A stretch of 64,000 bases of DNA from Sphingorhabdus sp. YGSMI21 (GTDB lineage: Bacteria; Pseudomonadota; Alphaproteobacteria; Sphingomonadales; Sphingomonadaceae). The translations under genes and the position numbers were made by a program. The stretch lies in NCBI RefSeq assembly GCF_002776575.1, contig NZ_CP022548.1, positions 3,487,001 to 3,551,000 of the forward strand, read 5' to 3'. The stretch's first letter is position 1, and each line of letters begins with the position of its first letter. Below the pieces are notes generated by a model. It did not search any database and was not told where the DNA came from. It was given only the letters and a program-made list of their open reading frames with translations. Of this stretch, positions 1 to 64,000 are shown one piece after another.

Positions 1-386
1 CTCTCCTCCGCCGCCTTCTGGCTGGTACCGGCAATCAGCTGCGGCATCACTACATTTTCCAGCGCGGTAAAGTCGGGCAGCAAATGGTGGAACTGATAGA
101 CGAAACCGAGCAGATCGCGCCGGATGCGCGTATGACCGCTGGCTGGCAATTGCGCCGTTTCCTCGCCGTTGAGCTTGATCGATCCTTCAAAACCGCCCTC
201 GAGCAATCCGACGGCCTGCAACAGGGTCGACTTGCCCGATCCGGAGGGACCGACCAGCGCGACGATTTCATTCGCATGGATATCCAGATTGACGCCGCGA
301 AGCACCTCGATCCTGACATCCCCCTGAATGAAGCTGCGCTTCACATCGCGCAATTCTACGGTTTTCTCGATTTTTCTGTCACTCAT
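1..386 (-). CDS. lolD: Lipoprotein-releasing ABC transporter ATP-binding protein LolD (3' end outside window)
   Basis: N-terminal 128 residues of the ATPase that powers extraction of outer-membrane lipoproteins from the inner membrane. A Walker A motif (GPSGSGKST) and a Q-loop region ([16 protein letters not shown]) are visible; the FHHLLP wording after the Q-loop is typical of LolD. The C-terminal half with Walker B lies beyond the left edge. The ATG at 386 overlaps the lolC stop by 8 bases, so the two genes are translationally coupled. The partial state is due only to the window edge. Confidence 0.93.
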
Positions 387-1629
387 AGCGAAGCACCTGG
401 ACCGGATCGGTACTGGCCGCCTTATAGGCGGGATAGAGTGTCGCCAAGAAACTGAACAGCAGCGCCAGCCCGGCGATACCCACGACCTCCATCGGATCGG
501 TTCGCGCCGGCAATTCGGTCAGGAAGCGGATAGACGGGTCCCAAAGATTCTGCCCGGTGATGATCTGGACGAAATTGATCACATTCTGGCGGAAATAGAT
601 GGCGATCAGGCCCAGGATGATCCCGGCGGCGATGCCGAGCGTCCCGATCGACGTGCCCACCGTCACGAAAATCCGCACCAGCGATGCGCGAGACGCCCCC
701 ATGGTGCGCAGAATCGCGATATCTCGGGTCTTGGCGCGCACGAGCATGATCAGCGACGACAATATGTTGAACACGGCCACCAGGATGATGATCGAGAGGA
801 TCACGAACATCACCACCCGCTCGACCTGCAGCGTCTCGAACAGCGAGGCATTCATCGTCTGCCAGTCGATGATCACTCCGCGGTCGGCCACCTTGGGTAT
901 CAGCGGCGCGATGATCTGGCCGACATTGTCCGCATCATTGGTCTTGATTTCGATCATCCCGATCTGGTCGCCGAGCAAGAGCAAAGTCTGCGCGTCCTCC
1001 ATCGGCATGATCACGAATGCCTTGTCATAATCATAGACACCGACTTCGAATATCGCGGCCACATCATAGGCGATTTCCCGCGGCACGGTTCCAAATGGGG
1101 TCGAGCGACCCTGAGGATTGATGATGGTGATCCGGCTCCCGACCTGCGCGCCCAGCGTGGTCGCCAGCCGGCTGCCGATACCAACCCGCCCCGACCCGGC
1201 TTCCAGGCGCGCCAGGTCGCCGGCCACGGTTTTTCCGTCGAGCGTCTCGTTGTTCAATATGTCCGGTACTTCCATCCCGCGCACCAGCACCGCTTCAACC
1301 CGTCCGTTGAAAGTGGTCAGCAGGGGCTGTTCGATCAGCGGTGATGCCGAGACGACACCTTCGGTCGCGCGGGTCTCCTCGAGCAGGTCTCGCCATCCGG
1401 GCAGACGCCCGCCATAGCCCTGGATCACGGCATGGCCGTTGAGGCCGACGATCTTGTCGAACAGCTCCGCGCGGAAGCCGTTCATGACGCTCATCACCAC
1501 GATCAGCGCGGCGACGCCGAGCATGACCGCAACCAGGCTGATACTGGCAACGAGGAAGATGAACCCCTCCCCCTTGCCCGGCAACAGATAGCGTTTTGCG
1601 ATGACCCATTCGTAACGGGATAGGAGCAT
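379..1629 (-). CDS. lolC: Lipoprotein-releasing ABC transporter permease, LolC/LolE family
   Basis: Inner-membrane subunit (416 aa) of the Lol lipoprotein-release transporter. It has one N-terminal membrane segment containing the family phrase [13 protein letters not shown], a large periplasmic domain, and three C-terminal membrane segments, one with the FtsX-type sequence [13 protein letters not shown]. Reading is open for 47 codons further upstream, but the ATG at 1629 ([15 protein letters not shown]) matches the usual family N-terminus and was chosen. Sphingomonads generally have one LolC/E-type permease, so the C versus E label is nominal. Confidence 0.93.
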
Positions 1630-1769
1630 GACGTGCGAAAACTTCCTTGGATCAGGTTTCCCTGCCTTTACGGTCGCAGGTCGGGGCAAGCAAGTGGCAT
1701 GGTGGTAAATATGCTGTTGCCGATATGACACAAGCGGAGACCAATCTTGCGAAACCCCCAATTTTACCA

Positions 1770-1785
1770 TGACAAATTTATGTCA
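1770..1785. promoter_or_regulatory. Perfect dyad TGACA-N6-TGTCA upstream of lolC
   Basis: Five-base inverted repeat with a 6-base spacer (TGACA AATTTA TGTCA), 141 bases upstream of the lolC ATG. The geometry (5-6-5) resembles sites for CRP/FNR-type or other dimeric regulators, but the half-sites are not the CRP consensus. Seen directly; function is inference only. Confidence 0.3.
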
Positions 1786-1929
1786 GTCGATCAGAGATGA
1801 TTACAGAATCAAACATCTCGATTAACGGGTCATGGTTCAGGGATCCCTTCCGGTTCCGCCAAATGTTGGGGGACAAGCGGCGTTGAATAGGACGGGAAAA
1901 CAGGGGACGGATTAATTCGTCACCATTTT

Positions 1930-1964
1930 CGCCCGGGTGCTTATCGGCATCCGGGCGTTTTTTT
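1930..1964 (+). terminator. Strong rho-independent terminator with no gene upstream on its strand
   Basis: Stem CGCCCGG (1930-1936) pairs with CCGGGCG (1951-1957), extended by four further pairs around a TTATCG loop, and is followed by seven T (1958-1964). It points rightward, yet no plus-strand coding region lies between the window start and this site, and lolC reads the other way. It therefore either ends an unannotated small RNA starting somewhere in 1790-1930, or insulates the heat-shock gene from stray transcription. Confidence 0.75.
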
Positions 1965-2010
1965 GCGCTGAAAAATTTTCAAGCCATTGGTATCTCTGGC
2001 TTTTCTTCCT

Positions 2011-2038
2011 CTTGAAATCCGCAAAGTTGATCATATCT
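2011..2038 (+). promoter_or_regulatory. Sigma-32 (RpoH)-type heat-shock promoter for hsp20
   Basis: CTTGAAA (2011-2017) exactly matches the RpoH -35 element. After a 14-base spacer comes CATATCT (2032-2038), a good match to the CCCATNT-type -10. The predicted start point near 2045 falls just before the first hairpin of the thermometer leader. Motif match is seen in sequence; use by RpoH is inferred from the downstream gene. Confidence 0.7.
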
Positions 2039-2045
2039 TTAGTCA

Positions 2046-2135
2046 TGTGGAACGCCATTCGGGTTCCACAACAACGAAAGGGATGCCGCATATGCGGGTC
2101 CGGATTTACATTGCTCAATCGCAGAGGATATAGAT
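2046..2135 (+). promoter_or_regulatory. ROSE-type RNA thermometer in the hsp20 5' leader
   Basis: The leader can fold into successive hairpins: TGTGGAAC (2046-2053) with GTTCCACA (2063-2070); CCGCA (2086-2090) with TGCGG (2093-2097), extendable by GGA (2081-2083) with TCC (2099-2101); and a 3' hairpin in which TTGCTC (2111-2116) faces the Shine-Dalgarno GAGGAT (2124-2129). The last pairing leaves the G opposite G mismatch next to the U(U/C)GCU anti-SD that defines ROSE elements in alphaproteobacterial hsp20-class genes. Pairings are visible; temperature response is inferred from the family. Confidence 0.8.
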
Positions 2136-2615
2136 ATGAATCGTTTTGACTTTACCCCCTATCGCCGCTCGACCGTAGGTTTTGACCGGCTGTTCGACCT
2201 TCTTGAAAATAATGCCCGCGCGCAGCAATCCGAGAATTACCCGCCGTTCAACATCGAACGCAGCGGTGAAGATCATTACCGGATCACGCTGGCGGTCGCC
2301 GGTTTCAAGGATGACGAAATCGAAATTACCGCCCAGCAGAATTTGCTGCTCGTCGCCGGCAACAAGAAGACCGACGACCATGAAGGCAAGCAGTTCCTGC
2401 ACATGGGAATAGCCAACCGCAACTTCGAACGGCGTTTCGAACTCGCCGATTTCGTCCGCGTGGAAAATGCCGCGCTGGCCGACGGCCTGCTTGAAATCGA
2501 CCTTGTTCGGGAAATCCCCGAAGCAATGCGGCCGCAAACGATCGCGATCAACAAGGGCGACAATGTCACCAAGATAGCGGACAAGCGGAAGAAGAAAGAA
2601 GACAAAGCCGCCTAA
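2136..2615 (+). CDS. Small heat-shock protein, Hsp20/alpha-crystallin family (IbpA-like)
   Basis: Cytoplasmic ATP-independent holdase of 159 aa that binds unfolding proteins. The alpha-crystallin domain spans roughly residues 30-125 (PPFNIERSGEDHYRITLAVA, then FERRFELADFVRVENAALADG and LEIDLVREIPE). The C-terminal IxI-like element is PQTIAI, followed by a lysine-rich tail. The SD (AGAGGA, 7 bases before the ATG) lies inside the thermometer hairpin. A terminator follows 25 bases after the stop, so the gene is monocistronic, under an apparent RpoH promoter plus ROSE control. Confidence 0.95.
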   Translation: MNRFDFTPYRRSTVGFDRLFDLLENNARAQQSENYPPFNIERSGEDHYRITLAVAGFKDDEIEITAQQNLLLVAGNKKTDDHEGKQFLHMGIANRNFERRFELADFVRVENAALADGLLEIDLVREIPEAMRPQTIAINKGDNVTKIADKRKKKEDKAA

Positions 2616-2640
2616 GCAGCAGACCAACGCAAATTTCAGG

Positions 2641-2670
2641 GGCAGCCGGAGCGATCTGGCTGCCTTTTTA
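2641..2670 (+). terminator. Rho-independent terminator of hsp20
   Basis: GGCAGCC (2641-2647) pairs with GGCTGCC (2658-2664), followed by five T. It lies 25 bases after the hsp20 stop. Confidence 0.85.
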
Positions 2671-2703
2671 TTTGGCGGCCTTACAATGGCGGTGGAATGA
2701 AAT

Positions 2704-2733
2704 GGGGCAGCCGGATGAGGATCCGACTGCCCC
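2704..2733 (-). terminator. Candidate terminator of the CRP-like gene
   Basis: A 13-base stem with one mismatch (2704-2716 with 2721-2733, loop GAGG), 63 bases beyond the stop of the minus-strand regulator gene. On the minus strand it is followed by ATTTCATT, only a weak U tract, so rho-independent function is uncertain. Confidence 0.5.
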
Positions 2734-2795
2734 TGACACCCGCTTGGTGTCACTCTTGACGATAATTAGCCCGGGTCGCAAAAGGCCAATTTTCG

Positions 2796-3482
2796 TCAAG
2801 AATCTGCTTCGGCAATATGGGAAAGCATGGCGTGGTCCAATATCCGGACCTTTCCGCTTTCCACTGCCACAATCTCGCTTTCCGACCATGAGGACAGTTG
2901 CCGATTGATATGTTCGCGCGACATGCCGGCAAAATTGCCGAGTTCGCTTTGACTCAGGTCCAGCTTCAGACGCCCCTCGTCTGCGCCGACCACCGATAAT
3001 CTCAACAGATAGCGCGCCAGTCGCGGTCCCGATGTATAGGCCCGATCGCCTTCGATCATGCTGTTGGCCATCCGGATGCGCTTGGCCATGACCTTTAGCA
3101 AGCGCAAAGCCATATTCTTGTGCTTTGCCAGAATGTCTTCAAACGCTTCCCGCGTTATCGAGAGTGCTGATGTCGGCTCGATGGCAGTCACGCTGGCTGT
3201 CCGCTCGCCGCCGTCCAGCAGCGCGATTTCACCCAGAACCTGTCCGGCTTCCGCATAGTCTAGAACAACTTCATAACCATTGCTGGCGATCATGCTGGTG
3301 CGCGCATTGCCTGACAATAATATCAGCAGCGAGTTTCCAGGATCACCTTGCATGATCAGTTCGTCCCCTTTTTTATATTGCATGAAATGCCCGCGCAATA
3401 TCAAGTCTGCCAGTTCAGCGTCGTCGCAGTCGGCAAACAGGCTGTGCTCAGCCAAAATATCTGCCAGTTCTTCGACTTTCAC
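2796..3482 (-). CDS. CRP/FNR-family transcription regulator with CRP-type recognition helix
   Basis: 228 aa. An N-terminal cyclic-nucleotide-binding beta-roll (about 10-130) contains the phosphate-cassette sequence GEIALLDGGERTASV, keeping the Arg-Thr-Ala that contacts cyclic nucleotide phosphate in CRP. A winged HTH follows (about 165-220). Its recognition helix reads MSREHINRQL: Arg, Glu and Arg occupy the positions that read TGTGA in E. coli CRP. There is no FNR-type cysteine cluster at the N-terminus. A perfect TGTGA-N6-TCACA site lies 60 bases upstream of its start codon, which suggests autoregulation. cAMP as ligand is inferred. Confidence 0.88.
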   Translation of the reverse strand: MKVEELADILAEHSLFADCDDAELADLILRGHFMQYKKGDELIMQGDPGNSLLILLSGNARTSMIASNGYEVVLDYAEAGQVLGEIALLDGGERTASVTAIEPTSALSITREAFEDILAKHKNMALRLLKVMAKRIRMANSMIEGDRAYTSGPRLARYLLRLSVVGADEGRLKLDLSQSELGNFAGMSREHINRQLSSWSESEIVAVESGKVRILDHAMLSHIAEADS

Positions 3483-3542
3483 TGCACCCGTCCTCCGGCC
3501 TTCTATCGAAGCTTTTCAACTAGCTTCCGTTCGCCGTATGCG

Positions 3543-3558
3543 TGTGACAATAGTCACA
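3543..3558. promoter_or_regulatory. Perfect CRP-type operator TGTGA-N6-TCACA
   Basis: TGTGACAATAGTCACA, a complete 5-6-5 palindrome matching the CRP consensus, sits 60-76 bases before the ATG of the CRP-like gene and 285 bases from the pyrG stop. The gene it precedes has the matching recognition-helix residues. Confidence 0.75.
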
Positions 3559-3626
3559 TCCTGTAAAATATATTGGACAGATTCGACATGTAGCGAATTC
3601 TGGCCAGAACAACTCGGTTTTCGTGC

Positions 3627-5258
3627 CTAGACAAGCCTGCTTTGTTGCAGGGCCGCGGCTATGAAAGAAGCAAAAAGCGGGTGCGGGTCAAAAGGCTTGC
3701 TCTTGAGTTCCGGATGGAACTGGACGCCGACGAACCAGATGTGATCCGGCCGTTCAACGGTTTCGGGAAGCTCGCCGTCAGGTGACATGCCCGAGAACAT
3801 CAGGCCGGTTTTCTCCAGCCGCTCGACATAGCCCTTGTTCACCTCATAGCGATGGCGATGGCGTTCGCTGATTTCGCGGCTGCCATAAATCTCGCTGATC
3901 TTCGAACCCTGCTGCAGCACCGCATCATAGGCGCCCAGCCGCATCGTACCGCCCAGGTCGCCGCCGGCCTCGCGCTTCTGCAGACCTTCTTCGGTCATCC
4001 ATTCGGTGATCAGGCCGACAACCGGCTCATCGGTTTCACCAAATTCGGTCGTCGACGCGCCCTCGATGCCGGCCATATTGCGGGCCGCTTCGACACAGGC
4101 CATTTGCATGCCCAGACAGATGCCGAAAAACGGAATATCATTTTCGCGGGCGAATTTGACCGAGCCGATCTTGCCCTCGCTGCCACGCTCGCCGAAACCG
4201 CCGGGCACCAGAATCGCGTGCAGCGGCTCCAGTTTAGCGGCCAGATCCTCTTCATTCTCGAACAGTTCCGCATCGAGCCAGCGGACCTGTACCTTGACAC
4301 GGTTGGCAAGACCGCCGTGAAACAGCGCTTCCTGCAGCGACTTGTAAGCATCCTGCAGACCGACATATTTGCCGACCACGCCGACGATGACTTCGCCTTC
4401 CGGATGTTCGATCCGTTCCATGACATCATACCAGCGGGACAGGTCGGGCTCGGGAGCATCATCGATCGAAAAGGCGCGCAGTACCTCCCGATCCAGGCCT
4501 TCCTGATGATATTGGAGCGGCACATTATAGATATTGCTCGCGTCCAGCGCCGGGATCACCGATTCCTTGCGGACGTTGCAGAACTGGGCGATCTTGGCCC
4601 GTTCGGTATCGGGTAGCGGATGTTCGCAGCGGCAGAGCAATATGTCCGGCTGGATGCCCAGCGAGGTCAATTCCCTGACGCTGTGCTGGGTCGGTTTTGT
4701 TTTCAGCTCGCCAGCAGCGGCAATATAGGGGACCAGCGTGACATGCACGGAAATCGCATTGTCCCGACCGACCTTGTTGCGCAGCTGCCGAATCGCTTCG
4801 ATGAAAGGCAGGCTCTCGATATCGCCAACCGTTCCGCCAATTTCGCAGAGAACGAAATCAATGCCGTCCAGCTTGTCTTCGGCAAAAGCCTGGATCGCGT
4901 CGGTAACGTGCGGAATAACCTGCACCGTGGCACCGAGATAGTCGCCGCGGCGCTCCTTGGTGATGATCGACTGATAGATTCGGCCAGAGGTGACATTGTC
5001 CGATTGCAGCGACGGAACGCCGGTGAAGCGCTCGTAATGGCCAAGATCGAGATCCGTCTCCGCACCATCGTCGGTGACATAGACTTCGCCGTGCTGATAG
5101 GGCGACATCGTGCCCGGATCAACGTTGAGATAGGGGTCAAGTTTCCGGATTCGCACGGAATATCCGCGAGCCTGCAACAGAGCACCGAGGCTCGCCGCCA
5201 TCAGACCTTTGCCAAGAGAGGAAACCACACCGCCGGTAATGAAAATATATCGCGCCAT
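3627..5258 (-). CDS. pyrG: CTP synthase (glutamine-hydrolysing)
   Basis: 543 aa, full length. Converts UTP, ATP and glutamine to CTP in the cytoplasm. The N-terminal synthetase domain starts with [19 protein letters not shown] (P-loop) and contains the GGTVGDIES motif. The C-terminal class I glutamine amidotransferase domain has the nucleophile elbow FFGICLGMQ and a late FHPE triad segment. It lies downstream of secG on the same strand after a 179-base gap, so a separate promoter is likely. Confidence 0.98.
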
Positions 5259-5437
5259 GGGAGGAGAGGCTTAAGGCGTAAATGGCACATATGGCAATCC
5301 CGCGAATCCGGAAAAGCGAAATAAATATTATTTGGAGGCGGTCATTGTCCGCTCAACAAGCAGCGGACGACTCAGCGCGCACGGACGCTGGTCGGGCTGT
5401 TGCGGGGATCGGGGACGGACGAAGGTGTCCGAAAGGC

Positions 5438-5833
5438 TTACTGGTCGAGTGGAATGGAACCGTTCGAGCCGGTCGCCGGCGCTTCTTCCTCTGCTGCTGC
5501 AGCGGCCGCGGCGGCCAGCGGATCATCGCCGACCAGTGGCACATCGTCAGCCGGAGCGGAGACCGGTGCCGTATCGCGTTGCAGGCTCTGGTCGATCGTT
5601 TCGACCTTGCCTTCCGCAGCGGCCAGAACCGCCAGCGTGATCGACAGGGCAACAAACAGGACCGCCAGAATCGATGTCGTCCGGGTGAGCAAATCCGCCG
5701 CACCGCGCGCCGACATCATGCCGGACGGCGAGCCGCCGACACCCAGTCCACCGCCTTCGGATTTCTGCATCAATATGACACCCACCAGCATGGCGGCGAC
5801 AATGGCTTGAAGGACGGTGAGAAAAAGAAACAT
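5438..5833 (-). CDS. secG: Preprotein translocase subunit SecG
   Basis: 131 aa inner-membrane subunit of SecYEG. Two membrane segments (about 2-21 and 53-75) flank the conserved cytoplasmic loop LMQKSEGGGLGVGG. The C-terminus is extended by about 50 residues rich in Ala, Asp and Pro, longer than in E. coli SecG but common in sphingomonads. It follows tpiA on the same strand, and the order tpiA-secG-pyrG is a familiar one. Confidence 0.96.
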   Translation of the reverse strand: MFLFLTVLQAIVAAMLVGVILMQKSEGGGLGVGGSPSGMMSARGAADLLTRTTSILAVLFVALSITLAVLAAAEGKVETIDQSLQRDTAPVSAPADDVPLVGDDPLAAAAAAAAEEEAPATGSNGSIPLDQ

Positions 5834-5936
5834 GGATTTTCCGAACTAAATATAGCGAGCATGCGCTCCGACGTGCAGCGCACATAGCGATTGCCCCGTC
5901 GGAGTTCAAGCGATGATGCACTTCACTTATACGGGT

Positions 5937-5967
5937 GGTCTTGTCTGCCTTCTGACCAGACAAGACC
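5937..5967 (-). terminator. Eleven-base-pair hairpin between tpiA and secG
   Basis: GGTCTTGTCTG (5937-5947) and CAGACAAGACC (5957-5967) are perfect inverted repeats with a 9-base loop, about 60 bases past the tpiA stop. There is no T run on either side, so this could be a processing or attenuation hairpin rather than a true terminator. Confidence 0.4.
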
Positions 5968-6029
5968 GGGATCCCGGGTCGCCGGTCAAAATAGGCCCCG
6001 CACGAGCAATCGAATTTCAGGCAGCCCGT

Positions 6030-6776
6030 TCAGGCCGCAGCGGCCGCCTCGATAATCGGTCCGAATTTCGCTGCCGTCAGGCTGGCGCCACCGACCAGTC
6101 CGCCATCGACATTGGGTACTGCCAGCAATTCCGCTGCATTGCTGCCATTCATCGAACCGCCGTAGAGAATACGCACATCGTCGCTGCCCTGCCCCATCAA
6201 TTCTCCAAGCTTCGCGCGGATTGCGGCGTGCATTTCCTCGACATCGCTGGCGGCGGGGACGCGGCCGGTGCCGATTGCCCATACCGGTTCATAGGCGATC
6301 GTCAGCCAGTCGGCGCTGGCCCCGGCGGGAAAGGATCGGGCGAGCTGGATGGTGACGATTTCAATCGCCTGGCCGGCATCGCGTTCCTCTTCGGTCTCGC
6401 CGACGCAGATAATCGCTCCCATGTCGGCCGCATGGACAGCTTCGGCCTTGGCTTTCACCTCGGCATCGCCCTCCTGCTGGTCCGCGCGGCGCTCGCTGTG
6501 GCCGAGAATCGAATAGGTTGCGCCCGCTTCCTTGAGCATTGCGGCGGACAGGCATCCGGTGTGTGCGCCGCTTTCGGCAAAATGACAATCCTGCGCACCG
6601 ATGGCGAAGCCGGGATTGGCCTCGGCCGCTGCGGCGATCAGTGTGGCAGGAGGGCAGATTCCGACATCGGCGCCTTCATTATTGGCGGCAATCGCGGCGA
6701 TCGCCGCTATATCCGAAAGCTGCGCGCGCAGCCCGTTCATTTTCCAGTTGCCGACAATATATTTGCGGTTTGCCAT
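6030..6776 (-). CDS. tpiA: Triose-phosphate isomerase
   Basis: 248 aa TIM-barrel glycolytic enzyme interconverting dihydroxyacetone phosphate and glyceraldehyde 3-phosphate. Visible catalytic elements are the N-terminal GNWKMNG (Lys), LGHSERR (His) and AYEPVWAIGTG (Glu and loop 6). The phosphate-binding phrases LYGGSMNGSN and DGGLVGGASL are near the C-terminus. Normal length. Divergent from ppiD, with 153 bases between the start codons. Confidence 0.98.
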   Translation of the reverse strand: MANRKYIVGNWKMNGLRAQLSDIAAIAAIAANNEGADVGICPPATLIAAAAEANPGFAIGAQDCHFAESGAHTGCLSAAMLKEAGATYSILGHSERRADQQEGDAEVKAKAEAVHAADMGAIICVGETEEERDAGQAIEIVTIQLARSFPAGASADWLTIAYEPVWAIGTGRVPAASDVEEMHAAIRAKLGELMGQGSDDVRILYGGSMNGSNAAELLAVPNVDGGLVGGASLTAAKFGPIIEAAAAA

Positions 6777-6929
6777 GATGCCCTCAGCCTTTTCCGTTTT
6801 TCCAATCTGCGCCCGCTAACAAATATCGTCCCGCTTGCCAATTTCCTTCCGCAGTCTTTTGCTTGAACCACAAAGCCAAGCCGCCTAAAGCAAGCCCAAA
6901 TCCACCTCGCGCAATGGAACATTTCCTTC

Positions 6930-8873
6930 ATGATCAGTTTTTTCCGCCGTATTTTTTCCTCGAAACTGGGCCTTTTTCTGACCTTCTGTTTCGTCGGTTT
7001 GATCGCCATTGCCTTTGCCACGGCCGACGTGTCGAGCAGCGGCACTTTCGGCGGAGTGACCGGATCGGGTACGGCTGCCAAGATTGGCGACAGCAAATTG
7101 ACCAGCGCGGAGCTCAACCAGTCGGTCAACAACGCTTTTCGCGGTGAACAGCGTCAGAATACCGGGCTGGATCTCAAGACCTTCATCAATGGCGGCGGCT
7201 TTGACGAGGTTCTCGAACAGCTGATCAACAGTTTCGCCATTGCCGACTTCGGTGCCAAATACGGCATGGCCGCCGGCAAGCGGCTGGTCGACGGGGAAAT
7301 TGCCAGTATCCCGACTTTCCAGGGCGCCGATGGCCAGTTCAGCGAAGAAAATTTCCGTCGCGCGCTACAGCAGCAGGGCATCAACGAGACGCAGCTGCGC
7401 GACAACTTCACTCGCAATCTGATGGCCAACCAGCTGGTGACGGCCGCCGGTTTCGGAGCGGCCGTGCCGGAGAAACTGGTCACGCCTTATGCCTCTCTGC
7501 TGCTGGAATCGCGGGAGGGGCAGATTGCAACCGTACCTTCGGTCGCTTTCATCGATGACATCAAACCGGCAAAAGCCGCTATCGAAGCCTTTTATGCCAA
7601 GAATGCCTCACGCTATACGATCCCCGAACGGCGGACGATCCGTTATGCGCTGTTCGAAAAATCGCGCTTCAATGACAAGATCAAGCCCAGCGAAAAGGAA
7701 ATTGCCGGCTATTACAAGCTGAACAATACCCGCTATTCGGCTAGCGAGACCCGCAATTTCAACCAGGTCATCCTGCCGACCGAGGCCGCCGCCAAGGCGC
7801 TGGCCGACAAGATCAAGGCCGGCACCTCGATCGACCAGGCGGCCCAGTCGGTCGGGTTATCGGCTTCTGCCGTGGGACCGGTCAACAAGGCCGACTTTGC
7901 CAACAGCGCATCGCAAGCCGTGGCCAATGCCGCCTTTTCCGCCCGTTCGGGCGCGATAGCCGGACCGGCGCAAAGCGCGCTCGGCTGGCACATCGTCAAG
8001 GTCCAGGACGTCAAGCAGATCCCGGCCCGTTCGCTGGAACAGGTCCGCGCAGAGATTGTCGCCGAACTGACCCGCGAAAAGATCGAGGAAGCGATCGCCG
8101 AGCTGACTGTCCGTCTGGAAGACGAATTTGCCGATGGCGCGACGCTGGGTGACATCGCCAAGGCCGAAGAGCTAAAAATCGAGTCCACCCCTCCGCTTCT
8201 CGCCAATGGCCAGAACCCCAATGACCGGAATTACAAACCCATCCCCGAAATGCAGCGGATATTGCCGATTGCCTTTGCAGTGGATGAGGATAGCGATCCG
8301 CAGATCGTCGAGATCGTTCCCGGCGAGAAATATGCCGCGATCGATGTCTCGGAAATCACCGAATCCGCGCCGCCACCGCTGGCGCAGATCGAGCAGCTGG
8401 TGACCCGCGACTATATGCTGGACCAAGGATCGAAAAAGGCAAAAACGGTCGCCGACAAGATCGCCAAGGCGGTCAGCAGCGGGACGCCTCTGTCCAAGGC
8501 TGTTGCCGATGCCGGGGTAAAATTGCCCAATGTCCAGAAGATCAGCGCCACCCGGGCCGAACTCGCGCGGCAGAGCCAGCAGGGACAGGTCCCCGCGCCG
8601 CTCAGCCTGATGTTCAGCATGGCGCAGGGCACTGCCAAATCCCTGGCCGCACCGCGCGACCAGGGATGGTATGTGGTCGTGCTCGACAAGCTCAATCGCG
8701 GCGATGCGTCGAAGCGGGAAGATTTGCTGAACGCGACAAAGACCCAGTTCAAACAGGTATTCGGCACCGAATATACATCGCAGTTCATCAACGCGATGAA
8801 GGCGGATGTCGGCGTCGAGCGCAACGAGGATACGCTGACCGCGCTGAAACAACAGCTGCTCGGCGGGAACTGA
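6930..8873 (+). CDS. ppiD: PpiD-like periplasmic peptidyl-prolyl isomerase/chaperone
   Basis: 647 aa membrane-anchored folding factor. A short cytoplasmic N-terminus precedes one membrane segment (about 12-32, LGLFLTFCFVGLIAIAFA). A SurA-N-like chaperone region (about 50-200) contains the phrase QFSEENFRRALQQQGINE. A parvulin-type domain (about 235-370) ends with SALGWHIVKVQDV. This matches the PpiD architecture of one TM and divergent parvulin repeats. It is followed after 7 bases by trpE, an arrangement usual in sphingomonads. Catalytic isomerase activity is not assured, since PpiD parvulin domains are often inactive. Confidence 0.9.
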   Translation: MISFFRRIFSSKLGLFLTFCFVGLIAIAFATADVSSSGTFGGVTGSGTAAKIGDSKLTSAELNQSVNNAFRGEQRQNTGLDLKTFINGGGFDEVLEQLINSFAIADFGAKYGMAAGKRLVDGEIASIPTFQGADGQFSEENFRRALQQQGINETQLRDNFTRNLMANQLVTAAGFGAAVPEKLVTPYASLLLESREGQIATVPSVAFIDDIKPAKAAIEAFYAKNASRYTIPERRTIRYALFEKSRFNDKIKPSEKEIAGYYKLNNTRYSASETRNFNQVILPTEAAAKALADKIKAGTSIDQAAQSVGLSASAVGPVNKADFANSASQAVANAAFSARSGAIAGPAQSALGWHIVKVQDVKQIPARSLEQVRAEIVAELTREKIEEAIAELTVRLEDEFADGATLGDIAKAEELKIESTPPLLANGQNPNDRNYKPIPEMQRILPIAFAVDEDSDPQIVEIVPGEKYAAIDVSEITESAPPPLAQIEQLVTRDYMLDQGSKKAKTVADKIAKAVSSGTPLSKAVADAGVKLPNVQKISATRAELARQSQQGQVPAPLSLMFSMAQGTAKSLAAPRDQGWYVVVLDKLNRGDASKREDLLNATKTQFKQVFGTEYTSQFINAMKADVGVERNEDTLTALKQQLLGGN

Positions 8874-8880
8874 TCCCAAT

Positions 8881-10431
8881 ATGGCGGGCAGTTTCGGAAT
8901 AGAAGCGGCGCGCGCGGCACTGGACAGCGGCAAGCCGGCGCTGATCTGGCGGCGGCAGGTTGCCGACACCGAAACACCGGTATCCGCTGCGCTGAAGCTG
9001 ATGGAAGATGGCCGCGGTGACTATCTGCTCGAATCGGTTGAAGGCGGCGAGACCCGGGGACGGCACAGCATGATCGGCCTCGCGCCAGATCTGGTGTTCC
9101 GTGCCGATGGCGAGAAAGCCGCGATCAACCCGATATGGCTGCAGGACCGCGACGCCTTTGCCCCGGAAAGCGGCGACAGCCTTTCCGCCTTGCGCAATCT
9201 GGTCAAGGCCTGCCAGATGGACGTGCCGGAAGAATTGCCCCGCGCCCTCGCCTGTCTGGTCGGCTATTTCGGCTATGAGACCATCGGGTTGGTCGAGAAG
9301 CTGCCGCGTGCCCCGCAGTCCGAGCTGGACCTGCCCGACATGCTGTTCGTCCGGCCGACGGTGATCCTGATCTTCGACCGGCTGGCCGATGAACTGTTTC
9401 TGGTGGCGCCCGTTTGGCCCGAGACCGCTGGCGATAGCGAAGCCAAGATCGCTTCGGCGGAAGAACGACTGGACGAAGCGCAGCGCGGGCTGTCTGCCCC
9501 CGTTCGTCCCGAGCTTGTCGCAGGACGGTTGCCGCACACCGAACTGACCGGCTCGAACGATGCCGGACCGAGCGAACCGGAGTTCACGCCCCGGGTCTCG
9601 CCCGAGAAATATGGCGAGATGGTGCTGCGCGCCAAGGACTATATCGAGGCCGGGGACATCTTCCAGGTGGTGCTGGCCCAACGCTTCACCACGCCCTTCA
9701 CCCTGCCGCCGATCGAACTCTATCGCGCCCTGCGCCGGATCAACCCTTCACCGTTCCTGTTCTTCCTCGACCTGCCCGGCTTTGCGCTCACCGGTTCGAG
9801 CCCGGAAATCCTCGTCCGCGCGCGCGACGGCGAAGTCACCATCCGGCCGATCGCCGGCACCCGGCCGCGCGGCAAGAATGCCGCCGAGGACAAAGCGAAC
9901 AGGGACAGCCTGCTTGCCGACCCCAAGGAACGGGCCGAGCATCTGATGCTACTTGATCTCGGCCGCAACGATGTCGGCCGGGTGGCGAGCGCGCACAGCG
10001 TCGAGGTCACCGACAGCTATACGGTCGAATTTTACAGCCATGTCATGCATATCGTCTCCAACGTCATCGGAGAACTGGCACCGGACAAAGACGCACTCGA
10101 CGCCCTGTTCGCGGGCTTCCCCGCCGGCACGGTCAGCGGCGCGCCGAAAGTCCGCGCCTGCCAGATCATCGCCGAACTCGAACCGGAAACCCGCGGCGCC
10201 TATGCCGGCGGCGTCGGCTATTTCTCTCCGGATGGCAGCATGGACAGTTGCATCGTTCTGCGCACGGGTATCGTGAAGGATGGCACGCTGCACGTGCAGG
10301 CCGGCGCAGGCATCGTAGCGGACAGCGATCCGGCCTATGAACTGGCCGAATGTCGCGCCAAGGCGGGTGCGTTGCTGGCGGCCGCGAAAGAAGCGGTGAA
10401 GCGGGCTCAGGATATCGGGTTCGGTCAGTAA
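8881..10431 (+). CDS. trpE: Anthranilate synthase component I
   Basis: 516 aa. With TrpG it makes anthranilate from chorismate and glutamine. The tryptophan feedback element LLES-x10-S is present (Leu49-Ser52 and Ser63). The chorismate-binding core has FALTGSSPEILVR, IRPIAGTRPRG and LMLLDLGRNDVGR. The gene ends in AAAKEAVKRAQDIGFGQ. It lies 7 bases after ppiD and is probably co-transcribed with it. trpG, normally next, is displaced by 3.5 kb of foreign-looking DNA carrying two more degenerate copies of the trpE 3' end. No leader peptide or attenuator was seen. Confidence 0.97.
   Translation: MAGSFGIEAARAALDSGKPALIWRRQVADTETPVSAALKLMEDGRGDYLLESVEGGETRGRHSMIGLAPDLVFRADGEKAAINPIWLQDRDAFAPESGDSLSALRNLVKACQMDVPEELPRALACLVGYFGYETIGLVEKLPRAPQSELDLPDMLFVRPTVILIFDRLADELFLVAPVWPETAGDSEAKIASAEERLDEAQRGLSAPVRPELVAGRLPHTELTGSNDAGPSEPEFTPRVSPEKYGEMVLRAKDYIEAGDIFQVVLAQRFTTPFTLPPIELYRALRRINPSPFLFFLDLPGFALTGSSPEILVRARDGEVTIRPIAGTRPRGKNAAEDKANRDSLLADPKERAEHLMLLDLGRNDVGRVASAHSVEVTDSYTVEFYSHVMHIVSNVIGELAPDKDALDALFAGFPAGTVSGAPKVRACQIIAELEPETRGAYAGGVGYFSPDGSMDSCIVLRTGIVKDGTLHVQAGAGIVADSDPAYELAECRAKAGALLAAAKEAVKRAQDIGFGQ
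10378..10431 (+). repeat. trpE 3'-end sequence, copy 1 (functional)
   Basis: Last 18 codons of trpE including the stop. It is the reference copy for two degenerate repeats at 11444-11500 and 11937-11969. Confidence 0.8.
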
Positions 10432-10580
10432 TCCCCGAGCATAGCCCTCGACAGAAGGTCGGATTTTGCAGCAAACGACACGCTAAACCTTCCTCGCACG
10501 TCCTGTCGCACCTTTATTGATTGGGCCTTGTTTTTCGATTATTATGGTGACTTGGAGTCGCTCCGGAAGGAGATTTGCCC

Positions 10581-11411
10581 GTGAATAGCTTCACCACCAT
10601 CGACGGTACCAATATTTTCTACAAGGACTGGGGCCCCAGAGATGCCCAGCCCATCCTTTTTCACCATGGCTGGCCACTGAGTGCGGACGACTGGGACAAC
10701 CAGATGCTGTTCTTCCTCGGGCAGGGTTACCGCGTGATTGCCCACGACCGCCGGGGTCACGGGCGTTCGGATCAAACGGACACGGGCAACGAAATGGACA
10801 CCTATGCGACCGATGTTGCCGCGCTTGTGCGCCAGCTTGATCTGAAGAACGCCGTCCATATCGGTCACTCGACGGGGGGCGGAGAAGTTGCCCGATATGT
10901 CGCGCGGTCGGAGCCCGGGCGCGTCGCCAAAGCGGCCCTCCTCGGCGCAGTACCGCCGATAATGCTGAAGACCGCAAACAACCCTGACGGCCTTCCGATG
11001 GACGTTTTTGACGGTTTCCGCTCCGCTCTGGCTGCCAATCGCGCGCAATTCTATCTCGACGTCCCCTCCGGCCCCTTCTACGGCTTCAATCGCCCCGATG
11101 CGGTAATCAGCCAGGGCCTGATCCAGAACTGGTGGCGCCAGGGGATGGCAGGTGGTGCCAAGGCCCATTATGATTGCATCGCCGCCTTCTCCGAAACAGA
11201 TTTTACCGAGGATTTGCAAGCGATTGAGGTGCCAACCCTGGTACTTCATGGCGAAGATGATCAGGTCGTGCCGATCGCCAATTCGGCGCACAAGGCGATC
11301 CGGTTGCTGAAAAACGGCGAAATGAAAACCTATAAAGGCCTGTCCCACGGTTTTTTCGCCACGCACCCCGATCCGATCAACGCGGATTTGCTGGCTTTCA
11401 TCAAAAGCTGA
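10581..11411 (+). CDS. Alpha/beta hydrolase, non-haem chloroperoxidase-like
   Basis: 276 aa cytoplasmic alpha/beta-hydrolase. The oxyanion region is [15 protein letters not shown], the nucleophile elbow GHSTGG (Ser97), an acid segment is [12 protein letters not shown], and the late His lies in [11 protein letters not shown]. This combination is that of cofactor-free haloperoxidases/arylesterases, so hydrolysis is the likelier physiological activity. Two start codons are possible: TTG at 10575 and GTG at 10581. The SD (GGAAGGAGA, 10565-10573) is well spaced only for the GTG, which was chosen. The gene sits between two copies of the trpE 3' end, so it is a likely acquired module. Confidence 0.88.
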
Positions 11412-11443
11412 TCGCGGAATAATTCCTGCGTTGCTCCGCTAGC

Positions 11444-11500
11444 GCGACGGCGGCGAAAGAGGCGGTGAAGCGGGCGCAGGATGTGGGCTTAGGTCAATGA
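11444..11500 (+). repeat. Degenerate trpE 3'-end, copy 2
   Basis: In frame it reads ATAAKEAVKRAQDVGLGQ then TGA, nearly identical to the TrpE C-terminus but with several synonymous and a few conservative changes. Similarity may begin slightly earlier, at GCGTTGCT (about 11427). It is not attached to any trpE body. Confidence 0.8.
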
Positions 11501-11746
11501 GCTTAAAAGTTCGCTGTGGTCGCAGAAGGGCTTCGCGTGCAGTTTCTGCCCGTCGGCTTCCGCCCCAGGCGTGAACGTTCCGGGAAAAATCATGAATGTC
11601 TGGAAGCCGATTTTCGGCAGTCCGGGCACTAGGCATTTCTCGATGCCAAATTGACTTTGATCTGAGAATGAATAAAAACGCGAGACGAAGCAAGAAGCCG
11701 ATCCCCCTATATCCGGTGGACATGGCTGAGCGCCACGCAGTTTAGA
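11489..11746 (-). pseudogene. Possible decayed coding remnant, no start codon
   Basis: A minus-strand frame of 85 codons is open from 11746 down to a TAA at 11489-11491, which overlaps trpE copy 2. The stretch LVPGLPKIGFQTFMIFPGTF looks protein-like. No ATG, GTG or TTG start with an SD was found, and a stop lies just upstream. The family is not recognised; it may be chance. Confidence 0.22.
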
Positions 11747-11936
11747 GGGTTATGAAAATGCAAAAAAACAACATTAAAGCAAGGCAAGATTCACAAAAGA
11801 AACGAAAATATGAAAAGCCAATATTGATAGGGTTGCACGCAACCAACGACACGGCGGCAAAAACCTTCCCGAGCCCTATAGAAACTGCAGCTCAGTTCGA
11901 CACAGGCCCCAGTTGAACGGCCCCGGCCATAACGCA
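11501..11936. other. AT-rich intergenic stretch between trpE-tail copies 2 and 3
   Basis: No supported gene. About 11740-11830 is strikingly A-rich (runs such as GCAAAAAAACAACATTAAAG), unlike the GC-rich surroundings. This fits DNA from another source or a decayed insert. Confidence 0.5.
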
Positions 11937-11969
11937 AAAAGACGGGCGCAGGATGTCGGTTTCGGGTAG
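11937..11969 (+). repeat. Degenerate trpE 3'-end, copy 3
   Basis: Reads KRRAQDVGFG then TAG in frame. The core CGGGCGCAGGATGT is identical to copy 2, with the following codons closer to copy 1. Short, but the order of codons and the terminal stop make chance unlikely. Confidence 0.65.
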
Positions 11970-12008
11970 TGAGATTAGACTTAACCAATGGCTATTTCTC
12001 GAAGCGGA

Positions 12009-13544
12009 TCACCACCGCAGGCATTGCGCTTCAATCACAATGGCCCCCTCAAGTAGGGGCGTGATTTCACCCTGCTCACTGCACCGGGGAAGCCGAAACT
12101 GGATATCCGGCAAGGTCATCCTGACATAGCGGTCGGGAAGTTCCGGAAATTTTAGGCGACTAAAGCGAATGGCTGATTTGATGGCGGCACTGTCAATATC
12201 TTCAAAACCGCTCGTCTTCATTACGAATGCTTCCAGAGCTCTACGACTGGGCGATACCAAAAGGTCGACAGATACAACGCCCTCCCTGCGTTCACGCAAT
12301 GCCGGAACTGGATATCTGTGGCTATACTCGAGCGCCTTCTGCAATATTTGCAAACCTTCGGCCTTATTTGTCTGAACCACGCCTCCTGTTCGACGAATAT
12401 CTTTCTCCAAGACTGCTCTAGCCCCCGCCTTGTGAGCGAGGACCAATTTCGCAAGAATGAGCTGAGCCGCCTCTTTTTCCTCCCGGTTTCGACTTTCCAA
12501 TTTTTGATCTACCCAGTCCAATAGCGGGTCAGCAGCCGTATCCATATGCATGCGTGTCAACATTTCCAATTTTCGGGCCGCATCGATCGAAATCATGTGA
12601 CTCTCATCCCTCAAATTCTTGCGATAATAGGGGATTATCAAATCGCGAACATTTGAAGCGAATGGCTGTTTCGAAATTTCAAATAATGCGCTCGCGGTGT
12701 CATCGCGAATCGTTGCGTCGGAACTCTGCAATCTTGATGCAACGATGGGCAGGAGCATCGAGACGGCCTCGGGTAACCTCGCTGCCCCCCAAAGCAAAGC
12801 CTCGGCCCTATCCATGTCTCTGGCAACCAATTGTCCGTCAATCAGCAGTTTTGCAGCTTTCACTTTATAACTGAGATGGCCCCGCTTCACAGCTCGCTGA
12901 ATTGCACCGCCCGGGTCGAAGCGCGGTGACAATGGGTCGAAAAGCGCATCAAGGATATGATGATGATTATTCAAATATTGTCGATTATCTTGCGAAAGAA
13001 GATAGGCCCAAATATCATTTCTGGCGATAAAGTCGCGTCGCTCCTGCTCGGTCTGGAAAATTTGCAATCCGCCAACATGGCCTGTCCGTATCCACAGGAT
13101 TCGCTCGAGTTCAAGGATTCTCCGATCAGAATCGGGTCGCCGCGCGGCCTTGTGAATTTGAACAAGCTGCTTAAGAAAATAGACATTTTCGGTCGCCAGT
13201 GGATTTTCTCCAACGATCCGGCCCATGATACGCAAGGCCAGCTCAGGCGTTTTGCGGCAACCGTGGCGACCTTCCGATAGATAGCGGGACAAATCAGACA
13301 ACTTATTGTCGGAAATGCCGAGATCATTAAAAATCCTGTCCAAATTCTTGCGGCGAGACCAAGCTCTGCGACACCTGGGTGCCCACTCCCGCCGTAATTT
13401 GAGATCACGCTCTTTTGCCTCGTCGGGCGATAGGATTTTTATGACGTGAAGCGGCGTGGTTGCGCCAGATGATGCAACCGGAACCAATGCACATGTCGTC
13501 AAAATCAATAGTAAAACCAGGGTTCCTACCCTCAAACCATTCAT
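12009..13544 (-). CDS. Secreted protein with HEAT-like middle and TonB C-terminal-like domain
   Basis: 511 aa from the ATG at 13544; an in-frame ATG lies six codons upstream at 13562. The N-terminal signal sequence is MNGLRVGTLVLLLILTTC followed by ALVPVASSGA, with a possible lipobox-like Cys at 18. The middle is alpha-helical with Sel1/HEAT-like phrases (AAKLLIDGQLVARDMDRAEA). Around residues 415-485 the segment REGVVSVDLLVSPSRRALE and the following SAIRFSRLKFPELPD resemble the TonB_C fold used in energy transducers. No proline-rich linker or N-terminal TonB anchor is present, so it is probably not a working TonB. GC is visibly lower than in the flanking trp genes. Function unknown. Confidence 0.75.
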   Translation of the reverse strand: MNGLRVGTLVLLLILTTCALVPVASSGATTPLHVIKILSPDEAKERDLKLRREWAPRCRRAWSRRKNLDRIFNDLGISDNKLSDLSRYLSEGRHGCRKTPELALRIMGRIVGENPLATENVYFLKQLVQIHKAARRPDSDRRILELERILWIRTGHVGGLQIFQTEQERRDFIARNDIWAYLLSQDNRQYLNNHHHILDALFDPLSPRFDPGGAIQRAVKRGHLSYKVKAAKLLIDGQLVARDMDRAEALLWGAARLPEAVSMLLPIVASRLQSSDATIRDDTASALFEISKQPFASNVRDLIIPYYRKNLRDESHMISIDAARKLEMLTRMHMDTAADPLLDWVDQKLESRNREEKEAAQLILAKLVLAHKAGARAVLEKDIRRTGGVVQTNKAEGLQILQKALEYSHRYPVPALRERREGVVSVDLLVSPSRRALEAFVMKTSGFEDIDSAAIKSAIRFSRLKFPELPDRYVRMTLPDIQFRLPRCSEQGEITPLLEGAIVIEAQCLRW

Positions 13545-13574
13545 TCTCCTCACAAGAAACATCCGCCCTCTCCC

Positions 13575-13877
13575 TCACTCCAGCATCTTCGGCGCTTCCT
13601 TCATCAGCTTCGCCTTGATCTTGTTGGCGAACATCGCCAGCATCGGCGGCAGGTCGAGCACGACATAGACCTCGTCTTCGCGAACATGCATGTCGCTGAC
13701 GATGCGCTGGCCGATGGCTTCGAGGGTGAAGTGGAGATGGTCGCCCTCCCAGTGATGGTCGGTCAGGCTGGCGCCCGGGATGACATCGCTGAGCGTGTGG
13801 ATGCCGCTGCCGATGCGGTTCCTGGCTTCGGCCAGACCCAGTTTGTGCGGAATGTTGACGGTGACGGGCTCGCCCAT
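13575..13877 (-). CDS. Polyhydroxyalkanoic acid system family protein
   Basis: 100 aa small cytoplasmic protein of the PHA_gran_rgn family. The characteristic opening [16 protein letters not shown], the central [18 protein letters not shown] and the closing [16 protein letters not shown] are visible. Members are found near PHA genes in some bacteria, but their function is not settled. It stands alone here, divergent from trpG with 88 bases between start codons, and is 31 bases upstream of the TonB_C-like gene on the same strand. Confidence 0.8.
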
Positions 13878-13965
13878 GAAATATTCTCCCTTTTCGGTGC
13901 TTTATCAGCACTCGGTCGCACGTCAAAGCTTGGCGAGAGCGGAATTTCCGATTAGGCAGCTTTGC

Positions 13966-14550
13966 ATGATCCTCGTTATCGACAATTATGACAGCTTCAC
14001 CTTCAATCTGGTCCATTATCTGATGGAACTGGGCGCGGAGGTGCGGGTGGAGCGCAATGACGCGCTGACCGCCAGCGAAGCGCTGGCCACCGGAGCGCAG
14101 GCCTTCCTGATTTCACCGGGTCCCTGCACCCCCAATGAAGCGGGCATATCGCTAGATCTGGTGGCGGCCTGCGCCGATGCCGAGAAACCGTTGCTCGGCG
14201 TGTGTCTCGGTCACCAGAGCATTGGCCAGCATTTCGGCGGCAAGGTCGTGCGCGGCGGGTTGATGCACGGCAAGACATCGCCGGTGACCCATGACGGCAG
14301 CGGCGTCTTTGCCGGCCTGCCCTCGCCTTATACCGCGACCCGCTATCACTCGCTGATCGTCGAGGATATTCCGGGCAGCCTGCCGGTCAACGCCACCGCC
14401 GACGATGGTTCGGTCATGGGTTTCCGCCACGAAAGCCTGCCGATCCACGGCGTGCAATTCCACCCCGAGAGCATCGCCACCGAACATGGTCATCAATTGC
14501 TGGCCAATTTCATGGCGATCGCGGGGATCGAAGCGAAGGAAGCGGCATGA
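13966..14550 (+). CDS. trpG: Anthranilate synthase component II (glutamine amidotransferase)
   Basis: 194 aa. Supplies ammonia from glutamine to TrpE. Class I amidotransferase motifs: LLISPGP-type [14 protein letters not shown], nucleophile elbow [10 protein letters not shown] (Cys80) and [11 protein letters not shown] (His and Glu). The frame is open further upstream, but the ATG at 13966 ([14 protein letters not shown]) is the universal family start and was chosen. The stop overlaps the trpD ATG (ATGA). Confidence 0.97.
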
Positions 14551-15533
14551 CCTTACCCGATCCGGCCAGCGTCCTGTCCGCAGCATCGGCCCGCGAAGCC
14601 TTTTCCGCGATATTGGGCGGATCCTGTTCCGCCGAAGAGATCACGAAATTTCTGGTCGATCTTGCCGACCGGGGCGAGACAGCCACCGAGATCGCAGCAG
14701 CAGCCACCGAAATGCGCGCCCGGATGATCGGGGTTGATGCGCCAGACAATGCGATTGATGTTTGCGGCACCGGCGGCGACGGCAGCCATAGTTTGAATAT
14801 CAGCACCGCCACCGCATTGGTGGTGGCTGCCTGCGAGATTCCGATGGCAAAGCACGGCAACCGCGCCGCATCGAGCAAATCGGGTGCGGCGGATACGCTG
14901 GAGGCGCTCGGTCTCGATCTGGCGAAAGCGGCGACCAATGGCGAGCAGAGCCTGCGCGACATCGGCATCGCCTTTTTCTTTGCGCCCAACCATCATCCCG
15001 CGCTCGGCCCGCTGGGACCGATCCGCAAGGCCATCGGTCGCCGGACGATCTTCAATCTGCTCGGTCCCCTGTGCAATCCCGCGAAGGTCAAACGCCAGCT
15101 GATCGGCGTGGCCTCTCCCGATCTGGTCGAGACTTATGCCGAAGCGGCGCTGCAACTGGGCTATGACAAGGCGATGATCGTCTCCGGCGAAGAAGGGCTC
15201 GACGAGCTCAGCATTTCCGGTCCCAGCCGCGTCGCCGTCATCAGCGATGGCACCGTCACGATCAACCGGATCACGCCGGAAGATGCCGGCCTGACCCGCC
15301 ATCCGGCGGAAGCGATAAAGGGCGGCGAAGCCGAATATAATGCCGCTGCGCTCAAGGCATTGCTGCAGGGCGAAAAATCGGCCTATCGCGATGCCGTATT
15401 GCTCAACAGCGCCGCCGCGCTGATGGTCGCGGGCGAAGTCGACAGCTGGGAAGAAGGTGTCGAGGAAGCCGCCGAGGCGCTCGACAAGGGCCTTGCCAAC
15501 GCCATGCTCAACTGCTGGATCGCCAATCAATGA
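14547..15533 (+). CDS. trpD: Anthranilate phosphoribosyltransferase
   Basis: 328 aa. Joins anthranilate to phosphoribosyl pyrophosphate. The PRPP-binding motif [29 protein letters not shown] and FAPNHHPA region are all present, and the length is normal. ATGA overlaps on both sides (trpG and trpC) show tight translational coupling. Confidence 0.98.
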
Positions 15534-16321
15534 ACAAGCTTGAAGAGATCTGCGCGACGACGCGGGAATATGTCCGGCAACGGAAGGCTGATGTCCCGGC
15601 TTCGAAGCTGAGCGATGAAATCGCTCGTCAGAGCGCACCGCGAGGCTTTGCTGCAGCGATCCGGGCAAAATCGACCGACGGCTTTGCCCTTATCGCAGAA
15701 ATCAAGAAAGCCAGCCCGTCCAAGGGTCTGATTCGCGAGGATTTCGATCCGCCTGCCCATGCCCGCGCCTATCAGGCCGGCGGAGCAGCCTGTCTGTCGG
15801 TATTGACGGACCAGCCCTATTTTCAGGGCGCGGACGAATATCTGGTGGCCGCCCGCGCTGCGGTCGACCTGCCCTGCCTGCGCAAGGATTTCATGGTCGA
15901 TCCCTGGCAGGTCGCCGAATCGCGGGCACTGGGCGCGGATGCGATTCTCATCATCATAGCGGTGCTGGACGACGCTCTGGCTGCGGAGATCGAGGCGGAA
16001 GCGCTGGCGCTCGGTATGGACGCGCTGATCGAGGTGCATGACGAAGCGGAGCTGGAACGGGCGCTGAAGCTGCAATCGCCCCTGCTCGGTATCAACAACC
16101 GCAATTTGAAGACCTTCGAGACCAGCCTCGACCAGACCGAACGGCTGGCGAAACTGGTGCCCGACGACCGGATCATGGTGTCGGAAAGCGGCATTTTCAC
16201 CCATGAAGACTGCCAGCGATTGTCCGGGTCCGGCGCCCGCGCCTTTTTGGTAGGTGAATCGCTGATGCGACAGGATAATGTGGAGGCTGCAACCCGCGAG
16301 CTTTTGACAGGAACCAAATGA
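15530..16321 (+). CDS. trpC: Indole-3-glycerol phosphate synthase
   Basis: 263 aa monofunctional TIM barrel (no TrpF fusion). Visible motifs: [18 protein letters not shown] with the catalytic Lys, [44 protein letters not shown] and the phosphate-binding VSESGI and FLVGESLM. Overlaps trpD and moaC by ATGA. Confidence 0.98.
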
Positions 16322-16788
16322 GCAAATTGACCCATATCGACGGCGACGGCGCGGCCCATATGGTCAATGTGGGCGGCAAGACCGACACGGTCCGCGAGGC
16401 CCATGCCGAGGGTCGGATCACGATGAAACTGGAAGTCCTGGAAGCTATAAAAGCCAACGCCATGAAGAAGGGCGATGTACTGGCGACCGCGCGCATTGCC
16501 GGGATCATGGCGGCGAAAAAGACCAGCGACCTGATCCCCCTATGTCACCCGCTGGCGCTGACCAAAGTGGCGGTGGATTTCACCTTTCTCGATGATGGGA
16601 TCAACGTGTCGTCCATGGCCCGTCTGACCGGCAAGACTGGTGTGGAAATGGAAGCTTTAACAGCCTGTTCGGTCGCACTCCTCACAGTCTATGACATGTC
16701 AAAGGCGATGCAGAAGGATATGGTGATCAGCGATATCCGCCTGCTCTCGAAAAGCGGCGGCAAGTCGGGAGGCTGGGTCGCGGAATGA
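16318..16788 (+). CDS. moaC: Cyclic pyranopterin monophosphate synthase
   Basis: 156 aa. Second step of molybdenum cofactor synthesis. Family sequences [34 protein letters not shown] (catalytic His region) and the closing [20 protein letters not shown] are all present. The 4-base overlaps with trpC and moeA make a trp-moa transcription unit, a conserved sphingomonad arrangement. Confidence 0.98.
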
Positions 16789-17969
16789 GCAGCTTGCTGC
16801 CTCTCGACCAAGCCCAGCAGCGACTGATCGCGCTGGCCTCCCGCCTGCCCGCCGAAACGCTTTCCGTCCATAAAGCGCTCGGCCGCTATATCGCCGGAGA
16901 CCTGATCGCCAGGCGCGAGCAGCCGGCCGCCGATATGTCGGCGATGGACGGCTATGCGATCCGCTTTGCAGACCGCGATGGCCCGTGGACATTGATCGGC
17001 GAATGCCCCGCTGGCAGCCCGCCCTGCCGCGCGCTGGAAGCCGGAGAGACCGCGCGGATATTCACCGGAGCCTTGCTACCCGAGGGTGCCGATACAGTGG
17101 TCATGCAGGAAAATGTTGAGGCCGACGACTTAACCATCCGCCTGACCGCAGAGCCATCTCCTGAAAAAGGCCGTCATGTCCGCCATCAGGGTGGCGATTT
17201 CGCGCAGGGCAGCATCGGCTTGCCCGCAGGCAGCCTGCTCAATGCGGCCGCGCTCGGCGAAGCGGTTATTGCCGGCTATGGCGAGCTATCGGTCGGCACA
17301 CAGCCCCGCGTGGCGGTGGTTTCGACCGGCGACGAACTGGTCGCGCCGGGCAGCGCCACCCTGCCCCACCAGATACCCGCCAGCAATGACGTCATGCTGT
17401 CAGCCATGCTCTCCGGCCTGACCGCCGAAACCCGCAGCCTGAGCCGCGTTCCGGATGATATGGATATCTTGTGCCGGACGCTGGAAAGCGCAAAGGATTG
17501 CGATATCATCGTCACCATCGGCGGCGCATCGGTCGGCGATCATGATCTGGTCGGCCCCGCCTTCCGCAAGCTCGGCGCAGAAATAGACTTCTACAAGATC
17601 GCGATGAAACCGGGCAAGCCGGTGATGGCCGGAAAGCTCGGCAAGACAGTGATATTGGCGCTCCCCGGCAACCCCGCCTCCGCCTTTGTCGCGGCCACTT
17701 TGTTCCTGCTGCCGCTAATCCGCTTCATGGCCGGAGGCGCCCGCTACCTGCCCGCCTATCAAAGCGCCCCGACCAGCGAAACCCTCTCCGCCAACGGCCC
17801 CCGCGCGCAGTTTCTGCGGGCGAAGGTCGACCAGTCCGGGATTACGCCCTTCGGTAGCCAGGACAGCGCAAAACTGTCGGTGCTCGCTGCGTCCAATGCC
17901 TTGCTATTCCGCCCGGCCCAGGCGGATGCCGCGGATGTTGGCGCGATGGTGCCTTATATTCCTGTTTAG
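16785..17969 (+). CDS. moeA: Molybdopterin molybdenumtransferase
   Basis: 394 aa. Inserts molybdate into adenylated molybdopterin. Domain motifs: [15 protein letters not shown] near the N-terminus, [39 protein letters not shown] and [16 protein letters not shown] in the MogA-like domain, then the C-terminal beta domain. Last gene of the core operon; immediately after it (convergent, 64 bases) the accessory block begins. Confidence 0.97.
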
Positions 17970-18033
17970 CCGGAACCCCGACCGGGCATCGGCCGGTGGA
18001 TATATTATATAGCCGTTTCCCGCGCGCCTATCG

Positions 18034-19902
18034 CTAGCCCCCGGCGTTTCTGACCTTGGCAAATATGGTCTCGATCGCTTCGGGATTTTCGATCGTGTTG
18101 GGCATTACGACGTCCTGGCCGTTGGCGATCGCGCGCAACGACGAACGCAGGATCTTTCCGGATCGCGTCTTCGGCAAGGCGGTGACGACATGGATGGTCC
18201 GCACCGATGCAACGGCTCCTATTTCCGAGCGGACATGCGCGATACAGTTTGCCGCCAGCTCGCTTTCGTCCAGCTGCGCAGATGCGACAACAAAGGCGAC
18301 CGGAATCATTCCCTTGAGTGGATCGTCGGCGCCGATCACGGCGCATTCGGAAACCCCCTCCACCTCGGCCAGCGCGCCTTCCATCTGGCCGGTCGACAGC
18401 CTGTGTCCGGCAACATTGATGATATCGTCGGTTCGGCCCATCACATGCATGAAACCATCGACATCGCAGAATCCCGCATCGCCGGTTTCATAATAGCCGG
18501 GATAGGATGAAAAGGCTTTCTGGAAGCCTTCCTCATTGCCCCAGAGGCTCTGGTAGCAACCCGGCGGCAAGGGGCATTTTATGACGATATTGCCGACATT
18601 CCCCTGGGCGACTTCCTCGCCATTTTCGTCCACAACATGAAACCGGTAGCCCGGCACCGGGAAACCGGCGCTGCCAGCCTTTCGCCGCACATCGCCCAGA
18701 CCCAGGCTGGTCGCCAGCGCGGGCCACCCCAGTTCCGTCTGCCACCAGTGATCGATGACCGGTCGACCCAGGCGCTTTTCCAGCCATTTTATCGTATCCG
18801 GATCGGCGCGTTCACCGGCTAGAAACACCGCCCGGAGCGAGGGCAAGTTGCTTGCCGGATAGAGCGCGCCATCCTCGTCTTCCTTGCGAATGGCGCGGAT
18901 GGCGGTTGGAGCGGTGAAAAATACCGAGACCCGGTTTCGCTCGATAACCCGCCAGAATTCCCCGGCATCCGGCGTGCCCACCGGCTTGCCCTCATAGAGG
19001 ACCACGGTGGCACCCGCGAACAGCGGCGCGTAGACAATATAGCTGTGGCCGACCACCCAGCCGACGTCGGAAGCCGCCCAGAAACATTCGCCGGGCTTCA
19101 GGCCGTAAATATGGCGCATGCTCCATTCGAGCGCCACTGCATGTCCGCCATTGTCGCGCACCACCCCTTTCGGCGTTCCGGTGGTGCCCGATGTATAGAG
19201 GATATAGAGCGGGTCGGGGGACATCAGGGGAACGCATTCGGCGGGCTTGGCCTTGGCAAGCTCTTCCGACCAGTCCTGCGCCCAGCCATCGTCGAGGTCG
19301 GCACGCAGAGTCTCGCGCTGGAACAGCAGCACGGCCGGCACCGGGTGCCGGGCCTGCGCCAGACTCTCGACCACCAGCGGCTGGTAGGGAATGACTTTCT
19401 GGCCTTCTATTCCGCAGGATGCGGTGAGCAATAATCTGGGCTCCGCGTCATCGATCCGTTTCGCCAGTTCCGGCGGGGCAAAACCGCCGAACACGACCGA
19501 ATGTATTGCCCCGATCCGCGCGCAGGCAAGCATGGCAAACAGGGTTTGCGGGATCATCGGCATGTAGATGATCACGCGGTCACCCTTCCCCACGCCTTGC
19601 GCCGCGATCATGCCGGCGGTCCTTGCGACCTCCGCCTGCAATTCGCGATAGGTAAATGTCTGCCGCCGTCCGGTAACCGGGCTTTCGTAGATGACCGCAT
19701 TCTGGTCCGCCCTGCCCGCGTCGACATGGCGGTCCACGGCATTGTAGCAACTGTTCAGCTGGCCATCGGGAAACCAGCTGTTGCTGTCCTCGTCCCAGCC
19801 GATAGTCGGCGCTATAATCCAGTCGATTTCCGAAGAGGCTTCCAGCCAGAAACGATCCGGATCGGCGATAGTATCCGCTATGGACTTTTCATATTCATGC
19901 AT
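18034..19902 (-). CDS. prpE: Propionyl/acetyl-CoA synthetase, PrpE-like
   Basis: 622 aa acyl-adenylating enzyme activating a short carboxylic acid (propionate or acetate) to its CoA ester. P-loop YILYTSGTTGTPKGVVRD, adenylate-binding HWWQTELGWPA, YETGDAGFCDVDGFMHVMGR, and the C-terminal catalytic lysine region ALPKTRSGKILRSSLR. VGWVVGHSYIVYAPL and FTAPTAIRAIRKED are shared by PrpE and ACSS3 rather than Acs. It lies 10 bases after the cupin gene, and is the last of a three-gene operon with the TonB-dependent receptor. Substrate is inferred from family. Confidence 0.88.
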   Translation of the reverse strand: MHEYEKSIADTIADPDRFWLEASSEIDWIIAPTIGWDEDSNSWFPDGQLNSCYNAVDRHVDAGRADQNAVIYESPVTGRRQTFTYRELQAEVARTAGMIAAQGVGKGDRVIIYMPMIPQTLFAMLACARIGAIHSVVFGGFAPPELAKRIDDAEPRLLLTASCGIEGQKVIPYQPLVVESLAQARHPVPAVLLFQRETLRADLDDGWAQDWSEELAKAKPAECVPLMSPDPLYILYTSGTTGTPKGVVRDNGGHAVALEWSMRHIYGLKPGECFWAASDVGWVVGHSYIVYAPLFAGATVVLYEGKPVGTPDAGEFWRVIERNRVSVFFTAPTAIRAIRKEDEDGALYPASNLPSLRAVFLAGERADPDTIKWLEKRLGRPVIDHWWQTELGWPALATSLGLGDVRRKAGSAGFPVPGYRFHVVDENGEEVAQGNVGNIVIKCPLPPGCYQSLWGNEEGFQKAFSSYPGYYETGDAGFCDVDGFMHVMGRTDDIINVAGHRLSTGQMEGALAEVEGVSECAVIGADDPLKGMIPVAFVVASAQLDESELAANCIAHVRSEIGAVASVRTIHVVTALPKTRSGKILRSSLRAIANGQDVVMPNTIENPEAIETIFAKVRNAGG

Positions 19903-19912
19903 CGGCAGCAGC

Positions 19913-20308
19913 TTATCCGTTCGACAGCTCGGTTAAAAGAGAATGATCCAATATCGATGTCACATTGTCTTCGTCATCGAGGAAAACGACCGGGCCATGA
20001 TTGGTGAAATAGAGCTCGGTATATTCCGGAAAAGCCGTATGGTCGTGGATAACATCCAGCGGCTCATAGCCATAGGTGCCTTCGAGCGCCACGCCCATGC
20101 GATATTCCATCTTGCCCTTGACCACATAATATTCTCCCGCACCGAGATGTCGGTGTCTGGGAAAAAAGCTGCCTGGCTGGCAACGCAACAACACCGTCCA
20201 TCTTCCCGTTTCCTTGCTGGCAAAGAAAAGCTTGAATTCGATCCCCTCCACCAGATTGGACCAGCCAATATCTTCGGGAGTGGTCAGCAGTTCAGGCACA
20301 ATTTCCAT
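19913..20308 (-). CDS. Cupin, acetylacetone-cleaving dioxygenase (Dke1)-like
   Basis: 131 aa from the ATG at 20308; the longer upstream reading frame runs into the receptor gene and was rejected. A single cupin barrel with RHRHLGAGEYYVVKGKMEYR (His52, His54) and DVIHDHTAFPEYTELY (His88). From memory of the family these three histidines match the 3-His iron site of Dke1, and the C-terminal GPVVFLDDEDNVTSILD also matches Dke1. Such enzymes cleave beta-diketones oxidatively to a carboxylic acid and a 2-oxo-aldehyde. Flanked 22 bases from the receptor and 10 bases from prpE, so the acid product could feed PrpE. Function is inference. Confidence 0.8.
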   Translation of the reverse strand: MEIVPELLTTPEDIGWSNLVEGIEFKLFFASKETGRWTVLLRCQPGSFFPRHRHLGAGEYYVVKGKMEYRMGVALEGTYGYEPLDVIHDHTAFPEYTELYFTNHGPVVFLDDEDNVTSILDHSLLTELSNG

Positions 20309-20330
20309 GGTTAAATCCTGTCTTCTGGGG

Positions 20331-22562
20331 TTAGAAAGTAAGCCGGAGTTCGGCACCATAGGTGGCGCGTTCGCCGTAATAGCGCGGCACGAAACCGAAA
20401 CCGCGCAGGTCGGTCGCGTCGACGATATAGGCCTTGTTGGTGACATTTTTGGCCCAGGCCGCCAGCTCCCAGCCATTGTCCGGATCGGATAGCGAGGCCC
20501 GCAAATTAAGCAGCCCGTAGCCCTCGCCGGAACTGATCAGCGGATCCTCGGCATTATTATAGAATTTCTTGCCGGTATAATTATATTCGGCCCGCCAGCG
20601 CGTTTCGAAGCGCCCGACCGGCACGGTAACCTGGGCGTTGGCCGACAGCGTGAATTTTGGCGCGCCCGGCATGCTGTTACCGGAGAAATCCCGCGGCAGG
20701 CCGGAAACCGGATCAATCGCACCGGACTGGTAATTTTTGAACTCGGCATCCAGAACGCCGAAATTCAGGCCGAGGTCGAGCCAGTTAGTCGGCGTCGCGA
20801 ACGCCTCGACTTCTATGCCCTTGATCTTCGCATCGGCGGCATTGTCGAGGCCCAGGGTTGGCACGGCACTACCCGCCTGTGTGTTGACCGACAGGACCTG
20901 CAGATCGCTGTAATCATAATAGAAGGCGGCGACATTCAGTCTCAGATTGCGGTCGAACAGGGTCGATTTGAAGCCGACTTCGTAGGAAATCAGGGTTTCT
21001 GGATCGACCTGTGTGCGCTCCGCGATATTGGTGATAATCCCGATATTGAAGCCACCAGCCTTGAATCCCTTGTCAACGCTGACATAGGCCAGCACGTCAT
21101 CGGTGACATCATAATCTGCCGAAAGCCGCCAGGAGAATGACTTGTAGGAATCGCTGAGCCGGGCGAATGGTACCAGCGGGATGGGATCGCCATTGGCAAT
21201 ATCGTCATCGAAAAACCCTGAGATCAGGTCGGCCTGATGGGTCGACCGGACCTTGTCGATCGTATAGCGGGCGCCAGCGGTGAGGCGCAACTCGGGCAAT
21301 ACCGAATAGGTTGCCTGGCCAAAGGCTGCATAGGCCTTGTTCTTGCGGGTAGCCTGGGTGATCACCGGCAAGGCGCCCTGGGCGAAGGTCAGTTCACCAA
21401 GCAGATCGGCATTGCTGCGCGCGTCAAAATCCTCGTAGAAATAATAGAGGCCGGCGATCGCATTGAGGGTGCCGTCGTCATAGGAAAGCTGGAATTCCTG
21501 GGTGAACTGTTCGGCATCCGTCAAAAAGGTGATTTCATCGATCCGGAACGGCCCGCCATCGACATCCACGCCATTGTCGACGTCGCTCTTGTCATAGCCG
21601 GTCAGGGAGCGGATCGACCAGTCGCCGAAATCATGCTGCGCGACGAAATTCACGAAGACATTGTCCGAATGATTGCGTGAAGGACCATTGAAATTGAGCA
21701 ACCGCTCGTCGTCGGGGAACGGATCGGTATAGCCGAACAGATCGGCTCCGTTAATCGTGCCCACCGGCTTGTTTTCCAGATAGTCGCTGCGATCCCGGCC
21801 GCCGCCGACGGTCAGCCGGAGATCGGTATCGGGGCCGGGGCGCAGGCGGAAAATCGCGCGCGCCGCAGCTTCGTCGACATTGATCGCGTCCGTACCGTCG
21901 AACCGGTTGAATTTTTCGCCATCCCGTTTGCGGACCATGCCGGCGACCCGGACCGAGAATCCGTCGGTGATCGGCAGCGATGCGGCCACCTCGCCTTCAA
22001 ACAGGCTGAAACGGCCATAGCCGAAACGGGCATTCCCCTCGAACCGGTCGTCTGGCAATTTGGAGAAAAACTGGATCGCACCGCCAGTGGCATTCTTGCC
22101 GAACAATGTGCCCTGCGGGCCACGGACGACTTCTATCCGTTCCAGATCGAACAGCGAGAAAATCTGGCTGCCGGTGGATGCCACCACGACGTCATCGCGA
22201 TACACGCTGATCGGACCGATCGATGAACTGTTGAAATCATTATTGCCGACGCCGCGAATGAATATATTCGGGACGCCACCGAACGTCTTGATCTCAAGAT
22301 TGGGGACCTGGTCGCCGATCGAAAGGCTGTTGGTGAACCCGGAGTCGGCAATCATCTGCGTATCGAAGGCGGACACGGACACCGGCACATCCTGCAAATT
22401 CTGCGCCCGCTTCTGCGCCGTGACCACGATGACATTGACGCCGCCGCTCTGCTCGTCGGTATCGACATTGTCCGGCACGGCCTGAGCCAGCGCGGTGCCG
22501 TGGGCAAGCAATGAAACCGATGCAAGGGATGCGACTATGGTTGCGCGACAAATATTGTTCAT
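20331..22562 (-). CDS. TonB-dependent outer-membrane receptor
   Basis: 743 aa. Signal peptide ending in HGTALAQA. The TonB box region is NVIVVTAQKRAQNLQDVP, followed by a plug domain (about 55-165) with IFIRGVGNNDFN and IEVVRGPQGTLFGKNATGG. A beta-barrel follows, ending in the terminal aromatic motif RATYGAELRLTF. It belongs to the large sphingomonad family of receptors thought to import aromatic or other carbon substrates rather than siderophores. First gene of the operon with the cupin and prpE; 237 bases separate it from the divergent AraC gene, the likely regulator. Confidence 0.95.
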   Translation of the reverse strand: MNNICRATIVASLASVSLLAHGTALAQAVPDNVDTDEQSGGVNVIVVTAQKRAQNLQDVPVSVSAFDTQMIADSGFTNSLSIGDQVPNLEIKTFGGVPNIFIRGVGNNDFNSSSIGPISVYRDDVVVASTGSQIFSLFDLERIEVVRGPQGTLFGKNATGGAIQFFSKLPDDRFEGNARFGYGRFSLFEGEVAASLPITDGFSVRVAGMVRKRDGEKFNRFDGTDAINVDEAAARAIFRLRPGPDTDLRLTVGGGRDRSDYLENKPVGTINGADLFGYTDPFPDDERLLNFNGPSRNHSDNVFVNFVAQHDFGDWSIRSLTGYDKSDVDNGVDVDGGPFRIDEITFLTDAEQFTQEFQLSYDDGTLNAIAGLYYFYEDFDARSNADLLGELTFAQGALPVITQATRKNKAYAAFGQATYSVLPELRLTAGARYTIDKVRSTHQADLISGFFDDDIANGDPIPLVPFARLSDSYKSFSWRLSADYDVTDDVLAYVSVDKGFKAGGFNIGIITNIAERTQVDPETLISYEVGFKSTLFDRNLRLNVAAFYYDYSDLQVLSVNTQAGSAVPTLGLDNAADAKIKGIEVEAFATPTNWLDLGLNFGVLDAEFKNYQSGAIDPVSGLPRDFSGNSMPGAPKFTLSANAQVTVPVGRFETRWRAEYNYTGKKFYNNAEDPLISSGEGYGLLNLRASLSDPDNGWELAAWAKNVTNKAYIVDATDLRGFGFVPRYYGERATYGAELRLTF

Positions 22563-22799
22563 TTCTTTTCCTTCTCCTGAACGGTGAGCCGTCTTGAGTG
22601 CGGCTATCCAGTTGCCCGTTTACTAGCCGGCGCAGGCTTGTTGTTTCTTGCTTGGGAACGGCGTCATTTTTGTATTCAGGTGAACCGACAGGTGCAAAAT
22701 TGTTCCAGAGGGACACCAAACTTGGCAATTTGCGCCAGAAAACGTGACCGTCTTGCGCATGCCGCGCGGTCGTCGTAGCATCGACGCAGGAGAGGGAAT
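22563..22799. promoter_or_regulatory. Divergent control region, receptor operon / AraC gene
   Basis: 237 bases between opposing start codons. Related sequences GTGCAAAATTGTTCC (about 22690) and TTGGCAATTTGCGCC (about 22720) face each other as imperfect inverted repeats (core CAATTTTGC / CAATTTGC) and could be AraC-type half-sites. An SD (GGAGAGGG) precedes the AraC ATG. Promoter elements were not resolved. Confidence 0.35.
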
Positions 22800-23774
22800 A
22801 TGAAGATAATTGAGGAAGAGAGCTGGCAATCGGCCAGCCTGCCTCCGACCAGGCAATTGCCCGGTTTTCAGGAAGTGCTCGACCGCACCCATTTTCATTG
22901 GGACCTGAAATCGGATCTCAATGACCGATATATAGCCGAAGTGCGCCGGCGGGCCGTGAACGACTATATGCTGACCCATATCGTGGCGGATCCGGTAACC
23001 GGATTCCGTTCGATGGACGATGTCAAGAAAAGCAATGACGCCTATTTCTGCCTGCTGTTTTTCACGCAGGGCGAATGTCTTCTCGAGCAAGGCGCCAATG
23101 AAACCGTCGTCACCAACGGCAAGATCGCGATCTGGGACAGCACCCGTCCGGCGAAATTCCAGAACACCAGCCGGTTGACCCAATATTCGATATTGATCCC
23201 GCGCGACAATGCCAAGATCATGATTCCCGGAATAGAGGATATGTGCGGGCTGAGCGTCGATGGCACCAAGGGGCTCGGATCAATCCTGCACTCCCATCTG
23301 GTGCAAATCCACCAGGCCATAGAACTGGTCGAACCGGAAGACCGGCCGGCCGTGTTGCGGGCCACGGTTGAACTGGTTGCGGCGGCCTTCAAACCGGAAA
23401 GCGCCAACCGCTCGAGCACCGCTTTCCGGCAGGCCGTGCTGAACAGGGTACAGGAATATATAGTGGCCAATCTCGGTGAACCCGATCTTTCCCCGGCAAC
23501 GGTGGCAGCGGCGTTCAAATTCAGCCCGCGCTATCTGCACCGGCTGTTCGAGGAATCCGACGAGAGCGCTGGTAGCTGGATTCGCAAGCGGCGCCTGCAC
23601 GCCGCCAAGGCCGATCTCGGTGACGCGGGCAATAGCCGGTTGTCGGTCACCCAGATCGCGATGCGGCGCGGTTTTGCCGATGCTTCCCATTTCAGCCATG
23701 CGTTCCGGAAAGAATTCGGACAGTCGCCACGACAGTTCAAACAATCCTGCCGGAGCAGTGATCCGCGCGCCTGA
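22800..23774 (+). CDS. AraC-family transcriptional regulator
   Basis: 324 aa. The N-terminal AraC-binding-like domain (about 20-200, FeaR/NahR-associated type) precedes a C-terminal double HTH (about 215-320): PATVAAAFKFSPRYLHRLFE and the signature ending VTQIAMRRGFADASHFSHAF then RKEFGQSPRQFK. It sits between the two arms of the catabolic locus and probably activates both in response to its substrate. Confidence 0.93.
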   Translation: MKIIEEESWQSASLPPTRQLPGFQEVLDRTHFHWDLKSDLNDRYIAEVRRRAVNDYMLTHIVADPVTGFRSMDDVKKSNDAYFCLLFFTQGECLLEQGANETVVTNGKIAIWDSTRPAKFQNTSRLTQYSILIPRDNAKIMIPGIEDMCGLSVDGTKGLGSILHSHLVQIHQAIELVEPEDRPAVLRATVELVAAAFKPESANRSSTAFRQAVLNRVQEYIVANLGEPDLSPATVAAAFKFSPRYLHRLFEESDESAGSWIRKRRLHAAKADLGDAGNSRLSVTQIAMRRGFADASHFSHAFRKEFGQSPRQFKQSCRSSDPRA

Positions 23775-23889
23775 GCCCATCGCTCCGTTAACAGTTCGCC
23801 CAGAATCAACTTTGTTGCCCCGCTGACACAAGCGGACTGGCAAGCGTTCGCCTATTTCCCACAGTCAGAAAAATAAAGAGGATGGGATT

Positions 23890-24675
23890 ATGGCAGGCCG
23901 ACTGCAAGACAAGGTCGTATGTATAACCGGCGCGGCGCAGGGCATTGGCGCCGGCATCGCCGAAGCCATGGCGCAGGAAGGCGCTCGGATCATTATCGGC
24001 GACGTCAATGACGAAGGCGCCGGGGCGCTCGCTGCGCGCATCGGGGCAACCGCTCTGCATCTGGACGTGTCCTCGCCGGAGGACTGGCAGGCCATGGCAG
24101 ACCATGTCGCCGGGCATTTCGGCAAGCTCGACATTTTGGTTAACAATGCCGGACTGGAACTGGTAAAACCGATGCAGGACCATAGTCTGGCGGACTGGCG
24201 CAAGGTCATGTCCGTAAACGTGGACGGCATTTTTCTGGGCTGCAAGACGCTCGAGGCGATGCTCCGCGAATCGGGCAAATCCGGTTCCTCCGCCTCGGTG
24301 ATCAATATTTCCTCGATCGCCGGTATCGTCGGCTACCCGGATCAACTGGCCTATAATACGTCGAAAGGTGCTGTGCGCCATATGTCGAAAAGCCTGGCGA
24401 TCGAATGGGCGGCGCACGGCGACGCGATCCGCTGCAATTCGATCCATCCCGGCTGCATCCGCACCCCGATGCTGGAAATGGCGGTGGAAGGATGGGTCGA
24501 GAACGGATCGGTACCGGCCTATGATCCATGGACGGCGATCGCGGCGCTATGTCCGCTGAACCGGGTCGGCATGCCGGAAGATATCGCCATGGGCGCCGTC
24601 TATCTCGGCTCCGACGAATCGCGCTTTGTCACCGGCATCGAACTGGTGATCGACGGCGGGTGGGTGGCCCGATGA
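23890..24675 (+). CDS. Short-chain dehydrogenase/reductase
   Basis: 261 aa classical SDR. Cofactor motif TGAAQGIG (13-20) with Asp38 after the second strand (IIIGDVN), favouring NAD(H); NNAG (85-88), catalytic Ser142 in NISSIAG, and YNTSK (Tyr155, Lys159). C-terminal GIELVIDGGW. Likely oxidises or reduces an alcohol/ketone in the pathway. The SD AGAGGA precedes the ATG. The stop overlaps the E1 alpha start by 4 bases, placing it first in the dehydrogenase operon. Confidence 0.92.
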   Translation: MAGRLQDKVVCITGAAQGIGAGIAEAMAQEGARIIIGDVNDEGAGALAARIGATALHLDVSSPEDWQAMADHVAGHFGKLDILVNNAGLELVKPMQDHSLADWRKVMSVNVDGIFLGCKTLEAMLRESGKSGSSASVINISSIAGIVGYPDQLAYNTSKGAVRHMSKSLAIEWAAHGDAIRCNSIHPGCIRTPMLEMAVEGWVENGSVPAYDPWTAIAALCPLNRVGMPEDIAMGAVYLGSDESRFVTGIELVIDGGWVAR

Positions 24676-25655
24676 GCAGCAACCACAGCAAGCGCCTCTG
24701 GATGTATGCCCAGATGGTCAAGAGCCGCCATTTCGAGGATATGATCAAGCCCGCCTATTTCGAAGGCAAGACTCCGGTCTTCAATATGGCGAAGGGCCCG
24801 CTGCCCGGCGAGATGCATCTGTCCGACGGGCAAGAGCCTTGCGCCGTCGGCATATGCGCCCATTTGCGCCCCGATGATGTCGTCACCGCCACCCACAGGC
24901 CGCATCATATCGCGATTGCAAAGGGGGTCGACCTCAACGCCATGGCTGCCGAGATTTTCGGCAAGAAGGACGGGCTGGCCGGCGGACGCGGCGGCCATAT
25001 GCACCTGTTCGATCCAGCGGTGAATTTTTCCTGCTCGGGCATTATCGCCCAGGGTATGGGGCCGGCTGTCGGTGCCGCCATGGCCGCCCGGATGCGGGGC
25101 AGCGATGCCGTCGCTGTTGCTTTTCTGGGCGAAGGCGCGGCCAATCAGGGGGCTTTTCACGAAAGCCTCAATCTCGCGTCAGTATGGAAGGCCCCGGTGG
25201 TATTTGTCATCGAGGACAATAGCTATGGCATTTCCGTTCCCAAAAGCGCCTGCACAGCGGTTGCCAGCAACGCCGATAGAGCAGCGGGCTATGCCATGCC
25301 CGGCCATCATGTCGGCGGCAATGATCCCGACGCCATATATGAAGCGGCAGGGATCGCGATTGAACGGGCGAGGTCCGGTTCCGGCCCAAGCCTGATCGAG
25401 ATTGAGACCAGCCGGCTGGAGGGCCATTTCATGGGCGATCCGGAAGGCTATCGACCGAAGGACGAAGTCAGGCGGCTGAAGGAAATCGATCCCATACCCG
25501 CCTACCGGACCCGGTTGCTCGAAGCGGGATTCGAAGAGAGTGAGCTGGATCGCGCGGAAAGCGAAGCCCGCGGCCTGGTCGACCAGGCCTTCTCCTTTGC
25601 CCGCAGCAATGATTATCCCGAACCCAAGGAGGCTTTTGACCATGTCTTTGCCTGA
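24672..25655 (+). CDS. Thiamine-dependent dehydrogenase E1 component, alpha subunit (acetoin/2-oxoacid type)
   Basis: 327 aa. Binds thiamine diphosphate through GEG (153-155, in FLGEGAANQGAFHESLN) to DN (182-183). HRPHHIAIAKGVDLNAMAAE and GGRGGHMHLFD match the acetoin dehydrogenase AcoA/PdhA class. Decarboxylates or cleaves a 2-oxo or acyloin substrate and transfers the acyl group to lipoyl. The ATG at 24672 was chosen for its ATGA overlap with the SDR; the upstream open frame lies inside that gene. Its end overlaps the beta subunit by 14 bases. Confidence 0.93.
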   Translation: MSSNHSKRLWMYAQMVKSRHFEDMIKPAYFEGKTPVFNMAKGPLPGEMHLSDGQEPCAVGICAHLRPDDVVTATHRPHHIAIAKGVDLNAMAAEIFGKKDGLAGGRGGHMHLFDPAVNFSCSGIIAQGMGPAVGAAMAARMRGSDAVAVAFLGEGAANQGAFHESLNLASVWKAPVVFVIEDNSYGISVPKSACTAVASNADRAAGYAMPGHHVGGNDPDAIYEAAGIAIERARSGSGPSLIEIETSRLEGHFMGDPEGYRPKDEVRRLKEIDPIPAYRTRLLEAGFEESELDRAESEARGLVDQAFSFARSNDYPEPKEAFDHVFA

Positions 25656-26691
25656 TCAAACCATCGAAAAACCCGCTGCAGAACGCAGGCTGACCATCGC
25701 CAAGGCAATGAGCGAGGCTCTGGCACAGGAAATGGAGCGCGATCCGTCCGTTCTGGTGATGGGCGAGGATATCGGGAAAATGGGCGGCGTCTTTGGCACG
25801 ACCACCGGACTGTTCGAAACCTTCGGCGAAGATCGCGTCCGCGACACGCCGATTTCCGAAACCGCCTTTATCGGTGCGGCCGTCGGCATGGCCGCCTCTG
25901 GATTGCGACCGGTCGTGGAACTGATGTTCGTCGATTTCTTCGGCGTCTGCATGGACGCGATCTACAATCTGGCCGCCAAGCAAAGCTATTTTTCCGGCGG
26001 CAAAGTCTCCTGTCCGATGGTGCTGATGACCTCTGTCGGCGGCGGCTATGGCGATGCTGGCCAGCACAGCCAGTGCCTCTACGCCACATTCGGACATTTG
26101 CCAGGCATGAAGGTGGTCATCCCCTCCAACGCCCATGATGCCAAGGGCCTGATGCTCTCTGCCATCCGCGACGACAATCCGGTGATTTTCATGTTCCACA
26201 AGGCCCTGCAGGGCATGGGCTGGCTGGGAACCGTTGCCGGCTCGATCAACCACACACCGGAAAGCGAATATTGCGTGCCGATCGGCAAGGCCTCGGTCGT
26301 TCGCGAAGGAAGCGATATTACCATCGTCGGCCTCGGCGCCACGGTGCACCAGGCGCTGGCGGCGGCCGGAAGGCTCGACGAGGCGGGGATCAGCGCCGAA
26401 GTCGTCGATTTGCGGACGATAGCGCCACTGGACCGGGAATCGATCCTGGCCTCGGTCACAAAAACCGGCCGGCTGCTGGTGGTCGATGATGATTATCTCA
26501 GCTTCGGCATCGGCGCGGAAATCATCGCGACAATATGTGAAACATTGCCTGGCCCGCTGAAATGCCCGCCGCAACGTATCGCCCACCCCGATATTCCCAT
26601 TCCCTTCACGCCGGTAATGGAACATTTCCTGCTGCCCGATGCCGGGAAGATCGAGAGCAGGGTCATCGCCATGATGGGAGAACAGAAATGA
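25642..26691 (+). CDS. Thiamine-dependent dehydrogenase E1 component, beta subunit
   Basis: 349 aa. Pairs with the alpha subunit. Contains VLVMGEDIGKMGGVFGTTTG, ISETAFIGAAVGMAASGLRP, the transketolase pyrimidine-binding domain, and the C-terminal domain with EVVDLRTIAPLDRESI. The SD AAGGAGG (25626-25632) lies within the end of the alpha gene and fixes the ATG at 25642. Resembles AcoB/PdhB subunits; specificity cannot be told from sequence. Confidence 0.94.
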   Translation: MSLPDQTIEKPAAERRLTIAKAMSEALAQEMERDPSVLVMGEDIGKMGGVFGTTTGLFETFGEDRVRDTPISETAFIGAAVGMAASGLRPVVELMFVDFFGVCMDAIYNLAAKQSYFSGGKVSCPMVLMTSVGGGYGDAGQHSQCLYATFGHLPGMKVVIPSNAHDAKGLMLSAIRDDNPVIFMFHKALQGMGWLGTVAGSINHTPESEYCVPIGKASVVREGSDITIVGLGATVHQALAAAGRLDEAGISAEVVDLRTIAPLDRESILASVTKTGRLLVVDDDYLSFGIGAEIIATICETLPGPLKCPPQRIAHPDIPIPFTPVMEHFLLPDAGKIESRVIAMMGEQK

Positions 26692-26918
26692 CCGATATAT
26701 TGGTGCCGCAAGGCCAGTGGGAGCCGGATCAGGAAGCCGCCCTCGCCACCTGGCTCTATGGGGAAGGCGAAACCGTTCAGGAAGGCGTGACCGTCGCCGA
26801 AATCATGGTCGAGAAAACCAGCTTTGAAATCCCTGCCCCGGCCAGCGGTGCCCTATCCATCACTGTGGCAGAGGATGAAATCGTCACTCCCGGGCAAGTG
26901 GTCGGCTCGATAGGATAA
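26688..26918 (+). CDS. Free-standing lipoyl-domain protein (no E2 catalytic domain)
   Basis: 76 aa, just one biotin/lipoyl-attachment fold: TWLYGEGETVQEGVTVAEIM, then VEKTSFEIPAPASG with Lys43 as the predicted lipoylated residue, ending VTPGQVVGSIG. An ordinary E2 has 400 or more residues with a peripheral-subunit-binding domain and an acyltransferase core; both are absent, and the gene is not frameshifted, because it overlaps its neighbours cleanly (ATGA with E1 beta, TAATG with the lipoate ligase). It probably acts as a small swinging-arm carrier for the E1. Biotin rather than lipoate cannot be excluded, but the next gene is a lipoate ligase. Confidence 0.88.
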   Translation: MTDILVPQGQWEPDQEAALATWLYGEGETVQEGVTVAEIMVEKTSFEIPAPASGALSITVAEDEIVTPGQVVGSIG

Positions 26919-27607
26919 TGGCCTCGACGATGGAACGCGATCTCGTCCGCCGCCTGGCGCGTGCGATTTCGCCCGGCACGCCGATCGAGACTTGTTCGGG
27001 ACAGCGGGCGATCGATGACGAGGATGCGCTGATCGACAGGGTCGCCACCCAGCCGTCCGGATCTTCCTGCCTCAGGATCTGGGAGAACCGGAACTGCCTA
27101 GTGACGACGCGTCCCGTTGCCAGACGGGCAGGCTTCGCCGAGGCGGCGGACGCCAGCGCCAGATCAGGCTGGCCCGTCCATGTCCGCTCGTCCGGCGGCT
27201 CGACCGTTATCCACCGGCCCGGCATATTGAACATCACTCTGGCGGTTGCCGCGGGCAATCAGCCGGTGCAGCCCGAAGCCAGCTATCAAGGCCTGATCAG
27301 ATTGCTGCAGGACGCTTTGGGGAAACTGTATATCGATGCCACTGTCGGTCCGGTCGAGGGGTCCTATTGCGACGGCAGCTATAACCTGTGCCTGAACGGC
27401 AGAAAGATCGCCGGAACCGCATCGCGCATCGTCCGCCGACAGGGCCAGACCGCCTATATCTGCCACGCTTCCATAGCGGTTTACGGCTCGCCCGAGCGCG
27501 ATATTGCCCTGATCCGCAAGTTCGAGCGGGAATTGGGGCTACGCCATAGATATGCGATAGACAGCCACACGACCCTTGTTAACATGATGGAAGCAATCGT
27601 CGCGTGA
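26918..27607 (+). CDS. Lipoate-protein ligase A family protein
   Basis: 229 aa of the LplA/BPL fold. Recognisable: LRIWENRNCLVTTRPVARRA, a modified substrate loop HVRSSGGSTVIHRPG (family form RRSGGGAVYHD), DGSYNLCLNGRKIAGTASR with the catalytic Lys163, and a closing ICHASIAVYG. Attaches lipoate, probably to the carrier encoded just upstream, with which it shares one base (TAATG). The altered loop suggests a divergent, possibly dedicated ligase. Last gene before a terminator at 27620. Confidence 0.82.
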   Translation: MASTMERDLVRRLARAISPGTPIETCSGQRAIDDEDALIDRVATQPSGSSCLRIWENRNCLVTTRPVARRAGFAEAADASARSGWPVHVRSSGGSTVIHRPGILNITLAVAAGNQPVQPEASYQGLIRLLQDALGKLYIDATVGPVEGSYCDGSYNLCLNGRKIAGTASRIVRRQGQTAYICHASIAVYGSPERDIALIRKFERELGLRHRYAIDSHTTLVNMMEAIVA

Positions 27608-27619
27608 GGAGGCCGGATT

Positions 27620-27663
27620 GCGGCTTTTCGCGAAATACGTCTGTCACCAAGCCGCGTTTTTTT
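27620..27663 (+). terminator. Terminator of the dehydrogenase operon
   Basis: GCGGCTT (27620-27626) pairs with AAGCCGC (27649-27655), followed by G and seven T (27657-27663). The loop is long (22 bases) and contains a smaller CGCGAAATACG hairpin. 13 bases past the lipoate-ligase stop. Confidence 0.7.
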
Positions 27664-27717
27664 CCAAATGCTTTGCGCCATCCCATCGGAAGAGAATTTC
27701 GGGCGATCAATCCAGGA

Positions 27718-28281
27718 TTATTTCGAAATTCCGATCCAGCGGGGTACATCGTGGCAAAACTGCTCGTAGGCAGCGCCAAAATTTTTGCCCAGATGCGCTT
27801 CCTCGATCCGGACCTGCGCATGGCAGGCTAGCGTGAATACAAGCAATGCAACCCAGCCCCACCAAATGCTGGCACTCAAGGCGATGCCGAGGCCGAGCAA
27901 TATCATCCCGGCGAATATGGGGTTGCGGCTGAATTGGAACAGTCCATGCCTAACGAACAGCGGCGCGTCTCCGTCGCGCACACCCACGCGCCAGGCCCGG
28001 CCCATCTGTATTTGGGAGACAATCACTATAACCGTGCCCGCCACCGCCAGCAGTGCACCGCCCGAGGCAAATCTGGTAGCAGGCTGCGTCGCAGCCAGCC
28101 CGCTCGCGACTCCCAGAACGGCGATACTGATCGCAAATAGAAGCCCGGCCAAACGCTGTCTGCCCTTCGCCGCGCCAAATGCCCAGGCCCTGTCGCCGGT
28201 CGAACGGGCTACGGAATAGCCGCGCCAGACCGAAGCAAGGAAGACAATAATCAACGCGGTAACGGGTACAGCCTGTATCAT
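27718..28281 (-). CDS. Integral membrane methyltransferase, isoprenylcysteine/phospholipid methyltransferase family
   Basis: 187 aa with about five membrane segments. The C-terminal signature LFQFSRNPIFAGMILLGLG followed by RIEEAHLGKNFGAAYEQFC is that of the PEMT/ICMT family, which uses S-adenosylmethionine. Its ATG overlaps the stop of the cation transporter (ATGA), so it shares the metal-regulated promoter. Such genes often accompany CDF or copper transporters; the methylated substrate is unknown. Confidence 0.85.
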   Translation of the reverse strand: MIQAVPVTALIIVFLASVWRGYSVARSTGDRAWAFGAAKGRQRLAGLLFAISIAVLGVASGLAATQPATRFASGGALLAVAGTVIVIVSQIQMGRAWRVGVRDGDAPLFVRHGLFQFSRNPIFAGMILLGLGIALSASIWWGWVALLVFTLACHAQVRIEEAHLGKNFGAAYEQFCHDVPRWIGISK

Positions 28282-28931
28282 CTGGCCTCTCCCACCGCGA
28301 TTCCGCTCTTTTTAACGGATTGCAGTTCGCTTCGAGCCTGCCTTATGATTTGAATGCCGCCGGTAATGGCCAGACCCGCCATAATGGCGGCCACTCCGAG
28401 ATCGGGCCACGCGCTGCCGGTCTGCGCAACGCCAAGCGCTGCGGCAAGCACTGCAACATTGCTGATCGCGTCATTGCGCGAACAGATCCACACCGACCGC
28501 ATGTTGGCGTCACCCGTCCGGTAGCGAAAGAGCATCAGGGCGACGCCGACATTCACAAGCAGCGCCAGTGTTCCGACGATGCCCATGGTCTCGGCAACCG
28601 GCGTCGTGCCGCTGAAAAACGCCCATAGGGCAGACCCCAGCACCCATAGGCCAAAAAGCAATATCGTTGCCCCCTTGAACAACGCCGCTCGCGAACGCCA
28701 TGCCAGCGCCATTCCGGCCACACCAAGACTGATTGCATAATTGAAAGCATCGCCAAAAAAGTCCAGCGCATCGGCCTGAAGCGCACGTGAATCCGCCTGA
28801 ACACCAGCGCCCATTTCCACAAAAAACATCGCAGCATTGAGGATAAGCGCGATCCACAGGATGCGCCGCCAGCGTTTGTCATTCAGCGCATCTCCCGTTC
28901 CACAGGCATCGGCGCAGCAACTATCGGACAT
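28278..28931 (-). CDS. Cation diffusion facilitator family transporter
   Basis: 217 aa, short CDF-type efflux protein with about six membrane segments. The N-terminus MSDSCCADACGTGDALND carries three Cys likely to bind metal. Asp pairs in membrane segment 2 (LQADALDFFGDAFNYAISLG) and a later SRNDAISN supply the transport-site residues of the family. It lacks the long cytoplasmic C-terminal domain of ZitB. Divergent from a CadR/PbrR-like regulator across a MerR-type promoter. Substrate probably Zn, Cd or Pb. Confidence 0.9.
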   Translation of the reverse strand: MSDSCCADACGTGDALNDKRWRRILWIALILNAAMFFVEMGAGVQADSRALQADALDFFGDAFNYAISLGVAGMALAWRSRAALFKGATILLFGLWVLGSALWAFFSGTTPVAETMGIVGTLALLVNVGVALMLFRYRTGDANMRSVWICSRNDAISNVAVLAAALGVAQTGSAWPDLGVAAIMAGLAITGGIQIIRQARSELQSVKKSGIAVGEAR

Positions 28932-28964
28932 GGTTTTTCCTCGACAAATTTCGATTCGCCGATA

Positions 28965-28995
28965 TTTATGGACCCTGTAGTAACTATAGGGTCAA
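28965..28995 (-). promoter_or_regulatory. MerR-type promoter with 19-base spacer and 9-3-9 operator
   Basis: On the minus strand TTGACC (-35, 28990-28995) and CATAAA (-10, 28965-28970) are 19 bases apart, the overlong spacer that MerR-family activators correct by twisting DNA. The operator at 28972-28992 (plus strand) is ACCCTGTAG TAA CTATAGGGT, a near-perfect dyad matching the PbrR/CadR/ZccR class. It drives the transporter-methyltransferase pair; the regulator's own ATG begins only 4 bases from the -35. Confidence 0.9.
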
Positions 28996-28998
28996 GCG

Positions 28999-29391
28999 AT
29001 GAAAATTGGAGCACTGGCAAAGGCGACAAGGACAAAGGTTGAAACCGTCCGCTATTATGAGAAAATCGGCCTGCTGCCACCTCCTGCACGGACAAGTGCA
29101 AATTACCGCGATTACGGGAGCAACCATCTCGCGAGGCTTTCCTTCATTCGCCGCGCCCGAAATCTCGGCTTCACCCTGAAGGCGCTGCGCGAATTGCTCG
29201 ACCTGTCGGACAATGAAGATCAATCCTGTGAAGCGGTTGATGACATTGCGAGCAGGCATCTTGCCGAGATCGATCAAAAAATTGACGACCTGACGACGCT
29301 GCGTTCCGAGCTAGGCCGGATGATCGGTGCCTGCCAGCATGGAACCGTAGGCGAATGCAAAATCATCGAGACGCTGGCCCCGCGAATCTAG
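28999..29391 (+). CDS. MerR-family heavy-metal regulator, CadR/PbrR-like
   Basis: 130 aa. HTH MKIGALAKATRTKVETVRYY followed by wing and long dimerisation helix. Metal-binding cysteines at 77, 112 and 120 match the Cys77/Cys112/Cys119-type pattern of PbrR and CadR regulators of Pb, Cd or Zn. Expected to activate the divergent CDF transporter operon through the operator in the intergenic region. Confidence 0.93.
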   Translation: MKIGALAKATRTKVETVRYYEKIGLLPPPARTSANYRDYGSNHLARLSFIRRARNLGFTLKALRELLDLSDNEDQSCEAVDDIASRHLAEIDQKIDDLTTLRSELGRMIGACQHGTVGECKIIETLAPRI

Positions 29392-29533
29392 AGACGGCTG
29401 TGGCAGGGCAACCTGTGACAGAAAGCACGAATAGCCGCCTTCGGGGCAAAGCTTTCATCCCGCCATATCTCCGGATCTTCTCCCCATAGATTAATCACTT
29501 CCCGCTTGACTTCCCCCGTTTTGTTTCTTAATT

Positions 29534-29555
29534 GTTCTTTATTCGTTCCCAGAAC
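29534..29555 (+). promoter_or_regulatory. Alphaproteobacterial LexA (SOS) box
   Basis: GTTC (29534-29537) - 7 bases - GTTC (29545-29548), the alphaproteobacterial direct-repeat LexA site, 20-34 bases before the lexA ATG; a further GAAC follows at 29552-29555. Supports autoregulation. Confidence 0.88.
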
Positions 29556-29567
29556 AGGACACCGGAC

Positions 29568-30260
29568 ATGCTCACGCAAAAGCAACATGAACTTCTCTGT
29601 TTCATCGATGACAGGCTGAAGGATAGCGGCGTTTCCCCCTCGTTCGAGGAAATGAAGGAAGCGCTCGGGCTCAAGTCCAAGTCGGGCATTCACCGGCTGA
29701 TCAGCGCGCTTGAGGAGCGGCACTTCATCCGCCGCCTGCCCAACCGGGCGCGCGCTTTGGAAGTGTTGAAATTGCCCGAGGGCGGCGTGCACGAGGCGGA
29801 GCCATCCAATGTCGTTGCGCTGCACCCGGAAACGCCGGTGCGCGAAGTGATCTCCAATCCCGCTCCGGCCGCCAATAATGATGTGCTGGAAATTCCGTTG
29901 CACGGACGGATCGCCGCCGGCGCTCCGATCGAGGCGATGGAAGGCCAGTCGGCGCTCAGCGTCCCTGCCGCCCTGCTCGGCCCCGGCGAACATTATGCGC
30001 TGGAAGTATCCGGCGATTCGATGATCGACGCCGGTATCCTCGATGGCGATTATGCGCTGATCCAGAAAACCGAAGTGGCGCGCGACGGCGAGATTGTCGT
30101 CGCCCTGATCCATGATGAAGAAGCCACGCTGAAATATCTGCACAAGGACGGTGTCCGGGTGCGGCTTGATCCCGCCAACCCTGCCTATGAACCGCAGATC
30201 TACGGCGCGGGCGAAGTGCGCATTCAGGGCAAGATGGCCGGATTGCTGCGCCGCTACTGA
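29568..30260 (+). CDS. lexA: SOS-response repressor LexA
   Basis: 230 aa. N-terminal winged HTH ([38 protein letters not shown]) and C-terminal S24 autoprotease with cleavage site Ala-Gly in [11 protein letters not shown], catalytic Ser in [12 protein letters not shown] and Lys in [11 protein letters not shown]. Start chosen at the ATG giving the standard N-terminus. It is tail-to-tail with comEC; the coding ends overlap by 7 bases. Confidence 0.97.
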
Positions 30261-32335
30261 TCGCGGTCGCCGCTGGTCGCGTCTCCACTCGCGGCGGGCC
30301 TATAGCGGGTCCATATATGCCTGCCGGTCCAGCCTAGCGCGGTGGTTATTTTTCTGTTCTCCAGATCGATGGTCATGCCGCCAACCTGCGACAGCAGGCT
30401 GCGGTCGGCCTTCAGCCAGCGCGGCCGGCAACTGTCCGGGAGCCGGCGGTCGCTGACCACGATATCGGCGCGGCGACAGGCAGCCGCCAGCGCGAGCGCC
30501 GGGATATAGTGACCGCTGCGCGTCGCCAATATCTGCCAGTCTCGTCCGCCGGCCGATACGGTCGCCAGACAGCTGTCACCATTGCACGTGGCGTTCGGCC
30601 AGTCTTCCAGCGCCTGCGATTCCCCTTCGATACCTGCATTTTCGCGGATCATTTCGCGGATGAAGTCGCCGCTGCGGCGGCGCAACATCGCCAACTCGCC
30701 CTGCTCGTTACGGATTGCGACATGGCGCCCGTCACCGGTGATATAGAGATCGGGCGCGCGGGTGGTGGCGATGACCAGCCCGCCGAGCAGCAGCGGGACC
30801 AGCCCCCAATAGCGCCAGCGCTCCCGCCACAGGCAAAGCCACAGTCCGCCGAGCAGCACCAGCGCGAATGCGATCACCTTCATGGTCGGCAGCATCGTCA
30901 CCGCGCCGGGCCTGCTCGACACAAAATGGGCCAGCGCGATCAGGCTGCTCAAGGCCTGTTCGCACAACCACCAGACCGGCGCGCCAAGACCCACGCTGTC
31001 CAATAGCAAAGCCAGCGCCTCCAGTGGCATGATCACAAAAGTCGTCAGCGGGATGGCGACGATATTGGCCAAGGCGCCATAGAGCCCGGCCTTGTGAAAA
31101 TGGTAGAGCGCGATCGGCATCAGCGCGATTTCCACCACCAGACCGGTCAGGAACAGGGCAAAGACGAACCGTCCGGCGCGGCGCATCAGGCTTTCCTCGC
31201 GCAGCATCAGCAGCGCCTTGATCCGCGGATGCTCGTGCAACGCGATGATCGCCGTCACCGCCGCAAAACTAAGCTGAAAACTGGGTCCGACCAGCGATTC
31301 GGGCCAGAATATCAGCACGAACAGCGCGCCCGCTGCTACCATCCGCAAGGTGATTGCGCTGCGCCCCATCATCAGCGCCACCAGCACCAGCAAGGCGGCG
31401 ACGCAGGCTCGGATCGTCGGCACCTGCGCTCCGGTCATCAGCGTATAGGCGACCGCCGCCAGCGCCGCGCAGGCCGCCGCGACGATCGGCAGCCGGAAAC
31501 GCAGCGCCAGCGCAGGCGACAAGGCAAGCGTCTTGAGCACCAGCAGATAGATCGCGCCGACCACCGCGGTCACATGCAGCCCGCTGATCGAGAGCAAGTG
31601 CGCCAGCCCGCTGCGCCGCATCGCTTCGGCATCCGCTTCGTCAATAGCGCCGCGATCGCCGGTGGCCAGGGTGGCGCCGATCGCACCGGCGGCACCCGCC
31701 ATCCGCGACTGGACATGGGCCGAAAGCCGCTGCCGGTATCGGGACAGCGCGAAAACCGGGTCCGCAGCGCGCAATAGCCGGAGTTCTCCCAGCGCCTGCC
31801 CGGTCGCGCCGAGCCCCTGAAACCAGGCGCGCTCGGAAAAATCATAGGCACCGGGCAAGGCCGGCATCGCCGGCGGCATCAGCCGCGCGCGCAGTTGGAT
31901 CAGGGCGCCGTCCTGCAAATCGGGACCGGCCCGATCCAGCGGCACGTTCACCCGTACGCGTGGCGGCAACCCCGAATTTTCACCGGTGCGCAGCGTCAGC
32001 CGGACCATATCACGCGCCAATACCGGTTCGACCCGTTCGATCGCGGCATTGAACGTGGTAACAATCGGTCGTGCCAGCACCGGAGCGGCGACGCTCCACG
32101 ATCGAAACCAGACCAGTGCGCAGCCGGCCGCCGCCAGCAGCGCGAACCAGAACAGCGCCTTGCCGAGCCGCATGCCGCCTCCGCTGGTCACTGCAAACAG
32201 GGCAATCCCGCCGCACAGGCAGATGAAAGCCAGCCACCAGGCGCTATTTGCGAGATTATACCAGGCGGCAATGCCGCAGCCGAGCGCCACCGGCACCCAG
32301 AGAGGCAGCTGGTCCCGCTCCTTCTCGAGCTGCAT
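30254..32335 (-). CDS. comEC: ComEC/Rec2-family DNA-uptake channel protein
   Basis: 693 aa from the ATG at 32335 (an upstream in-frame ATG at 32470 would add 45 residues). Inner-membrane channel for single-stranded DNA in transformation. DUF4131 region, then the competence domain with [36 protein letters not shown] and [12 protein letters not shown]. The C-terminal part is present ([20 protein letters not shown]) but no HxHxDH metal motif of a metallo-beta-lactamase nuclease domain is seen, as in many alphaproteobacterial versions. Confidence 0.93.
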
Positions 32336-32540
32336 TTCAATCAATTTGGACAGTTGTATCCTGCACCGGAAATCAGACAATTGTCGCGGGTGAAACAGCG
32401 TGCTAAGGGCGGTGCCAGTCGAACCGGAACCGGTGCCTGTGGTGCCATTCGGGCTCAATCCATCCCGCATTTCAAAATCCTATCACAGGGATCATGCAAG
32501 CGTGAATTCAAATGATGCTGAACAGCCGAAAGAGACAAAT

Positions 32541-33944
32541 ATGGTCGTAACCCGCTTTGCCCCCTCCCCGACCGGGTTCCTGCATATCGGCGGCGCCCGC
32601 ACCGCCATGTTCAACTGGCTGTTTGCCCGCCATCATGGCGGAAAAGCGCTGTTGCGTATCGAGGACACAGACAAAGCGCGCTCCACCCAGGAAGCGATCG
32701 ATGCCATTTCAGAAGGCCTGGACTGGCTGGGTCTCGACTGGGACGGCAAAACGGTGTTCCAGTCCGAACGCGCGGAACGCCATGCCGAAGTCGCCCACGA
32801 ACTGCTGGCATCGGGCAATGCCTATAAATGTTTCGCAACCCAGGAAGAGCTGGCCGCCATGCGCGAGCAGCAGCGGGCCGAGAAAAAACCGATGCGCTAC
32901 GACGGCCGCTGGCGCGACCGAGATCCGTCGGAGGCGCCGGAGGGCGCGCCTTATGCGATCCGCCTGAAAACCGAAACCGCCGGCAAGGTCACCATTGCCG
33001 ATATGGTCCAGGGCGATGTCTCGGTGCAGAATAGCGAGATCGACGATTTCATCCTGCTGCGCTCGGATGGCACGCCAACCTATATGCTTGCCGTCGTTGT
33101 CGACGATCATGACATGGGCGTCACCCATCTGATTCGCGGCGACGATCATCTCAACAATGCCTTTCGCCAGCTGGCGCTGATCCGCGCGATGGGCTGGGAC
33201 GAGCCCGCCTATGCCCATATCCCGCTGATCCACGGCAATGACGGGGCGAAATTGTCCAAGCGGCACGGCGCGCTGGGCGTCGAGGCCTATCGCGACATGG
33301 GGATCCTGTCGGATGCGATGTTCAACTATCTGCTGCGGCTCGGCTGGGGCCATGGCGATGACGAAATCATCTCGCGGGAACAGGCGATAGAATGGTTCGA
33401 CCTGTCTGGCGTCGGCAAATCCCCCTCGCGTTTCGACACCAAGAAGCTGCAAAATTTGAACGGCCATTACATGCGCGAAGCGGCCGATAATGATCTGGTT
33501 CGCCTCGCGACACCCTGGATTGAACAGGATTTGGGCAGGCCTCTGGCGTTATCGGAGACGGAATTGCTGGGTCAGGCGATGCCGGTTTTGAAAAGCCGGG
33601 CGAAAAATCTGGTCGAATTGGCCGGATCCAGTCTTTTTCTCTTTAAAAAACGCCCACTTGGCCTCGACGAACGGGCAGAAAATCTGCTAGACGCTGACGC
33701 ACGGACGCTGCTTAAATCGATTCACCTTGGCTTGACCGATCTGGAAGACTGGACGCTCGAGGCAACGGAAGAAGTCATAAAAGCGATCGCGGAGTCTGCC
33801 GAATTGGGGTTGGGAAAGCTCGCACAACCTATGCGAGCGGCACTGACAGGAAGTACCAGTTCACCCGGAATTTTTGACGTCCTGATACTTCTCGGCAAAG
33901 AGGAATCATTGGGACGTCTTGCAGATCAAATAGAAAAAACCTGA
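32541..33944 (+). CDS. gltX: Glutamate--tRNA ligase
   Basis: 467 aa class I aminoacyl-tRNA synthetase. Starts [18 protein letters not shown] (HIGH-type signature) and has [10 protein letters not shown] (KMSKS equivalent), [19 protein letters not shown] and the C-terminal anticodon-binding helices. The frame is open 47 codons upstream, but the ATG at 32541 gives the standard N-terminus. Divergent from comEC; 27 bases before gltA. Confidence 0.97.
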
Positions 33945-33971
33945 GTTTTCAGGAGCAGAAAGGACAATATC

Positions 33972-35255
33972 GTGGGCGATAACGCAAAATTCAGCATCAA
34001 CGGCGACAATTTCGAATATCCGGTTCTGACGGGCACAGTGGGCCCCGATGTCGTTGATATCCGCAAATTATACGGCCAGACCGGTGCCTTCACCTATGAC
34101 CCCGGCTTCACCTCGACCGCCAGTTGCGAATCCGAGCTGACCTTCATCGACGGCGGCGAAGGCGTTTTGCTCCACCGCGGCTATCCGATCGAACAGCTTG
34201 CCGAACAGAGCAGCTTCATGGAAGTGGCACACCTCCTGTTGCGCGGCGAATTGCCGAGCGCGGACGAATATGCCGACTTCACCAACACGATCACCCGCCA
34301 CACCATGGTGCACGAACAGTTGCGCGGTTTCTATCAGGGCTTCCGTCGTGACGCCCACCCGATGGCGATCATGTGCGGCGTGGTTGGCGCGCTGTCGGCT
34401 TTCTATCATGACAGCACCGACATCAACGATCCCGCCCAGCGGATGATCGCCAGCCACCGTCTCGTCGCCAAGATGCCGACCATCGCCGCCATGGCTTACA
34501 AATATTCGATCGGCCAGCCTTTCGTCTATCCGGACAATGAACTATCCTACACCGGCAATTTCCTGCGCATGACCTTTGGCGTTCCCGCCGAGGAATATGA
34601 AGTGCATCCGGCGATCGAAAAAGCGATGGACCGGATCTTCATCCTCCACGCCGATCACGAACAGAACGCGTCGACCTCGACCGTCCGGCTCGCCGGTTCC
34701 TCGGGCGCCAACCCCTTTGCCTGCATCGCGGCCGGCATCGCCTGCCTCTGGGGCCCTGCCCATGGCGGCGCCAATGAAGCAGCGCTCAACATGCTGAAGG
34801 AAATTGGTCATCCCGATCGCATTCCGGAATATATTGCCCGCGCCAAGGACAAGGACGATCCGTTCCGCCTGATGGGCTTTGGTCACCGGGTATATAAAAA
34901 TTACGATCCGCGTGCATCGGTTATGCAGGAAACGGTTCGCGAAGTGTTTGAAACGCTGAAGGTCAAGGACCCCGTCTTTGACGTTGCCTTGCAACTGGAA
35001 GAAATGGCGCTCAACGATCCCTATTTCATCGACAAGAAGCTGTTCCCGAACGTCGATTTCTACTCGGGCATCATCCTGTCGGCGATCGGCTTCCCGACCT
35101 CGATGTTCACCGTGCTCTTTGCCCTAGCCCGTACCGTCGGCTGGGTTGCGCAGTGGAACGAAATGATCTCCGATCCGGGCCAGCGTATCGGTCGCCCGCG
35201 TCAGCTGTACACGGGTCCCGCGAAGCGCGACTATGTACCGATCGACAAGCGGTAA
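33972..35255 (+). CDS. gltA: Citrate synthase
   Basis: 427 aa type II citrate synthase, first step of the TCA cycle. GTG start with the SD AGGAGCAGAAAGGA just upstream. Catalytic segments: [29 protein letters not shown] and the C-terminal [14 protein letters not shown]. Normal length; ended by a bidirectional terminator. Confidence 0.98.
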
Positions 35256-35272
35256 TCCTGATCGAAATATGG

Positions 35273-35302
35273 AAAAAGGGGGGCGTTTCGCTCCCCTTTT
35301 TT
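35273..35302. terminator. Bidirectional terminator between gltA and the kinase homologue
   Basis: A-rich/G-run (AAAAAGGGGGGCG) and CTCCCCTTTTTT flank a TTTCG loop, giving a stem with T runs on both strands. The TAA of the convergent kinase-like gene (35301-35303) uses the T run itself. Confidence 0.88.
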
Positions 35303-36701
35303 ATGCTGGCTTCCGTTCCGGCAGGGACAGGGTGAAGGTCGCCCCCTCGCCGGCTTCGCTGGCCACGGTCAGGCTGCCGCCCATTGCGCCGGCCAGGCGG
35401 CGGGAAATGAACAGCCCCAGACCGCTACCGCCGTCGCCGGAGCGGCCGAGACGTTCGAACTTCTCGAAAATCCGTTCCTGGTCTTCCGCGGCAACACCGT
35501 CTCCCTGATCGCTGACGGCGATCCGGGCAAATCCATCTTGGGCGGACACGCGCAGCTTTATCACTGAACCGTCGGGCGAATAGCGGATTGCGTTGCCGAT
35601 CAGATTGACGAGAATTTGCAGCGTCCGGCGGAATTCACCGCTGGCTGGACATTTTTCGCTCTCGTCGGGCAGATCGATACGGATGTGATGATCAGCCGCC
35701 TTGACCGCCAGCAGGCCGGCTGCGCGGTGTGCCAGATCCACCAGATCGATATCGTCACCGGCGACGGTGAATTCGGGCCGTTCGATGGCCTCGAGATCAG
35801 ACAGATCGTTGACGAGGTCGAGCAAGTGCCGGCCAGCCGAGGCGATATCCTTGGCATAGCTGGCATAATCTCCGCGTAGCGGACCTTCCAGTTTGCTGCT
35901 GATCGTTTCGGCATTGGCGATAATCTTGCCCAGCGGCTGGCGCAGTGCCGGGCCCAGCTGCATCCCGAACAGACTGTCGCTGATCAGCTTGCCGCCACCA
36001 TTTTTTACTGTCGTTGCGCTGGAGGACGGACGATCCGCCGCGTCGGCCGGCGTTGCGGTAAAGCGGTAGCCTGCAAACAGGCCGGCCTTGTCGATCAGCG
36101 GATTGCCCTGCAGTACGAACAGGCGCTCCGCACCGCTCTTCTGCCGCATGCGCTGATTGCGGATCGGCTGGCGCTCGGCCACGGCTTCCAGCAAAGCGGT
36201 ATGGGCCGACGGCGGAACCACGTCATATATTTCGAGCAAAGAGTGGCCGATGACGTCAAAATCCTGCTCCGCCTCGCCCGACATCTGCTGGGCGATGATG
36301 CGCAGCGCCGCATCGGTGCGGATCGCGCCGCGTCCTTCCAGCCGGTCAAAGTCCCGTTCACGCGACGGATCGCTTTTCTCGCTCTCTTCGTGCGAATATT
36401 CCTTCCAGTCGATGATCGAAAGATTGAGAGCCTCTGCCTTCTCCGGCACGGCCAGACGTGTTTCCACCCACATTTCAATGCGGGATTCGTCATCCGATGC
36501 CTGCACTGGACGCGAGAGATTCATGCCAAGTCGCCGACTGAGACGGCACAATTCAGCCAGTTCGGGCACGGCCAGCGGACCGCCTTCTCTACCGCCGCAG
36601 CGCAGATGGAGCCGCATGAGCAGCGGGTCGGCCGACAGAAGCAATCCGTCGACATCCACCTGCCCCAGCACCGGCTCGGTCAATTTGCGATCCGTGCTCA
36701 T
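35301..36701 (-). CDS. Histidine-kinase homologue lacking the phospho-accepting histidine
   Basis: 466 aa, no membrane segment. Residues 1-220 are a PAS-like sensory region. The HisKA-like dimerisation helices begin at about 243, but the H-box reads PALRQPLGKI (251-260), with Pro where HELRTPL has His. The ATPase domain is intact: N-box NLIGNAIRYSP (366-376), G1 SDQGDGV, G2 GSGLGLFISRRLAG. It can probably bind ATP but not autophosphorylate on the canonical site, as in DivL-type pseudokinases. Its ATG overlaps the DUF2336 stop, so the two are one operon. Confidence 0.85.
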   Translation of the reverse strand: MSTDRKLTEPVLGQVDVDGLLLSADPLLMRLHLRCGGREGGPLAVPELAELCRLSRRLGMNLSRPVQASDDESRIEMWVETRLAVPEKAEALNLSIIDWKEYSHEESEKSDPSRERDFDRLEGRGAIRTDAALRIIAQQMSGEAEQDFDVIGHSLLEIYDVVPPSAHTALLEAVAERQPIRNQRMRQKSGAERLFVLQGNPLIDKAGLFAGYRFTATPADAADRPSSSATTVKNGGGKLISDSLFGMQLGPALRQPLGKIIANAETISSKLEGPLRGDYASYAKDIASAGRHLLDLVNDLSDLEAIERPEFTVAGDDIDLVDLAHRAAGLLAVKAADHHIRIDLPDESEKCPASGEFRRTLQILVNLIGNAIRYSPDGSVIKLRVSAQDGFARIAVSDQGDGVAAEDQERIFEKFERLGRSGDGGSGLGLFISRRLAGAMGGSLTVASEAGEGATFTLSLPERKPA

Positions 36702-37759
36702 TTACCGGGACTGCCCGGAAAATCATCGGAAAGCAGCCGTTCGGCATTCTGGAAGGCCTCGGGGGAGGCCCAGCGGGTGACCAGGGTCTGGCAGCGGTCC
36801 CGGTCGGTCTCGCCATAGGTGGCCCCGGTCAGGATATGGTCGCCGCCGTCGAGTGCGGCAAAAATCGACAAGGCTTCCTGAACCGGAAAATCCGCCGCCC
36901 GCATGACCACGACGAGCCGCGCCATATCGGGCTCGGCGGTAAAGGCGACAATCTGATCGCTGGTCAGGCCCGATTGCCGGGCCAGCCGCGCGATAAATAA
37001 CGTCAGACCGTCTCTCATCGGATGGGGCACGGATATATTCTCGCCGCCGGACTGGTCGAGCAGCTGCGCCAGCCGCTCGGCCTTGCGCGCCACGCCGGCA
37101 CTTTCGTCATGTGCAGCGAGCAGCCGTTCGGTTGCCTGCTGCAGCTGCGGGCCGGAAAAACCGGAACGTCTGACAAGAGCGGCGGTGATCGGCCAGGCGA
37201 AGGCATAGGCGATTTCCGGTGACAGATCGGCCAGACTCGCCGCAATTTCACCGGTGGCGCCGGTGGTTTTGGATTGGGCGACAAGCAGTCCCATCGCCGC
37301 CTTGGCAACGGCGGGGTCCGCGTGATCGAGATGCCGGGTCAAGGTGGATTCGAGATCTTCCTGCGAAATTTTCTGCAGCAATCGCGCCGCGAGTTCGCTC
37401 TGCTGAGTCTTGACGAACAGATGGCGGACGATTTCCGATGTCTTCAGCAGTCCGGATTGTTCCAGCATCGCGAAGCTTTGCCCGTTGCCGCGTTGCGCGA
37501 TACCGAGCAACAGGTCATGGCTGACGCCCAGATCCCCGGTCACGATAGTGCAGATGCGTTTTTCAATCTGCTCGACGACGCTGCGCAGATATTGCTGGGC
37601 ATTGGAGCGCATGCGGTCGTTGAATATGACTTCGGTTTTCGGAAAAAGGGCCTGCGCAAAATCATCCGCCACGAACGAGGCTTTGTCGGCCATCGCGCTC
37701 GCGCGGCGGACAATATCGTTGTGCTTGCTTCGATCCATCGGAAAAACTCGCTGTGCCAT
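36698..37759 (-). CDS. DUF2336 domain protein
   Basis: 353 aa cytoplasmic alpha-helical protein. Recognised by phrases such as LGVSHDLLLGIAQRGNGQSFA, EIVRHLFVKTQQSELAARLL and HLDHADPAVAKAAMGLLVA, which suggest HEAT-like repeats. DUF2336 proteins are frequent in alphaproteobacteria beside signalling genes; role unsettled. The ATG at 37759 (MAQRVFPMDRSKHNDIV) was preferred over one 10 codons upstream. Partner of the downstream kinase homologue by a 4-base overlap. Confidence 0.8.
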   Translation of the reverse strand: MAQRVFPMDRSKHNDIVRRASAMADKASFVADDFAQALFPKTEVIFNDRMRSNAQQYLRSVVEQIEKRICTIVTGDLGVSHDLLLGIAQRGNGQSFAMLEQSGLLKTSEIVRHLFVKTQQSELAARLLQKISQEDLESTLTRHLDHADPAVAKAAMGLLVAQSKTTGATGEIAASLADLSPEIAYAFAWPITAALVRRSGFSGPQLQQATERLLAAHDESAGVARKAERLAQLLDQSGGENISVPHPMRDGLTLFIARLARQSGLTSDQIVAFTAEPDMARLVVVMRAADFPVQEALSIFAALDGGDHILTGATYGETDRDRCQTLVTRWASPEAFQNAERLLSDDFPGSPGK

Positions 37760-37810
37760 AGCTAGGCCGTACCCTAATGTGGTTAACAAGCCGCTAAGTC
37801 GAATATTCCG

Positions 37811-39016
37811 CTATTCGCTCTGCCGACTGGATGAATCCGGCAATTTTCCGGCCGGAAAGCGGTCGAGAAGGAGCGACAGGCCAGAGTAGAGCGCCGCAGC
37901 ATAAATGCCATAGCTGATCGGTCCGAAAATCGCGGCGACGAGCAGGAGCAGCAGGACCAGCCGCATATCCGGCCGAGTGAGCGCGAACCGGACAGGCCCG
38001 GGTGCGCTCCTGAGCAGCAGCAGATGCGCGAGCAGCAATGCAAAAATAACGATATTCGGCATCAGGGTGACCGCATCGGATGCCTGCACCAGCAATATGG
38101 CAACGCCGCTGGCCACGACCAGATCGAGCGCGATTGCTGTCCAGTCCCGAAATTTGGCGACGCCGTCGAACTGCCGCATCGTGGTCCGGGCAAATTGGGC
38201 GGCACTGCCGAAAAACAGCAGCGCAAGCGCTGCGATCGCATAGCCGAAAGCCGCCAGTCCGATACCGGAAAGTCCGGCAACCAGCGCAAATATCTGCAGA
38301 TATTGCGGCGCGGCCCTTCTGCTCCACAGACGGGGAAGACTGCTTTTGATCAGGGGCCGCAACAGGAAGCGGTTCAGGAAATTGTCCTTTTCCGCAGGCA
38401 TTTCCTTGAGCTTGCGTCGCGTATATTGCGTCGCACTGAGTGCGCTCTGGATATGGGAAATCGCCCCCGCACCCATTCGCCGGTCCGAGATGATCGCGCG
38501 CGGACAATCGGCCTGAACCGCGGTCCGCAGCAGCGCCGACCCGATCTCCCATTCGTCCGGAATATCGATCATGGCCACCAGACGCGCTGCATTGAGCGAG
38601 ACTATGCCAAGCCAGCGCTGGTTCAGATCAATGCGCTCGAATTCCTGATATTCCTCGGCATGCAGCACGGTGAACAGCAATTCCTGCGGAGCCCCGCTCA
38701 GCTGACTGACGATCTCTTCATTGGGAATGATACCGTCGGCAATATAGACGATATGGTCCTGTTCGCTGGCATATTGGACGAGATCACTGGGGCTGCGGAC
38801 ATATTCCGCATCCAGCCCCTGTTGCTTCATCGCGTCGATTTTCTGCAGCAGCGCGCCGTGGGTGACCGGGCAGAGAAAGATGAATTTTTCACAGCCGAAG
38901 CGCTGCGCGGCCTGGATCTGCAAATCGAGCAACGTGCCGGCGAACAACGGCAACAGGGCGATGGGCCCCTGTCCGTCGAGATCGTCTTTTGCCAGAGAAA
39001 TCAGAGCCAGTTTCAC
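37811..39016 (-). CDS. Membrane protein with N-terminal nucleotidyltransferase-like region
   Basis: 401 aa from the GTG at 39016 (VKLALISLAKDD); an ATG at 39088 would add 24 residues. Residues 1-190 look like a Rossmann-type nucleotidyltransferase fold (LLPLFAGTLLDLQIQAAQRF, HIVYIADGIIPNEEIVSQL), without a clear GxGTRxxP or catalytic Asp pair. The C-terminal 190 residues have about five or six membrane segments. The layout recalls fused transferase/CDP-alcohol phosphotransferase enzymes, but the DGxxAR signature is not present. Not recognised as a named family. Confidence 0.75.
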   Translation of the reverse strand: MKLALISLAKDDLDGQGPIALLPLFAGTLLDLQIQAAQRFGCEKFIFLCPVTHGALLQKIDAMKQQGLDAEYVRSPSDLVQYASEQDHIVYIADGIIPNEEIVSQLSGAPQELLFTVLHAEEYQEFERIDLNQRWLGIVSLNAARLVAMIDIPDEWEIGSALLRTAVQADCPRAIISDRRMGAGAISHIQSALSATQYTRRKLKEMPAEKDNFLNRFLLRPLIKSSLPRLWSRRAAPQYLQIFALVAGLSGIGLAAFGYAIAALALLFFGSAAQFARTTMRQFDGVAKFRDWTAIALDLVVASGVAILLVQASDAVTLMPNIVIFALLLAHLLLLRSAPGPVRFALTRPDMRLVLLLLLVAAIFGPISYGIYAAALYSGLSLLLDRFPAGKLPDSSSRQSE

Positions 39017-39131
39017 AAGTTTTCGGGTCCCGAACGGAGAAAAGGAAGAATGTTCCTGCCCATATATGGTGGCATCGGGACATGCCAAGCGATAATCAGA
39101 AATGTTTCGGTTGGAGTTTGCTTCTGGATGA

Positions 39132-39539
39132 TTAGCGGTCGTTCAGATGCGCATTAAACCGCGCTTCCCCGATTTCGTTTTCGTGCCGACTAGCGAACCG
39201 ATATACCAGTAAGGCAGCGCCCGCCGTCAGAACTGCGATGGCCAGGAACAGTTGTAGATCGCCTTTGGATGAGTAGTCATTGGCAAGGAATATAATCGCT
39301 GCCCCGCCGGTTGCCAGCACAATCCAAGTGCCACTCCAAGCAGCAGAAGGTTCTTTGTGGTCGCTGGAGCGCCCATTCTTCCATTCCAAAATGGTTAGAA
39401 CCGCCATGAGAAGCCAAGATGCAAGCTGTATATAACCAGACACATGCCCCGGATCTGCGATGATCAAGTTCTCAAGAAGGAGCCACCAGCCAAACAAGAC
39501 CAAAGCAAGTGCAGCGAGGACTATCTTCGCATATTTCAT
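39132..39539 (-). CDS. Small integral membrane protein, unknown
   Basis: 135 aa with four predicted membrane segments in two pairs (IVLAALALVLFGWWLLLEN, YIQLASWLLMAVLTILEW; IVLATGGAAIIFLAND, LFLAIAVLTAGAALLVYRF). Codon use is more AT-rich than its neighbours. No family recognised. Between the membrane transferase-like gene and the Hpt-like gene, all on the minus strand but with gaps over 100 bases. Confidence 0.65.
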   Translation of the reverse strand: MKYAKIVLAALALVLFGWWLLLENLIIADPGHVSGYIQLASWLLMAVLTILEWKNGRSSDHKEPSAAWSGTWIVLATGGAAIIFLANDYSSKGDLQLFLAIAVLTAGAALLVYRFASRHENEIGEARFNAHLNDR

Positions 39540-39667
39540 TGGGCCTTCATAACTGAGAGATGCGGGCTGGGCAATATCTGCAACCGGGGCGGAAGCGAAA
39601 ACCGGGCCCGTGACATTTCCCGATATTCCAGCGACGCCGACGAACTCGACACGCCGGAGCCGGAAAA

Positions 39668-39976
39668 TCAGTCCCGGTGCGCTTCGACCGCTGAAACGGC
39701 GCGTTCCAGTTTCTGCAGGATGACCGGATCGCCCGGAGCGCTATGGGCTGCCTCGTCGGCGAGCTGGAGAATTTTGGTCGCAGAGAAGCTCGCGGCCAAT
39801 CCTTTCAGACGCCAGGCGGCATATTCCCAATTGGCATCGCAACGGGCTCTTCCAAGCAAATCGACTTGCCGTTTTGCGCTCTCCAGAAATGCCGCGCGCA
39901 ATTCCGCGATAAGGGGTTGATCATCCCCCACCGCGGCCGTCAGAGCGGCATCCAAAGCTCCATAATCAAATGACAT
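39668..39976 (-). CDS. Hpt-like protein with the phosphohistidine replaced
   Basis: 102 aa helical protein. The segment WEYAAWRLKGLAASF (50-64) aligns with the Hpt signature A-H-x-L-K-G-x-A, but Trp55 occupies the histidine position. The rest (AFLESAKRQVDLLGRARCD, KILQLADEAAHSAPGD) fits an Hpt four-helix bundle. It should bind response regulators or kinases without carrying phosphate. Divergent from the coiled-coil gene at 40046, separated by 69 bases. Confidence 0.75.
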   Translation of the reverse strand: MSFDYGALDAALTAAVGDDQPLIAELRAAFLESAKRQVDLLGRARCDANWEYAAWRLKGLAASFSATKILQLADEAAHSAPGDPVILQKLERAVSAVEAHRD

Positions 39977-40045
39977 TCCTGCCGTTTACACGCAATATGG
40001 TTAACTTATGGTTTCTATGACCCGATATTGTGTTAAATAGTCCCC

Positions 40046-42382
40046 ATGGCAGGTGAATCTAAGATAATCGGGATGTGGCGCGACCGCGACGAAAGTGCCG
40101 GCGACGACCAGACAGCAGCAACCGCAGGCGGCGAAAGTGACGTGCCCGAACAGGCATCGGAACAGCCTGATTTTTCTGAGGAATATCACGAAAATGGCGA
40201 TGAATCGCCGGCCGGGCAATGGGACGAATATGCCGATGAGACGGCTTCTGCCCCTGCCCGCGCCCGCTTCATTCCGCTGCTGCTGTTAACCATGATCGGG
40301 CTCTGCTGGACCGGATTTTTCCTGTGGGCAAACCGCGACATTTTTACAACATCGATAACCCCCAAGGCGGGGATAGACCTGTTGACCCAATGGTGCCTGC
40401 CTATTGCCACGCTGGGCATTGCCTATCTTCTCTACATGCGTAACAGCACCCGTGAAGCCGGTCGCTTTGCCGATGTCGGCCTTTCACTGCGTACTGAATC
40501 CGAATTGCTCGAAGCCCGTTTGAAGACCGTCAATAACGAGCTCAGCGTCGCCCGGGAATTTCTCAGTCAGGAAAGCCGGGAACTGGAGTTTCTCGGCGAA
40601 CAGTCTTCGGGCAAGCTTACCACAGCTGCTGGCCTGATCCGTAAGTCGCTGGATGACGGGCTGGGCAAGATGCAGAAACTGGATGATGTCGGTGGCGCCG
40701 CCTACAAGAATCTCGAGCAGTTGCGCGAACATCTGCCGGTGGTGATCAACACAGCGAAGGATGTGACCAACCAGATCGGCAATGCCGGACGCACCGCCCA
40801 GACCGAAATGTCGGCGATGGTTGCCACGCTCAAGAAAATCGGCGAAGTCGGCACCGCGGCCGAGCAAAGCCTCACCGCCCTGACCGGCAAGTCCACCCGG
40901 TCGGTCGAAAATCTTGCCGTCGAGGCCGAACGGATCAAGGCCAGCCTCACCGAGCAGTTGCAGGAAGCAGAAGCCGGATCGAACCAGCTGGCGACCCTGA
41001 TGCGGAAAACCACGGCGGAAACCGTCGATGCCATCCACAAGACGCGAGCGCAGCTTGCCACCGAGGCTTCGGAATCCGCATCGGCGATGCGCGCTGACCT
41101 GGATGCGCTGGAAACCGCGTTGGCAAGCGCGGGAAAAATCGCCGATGAGGAAGAAGTCCGGCTAAAAACCCTCGCCGAGACGCTCGATCGAAACATCACC
41201 GACATTGCCGAGAATCTCGCAAATCTGGACAATGAAAGCGGTGACAAGACCGCCAAGCTGGCCTTTGCCATGACCGCCATGGAGCAGAATAGCGATGCTC
41301 TGAAACAGTCTCTGGAAAGCGGCTATGCCGTGGCTGACGGGATGATCGAGCGGATGGAGAAATTGCTCGTCGCGCTCGACAGCAGCGCCCGGGAAATGGA
41401 CGAGACCCTGCCGACGGCTTTCGAACGGGTATCGGAAAAATCGCAGGAAAGCTTGTCGCTGTACAGCCAGATCGCCCGCGAAGCTCGCAAGGCACAGGAA
41501 GATGCCGGCAGGGTTGCCCAGCAGGTGGCCCAGACCGACCATTCGATCACCAAACAACAGGAACTGCTGGGCAAATTGCGCGACAAGGGCGAGGATACCA
41601 GCACATCGCTGGTCGCACAGATCGACGACATTGCTAAGGCCATAGAGACCGTGCGCGAACAAAATGAATCGCTGGCCGAAAGCGCGGGCGAGAAAATGAT
41701 CAGCGCGCTGCTGCGAGTGAAAGAGACCGCCAAGCAGGCTTCCGAACATTCGCGCCAGGCGCTCGAAAATTCTATCGCGGGTTCAACCGAAACATTCGAA
41801 AAAATGAGCGAAGAGGCGCTGAACCGGATCATCGACGACAAGATCGCCTCGATTGCTCCGAAGCTGGAACAAGCGGTTTCGAGCGCGGTGGTGACGACCC
41901 AGTCGACCGCTGCGCATCTCACCGATCAGCTGGCGGCGATCGAGGACATGACCACCAAGCTGGAACAGCGCATCCTCTTCGCCCGGGAAAAGGCAGAGCA
42001 GAGCAGCGACGAGAATTTCACCCGGCGGGTGGCGCAGCTTACGGAATCGCTCAATTCCATCTCGATCGATGTCGGGAAAATCCTGTCGAACGATGTTACC
42101 GACACCGAATGGGCTGCCTATCTGAAAGGCGATCGCGGCATCTTCACGCGGCGGGCGGTTCGCCTGCTCGACAACCGGGAAGTACGCGAAATCCTTGCCC
42201 AATATTCGGGCAATGACGAATTCCGCGAGCATGTGAACCGCTATATCCACGATTTCGAGGCGATGCTGCGCGGCGTGCTCGCCACCCGTGACGGCAGCGC
42301 GGTCAGCGTGACCCTGCTGTCATCAGATGTCGGTAAGCTCTATGTGGCGCTGGCCCAGGCAATCGAGCGCCTGCGCAACTAG
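40046..42382 (+). CDS. Large two-TM coiled-coil protein, polarity-factor-like
   Basis: 778 aa. An acidic N-terminal cytoplasmic tail (about 1-70), two membrane segments (about 73-94 and 112-130), then about 600 residues of almost continuous heptad-rich helix (for example LEARLKTVNNELSVAREF, TAAEQSLTALTGKSTRSVEN) and a short globular C-terminus (WAAYLKGDRGIFTRRAVRLL). Enzyme motifs are absent. Caulobacter TipN has the same plan of two N-terminal TMs and a long coiled coil, so a scaffold or polarity role is a reasonable guess. Located beside histidine-less signalling homologues. Confidence 0.8.
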   Translation: MAGESKIIGMWRDRDESAGDDQTAATAGGESDVPEQASEQPDFSEEYHENGDESPAGQWDEYADETASAPARARFIPLLLLTMIGLCWTGFFLWANRDIFTTSITPKAGIDLLTQWCLPIATLGIAYLLYMRNSTREAGRFADVGLSLRTESELLEARLKTVNNELSVAREFLSQESRELEFLGEQSSGKLTTAAGLIRKSLDDGLGKMQKLDDVGGAAYKNLEQLREHLPVVINTAKDVTNQIGNAGRTAQTEMSAMVATLKKIGEVGTAAEQSLTALTGKSTRSVENLAVEAERIKASLTEQLQEAEAGSNQLATLMRKTTAETVDAIHKTRAQLATEASESASAMRADLDALETALASAGKIADEEEVRLKTLAETLDRNITDIAENLANLDNESGDKTAKLAFAMTAMEQNSDALKQSLESGYAVADGMIERMEKLLVALDSSAREMDETLPTAFERVSEKSQESLSLYSQIAREARKAQEDAGRVAQQVAQTDHSITKQQELLGKLRDKGEDTSTSLVAQIDDIAKAIETVREQNESLAESAGEKMISALLRVKETAKQASEHSRQALENSIAGSTETFEKMSEEALNRIIDDKIASIAPKLEQAVSSAVVTTQSTAAHLTDQLAAIEDMTTKLEQRILFAREKAEQSSDENFTRRVAQLTESLNSISIDVGKILSNDVTDTEWAAYLKGDRGIFTRRAVRLLDNREVREILAQYSGNDEFREHVNRYIHDFEAMLRGVLATRDGSAVSVTLLSSDVGKLYVALAQAIERLRN

Positions 42383-42392
42383 CATCGGTCGC

Positions 42393-42671
42393 CTAGCGCA
42401 TCCGCTCCCGGCTGTTGAAAATATCGATCGTGTCGAGCGTGATCCAGCCATTGGCATAGTTGAGATAGAATAAGCCAAAGGCCGCCGTCGCCAGCAAGGT
42501 GGTCATCAGCAACACGCGCAACGGCCGGAAATTGGCCGGCGCTCCGTCCGCCTGTCCCTCCACCATCTCGACCCCGGATTCATGATGGTTGCGGATGCCG
42601 ATGGGCAGCACGATGAAGGCTGCCGTCACCCAGAACAATATGTAAATTGCCAGAATAGAGGTGGGTTCCAC
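42393..42671 (-). CDS. DUF1467 family membrane protein
   Basis: 92 aa, two membrane segments (ILAIYILFWVTAAFIVLPIG and LLMTTLLATAAFGLFYLNYA) joined by GIRNHHESGVEMVEGQADGA, the recognisable DUF1467 centre. In alphaproteobacteria it often lies next to rnj or proS. Last gene of the nuo-birA-coaX-rnj unit, 6 bases after rnj. Function unknown. Confidence 0.88.
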   Translation of the reverse strand: MEPTSILAIYILFWVTAAFIVLPIGIRNHHESGVEMVEGQADGAPANFRPLRVLLMTTLLATAAFGLFYLNYANGWITLDTIDIFNSRERMR

Positions 42672-42677
42672 GGTTGG

Positions 42678-44318
42678 CTATGCCTCCACGGTTAGCACCG
42701 ATACAATCGGCTTTTTGCCCGTCCACTCGGTTGCGCTGCGACGGACCAAGAGACGGATCGCTTCGTTGAACTTGTCGATATCGCCGACCGGCTTGCTATA
42801 TTTTCCGACGATCTTGTCGATGACCTCGTCGAGGAAATCCTCTTCGTCTTCCTCGAGCGGCACGCCGTGCATTTTGAGCACGGGCTGTCCAAATATCTTG
42901 CCCTTGTGATCGAGACCGATGGCGACCGAAATCATCCCGTTATGCGCGGTCTTGCGCCGGTCGTTCAAGGTTTTGCCGTCGGCCGGAATGATCACGTCGC
43001 CATCGACGACAAGCCGTCCTGTGCGTTCCTGTCCGAGGATTTTCGGGCCATTGGGCGCCAGTCGCACGACATCGCCGTTCTGCTGGAATATGGCCTTTGG
43101 AATGCCGTGCTGCAGGCCGAACGCGGCCTGGGTTTTCATATGGCGGATTTCACCATGGACCGGGACGAGTATTTCCGGTTTGATCCAGTCATACATTTGC
43201 GCCAGCTCCGGCTGTCCCGGATGGCCCGAGACGTGGATATGCTCCTGGCGCTCGGTTATCATGACGACGCCCTTGGCCGCCAGCTGGTTCTGGATCCGGC
43301 CAATGGCGATTTCATTGCCGGGAATCTGTTTGGACGAGAAGAGCACATGATCGCCCTCTGAAAGCTTGATCTGGTGGCTGTCGCCGGCAATCCGGCCCAA
43401 AGCCGCTCTCGCCTCCCCTTGCCCGCCGGTTGCAATGATCATGACCTTGTCTCGCGGCAGACTCATCGCTTCCTGAAAGTCGACGGTCGGCGGGAAGTCC
43501 TTGAGATAGCCGTTTTCGCGGCAATTCTCGATGATCCGGTCGAGCGAGCGGCCGGCCACGCAGAGCTTGCGGCCCGCGTGGATGGCAACCTCGCCCAAGG
43601 TCTGCAACCGGGCGGCGTTGGAAGCAAAGGTCGTGACCACGACGCGGGTGTCGATCTCGTCGACCACGCGCATCAGATTGCGGCGGACTTCGCCTTCCGA
43701 ACCGGAAGCATTGGTGTTGAAGACATTGGTCGAATCGCAAACCATCGCGAGGACGCCCTCGTCGCCTATTTTCTGCAATTCCTCGGGAGTGGACGGCACG
43801 CCAAGCACCGGCTCGTCATCCAGCTTCCAGTCACCGGTGTGGAAAATCCGGCCATAAGGCGTGTCGATCAGCATCGCATTGCCTTCGGCAATAGAGTGCG
43901 CGATCGGCAGATAGCGGAAGCCGAACGGGCCGAGATCAAAGCTGCCTTCATTCGGGATGATATTGAGTTCAACATCATTTTGCAGTCCGACTTCTTCCAG
44001 CTTGCGACGGATCAGGCCCGCCGTGAAAGGGGTCGCGAACAAGGGAACATCGAGGTCAGCGGCGAAATAGGGAACCGCGCCAATATGATCCTCGTGCCCG
44101 TGAGTCAGCACGATACCGAGCAGGTCCTTCTGATTTTTCTCGATAAATTCGAGATCGGGCAGGATCAGGTCAATGCCGGGATAGCTGGAATCGGCAAAGG
44201 TCATGCCGAGATCGACCATCACCCATTTGCCGTCACAACCATAGAGGTTGACGTTCATGCCGATTTCGCCCGAACCGCCAAGGGCCAGGAAGAGAAGTTC
44301 TTTTTTAGCTTTTGTCAT
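42678..44318 (-). CDS. rnj: Ribonuclease J
   Basis: 546 aa metallo-beta-lactamase/beta-CASP ribonuclease that processes and degrades RNA, with 5'-exonuclease and endonuclease activities. Metal motif [34 protein letters not shown], beta-CASP segments ([41 protein letters not shown]). Opening [17 protein letters not shown] is typical. ATG overlaps the coaX stop. Confidence 0.97.
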
Positions 44319-45097
44319 GAAGCGTGTGTTGCTCGCTGATAGAGGAAATGCAGGCCCTGAAGAGTCAGGTCCGATTCCAGATGGTCAAATACATCTGTAT
44401 GTTCGTCAAAAAGTACGGCCAGTCCGCCGGTGGCAATGATTTTCGTCGGGCGGCCGATTTGCGCCTTGGTCCGCGCCACCAGCCCTTCGATCATCGCGAC
44501 ATAGCCCCAGAAAATGCCGATCAGCATCTGGCTTTCGGTGGTGGTGCCGATCACATTGTCATCTTCCGGCGATTCCAGCGCGATACGCGGCAATTGTGCG
44601 GTCTTTCCGACCAGCGCGTCGAGCGACAGATTGATGCCGGGCGCGATCACGCCACCTTTATAGGCGCCCTCATAATCGGCCACGTCAAAGGTGGTCGCCG
44701 TGCCGAAATCGATGATCACGATATCCTGCTTATATTTCTGGTGCGCCGCGATCACATTGAGCGCGCGGTCGGCGCCGACACTGTCGGGCTGCTCGACATC
44801 CAGGGCGATGCCCCAATGGGCGGCGCCACGACCCGCGACCAGCGGAGTGACACCGAAATATTTTTCCGAGAGAACGGTCAGGTTATGCAGCGCGCGCGGG
44901 ACAACGGTGCCGATGATCACCGCATCGACGGCGCCCAGTTCCAGCCCTTCCAGCTCCAGCAGCTGCCTGAGCCAGACGACATATTCGTCCGCCGTGCGAC
45001 GGGCATCGGTGGCGATCCGCCAGCGCGCCCGAATGTCGTCGCCGTCAAACAGGGCGAACACGACATTGGTATTTCCGGCGTCTATGGCCAATAGCAT
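44315..45097 (-). CDS. coaX: Type III pantothenate kinase
   Basis: 260 aa. Phosphorylates pantothenate, first step of CoA synthesis. ASKHA-fold motifs: [58 protein letters not shown] and [11 protein letters not shown]. Order birA-coaX-rnj after nuoN is conserved in sphingomonads and other alphaproteobacteria. Confidence 0.98.
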
Positions 45098-45112
45098 AAG
45101 CGACTCTTCTCT

Positions 45113-45826
45113 TTATCCGATGGAAATATCACCGGCGCGTATTGCGATAAGCGTTCCGTCGGCTTTTCTCAAGCGCAGCGCGCCGTCGACGGTCAGTCCG
45201 GCAAATTCGCCACTGATCTTGTCACCGCCATCGTCGCTGGTCGTCACGGTCATTCCGACGGGATGCGCCAAGGCCTGCCATTCGCTTAATATGTGCGCCA
45301 GACCGGCTTCCCGCCAAAGCTTCACCCAATTTTCAAATTCTCTCGACAGCTGGTCAAGAAAACCAATGGCGTCCACCACCGCGCCTTCCTTTTTCAGGCT
45401 GGTCACGGCCCGTCCTTCGACCTGCGGGGCCTGCGCGACATTGACGCCGATGCCGACGACCACCTGTTCCTTCACTCGCTCCAGCAATATGCCGCAGATC
45501 TTGGCGTCCGATACGAGCACATCATTGGGCCATTTGAGCAGCATCGGCACATCCGGCAGAAAATGACGAATGGCGGCGTGAACCGCCAGTCCCGCAACGA
45601 AAGACAAAGAGGACGGCTCCGGGTCGCCCGGTCGCATATCCACGACGGTGCTGCAGAAGAGATTGCCTTTCGGACTTTCCCATTTGCGGCCACGGCGCCC
45701 TACCCCGCCGGTCTGTGTCTCCGCGCGCAACCAGAATCCTTCCGGCGCGCTGCCGCTCAGGGCCAGCGCCTTCACATCCGCATTGGTCGATGCGGTTTCG
45801 GCAACAGTCTCTACGAATATAGTCAG
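45113..45826 (-). CDS. birA: Biotin--[acetyl-CoA-carboxylase] ligase, probable CTG start
   Basis: About 237 aa. Attaches biotin to the carboxylase carrier protein; no N-terminal repressor HTH. Motifs: RAETQTGGVGRRGRKWESPK, LKWPNDVLVSDAKICGILLE and VVGIGVNVAQAP. The first conventional start, GTG at 45775, would delete the substrate-binding STN segment (ETVAETASTNAD). In frame upstream there is no ATG, GTG or TTG, only CTG at 45826, which overlaps the nuoN stop as CTGA. The CTG (or a nearby ATA at 45820) is therefore the likely start; if the annotation must use GTG, the end is 45775. Confidence 0.85.
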   Translation of the reverse strand: MTIFVETVAETASTNADVKALALSGSAPEGFWLRAETQTGGVGRRGRKWESPKGNLFCSTVVDMRPGDPEPSSLSFVAGLAVHAAIRHFLPDVPMLLKWPNDVLVSDAKICGILLERVKEQVVVGIGVNVAQAPQVEGRAVTSLKKEGAVVDAIGFLDQLSREFENWVKLWREAGLAHILSEWQALAHPVGMTVTTSDDGGDKISGEFAGLTVDGALRLRKADGTLIAIRAGDISIG

Positions 45827-47277
45827 AAAAGCGACGCCGCGGCGGCGTTGGTAATCGGCGCCATGAGCGGGATTGCCAGATAGCCAAGCGGAGAGACAAA
45901 CAATGCCATGAGCGCGATCAGCCCGTTCTCGGTCTTGTGCCCGGTCGCGACAATCTCGCCCGACGGATCATCGAAATAGATGATCTTGACGACCTTGATA
46001 TAGTAAAAGGCGCCGATCACCGATGCGGCGATACCGATCACCGCGAGCGGCAACATGCCGGCGGCAACAGCTGCATCAAAGACCAGGAACTTGCCCCAGA
46101 AACCGAAGAGCGGCGGGATGCCGGCAAGCGAGAACATGAACACGGCAAAAGCAGCAGCCAGACCGGGACGCGTCTGGGACAGTCCGGCGAGGCTCGAGAG
46201 GCTTTCCAGCGGCCTGCCGTCCTTGTCGCGCATTTCCAGCACGCAGATAAAGCTGCCCAGCGTCATCGCGACATAGATGGCAAGATAGAACATCATCGCC
46301 GAAATACCTTCCGGCGTACCGGCAGCGAGGCCGATCAGCAGAAAGCCGACATTGTTGATCGAGCTATAGGCCAGCAGCCGCTTGATATTCTGCTGTCCGA
46401 TCGCGGCAACCGCACCGAGGATGATCGAGGCGAGCGCGACAAAGACGATGATCTGCTGCCAGGCCGAAGTCTGGCCGCCAAAAGCGTCGATAATGACCCG
46501 CGCGGTCAGCGCCACTGCGGCCACTTTCGGCGCGCTGGCAAAGAAAGTGCTGACCGGCGTCGGCGCGCCTTCATAGACATCCGGCGTCCACATGTGGAAC
46601 GGCACGGCGCTGATCTTGAACGCCAGTCCCGACAGGACCAGTACCAGACCGATCAGCGGACCGGTGGACAGATCGCCGTTCAGCGTCTCGCCAATCACCG
46701 CGAAGCTGGTTGAGCCGGCAAAGCCGTAGACCAGAGAAATACCGAAGAGCAGCATACCGCTGGCCAACGCGCCCAGCACGAAATATTTCAGACCCGCTTC
46801 GGAAGAGCGCACGTCGGTGCGGATGAAGCTGGCCAGAACATAAGCCGACAGGCTGTTCAGTTCGAGACCGATATAGAGCGTCATCATGTCGGTCGCCGAC
46901 ACCATCATCCCCATGCCGACGCAGGCAAAGAGGATCAGGATCGGATATTCCGGGCGATATTTTCCGCCGGCCTGGAAGAAGCGCGGCGCAACCATCAGCG
47001 AGACGATCGCGGCCAGATAAATCAGGAATTTCGCGGTGCTGCCGAAGGCATCCATGCGATATTGGCCCTCGAAGGCGAATACGCCGTCCTTGAATTCGGG
47101 CATATGGGCCAGAACCATCAACAGGATCGATGCGCCGAACAGCGCTGCTGCCGACAATATCGTCACCAGACGCGCGGATTTTTCACCGCCCCAGGCGGCA
47201 ACCAGCAGCAGGATCAGGCTGGAGATCGTGAGAAATACTTCCGGTGCAACCAGATACAGGGAATTTCCGATATCCAT
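45823..47277 (-). CDS. nuoN: NADH-quinone oxidoreductase subunit N
   Basis: 484 aa, 14 membrane segments; one of three antiporter-like proton-pumping subunits of complex I (ND2 homologue). Visible: LELNSLSAYVLASFIRTDVRS with the conserved Glu, FKISAVPFHMWTPDVYEGAP with the pump lysine, and KRLLAYSSINNVGFLLIGLA. Start overlaps the nuoM stop by one base (TGATG). Confidence 0.98.
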   Translation of the reverse strand: MDIGNSLYLVAPEVFLTISSLILLLVAAWGGEKSARLVTILSAAALFGASILLMVLAHMPEFKDGVFAFEGQYRMDAFGSTAKFLIYLAAIVSLMVAPRFFQAGGKYRPEYPILILFACVGMGMMVSATDMMTLYIGLELNSLSAYVLASFIRTDVRSSEAGLKYFVLGALASGMLLFGISLVYGFAGSTSFAVIGETLNGDLSTGPLIGLVLVLSGLAFKISAVPFHMWTPDVYEGAPTPVSTFFASAPKVAAVALTARVIIDAFGGQTSAWQQIIVFVALASIILGAVAAIGQQNIKRLLAYSSINNVGFLLIGLAAGTPEGISAMMFYLAIYVAMTLGSFICVLEMRDKDGRPLESLSSLAGLSQTRPGLAAAFAVFMFSLAGIPPLFGFWGKFLVFDAAVAAGMLPLAVIGIAASVIGAFYYIKVVKIIYFDDPSGEIVATGHKTENGLIALMALFVSPLGYLAIPLMAPITNAAAASLF

Positions 47278-48815
47278 CAGTGGGCCTCCCCTTGAACATG
47301 GTCCTGGGTGACGGCCTTGGCCTCTCCCATCTTAAGATGCGCATCGCCTTCCGGAGCCGCGCGATCAATACGCGCAACCAGCGCGCCGACGTCACCGCGG
47401 ATCGGTGCCATGAAGCTTTCGGGATAGACACCCATCCACATCACGGCAGCGGCGATTGGCGCGAGCAGCGCCATTTCCCGCGCGGACAGATCCGGCATCG
47501 CCTTGACGTCCTCGTGAACAAGCTCGCCGAAGGCAACGCGGCGATAAAGATAAAGCATATAGCCGGCGCCGAGGATGATCCCCGTGGTGGCGACCAGCGT
47601 AACCCAGCTGTTGACCTTGTAGAGGCCGACCAGCGAGAGAAATTCGCCAACGAAACCGCTGGTGCCCGGCAGACCGATCGACGCCATGGTAAACAGCATG
47701 AAGAGAATCGCATATTTCGGCATATTGATCGCCAGCCCGCCGTAACGGTCGATTTCACGCGTATGCAGCCGGTCGTAGATGACGCCAACGCAAAGGAAGA
47801 GCGCGCCCGATACCAGACCATGGCTCAGCATGACGATGACCGCGCCCTCGATGCCCTGACGGTTGAAGGCGAACAGACCGAGCGTGACAATCGCCATATG
47901 AGCGACCGAACTATAAGCGATCAGCTTCTTCATATCCTGCTGCACCAGCGCGACGAGAGACGTGTAGACCACGGCCACCATCGACAGCGCGAAGACCAGC
48001 CAGATGAACTGCTCGGACGCTTCGGGGAACATTGGCAGCGAGAAGCGCAGGAAGCCATAACCGCCCATTTTCAGCAATACGCCAGCCAAAATAACCGAAC
48101 CGGCGGTCGGTGCCTGAACGTGCGCGTCGGGCAGCCAGGTGTGGACCGGCCACATCGGCATCTTGACCGCGAAGCTGGCGAAGAAGGCCAGCCAGAGCCA
48201 TGTCTGTGCCTCGGGCGCGAAATCATAGTTGAGCAGGGTCGGAATGTCGCTGGTTCCGGCATCCTGCACCATCCACAGCATCGCGATCAGCATCACCACC
48301 GAGCCGAGCAACGTATAGAGGAAGAATTTATAGCTGGCGTAGATCCGGTTCGCCCCGCCCCAGATGCCGATGATCAGATACATCGGGATCAGGCCGGCTT
48401 CGAAGAGAATGTAGAAGAGGAAGATATCCTGCGCTGCGAAGACGCCGATCATCAGCACCTCCATGAACAGGAAAGCCGCCATATATTCGCCGACCCTTGT
48501 CTGGATCGATTCCCAGCTGGCACCGATACAGATCGGCATCAGGAACACGGTGAGCATGATCAGCATCATCGAAATGCCGTCGATACCCAGCGCCCAGGCG
48601 AAATTGCCGAACAGATCGGACCGCTCGACATATTGCCATTGCGGACCGCCGATATCGTAATTGGCCCAGAGAACCACGCCGAGGCCGAAAAGGACGAGTG
48701 TCGTCACAAGCGCCAGCCAGCGCGCGGCTTGCGCGTTGAGGAACAGGCAGATGATCGCTGCCAGCATCGGCAGGCCCATCATCAGCGACAGGATCGGAAA
48801 ATCGAGCTGGTTCAT
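47277..48815 (-). CDS. nuoM: NADH-quinone oxidoreductase subunit M
   Basis: 512 aa antiporter-like subunit (ND4 homologue). Conserved [18 protein letters not shown] with the key Glu, [20 protein letters not shown] with the pump lysine, and [20 protein letters not shown]. Joined to nuoL by TAATG and to nuoN by TGATG. Confidence 0.98.
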
Positions 48816-50818
48816 TAGCTGGCTCCCCGCACGATAATCCAGGTCGCTGCGGCCGCGAGACCGAGCAGCATGACAAGCGCATAGCTGTAGAGATAGCCGC
48901 TCTGGAAGCGTTTCATCACGCCGGAGCCGCTGGCGATCACCGAAGCGATACCATTGGGGCCGAAGCGGTCGATCGTGCCCTCGTCACCGGTCTTCCAGAA
49001 TTTCCGGCCCAGCCAGAAGGCGGGACGGATGAAGATCAGATTATACAGCTCGTCGAAATACCATTTGTTGAAGAAGAAATTGTAGAGCGGGCTGAAGGTC
49101 GCGGCCAGTCTTGCCGGACGGTCGGTTCCGCGGAAATACATGAAATAGGCGGTTGCGAGACCGGTGAGCATGGCCACCGTAGCCGACAATTTCACCCACA
49201 GCGGCACTTCGTGCATCGCGTGCATCAGGCCGGCGTCATAGGCAATGGAGCCGTTCCAGAACGCGCCATCGTCGATGAAAGCATGGCTGAACACAAAGCC
49301 GGCAAAGACAGCACCGACGGAGAGAACGCCGAGAGGAATCAGCATAGATAACGGACTTTCATGCGGGTGATAGCCACCGGTCTGGTCGGCGCCGGCTTCT
49401 TCGGGTGTCTTGTGCACGCTGTGCTGGATATGCTCGGACTGGATCCAGCGCGGCTTGCCCCAGAAGGTCAGGAACATCAGGCGCCAGCTGTAGAAGCTGG
49501 TCAGCAGCGCCGCGAGCACGCCGATGAAGAAGGCGAACTGGCCGGTTTCGGTGCCCGAGGCAAAGGCCGCCTCGATGATCGCGTCCTTGGAGTGGAAGCC
49601 GGCAAAGCCCGCGTGCAGCCAGTAAATGCCGACACCGGTGATCGCCAGCGTACCGGCCATCATCGCCCAGAAGGTCAGCGGGATTTCTTTCCGCAGGCCG
49701 CCATAATAGCGCATGTCCTGTTCGTGATGCATCGCGTGGATCACCGAACCGGCGCCGAGGAACAGCAACGCCTTGAAAAAGGCGTGGGTGAACAGGTGGA
49801 ACATCGCGACATTATACGCGCCCACACCGGCGGCGAAGAACATATAGCCGAGCTGCGAACAGGTCGAATAAGCGATCACCCGCTTGATATCATTCTGGAC
49901 GAGGCCGACGGTCGCGGCGAATATCGCGGTGCAAGCGCCGACAATGGTGACAACGGTCAAGGCGACATCGCTGGTTTCGAACATCGGCGACAGGCGGCAA
50001 ACCATGAAGACGCCGGCCGTGACCATGGTTGCAGCGTGGATCAGCGCCGACACAGGGGTCGGCCCTTCCATCGCGTCCGGCAACCATGTGTGCAGACCCA
50101 GCTGCGCGGATTTGCCCATCGCGCCGACAAACAGCAGCAAACAGATGATGGTCATCGTGTCGAGGCGCATGCCGGCAAAGGTGATGGTCGATCCGGCCAT
50201 TCCCGGTGCAGCTTCGAGGATTTCGGGAATCGAGACCGTCCCGAAGACCAGGAACGTCGCGAAGATGCCGAGCATGAAGCCAAGATCACCCACGCGGTTG
50301 ACGACAAAAGCCTTGATCGCCGCGGCGTTCGCGCTCGGCTTCTTGAACCAGAAACCGATCAGCAGATAGGAGGCCAGTCCCACGCCTTCCCAGCCGAAGA
50401 ACATCTGGACGAGATTGTCGGCGGTCACCAGCATCAGCATGGCGAAGGTGAACAGAGACAGATAGGCGAAGAAACGCGGCTGGTCCGGATCTTCGTCCAT
50501 ATAGCCCCAGCTATAGAGATGCACGAGCGCGGACACGGTGGTTACCACCACCAGCATTACGGCGGTCAGCGTATCAACGCGCAGCGCCCAGTCAAATTGC
50601 AGGTCGCCGGAGATCAGCCAGGTCAGGACCGGCACAACTTCGGCGCTATTTGCCCCGCTCAGAAAGCCGAGGAATATCGGCCAGCTGAGTGCACAGGACG
50701 TGAACAAAGCGCCCGTGGTGACGATCTTGGCCGGCACATTGCCGATCACGCGATTGCCGAACCCTGCGACAATCGCTGCCAGCAGCGGCAGGAATACTAT
50801 GAGGGTGATACTGTTCAC
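48815..50818 (-). CDS. nuoL: NADH-quinone oxidoreductase subunit L
   Basis: 667 aa, largest membrane subunit of complex I (ND5 homologue), with the C-terminal lateral helix. Key phrases: [39 protein letters not shown] and [21 protein letters not shown] 109-base gap holding a palindromic repeat separates it from nuoK. Confidence 0.98.
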
Positions 50819-50832
50819 GCTTGCCCCCGGAG

Positions 50833-50906
50833 CCGTTCGTGCTGAGCTTGTCGAAGTATGGACGGCGTGCGCGAAGCCTGCCCTTCGACAGGCTCAGGGC
50901 GAACGG
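50833..50906. repeat. Palindromic intergenic repeat, type A (nuoK-nuoL gap)
   Basis: 74 bp. Left arm CCGTTCGTGCTGAGCTTGTC ... and right arm ... GACAGGCTCAGGGCGAACGG form a long imperfect hairpin. A second copy of the same length lies at 54359-54432. This GTTCGTGCTGAGCTTGTCGAA family is widespread between genes of many proteobacteria. Confidence 0.85.
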
Positions 50907-50927
50907 TATTGTTAGACGAACTCATGT

Positions 50928-51233
50928 TCACCCCTTCATCCGGTTGACATCATCGACGGCAATCGTGCCGCGCTGACGGAAATAAATCACGAGAATGGCC
51001 AGCCCGATGGCGGCCTCGCCTGCCGCCACGGTCAGAACGAACATGGCGAATATCTGCCCGGTCATATCGCCGAGAAAGGCACTGAACGCGACAAAATTGA
51101 GATTCACCGCAAGCAGGATCAGTTCGATCGCCATGAGGATGATGATGATATTTTTCCGATTGAGAAAAATGCCGAGCATGCCCATCACGAACAGGATCGA
51201 GCTGACGACGAGATAATGTTCGATACCGATCAT
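50928..51233 (-). CDS. nuoK: NADH-quinone oxidoreductase subunit K
   Basis: 101 aa, three membrane segments (ND4L homologue). [20 protein letters not shown], then [18 protein letters not shown] with the conserved membrane Glu, and [18 protein letters not shown] with the second. ATG at 51233 gives the standard length. Confidence 0.97.
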
Positions 51234-51285
51234 GACATATCCCCGGCTGCTGAATATCTGGCGGACGGAGCCGATAGATTCTGAA

Positions 51286-51897
51286 TCACAATTCCACTCC
51301 CTTGCCGACTTCGGGCTGTGTGTTGCGGGTCGCGTCTTCGGGCCGGCGAGCGACCTGATCGGCGATATTCTGTTTGCGGACGCCACCACGCGTACGATGC
51401 GTCAGCACGATCGCGCCGACCATGGCGACCAGCAGGATCATGCCCGCGGCCTCGAACAGGAAGACATATTTGCTGTAGAGCAAGGCGCCCAGCTGTTCGA
51501 TATTAGACGGCGCGCCTTCCGGCAGACCGACCGCAGCGGTGGCCTCGCCCATGCCCGCAGACTGCCAGGTTCCGACGCCGAAGATAATCTCGACCACCAG
51601 CACCAGCGCCAGCAACAGGCCGAGCGGCAGGTTCTTCATGAAACCCGCGCGCAGCTCAGCAAAATCGATGTCGAGCATCATCACGACAAACAGGAACAAC
51701 ACCGCGACCGCACCGACATAGACGATGACCAGCAGCGCCGCGATAAACTCCGCGCCAACCAGCAGCATCAGACCCGCCGCATTGAAAAAGGCGAGGATCA
51801 GCCACAAGACGCTGTGCACCGGATTGCGCGAGAAAATGCACATGGCACCACTGGCAAGCACGATGGATGCGAATAGATAGAAAGCGAATATTTGCAT
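51286..51897 (-). CDS. nuoJ: NADH-quinone oxidoreductase subunit J
   Basis: 203 aa, five membrane segments (ND6 homologue). [40 protein letters not shown] and [20 protein letters not shown] are typical. The ATG at 51897 is used; another lies three codons upstream at 51906. Confidence 0.96.
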
Positions 51898-51906
51898 TAT
51901 GCGCAT

Positions 51907-52053
51907 CCTCCCTGAAGCGAAGCTTTGGGGAGGTGGCGCGCCGAAGCCTTGGCGAAGGCGTGACGGAGGGGCCGCGAACGAAGCGAGCGCTGCGCACTCG
52001 CCCCCTCCACCAACCTGCGGTTGGTCCCCCTCCCCATGCTACGCATCGGGAGG
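51907..52053. repeat. Composite structured repeat between nuoI and nuoJ
   Basis: 147 bp containing four potential hairpins in series: CCTCCCT/GGGGAGG (51907-51933), GGAGGGG/CCCCCTCC (about 51965-52008), ACCAACC-TGC-GGTTGGT (52009-52025, perfect 7-bp stem) and CCTCCCC...GGGAGG around ATGC-TAC-GCAT (52029-52053). The wording resembles dispersed intergenic repeats of sphingomonads. No coding potential. Confidence 0.65.
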
Positions 52054-52108
52054 AAATATACAGCGCAATTTTGCAAAAATGCCCCCATCTCAATCATCAC
52101 AGCGCCCA

Positions 52109-52594
52109 TTACCGATAAGGCGCATCGGCGGCAAGGTTTGCCGCGATTGCCCGCTCCCATTTGTCGCCGTTTTCCAGCAGCTTCGATTTGTCGTAAATCA
52201 GCTCTTCGCGCGTTTCCGTCGCATATTCGAAATTCGGACCTTCAACCACCGCATCGACCGGACAGGCTTCCTGACAGAAACCGCAGTAGATGCACTTGGT
52301 CATGTCAATGTCATAGCGCGTGGTCCGGCGCGAACCGTCTTCGCGCGGCTCGGCCTCGATCGTGATCGCCTGCGCCGGGCAGACCGCTTCGCACAGCTTG
52401 CAGGCGATGCAGCGTTCCTCGCCATTAGGATAGCGGCGCAACGCATGCTCCCCCCGGAACCGCGGCGAAATCGGGTTCTTCTCGTATGGATAGTTGATCG
52501 TTTTCTTCGCCTTGAAGAAATATTTCAGCGTCAAAGCATGGGCGCCGATAAATTCGAACAGGGTGAAGGCCTTGATGGTTTGTGCGATGGTCAT
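52109..52594 (-). CDS. nuoI: NADH-quinone oxidoreductase subunit I
   Basis: 161 aa peripheral-arm subunit with two 4Fe-4S clusters (N6a, N6b): [16 protein letters not shown] and [16 protein letters not shown]. Opens with an amphipathic helix ([20 protein letters not shown]) that lies on the membrane. Its ATG overlaps the stop of the small secreted-protein gene upstream. Confidence 0.98.
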
Positions 52595-53004
52595 TTTGAC
52601 GCTCCTTCACGGGAGGGTGACGCCGCTTTCAACATACAATTACCCTTAAATTTCTCGCTGAACCGATAAATATCTTCGCCTTCATGGATGACTTCACCAA
52701 CCCGGATGGAAAAAGGCGTGAATGGCTGCGATGAAATTTGAACTCGAGCGATTTTACCGACTTCACCAACTTTTAAATCGTTGCCCCTAATGATCCATTC
52801 ACGCAGCTGAACTCCTTCGTCGGCAAATTTCATGGTAGACAAAGGGATGGCACTGACCTTGAAGAAAGCACGTTCCATTTCTTTGCTAAGTTCATCTGGC
52901 AGGTCAATCGACATGGTTCCAATTTTCCCCTCCAATGCAGGGTCTGGCTCGACTGGAAAAATCGTACAACTCAAAGCTGCGGCCATGGCAACAATCATAC
53001 TCAT
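52591..53004 (-). CDS. Small secreted protein of unknown function inside the nuo operon
   Basis: 137 aa, no known family. A hydrophobic start ([16 protein letters not shown]) looks like a signal sequence, possibly of a lipoprotein (LSC at 11-13). The mature part is charged with beta-rich phrases ([37 protein letters not shown]). It overlaps nuoH upstream and nuoI downstream by 4 bases each, so it must be translated with complex I. AT content is higher than in nuo genes, suggesting later insertion. Confidence 0.7.
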
Positions 53005-54059
53005 AGCGGCAATCCAAACTTGTCAATCATCACATAGCCGCTGACCAGGAACACCCAGAGCAGGCTAAGCGGCAGGAATATTTTCCAGCCCAGACGCATC
53101 AGCTGGTCATAGCGGTAGCGCGGAACCGTCGCCATCACCCAGCTGAAGATGAAGAAGAAAAAGAACATCTTGCCGAACAGCCAGACAATGCCCGGAATAT
53201 CGAACCACGGGATCCAGTCGACATCGAGCGGCGGCAACCAGCCGCCCCAGAAGAGGATCGCGTTGAGCGCGCACATCAGCAGGATATTGGCATATTCGCC
53301 AAGCCAGAACAGGGCGAAACTCATCGAGCTATATTCGGTCTGGTAACCGGCAACCAGCTCGCTCTCCGCCTCGGTCAGGTCAAACGGGTGCCGCGCGGTT
53401 TCCGCCATCGAGGCGATCAGGAATACCACCGCCATCGGGAACAAGAGCGGGTTCAGACCATAAGCATTAACGAGACCGAATATATGGCCTTCCTGCGAAA
53501 GCACGATATCGGAAAGATTGAAAGTCCCAGCGAACAATACCACCGAGATCAGAATGAAGCCGATCGAGACTTCGTAGCTAATCATCTGCGCGGCGGCGCG
53601 CATCGCGGAGAAAAACGGATATTTCGAGTTACTCGCCCAACCGGCGATAACCACCCCGTAAACACCCAGCGAACTGATCGCGAGAATATAGAGCAGGCCG
53701 ATATTGATATTGGCCAGCACCATGCCCTCGCCGAACGGGATCACCGCCCAGGCCAGCAGGGCCACCGTGAAGGTGATGATCGGCGCCAGCAGGAACAGGC
53801 CCTTGTTGGCGCTCGACGGAATGATCGTTTCCTGCAGGAACACTTTCAGACCATCGGCAAAACTTTGCAGCAGGCCGAATGGGCCAACCACATTGGGCCC
53901 CTTGCGCAGCGCCATCGCCGCCCAGATTTTCCGGTCGACATAAATGATCATCGCGACGGCCAGCATCAGCGGCAGAGCGATCAGCAGGATCAGCGCCAGC
54001 GTGGCCACGAACCAGCCGAGTTCAGCGCCGAGGAAGGTGGTTTGGAGATATTCGGTCAT
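53001..54059 (-). CDS. nuoH: NADH-quinone oxidoreductase subunit H
   Basis: 352 aa, eight membrane segments (ND1 homologue) forming the quinone chamber. Recognisable: [40 protein letters not shown] and [20 protein letters not shown]. Confidence 0.98.
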
Positions 54060-54340
54060 TGGTTATCTCCCAGCTCACTCGGAGCAGCGTGGCGATTCCA
54101 GAATCGCACAAGAAAATCAAACAATATTCCGTTTGCAACGATCCAAATTGCTTCCGAGAATCCCTGCAAAATAGCCCTCAATAGCGCAGCTCTGACTATC
54201 ACATCATTCTCCGGAGCATAGGGCATTTGCACTGCTTTAACTTCGTAATAAGACATCCAGAATGTTGCAAAAAACACTATTACGGCCAGCGCGTAGAAAA
54301 TTTTCGGTGCTCTCACCAGCAGGTCAGGAAGCGGCTTCAT
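54056..54340 (-). CDS. Small two-TM membrane protein of unknown function inside the nuo operon
   Basis: 94 aa from the ATG at 54340. The longer reading frame upstream merely translates the palindromic repeat and was discarded. Membrane segments [20 protein letters not shown] and [18 protein letters not shown]. Stop overlaps the nuoH ATG by 4 bases. No family recognised; AT-rich codons. Confidence 0.65.
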
Positions 54341-54358
54341 TTTGCCATCTCCAGTACA

Positions 54359-54432
54359 CCGTTCGTGCTGAGCTTGTCGAAATATGAACGGTGCGCGCGC
54401 AAGCTGTCCTTCGACAGGCTCAGTACGAACGG
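54359..54432. repeat. Palindromic intergenic repeat, type A (downstream of nuoG)
   Basis: 74 bp, same arms as the element at 50833 (CCGTTCGTGCTGAGCTTGTC ... AGGCTCAGTACGAACGG) with a different loop. It lies between nuoG and the small membrane-protein gene, with its left end 18 bases before that gene's ATG. Confidence 0.85.
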
Positions 54433-54446
54433 CAGTTTGGTGATAC

Positions 54447-56462
54447 TCACTCTGCCGCCTCCATAATCTCGTCATCGGCGTGCAGCAGTTCCGCGGAACA
54501 GCGCTGCATGGTCGCGCTGGCGCGGGCGATGCTGTTGGTCAGGTAGAAGTCCTTGACCGGATGGACGCCCTGCCCCTTGGGTTCGTCAGGCAAGCCGGTG
54601 GGCGGCGACCATTCGAGCGTCACCAGACCTTCCTGCGCCAGTTCCGGATGATCCTTGGCCATCTTCGTGCGCAATTCTTCAAAACTGTCGAACGGCAGCG
54701 TCTTGCCCATCACATCGGACAGCGCCCGCAAGATGCTCCAGTCCTCGCGCGCGTCGCCCGGCGCAAAAATCGCCTTGTTCGAACGCTGCACACGGCCTTC
54801 CAGATTGACATAGGTGCCGTTTTTCTCGGTATAGGCCGCGCCCGGCAGGATCACATCCGCGGCATGGGCACCGGCATCGCCATGATGGCCGATATAGACC
54901 TTGAAGCTCTTGTCGAATTGCGAAAAGTCGGTTTCATCCGCGCCCAGTGCAAAGACCAGCTTCGGCTGCTTAGCCGCAATCGCCTTGATCCCGCCGTCAT
55001 AGGCATAGCCGAGCATCAGCCCGCCGGTGCGCGAGGCACCGATATGCAGGACGTTGAAGCCGTTCCAGCCATCGCGGATCAGCTTATATTTGCTTGCCAG
55101 CTTCAAAGCCGCGCCATGCGCGCCTTCGATGCTGAGCGCGCCACCACCGAGAATGATCGCAGGCCGCTCAGCGCCCTTCAGCGCATCGGCAAGCGCCTTG
55201 GGCAGTTTCGCCAGCAGGCCCATATCGTCGCCCAGCCATTCGACCGGATAGGTCTGGTCTGCTTCCGGCCCGATGCCATATACCTTCGCACCGCGCTGGC
55301 GCACGGCCTTGCGGATGCGTGTGTTGACCAGCGACGCTTCCCAGCGCGGATTGGTCGAGACCAGCAGGATCACATCCGCTTCCTCGATACCGGCAATGGT
55401 AGAGTTGAAATTCACCGCAGCGAGATTGGACACATCATAGGATAGTCCGGTCTGGCGGCCTTCCAGCATGTCCGATTTCATCGACTTGAGCAGCTTTTTC
55501 GCCGCATACATGGTTTCGCAGTCAACCAGATCACCGGCGATCGCAGCAACAGAACTGCCCGCGTTCACGTCGGCAATTGCCTGGAATGCTTCGTTCCAGC
55601 TCGCCGCTTCCAGCTTGCCATTCTTGCGCACATAAGGCTTGTCGAGACGGCGCTTCATCAGGCCGTCGATGGCGTGGCGGGTCTTGTCGGTCGCCCATTC
55701 CTCGTTCACGTCATCATTGACGCGCGGCAGAGCGCGCAGCACTTCGCGGCCACGGCTGTCGATGCGGATATTGGTGCCGACACCGTCCATCACGTCGATG
55801 CCCAGCGTCTTGGTCAATTCCCATGGACGCGCTTCAAAGGCGTAAGGCTTGCTGGTCAGCGCACCCACCGGGCAGAGATCGACAACATTACCGCTGAGTT
55901 CGCTGTGCACCGCGCCTTCGAGATAGGAGGTAATCTCCATCCCTTCGCCACGGCCAATAGCGCCAATTTCCTCGACGCCGGCGACTTCCTCGGCAAAGCG
56001 CACACAACGCGTGCAGTGGATGCAGCGGGTCATCGCGGTCTTGACGATCGGCCCCATATATTTCTCGGTAACCGCGCGCTTATTCTCTTCGTAGCGCGAG
56101 CCGCCCTTGCCATAGGCCATGGCCTGATCCTGCAGATCGCATTCGCCGCCCTGGTCGCAAATCGGGCAATCGAGCGGATGGTTGATCAGAAGAAACTCCA
56201 TCACCCCTTCGCGCGCCTTCTTGACCATTTCGCTGTCGGTACGAATTTCCTGACCTTCGGCAGCCGGCAAGGCACAGCTCGCCTGCGGCTTCGGTGGCCC
56301 CGGCTTTACCTCGACCAGACACATGCGGCAATTGCCGGCGATGGACAGCCGCTCATGATAACAGAAACGTGGGATTTCCTTGCCGGCAAGCTCGGCGGCC
56401 TGCAGCACGGTCGCGCCCTGCGGCACTTCCAGCTCGATGCCATCTACGGTGACTTTAGGCAT
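54447..56462 (-). CDS. nuoG: NADH-quinone oxidoreductase subunit G
   Basis: 671 aa, largest peripheral subunit. N-terminal 2Fe-2S domain (PRFCYHERLSIAGNCRMCLV), His-Cys 4Fe-4S motif (HPLDCPICDQGGECDLQD), second 4Fe-4S set (MTRCIHCTRCVRFAEEV), then the molybdopterin-oxidoreductase-like body without cofactor. Start overlaps the upstream gene's stop by one base (TAATG). Confidence 0.98.
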   Translation of the reverse strand: MPKVTVDGIELEVPQGATVLQAAELAGKEIPRFCYHERLSIAGNCRMCLVEVKPGPPKPQASCALPAAEGQEIRTDSEMVKKAREGVMEFLLINHPLDCPICDQGGECDLQDQAMAYGKGGSRYEENKRAVTEKYMGPIVKTAMTRCIHCTRCVRFAEEVAGVEEIGAIGRGEGMEITSYLEGAVHSELSGNVVDLCPVGALTSKPYAFEARPWELTKTLGIDVMDGVGTNIRIDSRGREVLRALPRVNDDVNEEWATDKTRHAIDGLMKRRLDKPYVRKNGKLEAASWNEAFQAIADVNAGSSVAAIAGDLVDCETMYAAKKLLKSMKSDMLEGRQTGLSYDVSNLAAVNFNSTIAGIEEADVILLVSTNPRWEASLVNTRIRKAVRQRGAKVYGIGPEADQTYPVEWLGDDMGLLAKLPKALADALKGAERPAIILGGGALSIEGAHGAALKLASKYKLIRDGWNGFNVLHIGASRTGGLMLGYAYDGGIKAIAAKQPKLVFALGADETDFSQFDKSFKVYIGHHGDAGAHAADVILPGAAYTEKNGTYVNLEGRVQRSNKAIFAPGDAREDWSILRALSDVMGKTLPFDSFEELRTKMAKDHPELAQEGLVTLEWSPPTGLPDEPKGQGVHPVKDFYLTNSIARASATMQRCSAELLHADDEIMEAAE

Positions 56463-57148
56463 TAGTTTTGCGCCTCGGTTGTTTCAGTTGCTTCCATTCC
56501 CAGAGCCAATTTCATATCCAGTTCATAAGCGACTTCCGCAAGAAGTGTTCGCAATTCAAGACGGGTGAAACCGAATTGCTGGCCTTCGGAAACCGGCAGA
56601 CAATGGCTCATTTCAGCTTGCAGGGATGCAAATGCCGCATCCTCGTCGTTCGAATAAGGCTTTGTGCCAAAAAGCGCGAGCGTCTTTGCTGGAGCCATCC
56701 GGGAAACACATTCGGAAAATTGCTTCAGGGCAATGTCTTTTACGATCGCATCGCTCGTACCATCGGCTAATGTTGTAACCCGGTAGAGGGGCTCGACAGA
56801 AGAATAGTCGCCGACCGCATCACTACGGTATTTCCGACTTAGCAATGCACCGGACAATGCAGCCCTGAAAAGCGACCCGGAAAATTTCATTTCCGATCCA
56901 GCAGGAATACAGCCGCGGTTTTTCGTGGCGAGCAACTTTGTCATCCTGACATTTTCGTCCGAGTTGTCCGCACCATTTAAAATGTCCTCTGCGCGCCGGC
57001 GGTCATGTTTCGCAACGCAATTGGCAAATCTCCAGAAATGCGTAACAGCCTGTCGTTCGCTGGCCTGCGAAGATTGCGCATCGGCCGGGCCATCGACCCC
57101 GCTCATTACCATCATGGCCATGAGTATGAATGCAAAGACCGGTTTCAC
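56462..57148 (-). CDS. Secreted Cys-repeat protein of unknown function (paralogue 1) in the nuo operon
   Basis: 228 aa. Signal peptide MKPVFAFILMAMMVMSG ending near ADAQ. The mature part seems built of two halves, each with a Cys followed by another Cys about 35-40 residues later: FANCVAKHDRRRAEDIL ... NRGCIPAGSEMKFSGSLFR, and FSECVSRMAPAKTLALFG ... EMSHCLPVSEGQQFGF. The next gene upstream has the same pattern and is a diverged paralogue. Joined to nuoG by TAATG. No known domain; periplasmic location predicted. Confidence 0.75.
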   Translation of the reverse strand: MKPVFAFILMAMMVMSGVDGPADAQSSQASERQAVTHFWRFANCVAKHDRRRAEDILNGADNSDENVRMTKLLATKNRGCIPAGSEMKFSGSLFRAALSGALLSRKYRSDAVGDYSSVEPLYRVTTLADGTSDAIVKDIALKQFSECVSRMAPAKTLALFGTKPYSNDEDAAFASLQAEMSHCLPVSEGQQFGFTRLELRTLLAEVAYELDMKLALGMEATETTEAQN

Positions 57149-57218
57149 GCAGCTGCCTCCGGCACAGCTGACCCGATCGGGTAGCCATATCCCATGTCAT
57201 ATATGGTGAATTCAAACA

Positions 57219-57968
57219 TTAGTCCTGCGCCTCTGGCAGAGGAGTTTGACTGGCGGTCGGCGCTCCAGCAACGAAGCGCTGCCACATTCCGTCTGCAGCA
57301 AAGCCGCGGATATTGGCGGGCTTGAGCTGCAGCTGCTGGCCGGCAACGATGCAGGCGCTCAGGGCTGGAACCAGAGCGACCGCTGCTTCCTTTTCAGCTT
57401 TCGTGCCGGAAGCCGTGCGAAGCAGCTTGTCGGCATTTACCGGATCCTGGCTCGCAATACAGTCGGACATGATCCCCAGAGCCTTTGCCGTGGGCAACAT
57501 TTCGCCGGTCGTGACATACTCACGCGGCTTGGCAACCCAGTTCTCGTAATTGACCGGTGTTTTGGTATGCGCGCGCAAATAGGCTGCTTCCAGCATCATG
57601 TAGCGGAAGGCCGACGGAGAGAAAGAGATCGAGCTCTGGACCGCATCGCCCTGCATGACAAAACATTCGCGAATATTCCACTGGCGGAACATTTTCGATT
57701 CCTCGATACCTGCGCCTTCGAAATCGACGGTCAACGGGTCGCTGATGGCCAGCAAGCCATCAATCTGCTTCTGGTGCGGACCATAAGCGCAACTGACATA
57801 GCGGTCCCTGACCAGACCATCCTTGACCGGATCGGGCTTCTCCGGACGGACCGGTATCTTCGAACCGAGCTGGATGTCCGGATCGACCTGCGCAAGGGCC
57901 GGGCTGCCGAACGGCACGCCCAGAGCCAAAGTCACGAGGGATCCGACTATTAATGATGCTGTCTTCAT
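57219..57968 (-). CDS. Secreted Cys-repeat protein of unknown function (paralogue 2) in the nuo operon
   Basis: 249 aa. Signal peptide [20 protein letters not shown] ending at PALA. Two-half organisation matching the neighbouring gene: [18 protein letters not shown] ... [19 protein letters not shown] then [32 protein letters not shown] ... [16 protein letters not shown]. The ATG overlaps the nuoF stop by 4 bases. The pair are probably exported together with complex I expression; role unknown. Confidence 0.75.
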
Positions 57969-59287
57969 TCCGCTGCCTCCAGCACTTCTGTGCCTTTATG
58001 TTCATCGATTCGCCGTTCCATCTCCGGACGGAAGTGCCGGATCAGACCCTGGATCGGCCAGGCCGCCGCGTCGCCGAGCGCGCAGATGGTGTGGCCTTCG
58101 ACCTGCTTGGTCACTTCGTAGAGCGTATCGATATCCTCGATATCCGCGTCGCCATCACGCATTTTTTCCATCACGCGCCACATCCAGCCGGTGCCTTCGC
58201 GGCACGGCGTGCACTGGCCGCAGCTTTCATGCTTGTAGAAATAGCTGAGCCGCGAAATCGCGCGGACGATATCGGTCGACTTGTCCATAACGATGACCGC
58301 AGCCGTACCAAGACCGGAACCGAGATCCTTCAGACCGTCAAAGTCCATCGGCGCGTCCATGATCTGCTCGGCCGGAACCAGCGGAACCGAAGAACCGCCG
58401 GGAATGACCGCGAGCAGATTGTCCCAGCCGCCGGTGATACCGCCGCAATGTTTCTCGATCATGTCTCTGAACGGAATCGACATGGCTTCCTCGAACACCG
58501 CCGGTTTGTCGACATGGCCGGACACCTGGAACAGTTTCGTGCCGTGATTGCCCTCGCGACCAAAGCTGGCGAACCAGCTGGCACCGCGCCGCAGGATTGT
58601 CGGAACCACCGCGATCGATTCAACATTGTTCACCGTTGTCGGGCAGCCGTAAAGGCCGGCACCCGCCGGAAATGGCGGCTTGAGACGCGGCTGGCCCTTC
58701 TTGCCCTCGAGGCTTTCGATCATCGCGGTTTCTTCGCCGCAAATATAGGCGCCGGCGCCGCGGTGGACGAAGACGTCGAAATCATAGCCGGACTTGGCCG
58801 CATTCTTGCCGATCAGGCCAGCGTCATAGGCTTCCTTGACGGCCGCCTCCATGACCTTGGCCTCGAAAATATACTCGCCGCGAATATAGATATAGGCGGC
58901 GCGCGCGCGCATCGCGAAACCCGCGATCAGCGCGCCTTCGATCAATTTGTGCGGATCGTTGCGCAGGATTTCGCGGTCCTTGCAGCTCCCCGGCTCGGAT
59001 TCATCGGCGTTGATGACGAGAAAGCTTGGCCGCGGATTGCCCTGGCTATCCTTGGGCGCTTCCTTGGGCATGAACGACCATTTCAGACCGGTCGGAAAAC
59101 CCGCCCCGCCGCGACCGCGCAGACCGCTGGCCTTCATTTCCTCGATAATTTTGTCATTGCCGCGCTTGATGATGTCGGCAGTATTGTCCCAGTCACCGCG
59201 CTTCTGCGATGCCTTCAGGTCCCATGACTGGAACCCATAGACATTGGTGAAGATGCGGTCCTTGTCCTGAAGGAAATCAAACGCCAT
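57965..59287 (-). CDS. nuoF: NADH-quinone oxidoreductase subunit F
   Basis: 440 aa NADH-binding subunit. FMN/NADH-binding [56 protein letters not shown] and the N3 4Fe-4S motif [16 protein letters not shown]. The ATG at 59287 is used; it shares one base with the stop of a 30-codon gene upstream (TAATG). Confidence 0.98.
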
Positions 59288-59379
59288 TATTTTTTCCTCC
59301 AACGGCCCCAGAGGCCGCCGATAATGCCAATGATGACAACGCCGAGCCCGATCCAGCCTGCATATCCGTCGAGTAGCAT
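59287..59379 (-). CDS. 30-residue membrane microprotein coupled to nuoF
   Basis: ATG at 59379 to TAA at 59287; the TAA shares its last A with the nuoF ATG. The peptide begins [13 protein letters not shown], has one hydrophobic segment ([12 protein letters not shown]) and ends in RWRKK, so a single-pass inner-membrane peptide with a positive cytoplasmic tail is predicted. An SD-like GGAAGGGAG lies 10-18 bases upstream. Too short for usual gene finders. Coding status rests on the coupling, the SD and the membrane-peptide composition. Confidence 0.6.
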
Positions 59380-59402
59380 GGCATTAGCGCTCCCTTCCAA
59401 CA

Positions 59403-59473
59403 CCGTTCGTCTCGAGCGAAGTCGAGAGACCGGTTGTCGCGCAATGTGTCTCGACTACGCTCGACACGAACGG
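59403..59473. repeat. Palindromic intergenic repeat, type B (nuoE-nuoF gap)
   Basis: 71 bp. Arms CCGTTCGTCTCGAGCGAAGT ... and ... CGACTACGCTCGACACGAACGG. Shares only the outer CCGTTCG/CGAACGG ends with type A. Other copies at 61684, 61734 and 62615. Confidence 0.85.
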
Positions 59474-59496
59474 AAAACGGTTCACAGAAAAATCCA

Positions 59497-60162
59497 TCAC
59501 CATTCCCCCCGGTAATCGTGATTTTCCTCGACCATCGCCTGCAGGTTCGTCGGACCGCCCTCTGCTTCGCTGGTCTTGCGACCAATTTGCGAGCCGACCT
59601 TGATATCCTTGCCCGCTGCCAGATCCTCGAGAATCCGGGTCATGATGTCATAATCGAGATCTTCGTAATTATCGTCGTTGATCTGGACCATCGGTGCGTT
59701 GGAGCAATTGCCCATACATTCGACCTCGGTCAGCGTGAACAGGCCGTCGGGCGTCGTCTTGCCCTTTGCCATGCCCTTGTTCTTGCAGGCCGCCATCACA
59801 TCGTCGCTACCGCGCAGCATGCACGGCGTGGTACCGCAAACCTGGACATGAAACCGCCCGACCGGCGCGAGATTATACATGGTGTAGAAGGTCGCGACCT
59901 CATAGGCCCGCATATAGGGCATATCGAGATAGGCGGCGACATATTCGATCACCGGAACCGGCAGCCAGCCTTGCGTTTTCGTGTCTGCACCAACCTGCCG
60001 CTGGGCCAGGTCGAGCAGCGCCATGACCGCCGATTTCTGTCGGCCAGCCGGATATTTCGCGATCTGCCATTTGGCGAGCTTTTCATTTTCCGGCGTAAAC
60101 GCAAAATCGCCCCATTTGGCACGGGTTTCGATTTCGTCGGGGATGGTTGGTGCTTCAGCCAT
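59497..60162 (-). CDS. nuoE: NADH-quinone oxidoreductase subunit E
   Basis: 221 aa, 24-kDa thioredoxin-like subunit with the N1a 2Fe-2S cluster: VQVCGTTPCMLRGSDD and TEVECMGNCSNAPMVQIND. The C-terminal tail after the fold (IGRKTSEAEGGPTNLQ) is a short alphaproteobacterial extension. ATG at 60162 chosen ([11 protein letters not shown]); an earlier in-frame start lies in the neighbouring gene. Confidence 0.98.
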   Translation of the reverse strand: MAEAPTIPDEIETRAKWGDFAFTPENEKLAKWQIAKYPAGRQKSAVMALLDLAQRQVGADTKTQGWLPVPVIEYVAAYLDMPYMRAYEVATFYTMYNLAPVGRFHVQVCGTTPCMLRGSDDVMAACKNKGMAKGKTTPDGLFTLTEVECMGNCSNAPMVQINDDNYEDLDYDIMTRILEDLAAGKDIKVGSQIGRKTSEAEGGPTNLQAMVEENHDYRGEW

Positions 60163-60439
60163 TAGTTGATAACCACTTTCGATAAAGTGCATCTGAGGAT
60201 TTTGCACGTTCTAGGCGGATGCGGCGGTGTATTATGCCGAGAACCAACGGCAAACCACAAACAATAATCCCTGGCAAAATATATCGTTGATTGAGTTCAA
60301 AGTCTTGAAACAATGCTAGACTATAAGCGGAAAACAAGAGGCCAAACCACATGAATGCGACAGCTTCCCAACATGCGTTAGGCTTACGGGTTTGATATCG
60401 CCGCATAGCGAAATGCCAAAATGAACTAGCCAAACTCAC
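60155..60439 (-). CDS. Small two-TM membrane protein of unknown function between nuoD and nuoE
   Basis: 94 aa. Membrane segments [19 protein letters not shown] and [19 protein letters not shown], with Arg/Lys-rich flanks ([21 protein letters not shown]). ATG overlaps the nuoD stop by 4 bases, and its own stop lies just inside nuoE. AT-rich compared with nuoD. No family recognised. Confidence 0.65.
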
Positions 60440-61668
60440 CGGTCACACTCCCCGAACACGACATCAATCGCGCCCAAAATGGCGGTGGCGTCGGGCAGCA
60501 TATGGCCCTTGGTCATGAAATCCATTGCCTGCAGATGCGAGAAAGCGGTCGGCCGGATCTTGCAGCGATAGGGCTTGTTTGTCCCGTCGCTGACCAGATA
60601 GACGCCGAATTCGCCCTTCGGGCTTTCGGTCGCGACATAGACTTCGCCGGCGGGGACGTGAAAGCCCTCGGTGTAGAGTTTGAAGTGATGGATTAGCGCT
60701 TCCATCGACTGTTTCATCTCGGCGCGCTTGGGCGGGACGATCTTGCGGTCGGTGGAGGCGACGGGGCCATCGGGCATTTCATTGAGGCACTGGCGCATGA
60801 TCCGGGCGCTCTGCCGGACTTCCTCGACCCGCACCATGAACCGGTCATAGCAATCGCCCTTGGTGCCAACCGGCACATCAAAATCCATCCGGTCGTAAAC
60901 GTCATAAGGCTGCGACTTGCGAAGGTCCCAGGCAACACCGCTGCCGCGCAGCACCGGGCCGGAAAAGCCCCAGCGAATTGCATCATCCTGCGACACGGTG
61001 GCAATATCGACATTGCGCTGCTTGAAGATCCGGTTGCCGACGACCAGGCTCATCGCATCCTCGAACAGCGTCGGGAATTCATCCAGCCAGTCGGCGATAT
61101 CGGTGAGCAGCTTCAGCGGCACGTCCTGGTGCACGCCGCCGGGCCGGAACCAGGCGCTGTGCATGCGGGCGCCGCTCGCCCGCTCGAAAAAATTCATGCA
61201 CTGTTCGCGAATTTCGAACACCCAGATATTGGGCGTCATTGCGCCGACGTCCATGACATGGGCACCGATGTTGAGCATGTGATTGCAGATCCGGGTCAGC
61301 TCGGCGAATAGCACCCGCAGATATTGCCCGCGCAGCGGAACCTCGAGATCAAGCAATTTCTCGATCGCCAGCACATAGCTATGCTCCATCGCCAGCGGCG
61401 AGCAATAATCGAGCCGGTCGAAATAGGGCAAAGCCTGCAAATAGGTTTTGTGCTCGATCAGCTTCTCGGTGCCGCGGTGCAGCAGCCCGACATGCGGATC
61501 GACGCGTTCGACAATCTCGCCATCGAGCTCCATCACCATCCGCAAAACACCATGGGCTGCGGGATGCTGGGGACCGAAGTTGATCGTGAAATTCTGAATT
61601 TCCAGATCGCCGACCGTCGGATCGGATTCATCGGCGATATGGTCCATTTCGTCGAGATAGTCAGCCAT
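60436..61668 (-). CDS. nuoD: NADH-quinone oxidoreductase subunit D
   Basis: 410 aa, 49-kDa quinone-site subunit related to hydrogenase large subunits. [58 protein letters not shown] and the C-terminal DVVFGECDR are canonical. A 154-base gap with repeats separates it from nuoC. Confidence 0.98.
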
Positions 61669-61683
61669 TAGATGCCTACCTTT

Positions 61684-61712
61684 CCGTTCGCTTCGAGCGA
61701 AGTCGAGAAGCC
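61684..61712. repeat. Palindromic repeat, type B, left arm only
   Basis: 29 bp corresponding to the left arm of the type B element (CCGTTCGCTTCGAGCGAAGT then CGAGAAGCC), placed 22 bases before a full copy. Probably a partial duplication. Confidence 0.75.
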
Positions 61713-61733
61713 GTGAGCCAGCGTTCCACTCTC

Positions 61734-61807
61734 CCGTTCGCTTCGAGCGAAGTCGAGAAGCCGGTTGTGGTGGATAGAGGTGTCTCGACTACGCTCGACA
61801 CGAACGG
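61734..61807. repeat. Palindromic intergenic repeat, type B (nuoC-nuoD gap)
   Basis: 74 bp full copy: CCGTTCGCTTCGAGCGAAGT ... CTCGACTACGCTCGACACGA then ACGG. Confidence 0.85.
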
Positions 61808-61822
61808 GAGCGTTGCTAGCCA

Positions 61823-62605
61823 TCACTTGCCCTCCCCCTTCTTTTGCGTACCCGACCTGGTCCGCTTCGGAGCCGGCTTCTTGGCCGCAGCTTCTTCGCG
61901 CTTCGACGGCTTGGCGGCTTCCTTGTCGGCCTTTTCGCCAGCGCCGGTATCTTTCTTGTCGTCGGTGGTCTTCGGCGTCGGTGGCGGCGCTTCGCCGCCC
62001 ACTTTCTCGTCACCGGGCAAAATATAGTCCGCGCCTTCCCATGGCGACATGAAGTCGAAGCTGCGGAAATCCTGCGCCAGCTTCACCGGCTCATAGACAA
62101 CGCGCTTCGCTTCTTCGGAATAGCGCATCTCGACATAGCCGGTCAGCGGGAAATCCTTGCGGAATGGATGCCCCTGAAAACCATAGTCGGTCAGGATCCG
62201 GCGCAAATCGGTATTGCCGTCGAACAGGACGCCATACATGTCGAACACTTCGCGCTCGAGCCAGCCGGCAACTTCCCAGATATGGGTAACGCTTGGCACC
62301 GCATTGTCCTCGTCGGTCGTGACCTTGACGCGGATGCGATGGTTCTTGGTGAGGCTGAGCAGATGATAGCAGACCTCGAACCGCTCGGCGCGATCCGGAT
62401 AGTCGACCCCGGCAATTTCCATCAGCTGCTGATATTCATGCTTTTCGCGCAGCTTTTCCAATACCGTGGCAAGCTTCTTGCGCTCGACGGTGAAGCTGAT
62501 TTCGCCATAGGCCTCGACCGTGTCGACCAGGGCAGCGCCGATCGCCTTGCCAAGCTTGGCGGCAACGCCGGCGTTACTGGAGATAGCTGGTGCGGAATGA
62601 GCCAT
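61823..62605 (-). CDS. nuoC: NADH-quinone oxidoreductase subunit C with charged C-terminal extension
   Basis: 260 aa, 30-kDa subunit; separate from NuoD. Signature [20 protein letters not shown] and [20 protein letters not shown]. After the normal end (about residue 197) there is a tail of some 60 residues of Lys, Ala, Pro, Glu and Asp (for example [35 protein letters not shown]), low-complexity and probably disordered. Confidence 0.97.
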
Positions 62606-62614
62606 TAGAAAACC

Positions 62615-62686
62615 CCGTTCGTCTCGAGCGAAGTCGAGAGACCGTTATTCACCACTGCATGTCTCGACTTCGCTCGACATGAACGG
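62615..62686. repeat. Palindromic intergenic repeat, type B (nuoB-nuoC gap)
   Basis: 72 bp: CCGTTCGTCTCGAGCGAAGT ... CTCGACTTCGCTCGACATGA then ACGG. Fills most of the 102-base gap. Confidence 0.85.
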
Positions 62687-62707
62687 AAAGATTGCAAATT
62701 TACCATC

Positions 62708-63280
62708 CTAGCGCTCGAACGTCCCGATGCGGCGGATCTTCCGCTGCAATTGCATCACGCCGTAGAGCAAGGCCTCTGCGGTCGGCGGGCATCCGGGCAC
62801 GTAAATATCGACCGGGACGATCCGGTCGCAGCCACGGACAACGCTATAGCTGTAATGATAATAGCCGCCGCCATTGGCGCAACTGCCCATCGAGATCACA
62901 TATTTCGGATCGGACATCTGGTCATAGACCTTGCGCAGCGCCGGAGCCATCTTGTTGCACAAGGTGCCGGCGACGATCATTACGTCCGACTGACGCGGAC
63001 TGGCACGCGGGGCAGCACCGAAACGCTCCATATCGTAGCGCGGCATGTTGACGTGGATCATCTCGACCGCGCAGCAGGCGAGACCGAATGTCATCCACCA
63101 GAGCGAACCGGTCCGGGCCCACTGGAACAATTCCTCGGTAGAAGTGACAAGGAAGCCCTTGTCATTCACTTCCGAATTCAGGTCCTTGAAAAACGCCTCG
63201 TCAGGCTGCGTATCGGGACGCATCGGCGTGCCGTCTGCGTTCAATATGGCCGAACCACTGGTGCCAGTTTCTAATCCCAC
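62708..63280 (-). CDS. nuoB: NADH-quinone oxidoreductase subunit B
   Basis: 190 aa, carries the terminal 4Fe-4S cluster N2: [34 protein letters not shown] and [17 protein letters not shown] supply the Cys pair and two further Cys. Start overlaps nuoA by 10 bases. Confidence 0.98.
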
Positions 63281-63645
63281 TCCAGCGCTCCTACTTTCCA
63301 GGCATATGCAAAGCCGATAACCAGCTCGGCAAGAAATACCATCATTGTCGTCCAGCCGACCCAGCCGGTGAGTTCAAGCGAAACGGCCCAGGGGAACAGA
63401 AAGGCTGCCTCCAGGTCGAAAATGATGAACAGGATCGCGACCAGATAGAAGCGGACGTCAAACTGACTGCGCGAATCTTCGAAGGCGGGAAAACCGCACT
63501 CATATTCCGAGAGCTTCTCGGCGCTCGGATTATGGGTTCCGGTGAGACGGGAGACACCCATCGGCAGGAACACAAAGGCCGTGGACAGACCTGCCGCTAC
63601 GAACAGGAACAATAATATCGGTGCATATTCGGAAAGATCGACCAC
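63271..63645 (-). CDS. nuoA: NADH-quinone oxidoreductase subunit A
   Basis: 124 aa, three membrane segments (ND3 homologue). [20 protein letters not shown] with the loop Cys and [20 protein letters not shown] are diagnostic. First gene of the complex I operon; 104 bases separate it from the gene to the right, and that gap must hold the main promoter (not resolved). Confidence 0.98.
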
Positions 63646-63749
63646 TGATGACTCGTTTCGCTAATATTCGGGGCCGCTTTTAGGCAGTGGCTCCCCATGC
63701 CGCAAGGGTGAAGTGGCTAAAATTGCGGCCTTTTGCGAGGCGTTCGCAG

Positions 63750-64000
63750 TTAGAGCAGCGACTTTGCCAATATCCGGTGCAGCTTGCTGTGCAGCGCTTC
63801 GTTCGATGCCAATATTTCGCCCTGCCCGATCGGCTGGTCGCCGCCGGTATAGTCGGTGACAAAACCGCCCGCTTCGCGAACCATCAATATCCCGGCTGCA
63901 ACGTCCCATACTTTCAGACCGGCTTCCCAGAAACCGTCATAGCGGCCGGCGGCCAGCCAGGCGAGATCGAGCGCGGCCGAACCATTGCGCCTGATCCCGG
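63750..64000 (-). CDS. Inositol monophosphatase family protein (5' end outside window)
   Basis: C-terminal 83 residues of a SuhB/IMPase-type phosphatase: [20 protein letters not shown], the metal motif [20 protein letters not shown] and an end in RILAKSLL. The N-terminal half lies beyond the right edge. Reads toward nuoA on the same strand. Confidence 0.93.

Follow-up and report, generated by a model that had tools for sequence, protein, structure and literature searches.

Organization of the locus

The window (the whole stretch of 64 000 nucleotides that was analysed) carries five overlapping genes on the plus strand, with overlaps of 4, 14, 4 and 1 bases in order. They encode an SDR, both subunits of a TPP-dependent E1, a free lipoyl protein (LIP) and an LplA/LipL-like protein (LIG), a series that the original prediction had described and that the coordinates and Pfam matches bear out. 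The features are:

18034-19902, minus strand: PrpE/Acs-like acyl-CoA synthetase, 622 amino acids (Pfam and NCBIfam)
19913-20308, minus strand: Cupin_7 protein, relative of an acetylacetone-cleaving enzyme (Pfam and structure-database matches)
20331-22562, minus strand: TonB-dependent receptor, divergent (Pfam)
22800-23774, plus strand: AraC-family regulator, upstream of the operon (Pfam)
23890-24675, plus strand: SDR oxidoreductase, 261 amino acids (Pfam adh_short_C2; PF13561, PF00106)
24672-25655, plus strand: E1 alpha, TPP-dependent dehydrogenase, 327 amino acids (Pfam E1_dh, PF00676, 242 bits)
25642-26691, plus strand: E1 beta, 349 amino acids, ATG at 25642 (Transket_pyr PF02779 and Transketolase_C PF02780)
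26688-26918, plus strand: LIP, free-standing lipoyl carrier, 76 amino acids (Biotin_lipoyl PF00364, 36.8 bits, cut-off 22.1)
26814-26816, plus strand: codon of LIP Lys43, predicted lipoyl attachment lysine (alignment)
26918-27607, plus strand: LIG, candidate LipL-like octanoyl/lipoyl transferase, 229 amino acids (LplA-B_cat, 63.0 bits, cut-off 27)
27368-27370, plus strand: codon of LIG Cys151, predicted acyl-enzyme nucleophile (alignment)
27404-27406, plus strand: codon of LIG Lys163 (alignment)

Cys151 and the adjoining AraC-type regulator, TonB receptor, cupin and PrpE-like CoA ligase had been absent from the original prediction. The acyl-CoA synthetase scored 689 bits against the propionate--CoA ligase model, under its cut-off of 955. 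The cupin matched 2o1q (2e-19), whose label is putative acetyl/propionyl-CoA carboxylase alpha subunit; the acetylacetone-cleaving enzyme 3bal gave 4.7e-19 and a 2,4'-dihydroxyacetophenone dioxygenase 5e-4.

Nothing in the cluster appears broken, as had been claimed: the frames are intact, the arrangement without E2 is recurrent, and dN/dS was 0.02-0.20 for eight genes (the TonB receptor was left out) in comparisons of the window with three close relatives. In the comparison with a fourth relative (L049), five of the eight genes had a saturated dS. A frameshifted E2 was rejected on the basis of the intact frames, the low dN/dS and the core-less E1 alpha-E1 beta-LIP order at 23 of 81 loci.

Distribution of the E2 core and E3 among relatives

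The search covered 95 loci, of which five duplicates (L052, L054, L055, L056 and L060) were removed, leaving 90. Relatives on genome contigs were the best 80 of 266, so that distant members are under-sampled; those on plasmids were 12 of the 40 matches listed (711 records) and, in a second search, 4 of the 15 listed (641 records). Loci at contig ends (L098, L116, L118, L119 and L088) were left unscored, as were L104 (judged a MAG join, since the sequence changes inside LIP), L031 and L032 (truncated E1 alpha in the retrieved stretch; core present in both) and L040 (a lone LIG without E1). L033, whose core lies just past its stretch, was scored as core-present.

Of the 81 loci that could be scored, the window among them, 58 encode the E2 core as a stand-alone protein and 23 lack it; at no locus do LIP and a core share a frame. 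An E3-like motif was present at only two of the 90 distinct loci (L069 and L070) and absent from the window. Homologous clusters thus do not regularly contain a full E2 and E3, and the claim of a carrier outside a normal complex survives this comparison. The more specific claim that E2 and E3 are missing holds locally (a Pfam scan found neither among the ten proteins encoded between 18034 and 28281) but is not a family rule; the core-less state is probably derived in the window's branch, because 58 of the 81 relatives carry the core as a separate gene. Some of the plasmid relatives depart from this pattern. Full E2s adjoin more distant E1s (41-44% identity; L132, L133 and L135), and L133 also has E3 and LipA. 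No lipoyl protein was found near E1 in L134 and L141, the latter having a core-like gene ~4 kb away; in L143 a distance of ~4 kb separates the lipoyl protein from E1, and a core was not found.

On the E1 tree, presence of the core changes at least five times, four of them inside the window's clade. A single origin of the E2-less state in that clade was rejected on the LIG tree (p-AU = 0.012) and not on the E1 tree (p-AU = 0.08). The E2-less loci also differ from core-bearing ones in their neighbours, in counts that are not phylogenetically independent: an SDR of the window's type (>300 bits) at 18/23 versus 3/58, the AraC-family regulator (≥45% identity) at 17/23 versus 1/58, the TonB-dependent receptor (≥40% identity) at 16/23 versus 3/58 and CoA-ligase-like genes at 16/23 versus 5/58. 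The cupin occurs at 20/22 versus 3/57 in raw counts, which omit L047 and L078 (contig ends); independent contrasts do not bear this association out, and the cupin was rejected as a cause of core loss.

Residues flanking the lipoyl lysine

The attachment lysine of LIP is invariant (81/81 aligned rows). Within the window's clade, positions K-2 and K+1 fully separate core-bearing from core-less members, that is 2 of 76 LIP columns, compared with 0 of 652 in E1 and 1 of 189 in LIG; two E1 columns separate the states in part (0.87 and 0.81). When the states were relabelled (462 labelings of 11 lineages), at least one separating LIP column was obtained in 15 and at least two in 3, a result to be read knowing that the pattern was noticed before testing and that we drew the 11 lineage units from the tree. 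Independent pairs all pointed the same way (3/3), too few for significance (P = 0.25). The pattern was not seen in the Halomonas pair (K+1 is Ala, like Stutzerimonas), the haloarchaeal pair or the second E1 subfamily.

K+1 in core-bearing LIPs is Val (8/8), as in the SucB-like domain of the host genome, and in core-less LIPs it is Thr, Ser or Ala; the PDH- and BCKDH-like E2s of the host have Ala. The core-less residues are nearer to the Ala of these two E2s, although Thr and Ser still differ from it.

The attachment enzyme and the cofactor

LIG has the LplA/B catalytic fold, and both Cys151 and Lys163 are conserved in 82/82 rows of its alignment. Cys151 has an aligned Cys in both 2p5i and 2p0l, which we take to be LipL-type enzymes with this Cys as the nucleophile. 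LIG does not itself include a C-terminal accessory domain, and its LplA matches cover the first ~195-205 residues of LplA. It scored 69 bits against the LipL-type model NF053589 (cut-off 400) and 53 bits against NF047857 (cut-off 450). The original prediction of a dedicated attachment enzyme beside E1 and a free carrier stands, but its mechanism, that of a lipoate ligase, is probably wrong because the Cys lies at the LipL/LipM-type place and the protein has a single domain. PGAP lists LIG homologues as hypothetical protein, and no relatives were found in viral contigs.

The host genome encodes one LipB, one LipA over cut-off, one GcvH away from the cluster, and three E2 cores, whose reading frames span 426-461 amino acids. 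Among Proteobacteria, one survey found only LipB, never LipM (PMC10332631). LIG is proposed here as a relay enzyme of the LipL type in bacteria that have LipB, a likely function for a protein annotated as hypothetical.

The attachment motif of LIP is Glu-Lys-Thr and does not match Met-Lys-Met, the motif of biotin carriers. Biotin is an unlikely cofactor since the homologues in Rhodococcus opacus have a gene for lipoyl synthase, LipA, downstream of them. PF00364 spans both cofactors, LIG has a weak BPL_LplA_LipB match (22.9 bits, cut-off 21) and PGAP labels some homologues as biotin/lipoyl-containing protein, but with LipA adjoining the R. opacus homologues and Met-Lys-Met absent, we rejected the reading of LIP as a biotin carrier and LIG as its ligase as extremely improbable.

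E1 and its substrate

E1 alpha is 37, 33 and 32% identical to the host E1 alphas in L041, L044 (taken as PDH) and L045 (taken as BCKDH), respectively, and 42% identical to one that adjoins an annotated acetoin-type E2. The best NCBIfam models for both subunits are PDH models, with PDH E1 alpha below cut-off. The E1 sequence does not decide between an acyloin and a 2-oxoacid. An acyloin theme seems to run through the relatives: a butanediol-dehydrogenase-like gene motif occurs near 25 of the 90 loci (6ie0, 285 bits) and a GMC dehydrogenase near 44, and L114, which keeps its E2 core and has a CoA ligase, encodes the acetaldehyde dehydrogenase ExaC (905.5 bits, cut-off 900). The relative of the acetylacetone-cleaving enzyme would fit this theme in the window.

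Comparison with known systems

Haloarchaeal OADH operons with an unattached lipoyl domain were reportedly described by van Ooyen and Soppa in 2007. Natrialba and Haladaptatus have E1 alpha, E1 beta and a free lipoyl domain with or without a separate E2 core, as in the window's family; unlike the window, their stretches gave no LIG match, and E1 alpha identity is 54%. Archaeal single-domain lipoyl proteins have been noted as a class (PMC3904984). No recognised description of a bacterial split system (E1 with a free lipoyl carrier) was found in the openly accessible literature searched.

The acetoin dehydrogenase complex (aco), as described for Pelobacter carbinolicus (PMC3543383), likewise has an E1 alpha/beta TPP pair and a lipoyl function, and relatives of the window share with it sigma-54 activators, butanediol-dehydrogenase-like genes and nearby LipA or ThiC. 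(GAFTGA, tried as a marker of sigma-54 activators, matched at only two loci and was dropped.) In the present family, however, two different genes encode the lipoyl domain and the acyltransferase core, or the latter is lacking, and acetoin is only a putative substrate; the window has neither a full E2 (lipoyl, subunit-binding and core domains) nor its own E3. With Bacillus subtilis LipL (octanoyl/lipoyl-[GcvH]:E2 amidotransferase) and the human LIPT1 relay (PMC7253636), LIG shares the fold family, the single catalytic domain and, as in 2p5i and 2p0l, the Cys before the Lys. It differs from LipL in that its gene neighbours a single dedicated carrier gene, that the genome also has LipB, and that it reaches just 69 of 400 bits.

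The predicted resemblance to sHdr LbpA and GcvH holds in logic. LbpA with sLpl(AB) is also a single lipoyl-domain protein with a modifying enzyme in the same cluster (PMC6067878 and PMC10332631), but LbpA is GcvH-like and the window's cluster has an E1 dehydrogenase. The resemblance does not extend to membership, which was rejected: no Hdr, LipS (lipS1/S2) or GcvH protein was found among the ten proteins scanned. Glycine cleavage H protein is similarly a diffusible lipoyl carrier between enzymes, but LIP pairs with E1 instead of P/T proteins and has no GCV_H domain by Pfam.

Proposed mechanism and alternatives

The split-carrier architecture and the absence of a core are established. Our proposal for the operon is a thiamine-dependent dehydrogenase that would cleave acyloins or dicarbonyls and in which a diffusible lipoyl carrier would replace the E2-tethered arm. 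LIG, whose residues and fold are observed, would transfer octanoate or lipoate to Lys43 of LIP via a Cys151 acyl-enzyme; this chemistry and the donor (a GcvH relay or octanoyl-ACP) are inferred. Housekeeping LipA would finish the lipoyl group, and E1 would split an alpha-hydroxyketone or vicinal dicarbonyl into aldehyde/acid and acyl-dihydrolipoyl-LIP. For most of the relatives scored, moving the acyl group to CoA would fall to the separate E2 core encoded beside LIP. The window's lineage lacks this core, for which deletion is the simplest explanation, and its LIP has different residues next to the lipoyl lysine, which looks like a retargeting of LIP, the likeliest partner being a housekeeping E2 (PDH or BCKDH); housekeeping E3 would reoxidise LIP. 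The SDR, cupin and PrpE-like ligase may make the substrate and activate leftover acid. Borrowing of E2 and E3, one of the two endings that the original prediction had offered, is the most likely of the options, and the whole chain, from cleavage through diffusible LIP and LIG relay to retargeting, we regard as somewhat probable.

The ending could differ, in that LIP passes its acyl group to an acceptor other than an E2, or the group is hydrolysed and the neighbouring CoA ligase activates the resulting acid again, the arm serving oxidation and not CoA transfer. We consider this unlikely, though worth keeping in view. The enrichment of CoA-ligase-like genes at E2-less loci argues for it, as do such a gene directly 3' of LIP in Azospirillum L142, with no E2 core in the stretch, and the altered K-2 and K+1 in every core-less lineage of the clade; but the supporting counts are not independent, the ligase would equally fit the aldehyde/acid half of an acyloin (compare ExaC and ligase in core-keeping L114), and no conserved acceptor candidate was seen beyond ligase, cupin and SDR. 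The corresponding general idea, equally tentative, is that E1 with a free carrier needs no E2 and that in several branches independently the load of LIP (acyl or redox) passes to a new acceptor, with K-2/K+1 reshaped to fit. If true, a new kind of lipoate-dependent system would join the five classical complexes and sHdr, and LIG would be its own relay enzyme.

That E1 instead serves an ordinary 2-oxoacid with borrowed E2 and E3, the acyloin link being an accident of neighbours, is still less probable. PDH models top the NCBIfam list for both subunits, an aminotransferase gene lies near the plasmid relative L136, and among haloarchaeal PDH relatives, whose substrates are mostly unidentified, one paralogue serves isoleucine degradation (PMC8305020 and PMC3235422); against this, butanediol-dehydrogenase-like and GMC genes recur among the relatives, one of which encodes ExaC.

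Textbooks use lipoyl-dependent dehydrogenases to illustrate how a tethered swinging arm channels substrate. A natural version in which many genomes encode arm, core and E1 separately, and some branches do without the core, would show that tethering is dispensable, and offer a small system in which to study what makes an E2 recognise a given lipoyl lysine. Loss of the core where relatives keep one could also suggest that a normal complex has decayed or been misassembled here, a very improbable reading that was rejected as contradicted by the dN/dS values and by recurrence of core-less E1 alpha-E1 beta-LIP at 23 scored loci. The spacing is also conserved: from the LIP stop to the start of the LIG domain it is 63-125 bases at 19 of the 20 E2-less loci with both on one strand, and 336 in L066.

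The cluster and its host genome

The five genes overlap successively by 4, 14, 4 and 1 bases and are arranged as follows:

23890-27607, in this order: SDR, E1 alpha, E1 beta, LIP (76 aa, Biotin_lipoyl, Lys43), LIG (229 aa, LplA/LipL-like)

An AraC-type regulator lies upstream and, divergent from it, genes for a TonB receptor, a Cupin_7 protein and a PrpE-like CoA ligase are found. dN/dS (Nei-Gojobori) was 0.02-0.20 for eight cluster genes in comparison with loci L027, L046 and L048, the highest values (0.15-0.20) being those of LIG, and gave no sign of decay; when L049 was the partner, five of the eight genes had saturated dS.

Three E2 cores, each in a frame of 426-461 aa, are encoded in the host genome (4.06 Mb in two contigs, rated 100% complete). 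It also contains five clear E1_dh matches and a further weak one, one LipA above cut-off, one GcvH and one LipB, identified by its motifs. The housekeeping names of its other E1/E2 loci, i.e. PDH (L043 and L044), BCKDH (L045) and SucB (L042), were assigned here from size and context. A second E1 alpha-E1 beta-lipoyl-only triad, belonging to a distant E1 subfamily, is located near acyl-CoA dehydrogenases and a Rieske oxygenase (contig C1, ~725887-728096; L041, 6887-9096); no E2 core or LIG match was found in its 19-kb stretch.

Distribution of the split E2

A search for LIG across 298 genomes from the window's family led to 16 matches, 14 of them good and intact (the window's own included). In 13 of these 14 genomes E1 genes are found nearby, E1 alpha, E1 beta, LIP and LIG occurring in several arrangements; the exception is L040 (9801-10301), where the LIG homologue stands alone and neither E1 nor LIP was matched within ~9 kb. 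In four loci (L031, L036, L038 and L039) the ORF following LIP, of 228-283 aa, matches PF00198 alone, as it does in L032; these ORFs are stand-alone E2 cores.

An E1 alpha alignment used as query against genome contigs identified 266 relatives, of which the best 80 were taken on. These come from Stutzerimonas, Pseudomonas, Marinobacterium, Marinobacter, Zobellella, Halomonas, Rhodobacterales, Hyphomicrobiales, sphingomonads and others, the closest named ones being Sphingomonadaceae such as Sphingorhabdus sp. 109. The HMM census covered 95 loci (90 distinct, 81 scorable including the window): a stand-alone core is present in 58 of the 81 scorable loci and absent from 23, and in none of the 81 are LIP and core in one frame. 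An E3-like motif was detected in 2 of the 90 distinct loci (L069 and L070).

The original prediction, an E1 with a free lipoyl carrier and without E2 core, described a real cluster. Its gene content and distribution, the conserved residues, the predicted fold and the tree counts are shown directly. In one respect the result exceeds the prediction: this is a split-E2 family, present in many genera, in which the core is repeatedly absent and the residues next to the lipoyl lysine differ correspondingly. In another it falls short, the family itself not being E2-free.

Both types can occur in one genome: G119 (Croceicoccus sediminis, to judge from the matching contig of L054) has an E2-less cupin-type cluster (L035) and a separate core-bearing one (L038). 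In Parvularcula (L066, 5892-9450) the E2-less cluster adjoins genes judged by eye to be 3-hydroxyanthranilate dioxygenase-, ACMSD-, RidA- and aldehyde dehydrogenase-like.

Probable loss of the core and residues flanking the lipoyl lysine

Core presence changed state at least five times among the 81 scored rows of the E1 tree (95 rows), and four times on the careful tree of the window's 27-row clade. When the E2-less rows of this clade were forced together, E1 did not reject the topology (p-AU 0.080) and LIG did (p-AU 0.012). Change counts alone cannot separate loss from gain; we infer loss because outgroups also have the core. The window's genome, G089 and G243 each have three E2s, all in frames of >400 aa. 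Among ten other E2-less genomes checked, G301, G302, G306 and G307 have E2 matches in frames of <400 aa (243 aa in G307, 311 aa in G306, 364 aa in G301, and fragments), and these four may therefore possess a remote stand-alone core.

Within the clade, the residue following the lipoyl lysine (K+1) is Val in every core-bearing row versus Thr, Ser or Ala in every core-less row, and K-2 is Asn/Ser versus Val, Arg, Tyr, Ile or Glu. Two of 76 LIP columns separate the states in 27 rows (2 of 73 in 29 rows), compared with none of 652 E1 columns (two separate in part) and 1 of 189 LIG columns; that LIG column varies strongly. With 11 lineages as units, drawn by the analyst after the flank pattern had been seen, at least one separating LIP column arose in 15 of 462 labelings and at least two in 3. 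Independent pairs all pointed in the same direction (3 of 3, P = 0.25), too few for significance. Over all 81 rows, K+1 is Ala (21), Ile (21) or Val (16) in core-bearing loci and Thr (9), Ser (7) or Ala (7) in core-less ones; as counter-evidence, no change of K-2/K+1 with core state was seen in Halomonas, the haloarchaeal pair or the second E1 subfamily.

The acceptor of the LIP load, the E1 substrate and the chemistry of LIG are inferred. The flank difference would reflect retargeting of LIP, most simply to the E2 of PDH or BCKDH; at K+1, the host's own E2 lipoyl domains have Ala in the PDH- and BCKDH-like proteins and Val in the SucB-like one.

Associated genes and possible substrates

CoA-ligase-like genes accompany 16 of 23 E2-less versus 5 of 58 core-bearing loci (any match), or 11 of 23 versus 3 of 58 at ≥50% identity. 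An acid could be released and then re-activated; this need not follow, however, because core-bearing L114 also pairs a CoA ligase with an aldehyde dehydrogenase (ExaC acetaldehyde dehydrogenase, above cut-off). Cupin genes are found in 20 of 22 E2-less versus 3 of 57 core-bearing loci, the contrasts being few and mostly without difference.

The window's E1 alpha shares 33% identity with the PDH-like and 32% with the BCKDH-like E1 alpha of its own genome, 37% with that of L041 and 42% with one adjoining an annotated acetoin-type E2. A butanediol-dehydrogenase-like gene motif occurs in 25 of the 90 distinct loci; in L079 (11017-12099; solved-structure match 6ie0, 285 bits), L080, L101 and L102 the gene lies between E1 alpha and E1 beta. 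GMC dehydrogenases occur in 44 of 90 (nearest solved match of the L073 protein, fructose dehydrogenase), and a PQQ alcohol dehydrogenase near the cluster in L081. Activators of the sigma-54 type, which resemble AcoR, were confirmed in L038 and L081 and are annotated in L128. The butanediol-dehydrogenase-like, GMC, PQQ and ExaC kinds were not seen beside the window's genes; its own hint is the cupin (top solved matches 2o1q, labelled putative carboxylase subunit, 2e-19, and 3bal, acetylacetone-cleaving enzyme, 4.7e-19). As evidence from gene neighbourhoods, these associations are compatible with acyloins or dicarbonyls as E1 substrates. The acetoin cluster of Pelobacter similarly comes with dedicated genes for LipA, LipB and thiamine (PMC3543383).

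Wider and plasmid-borne relatives

LIG homologues (167-195 bits) are annotated by PGAP as 'hypothetical protein' in Roseibium, Sphingomonas, Mameliella and Paracoccus plasmids; the stretches from R. opacus, the haloarchaea, L130, L140, L142 and L041 gave no LIG match. Plasmid pR1CP1 of Rhodococcus opacus has the order E1-E1-LIP-core-LipA (LipA 322 bits, cut-off 310); there (L126, 7992-12076) a dedicated lipoyl synthase occupies the place of LIG elsewhere. Among haloarchaeal plasmid relatives, Natrialba has a core and none was found in Haladaptatus. Normal full E2s stand beside E1s of 41-44% identity in L132, L133 and L135.

The second, distant E1 subfamily displays the split in part: Paraburkholderia has a core, Azospirillum a CoA ligase in its place, and the L041 triad neither core nor LIG. 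The neat gene order was not seen in L141 and L143. In L141 (Sphingobium sp. TomTYG64 plasmid, 340-1035) an annotated hypothetical protein matches the stand-alone core (273 bits), ~4 kb from the E1 pair, and no lipoyl protein is encoded in that stretch. L130 (Sphingobium sp. RAC03 plasmid, 3619-11253), in which no E2 core was found, encodes a distant E1 pair, a lipoyl-only protein, two SDRs, a cupin and a PQQ dehydrogenase. The cupin adjoins the E1 pair and belongs to the window's cupin family (121 bits); SDR and cupin genes are associated with E1 in this other subfamily as well.
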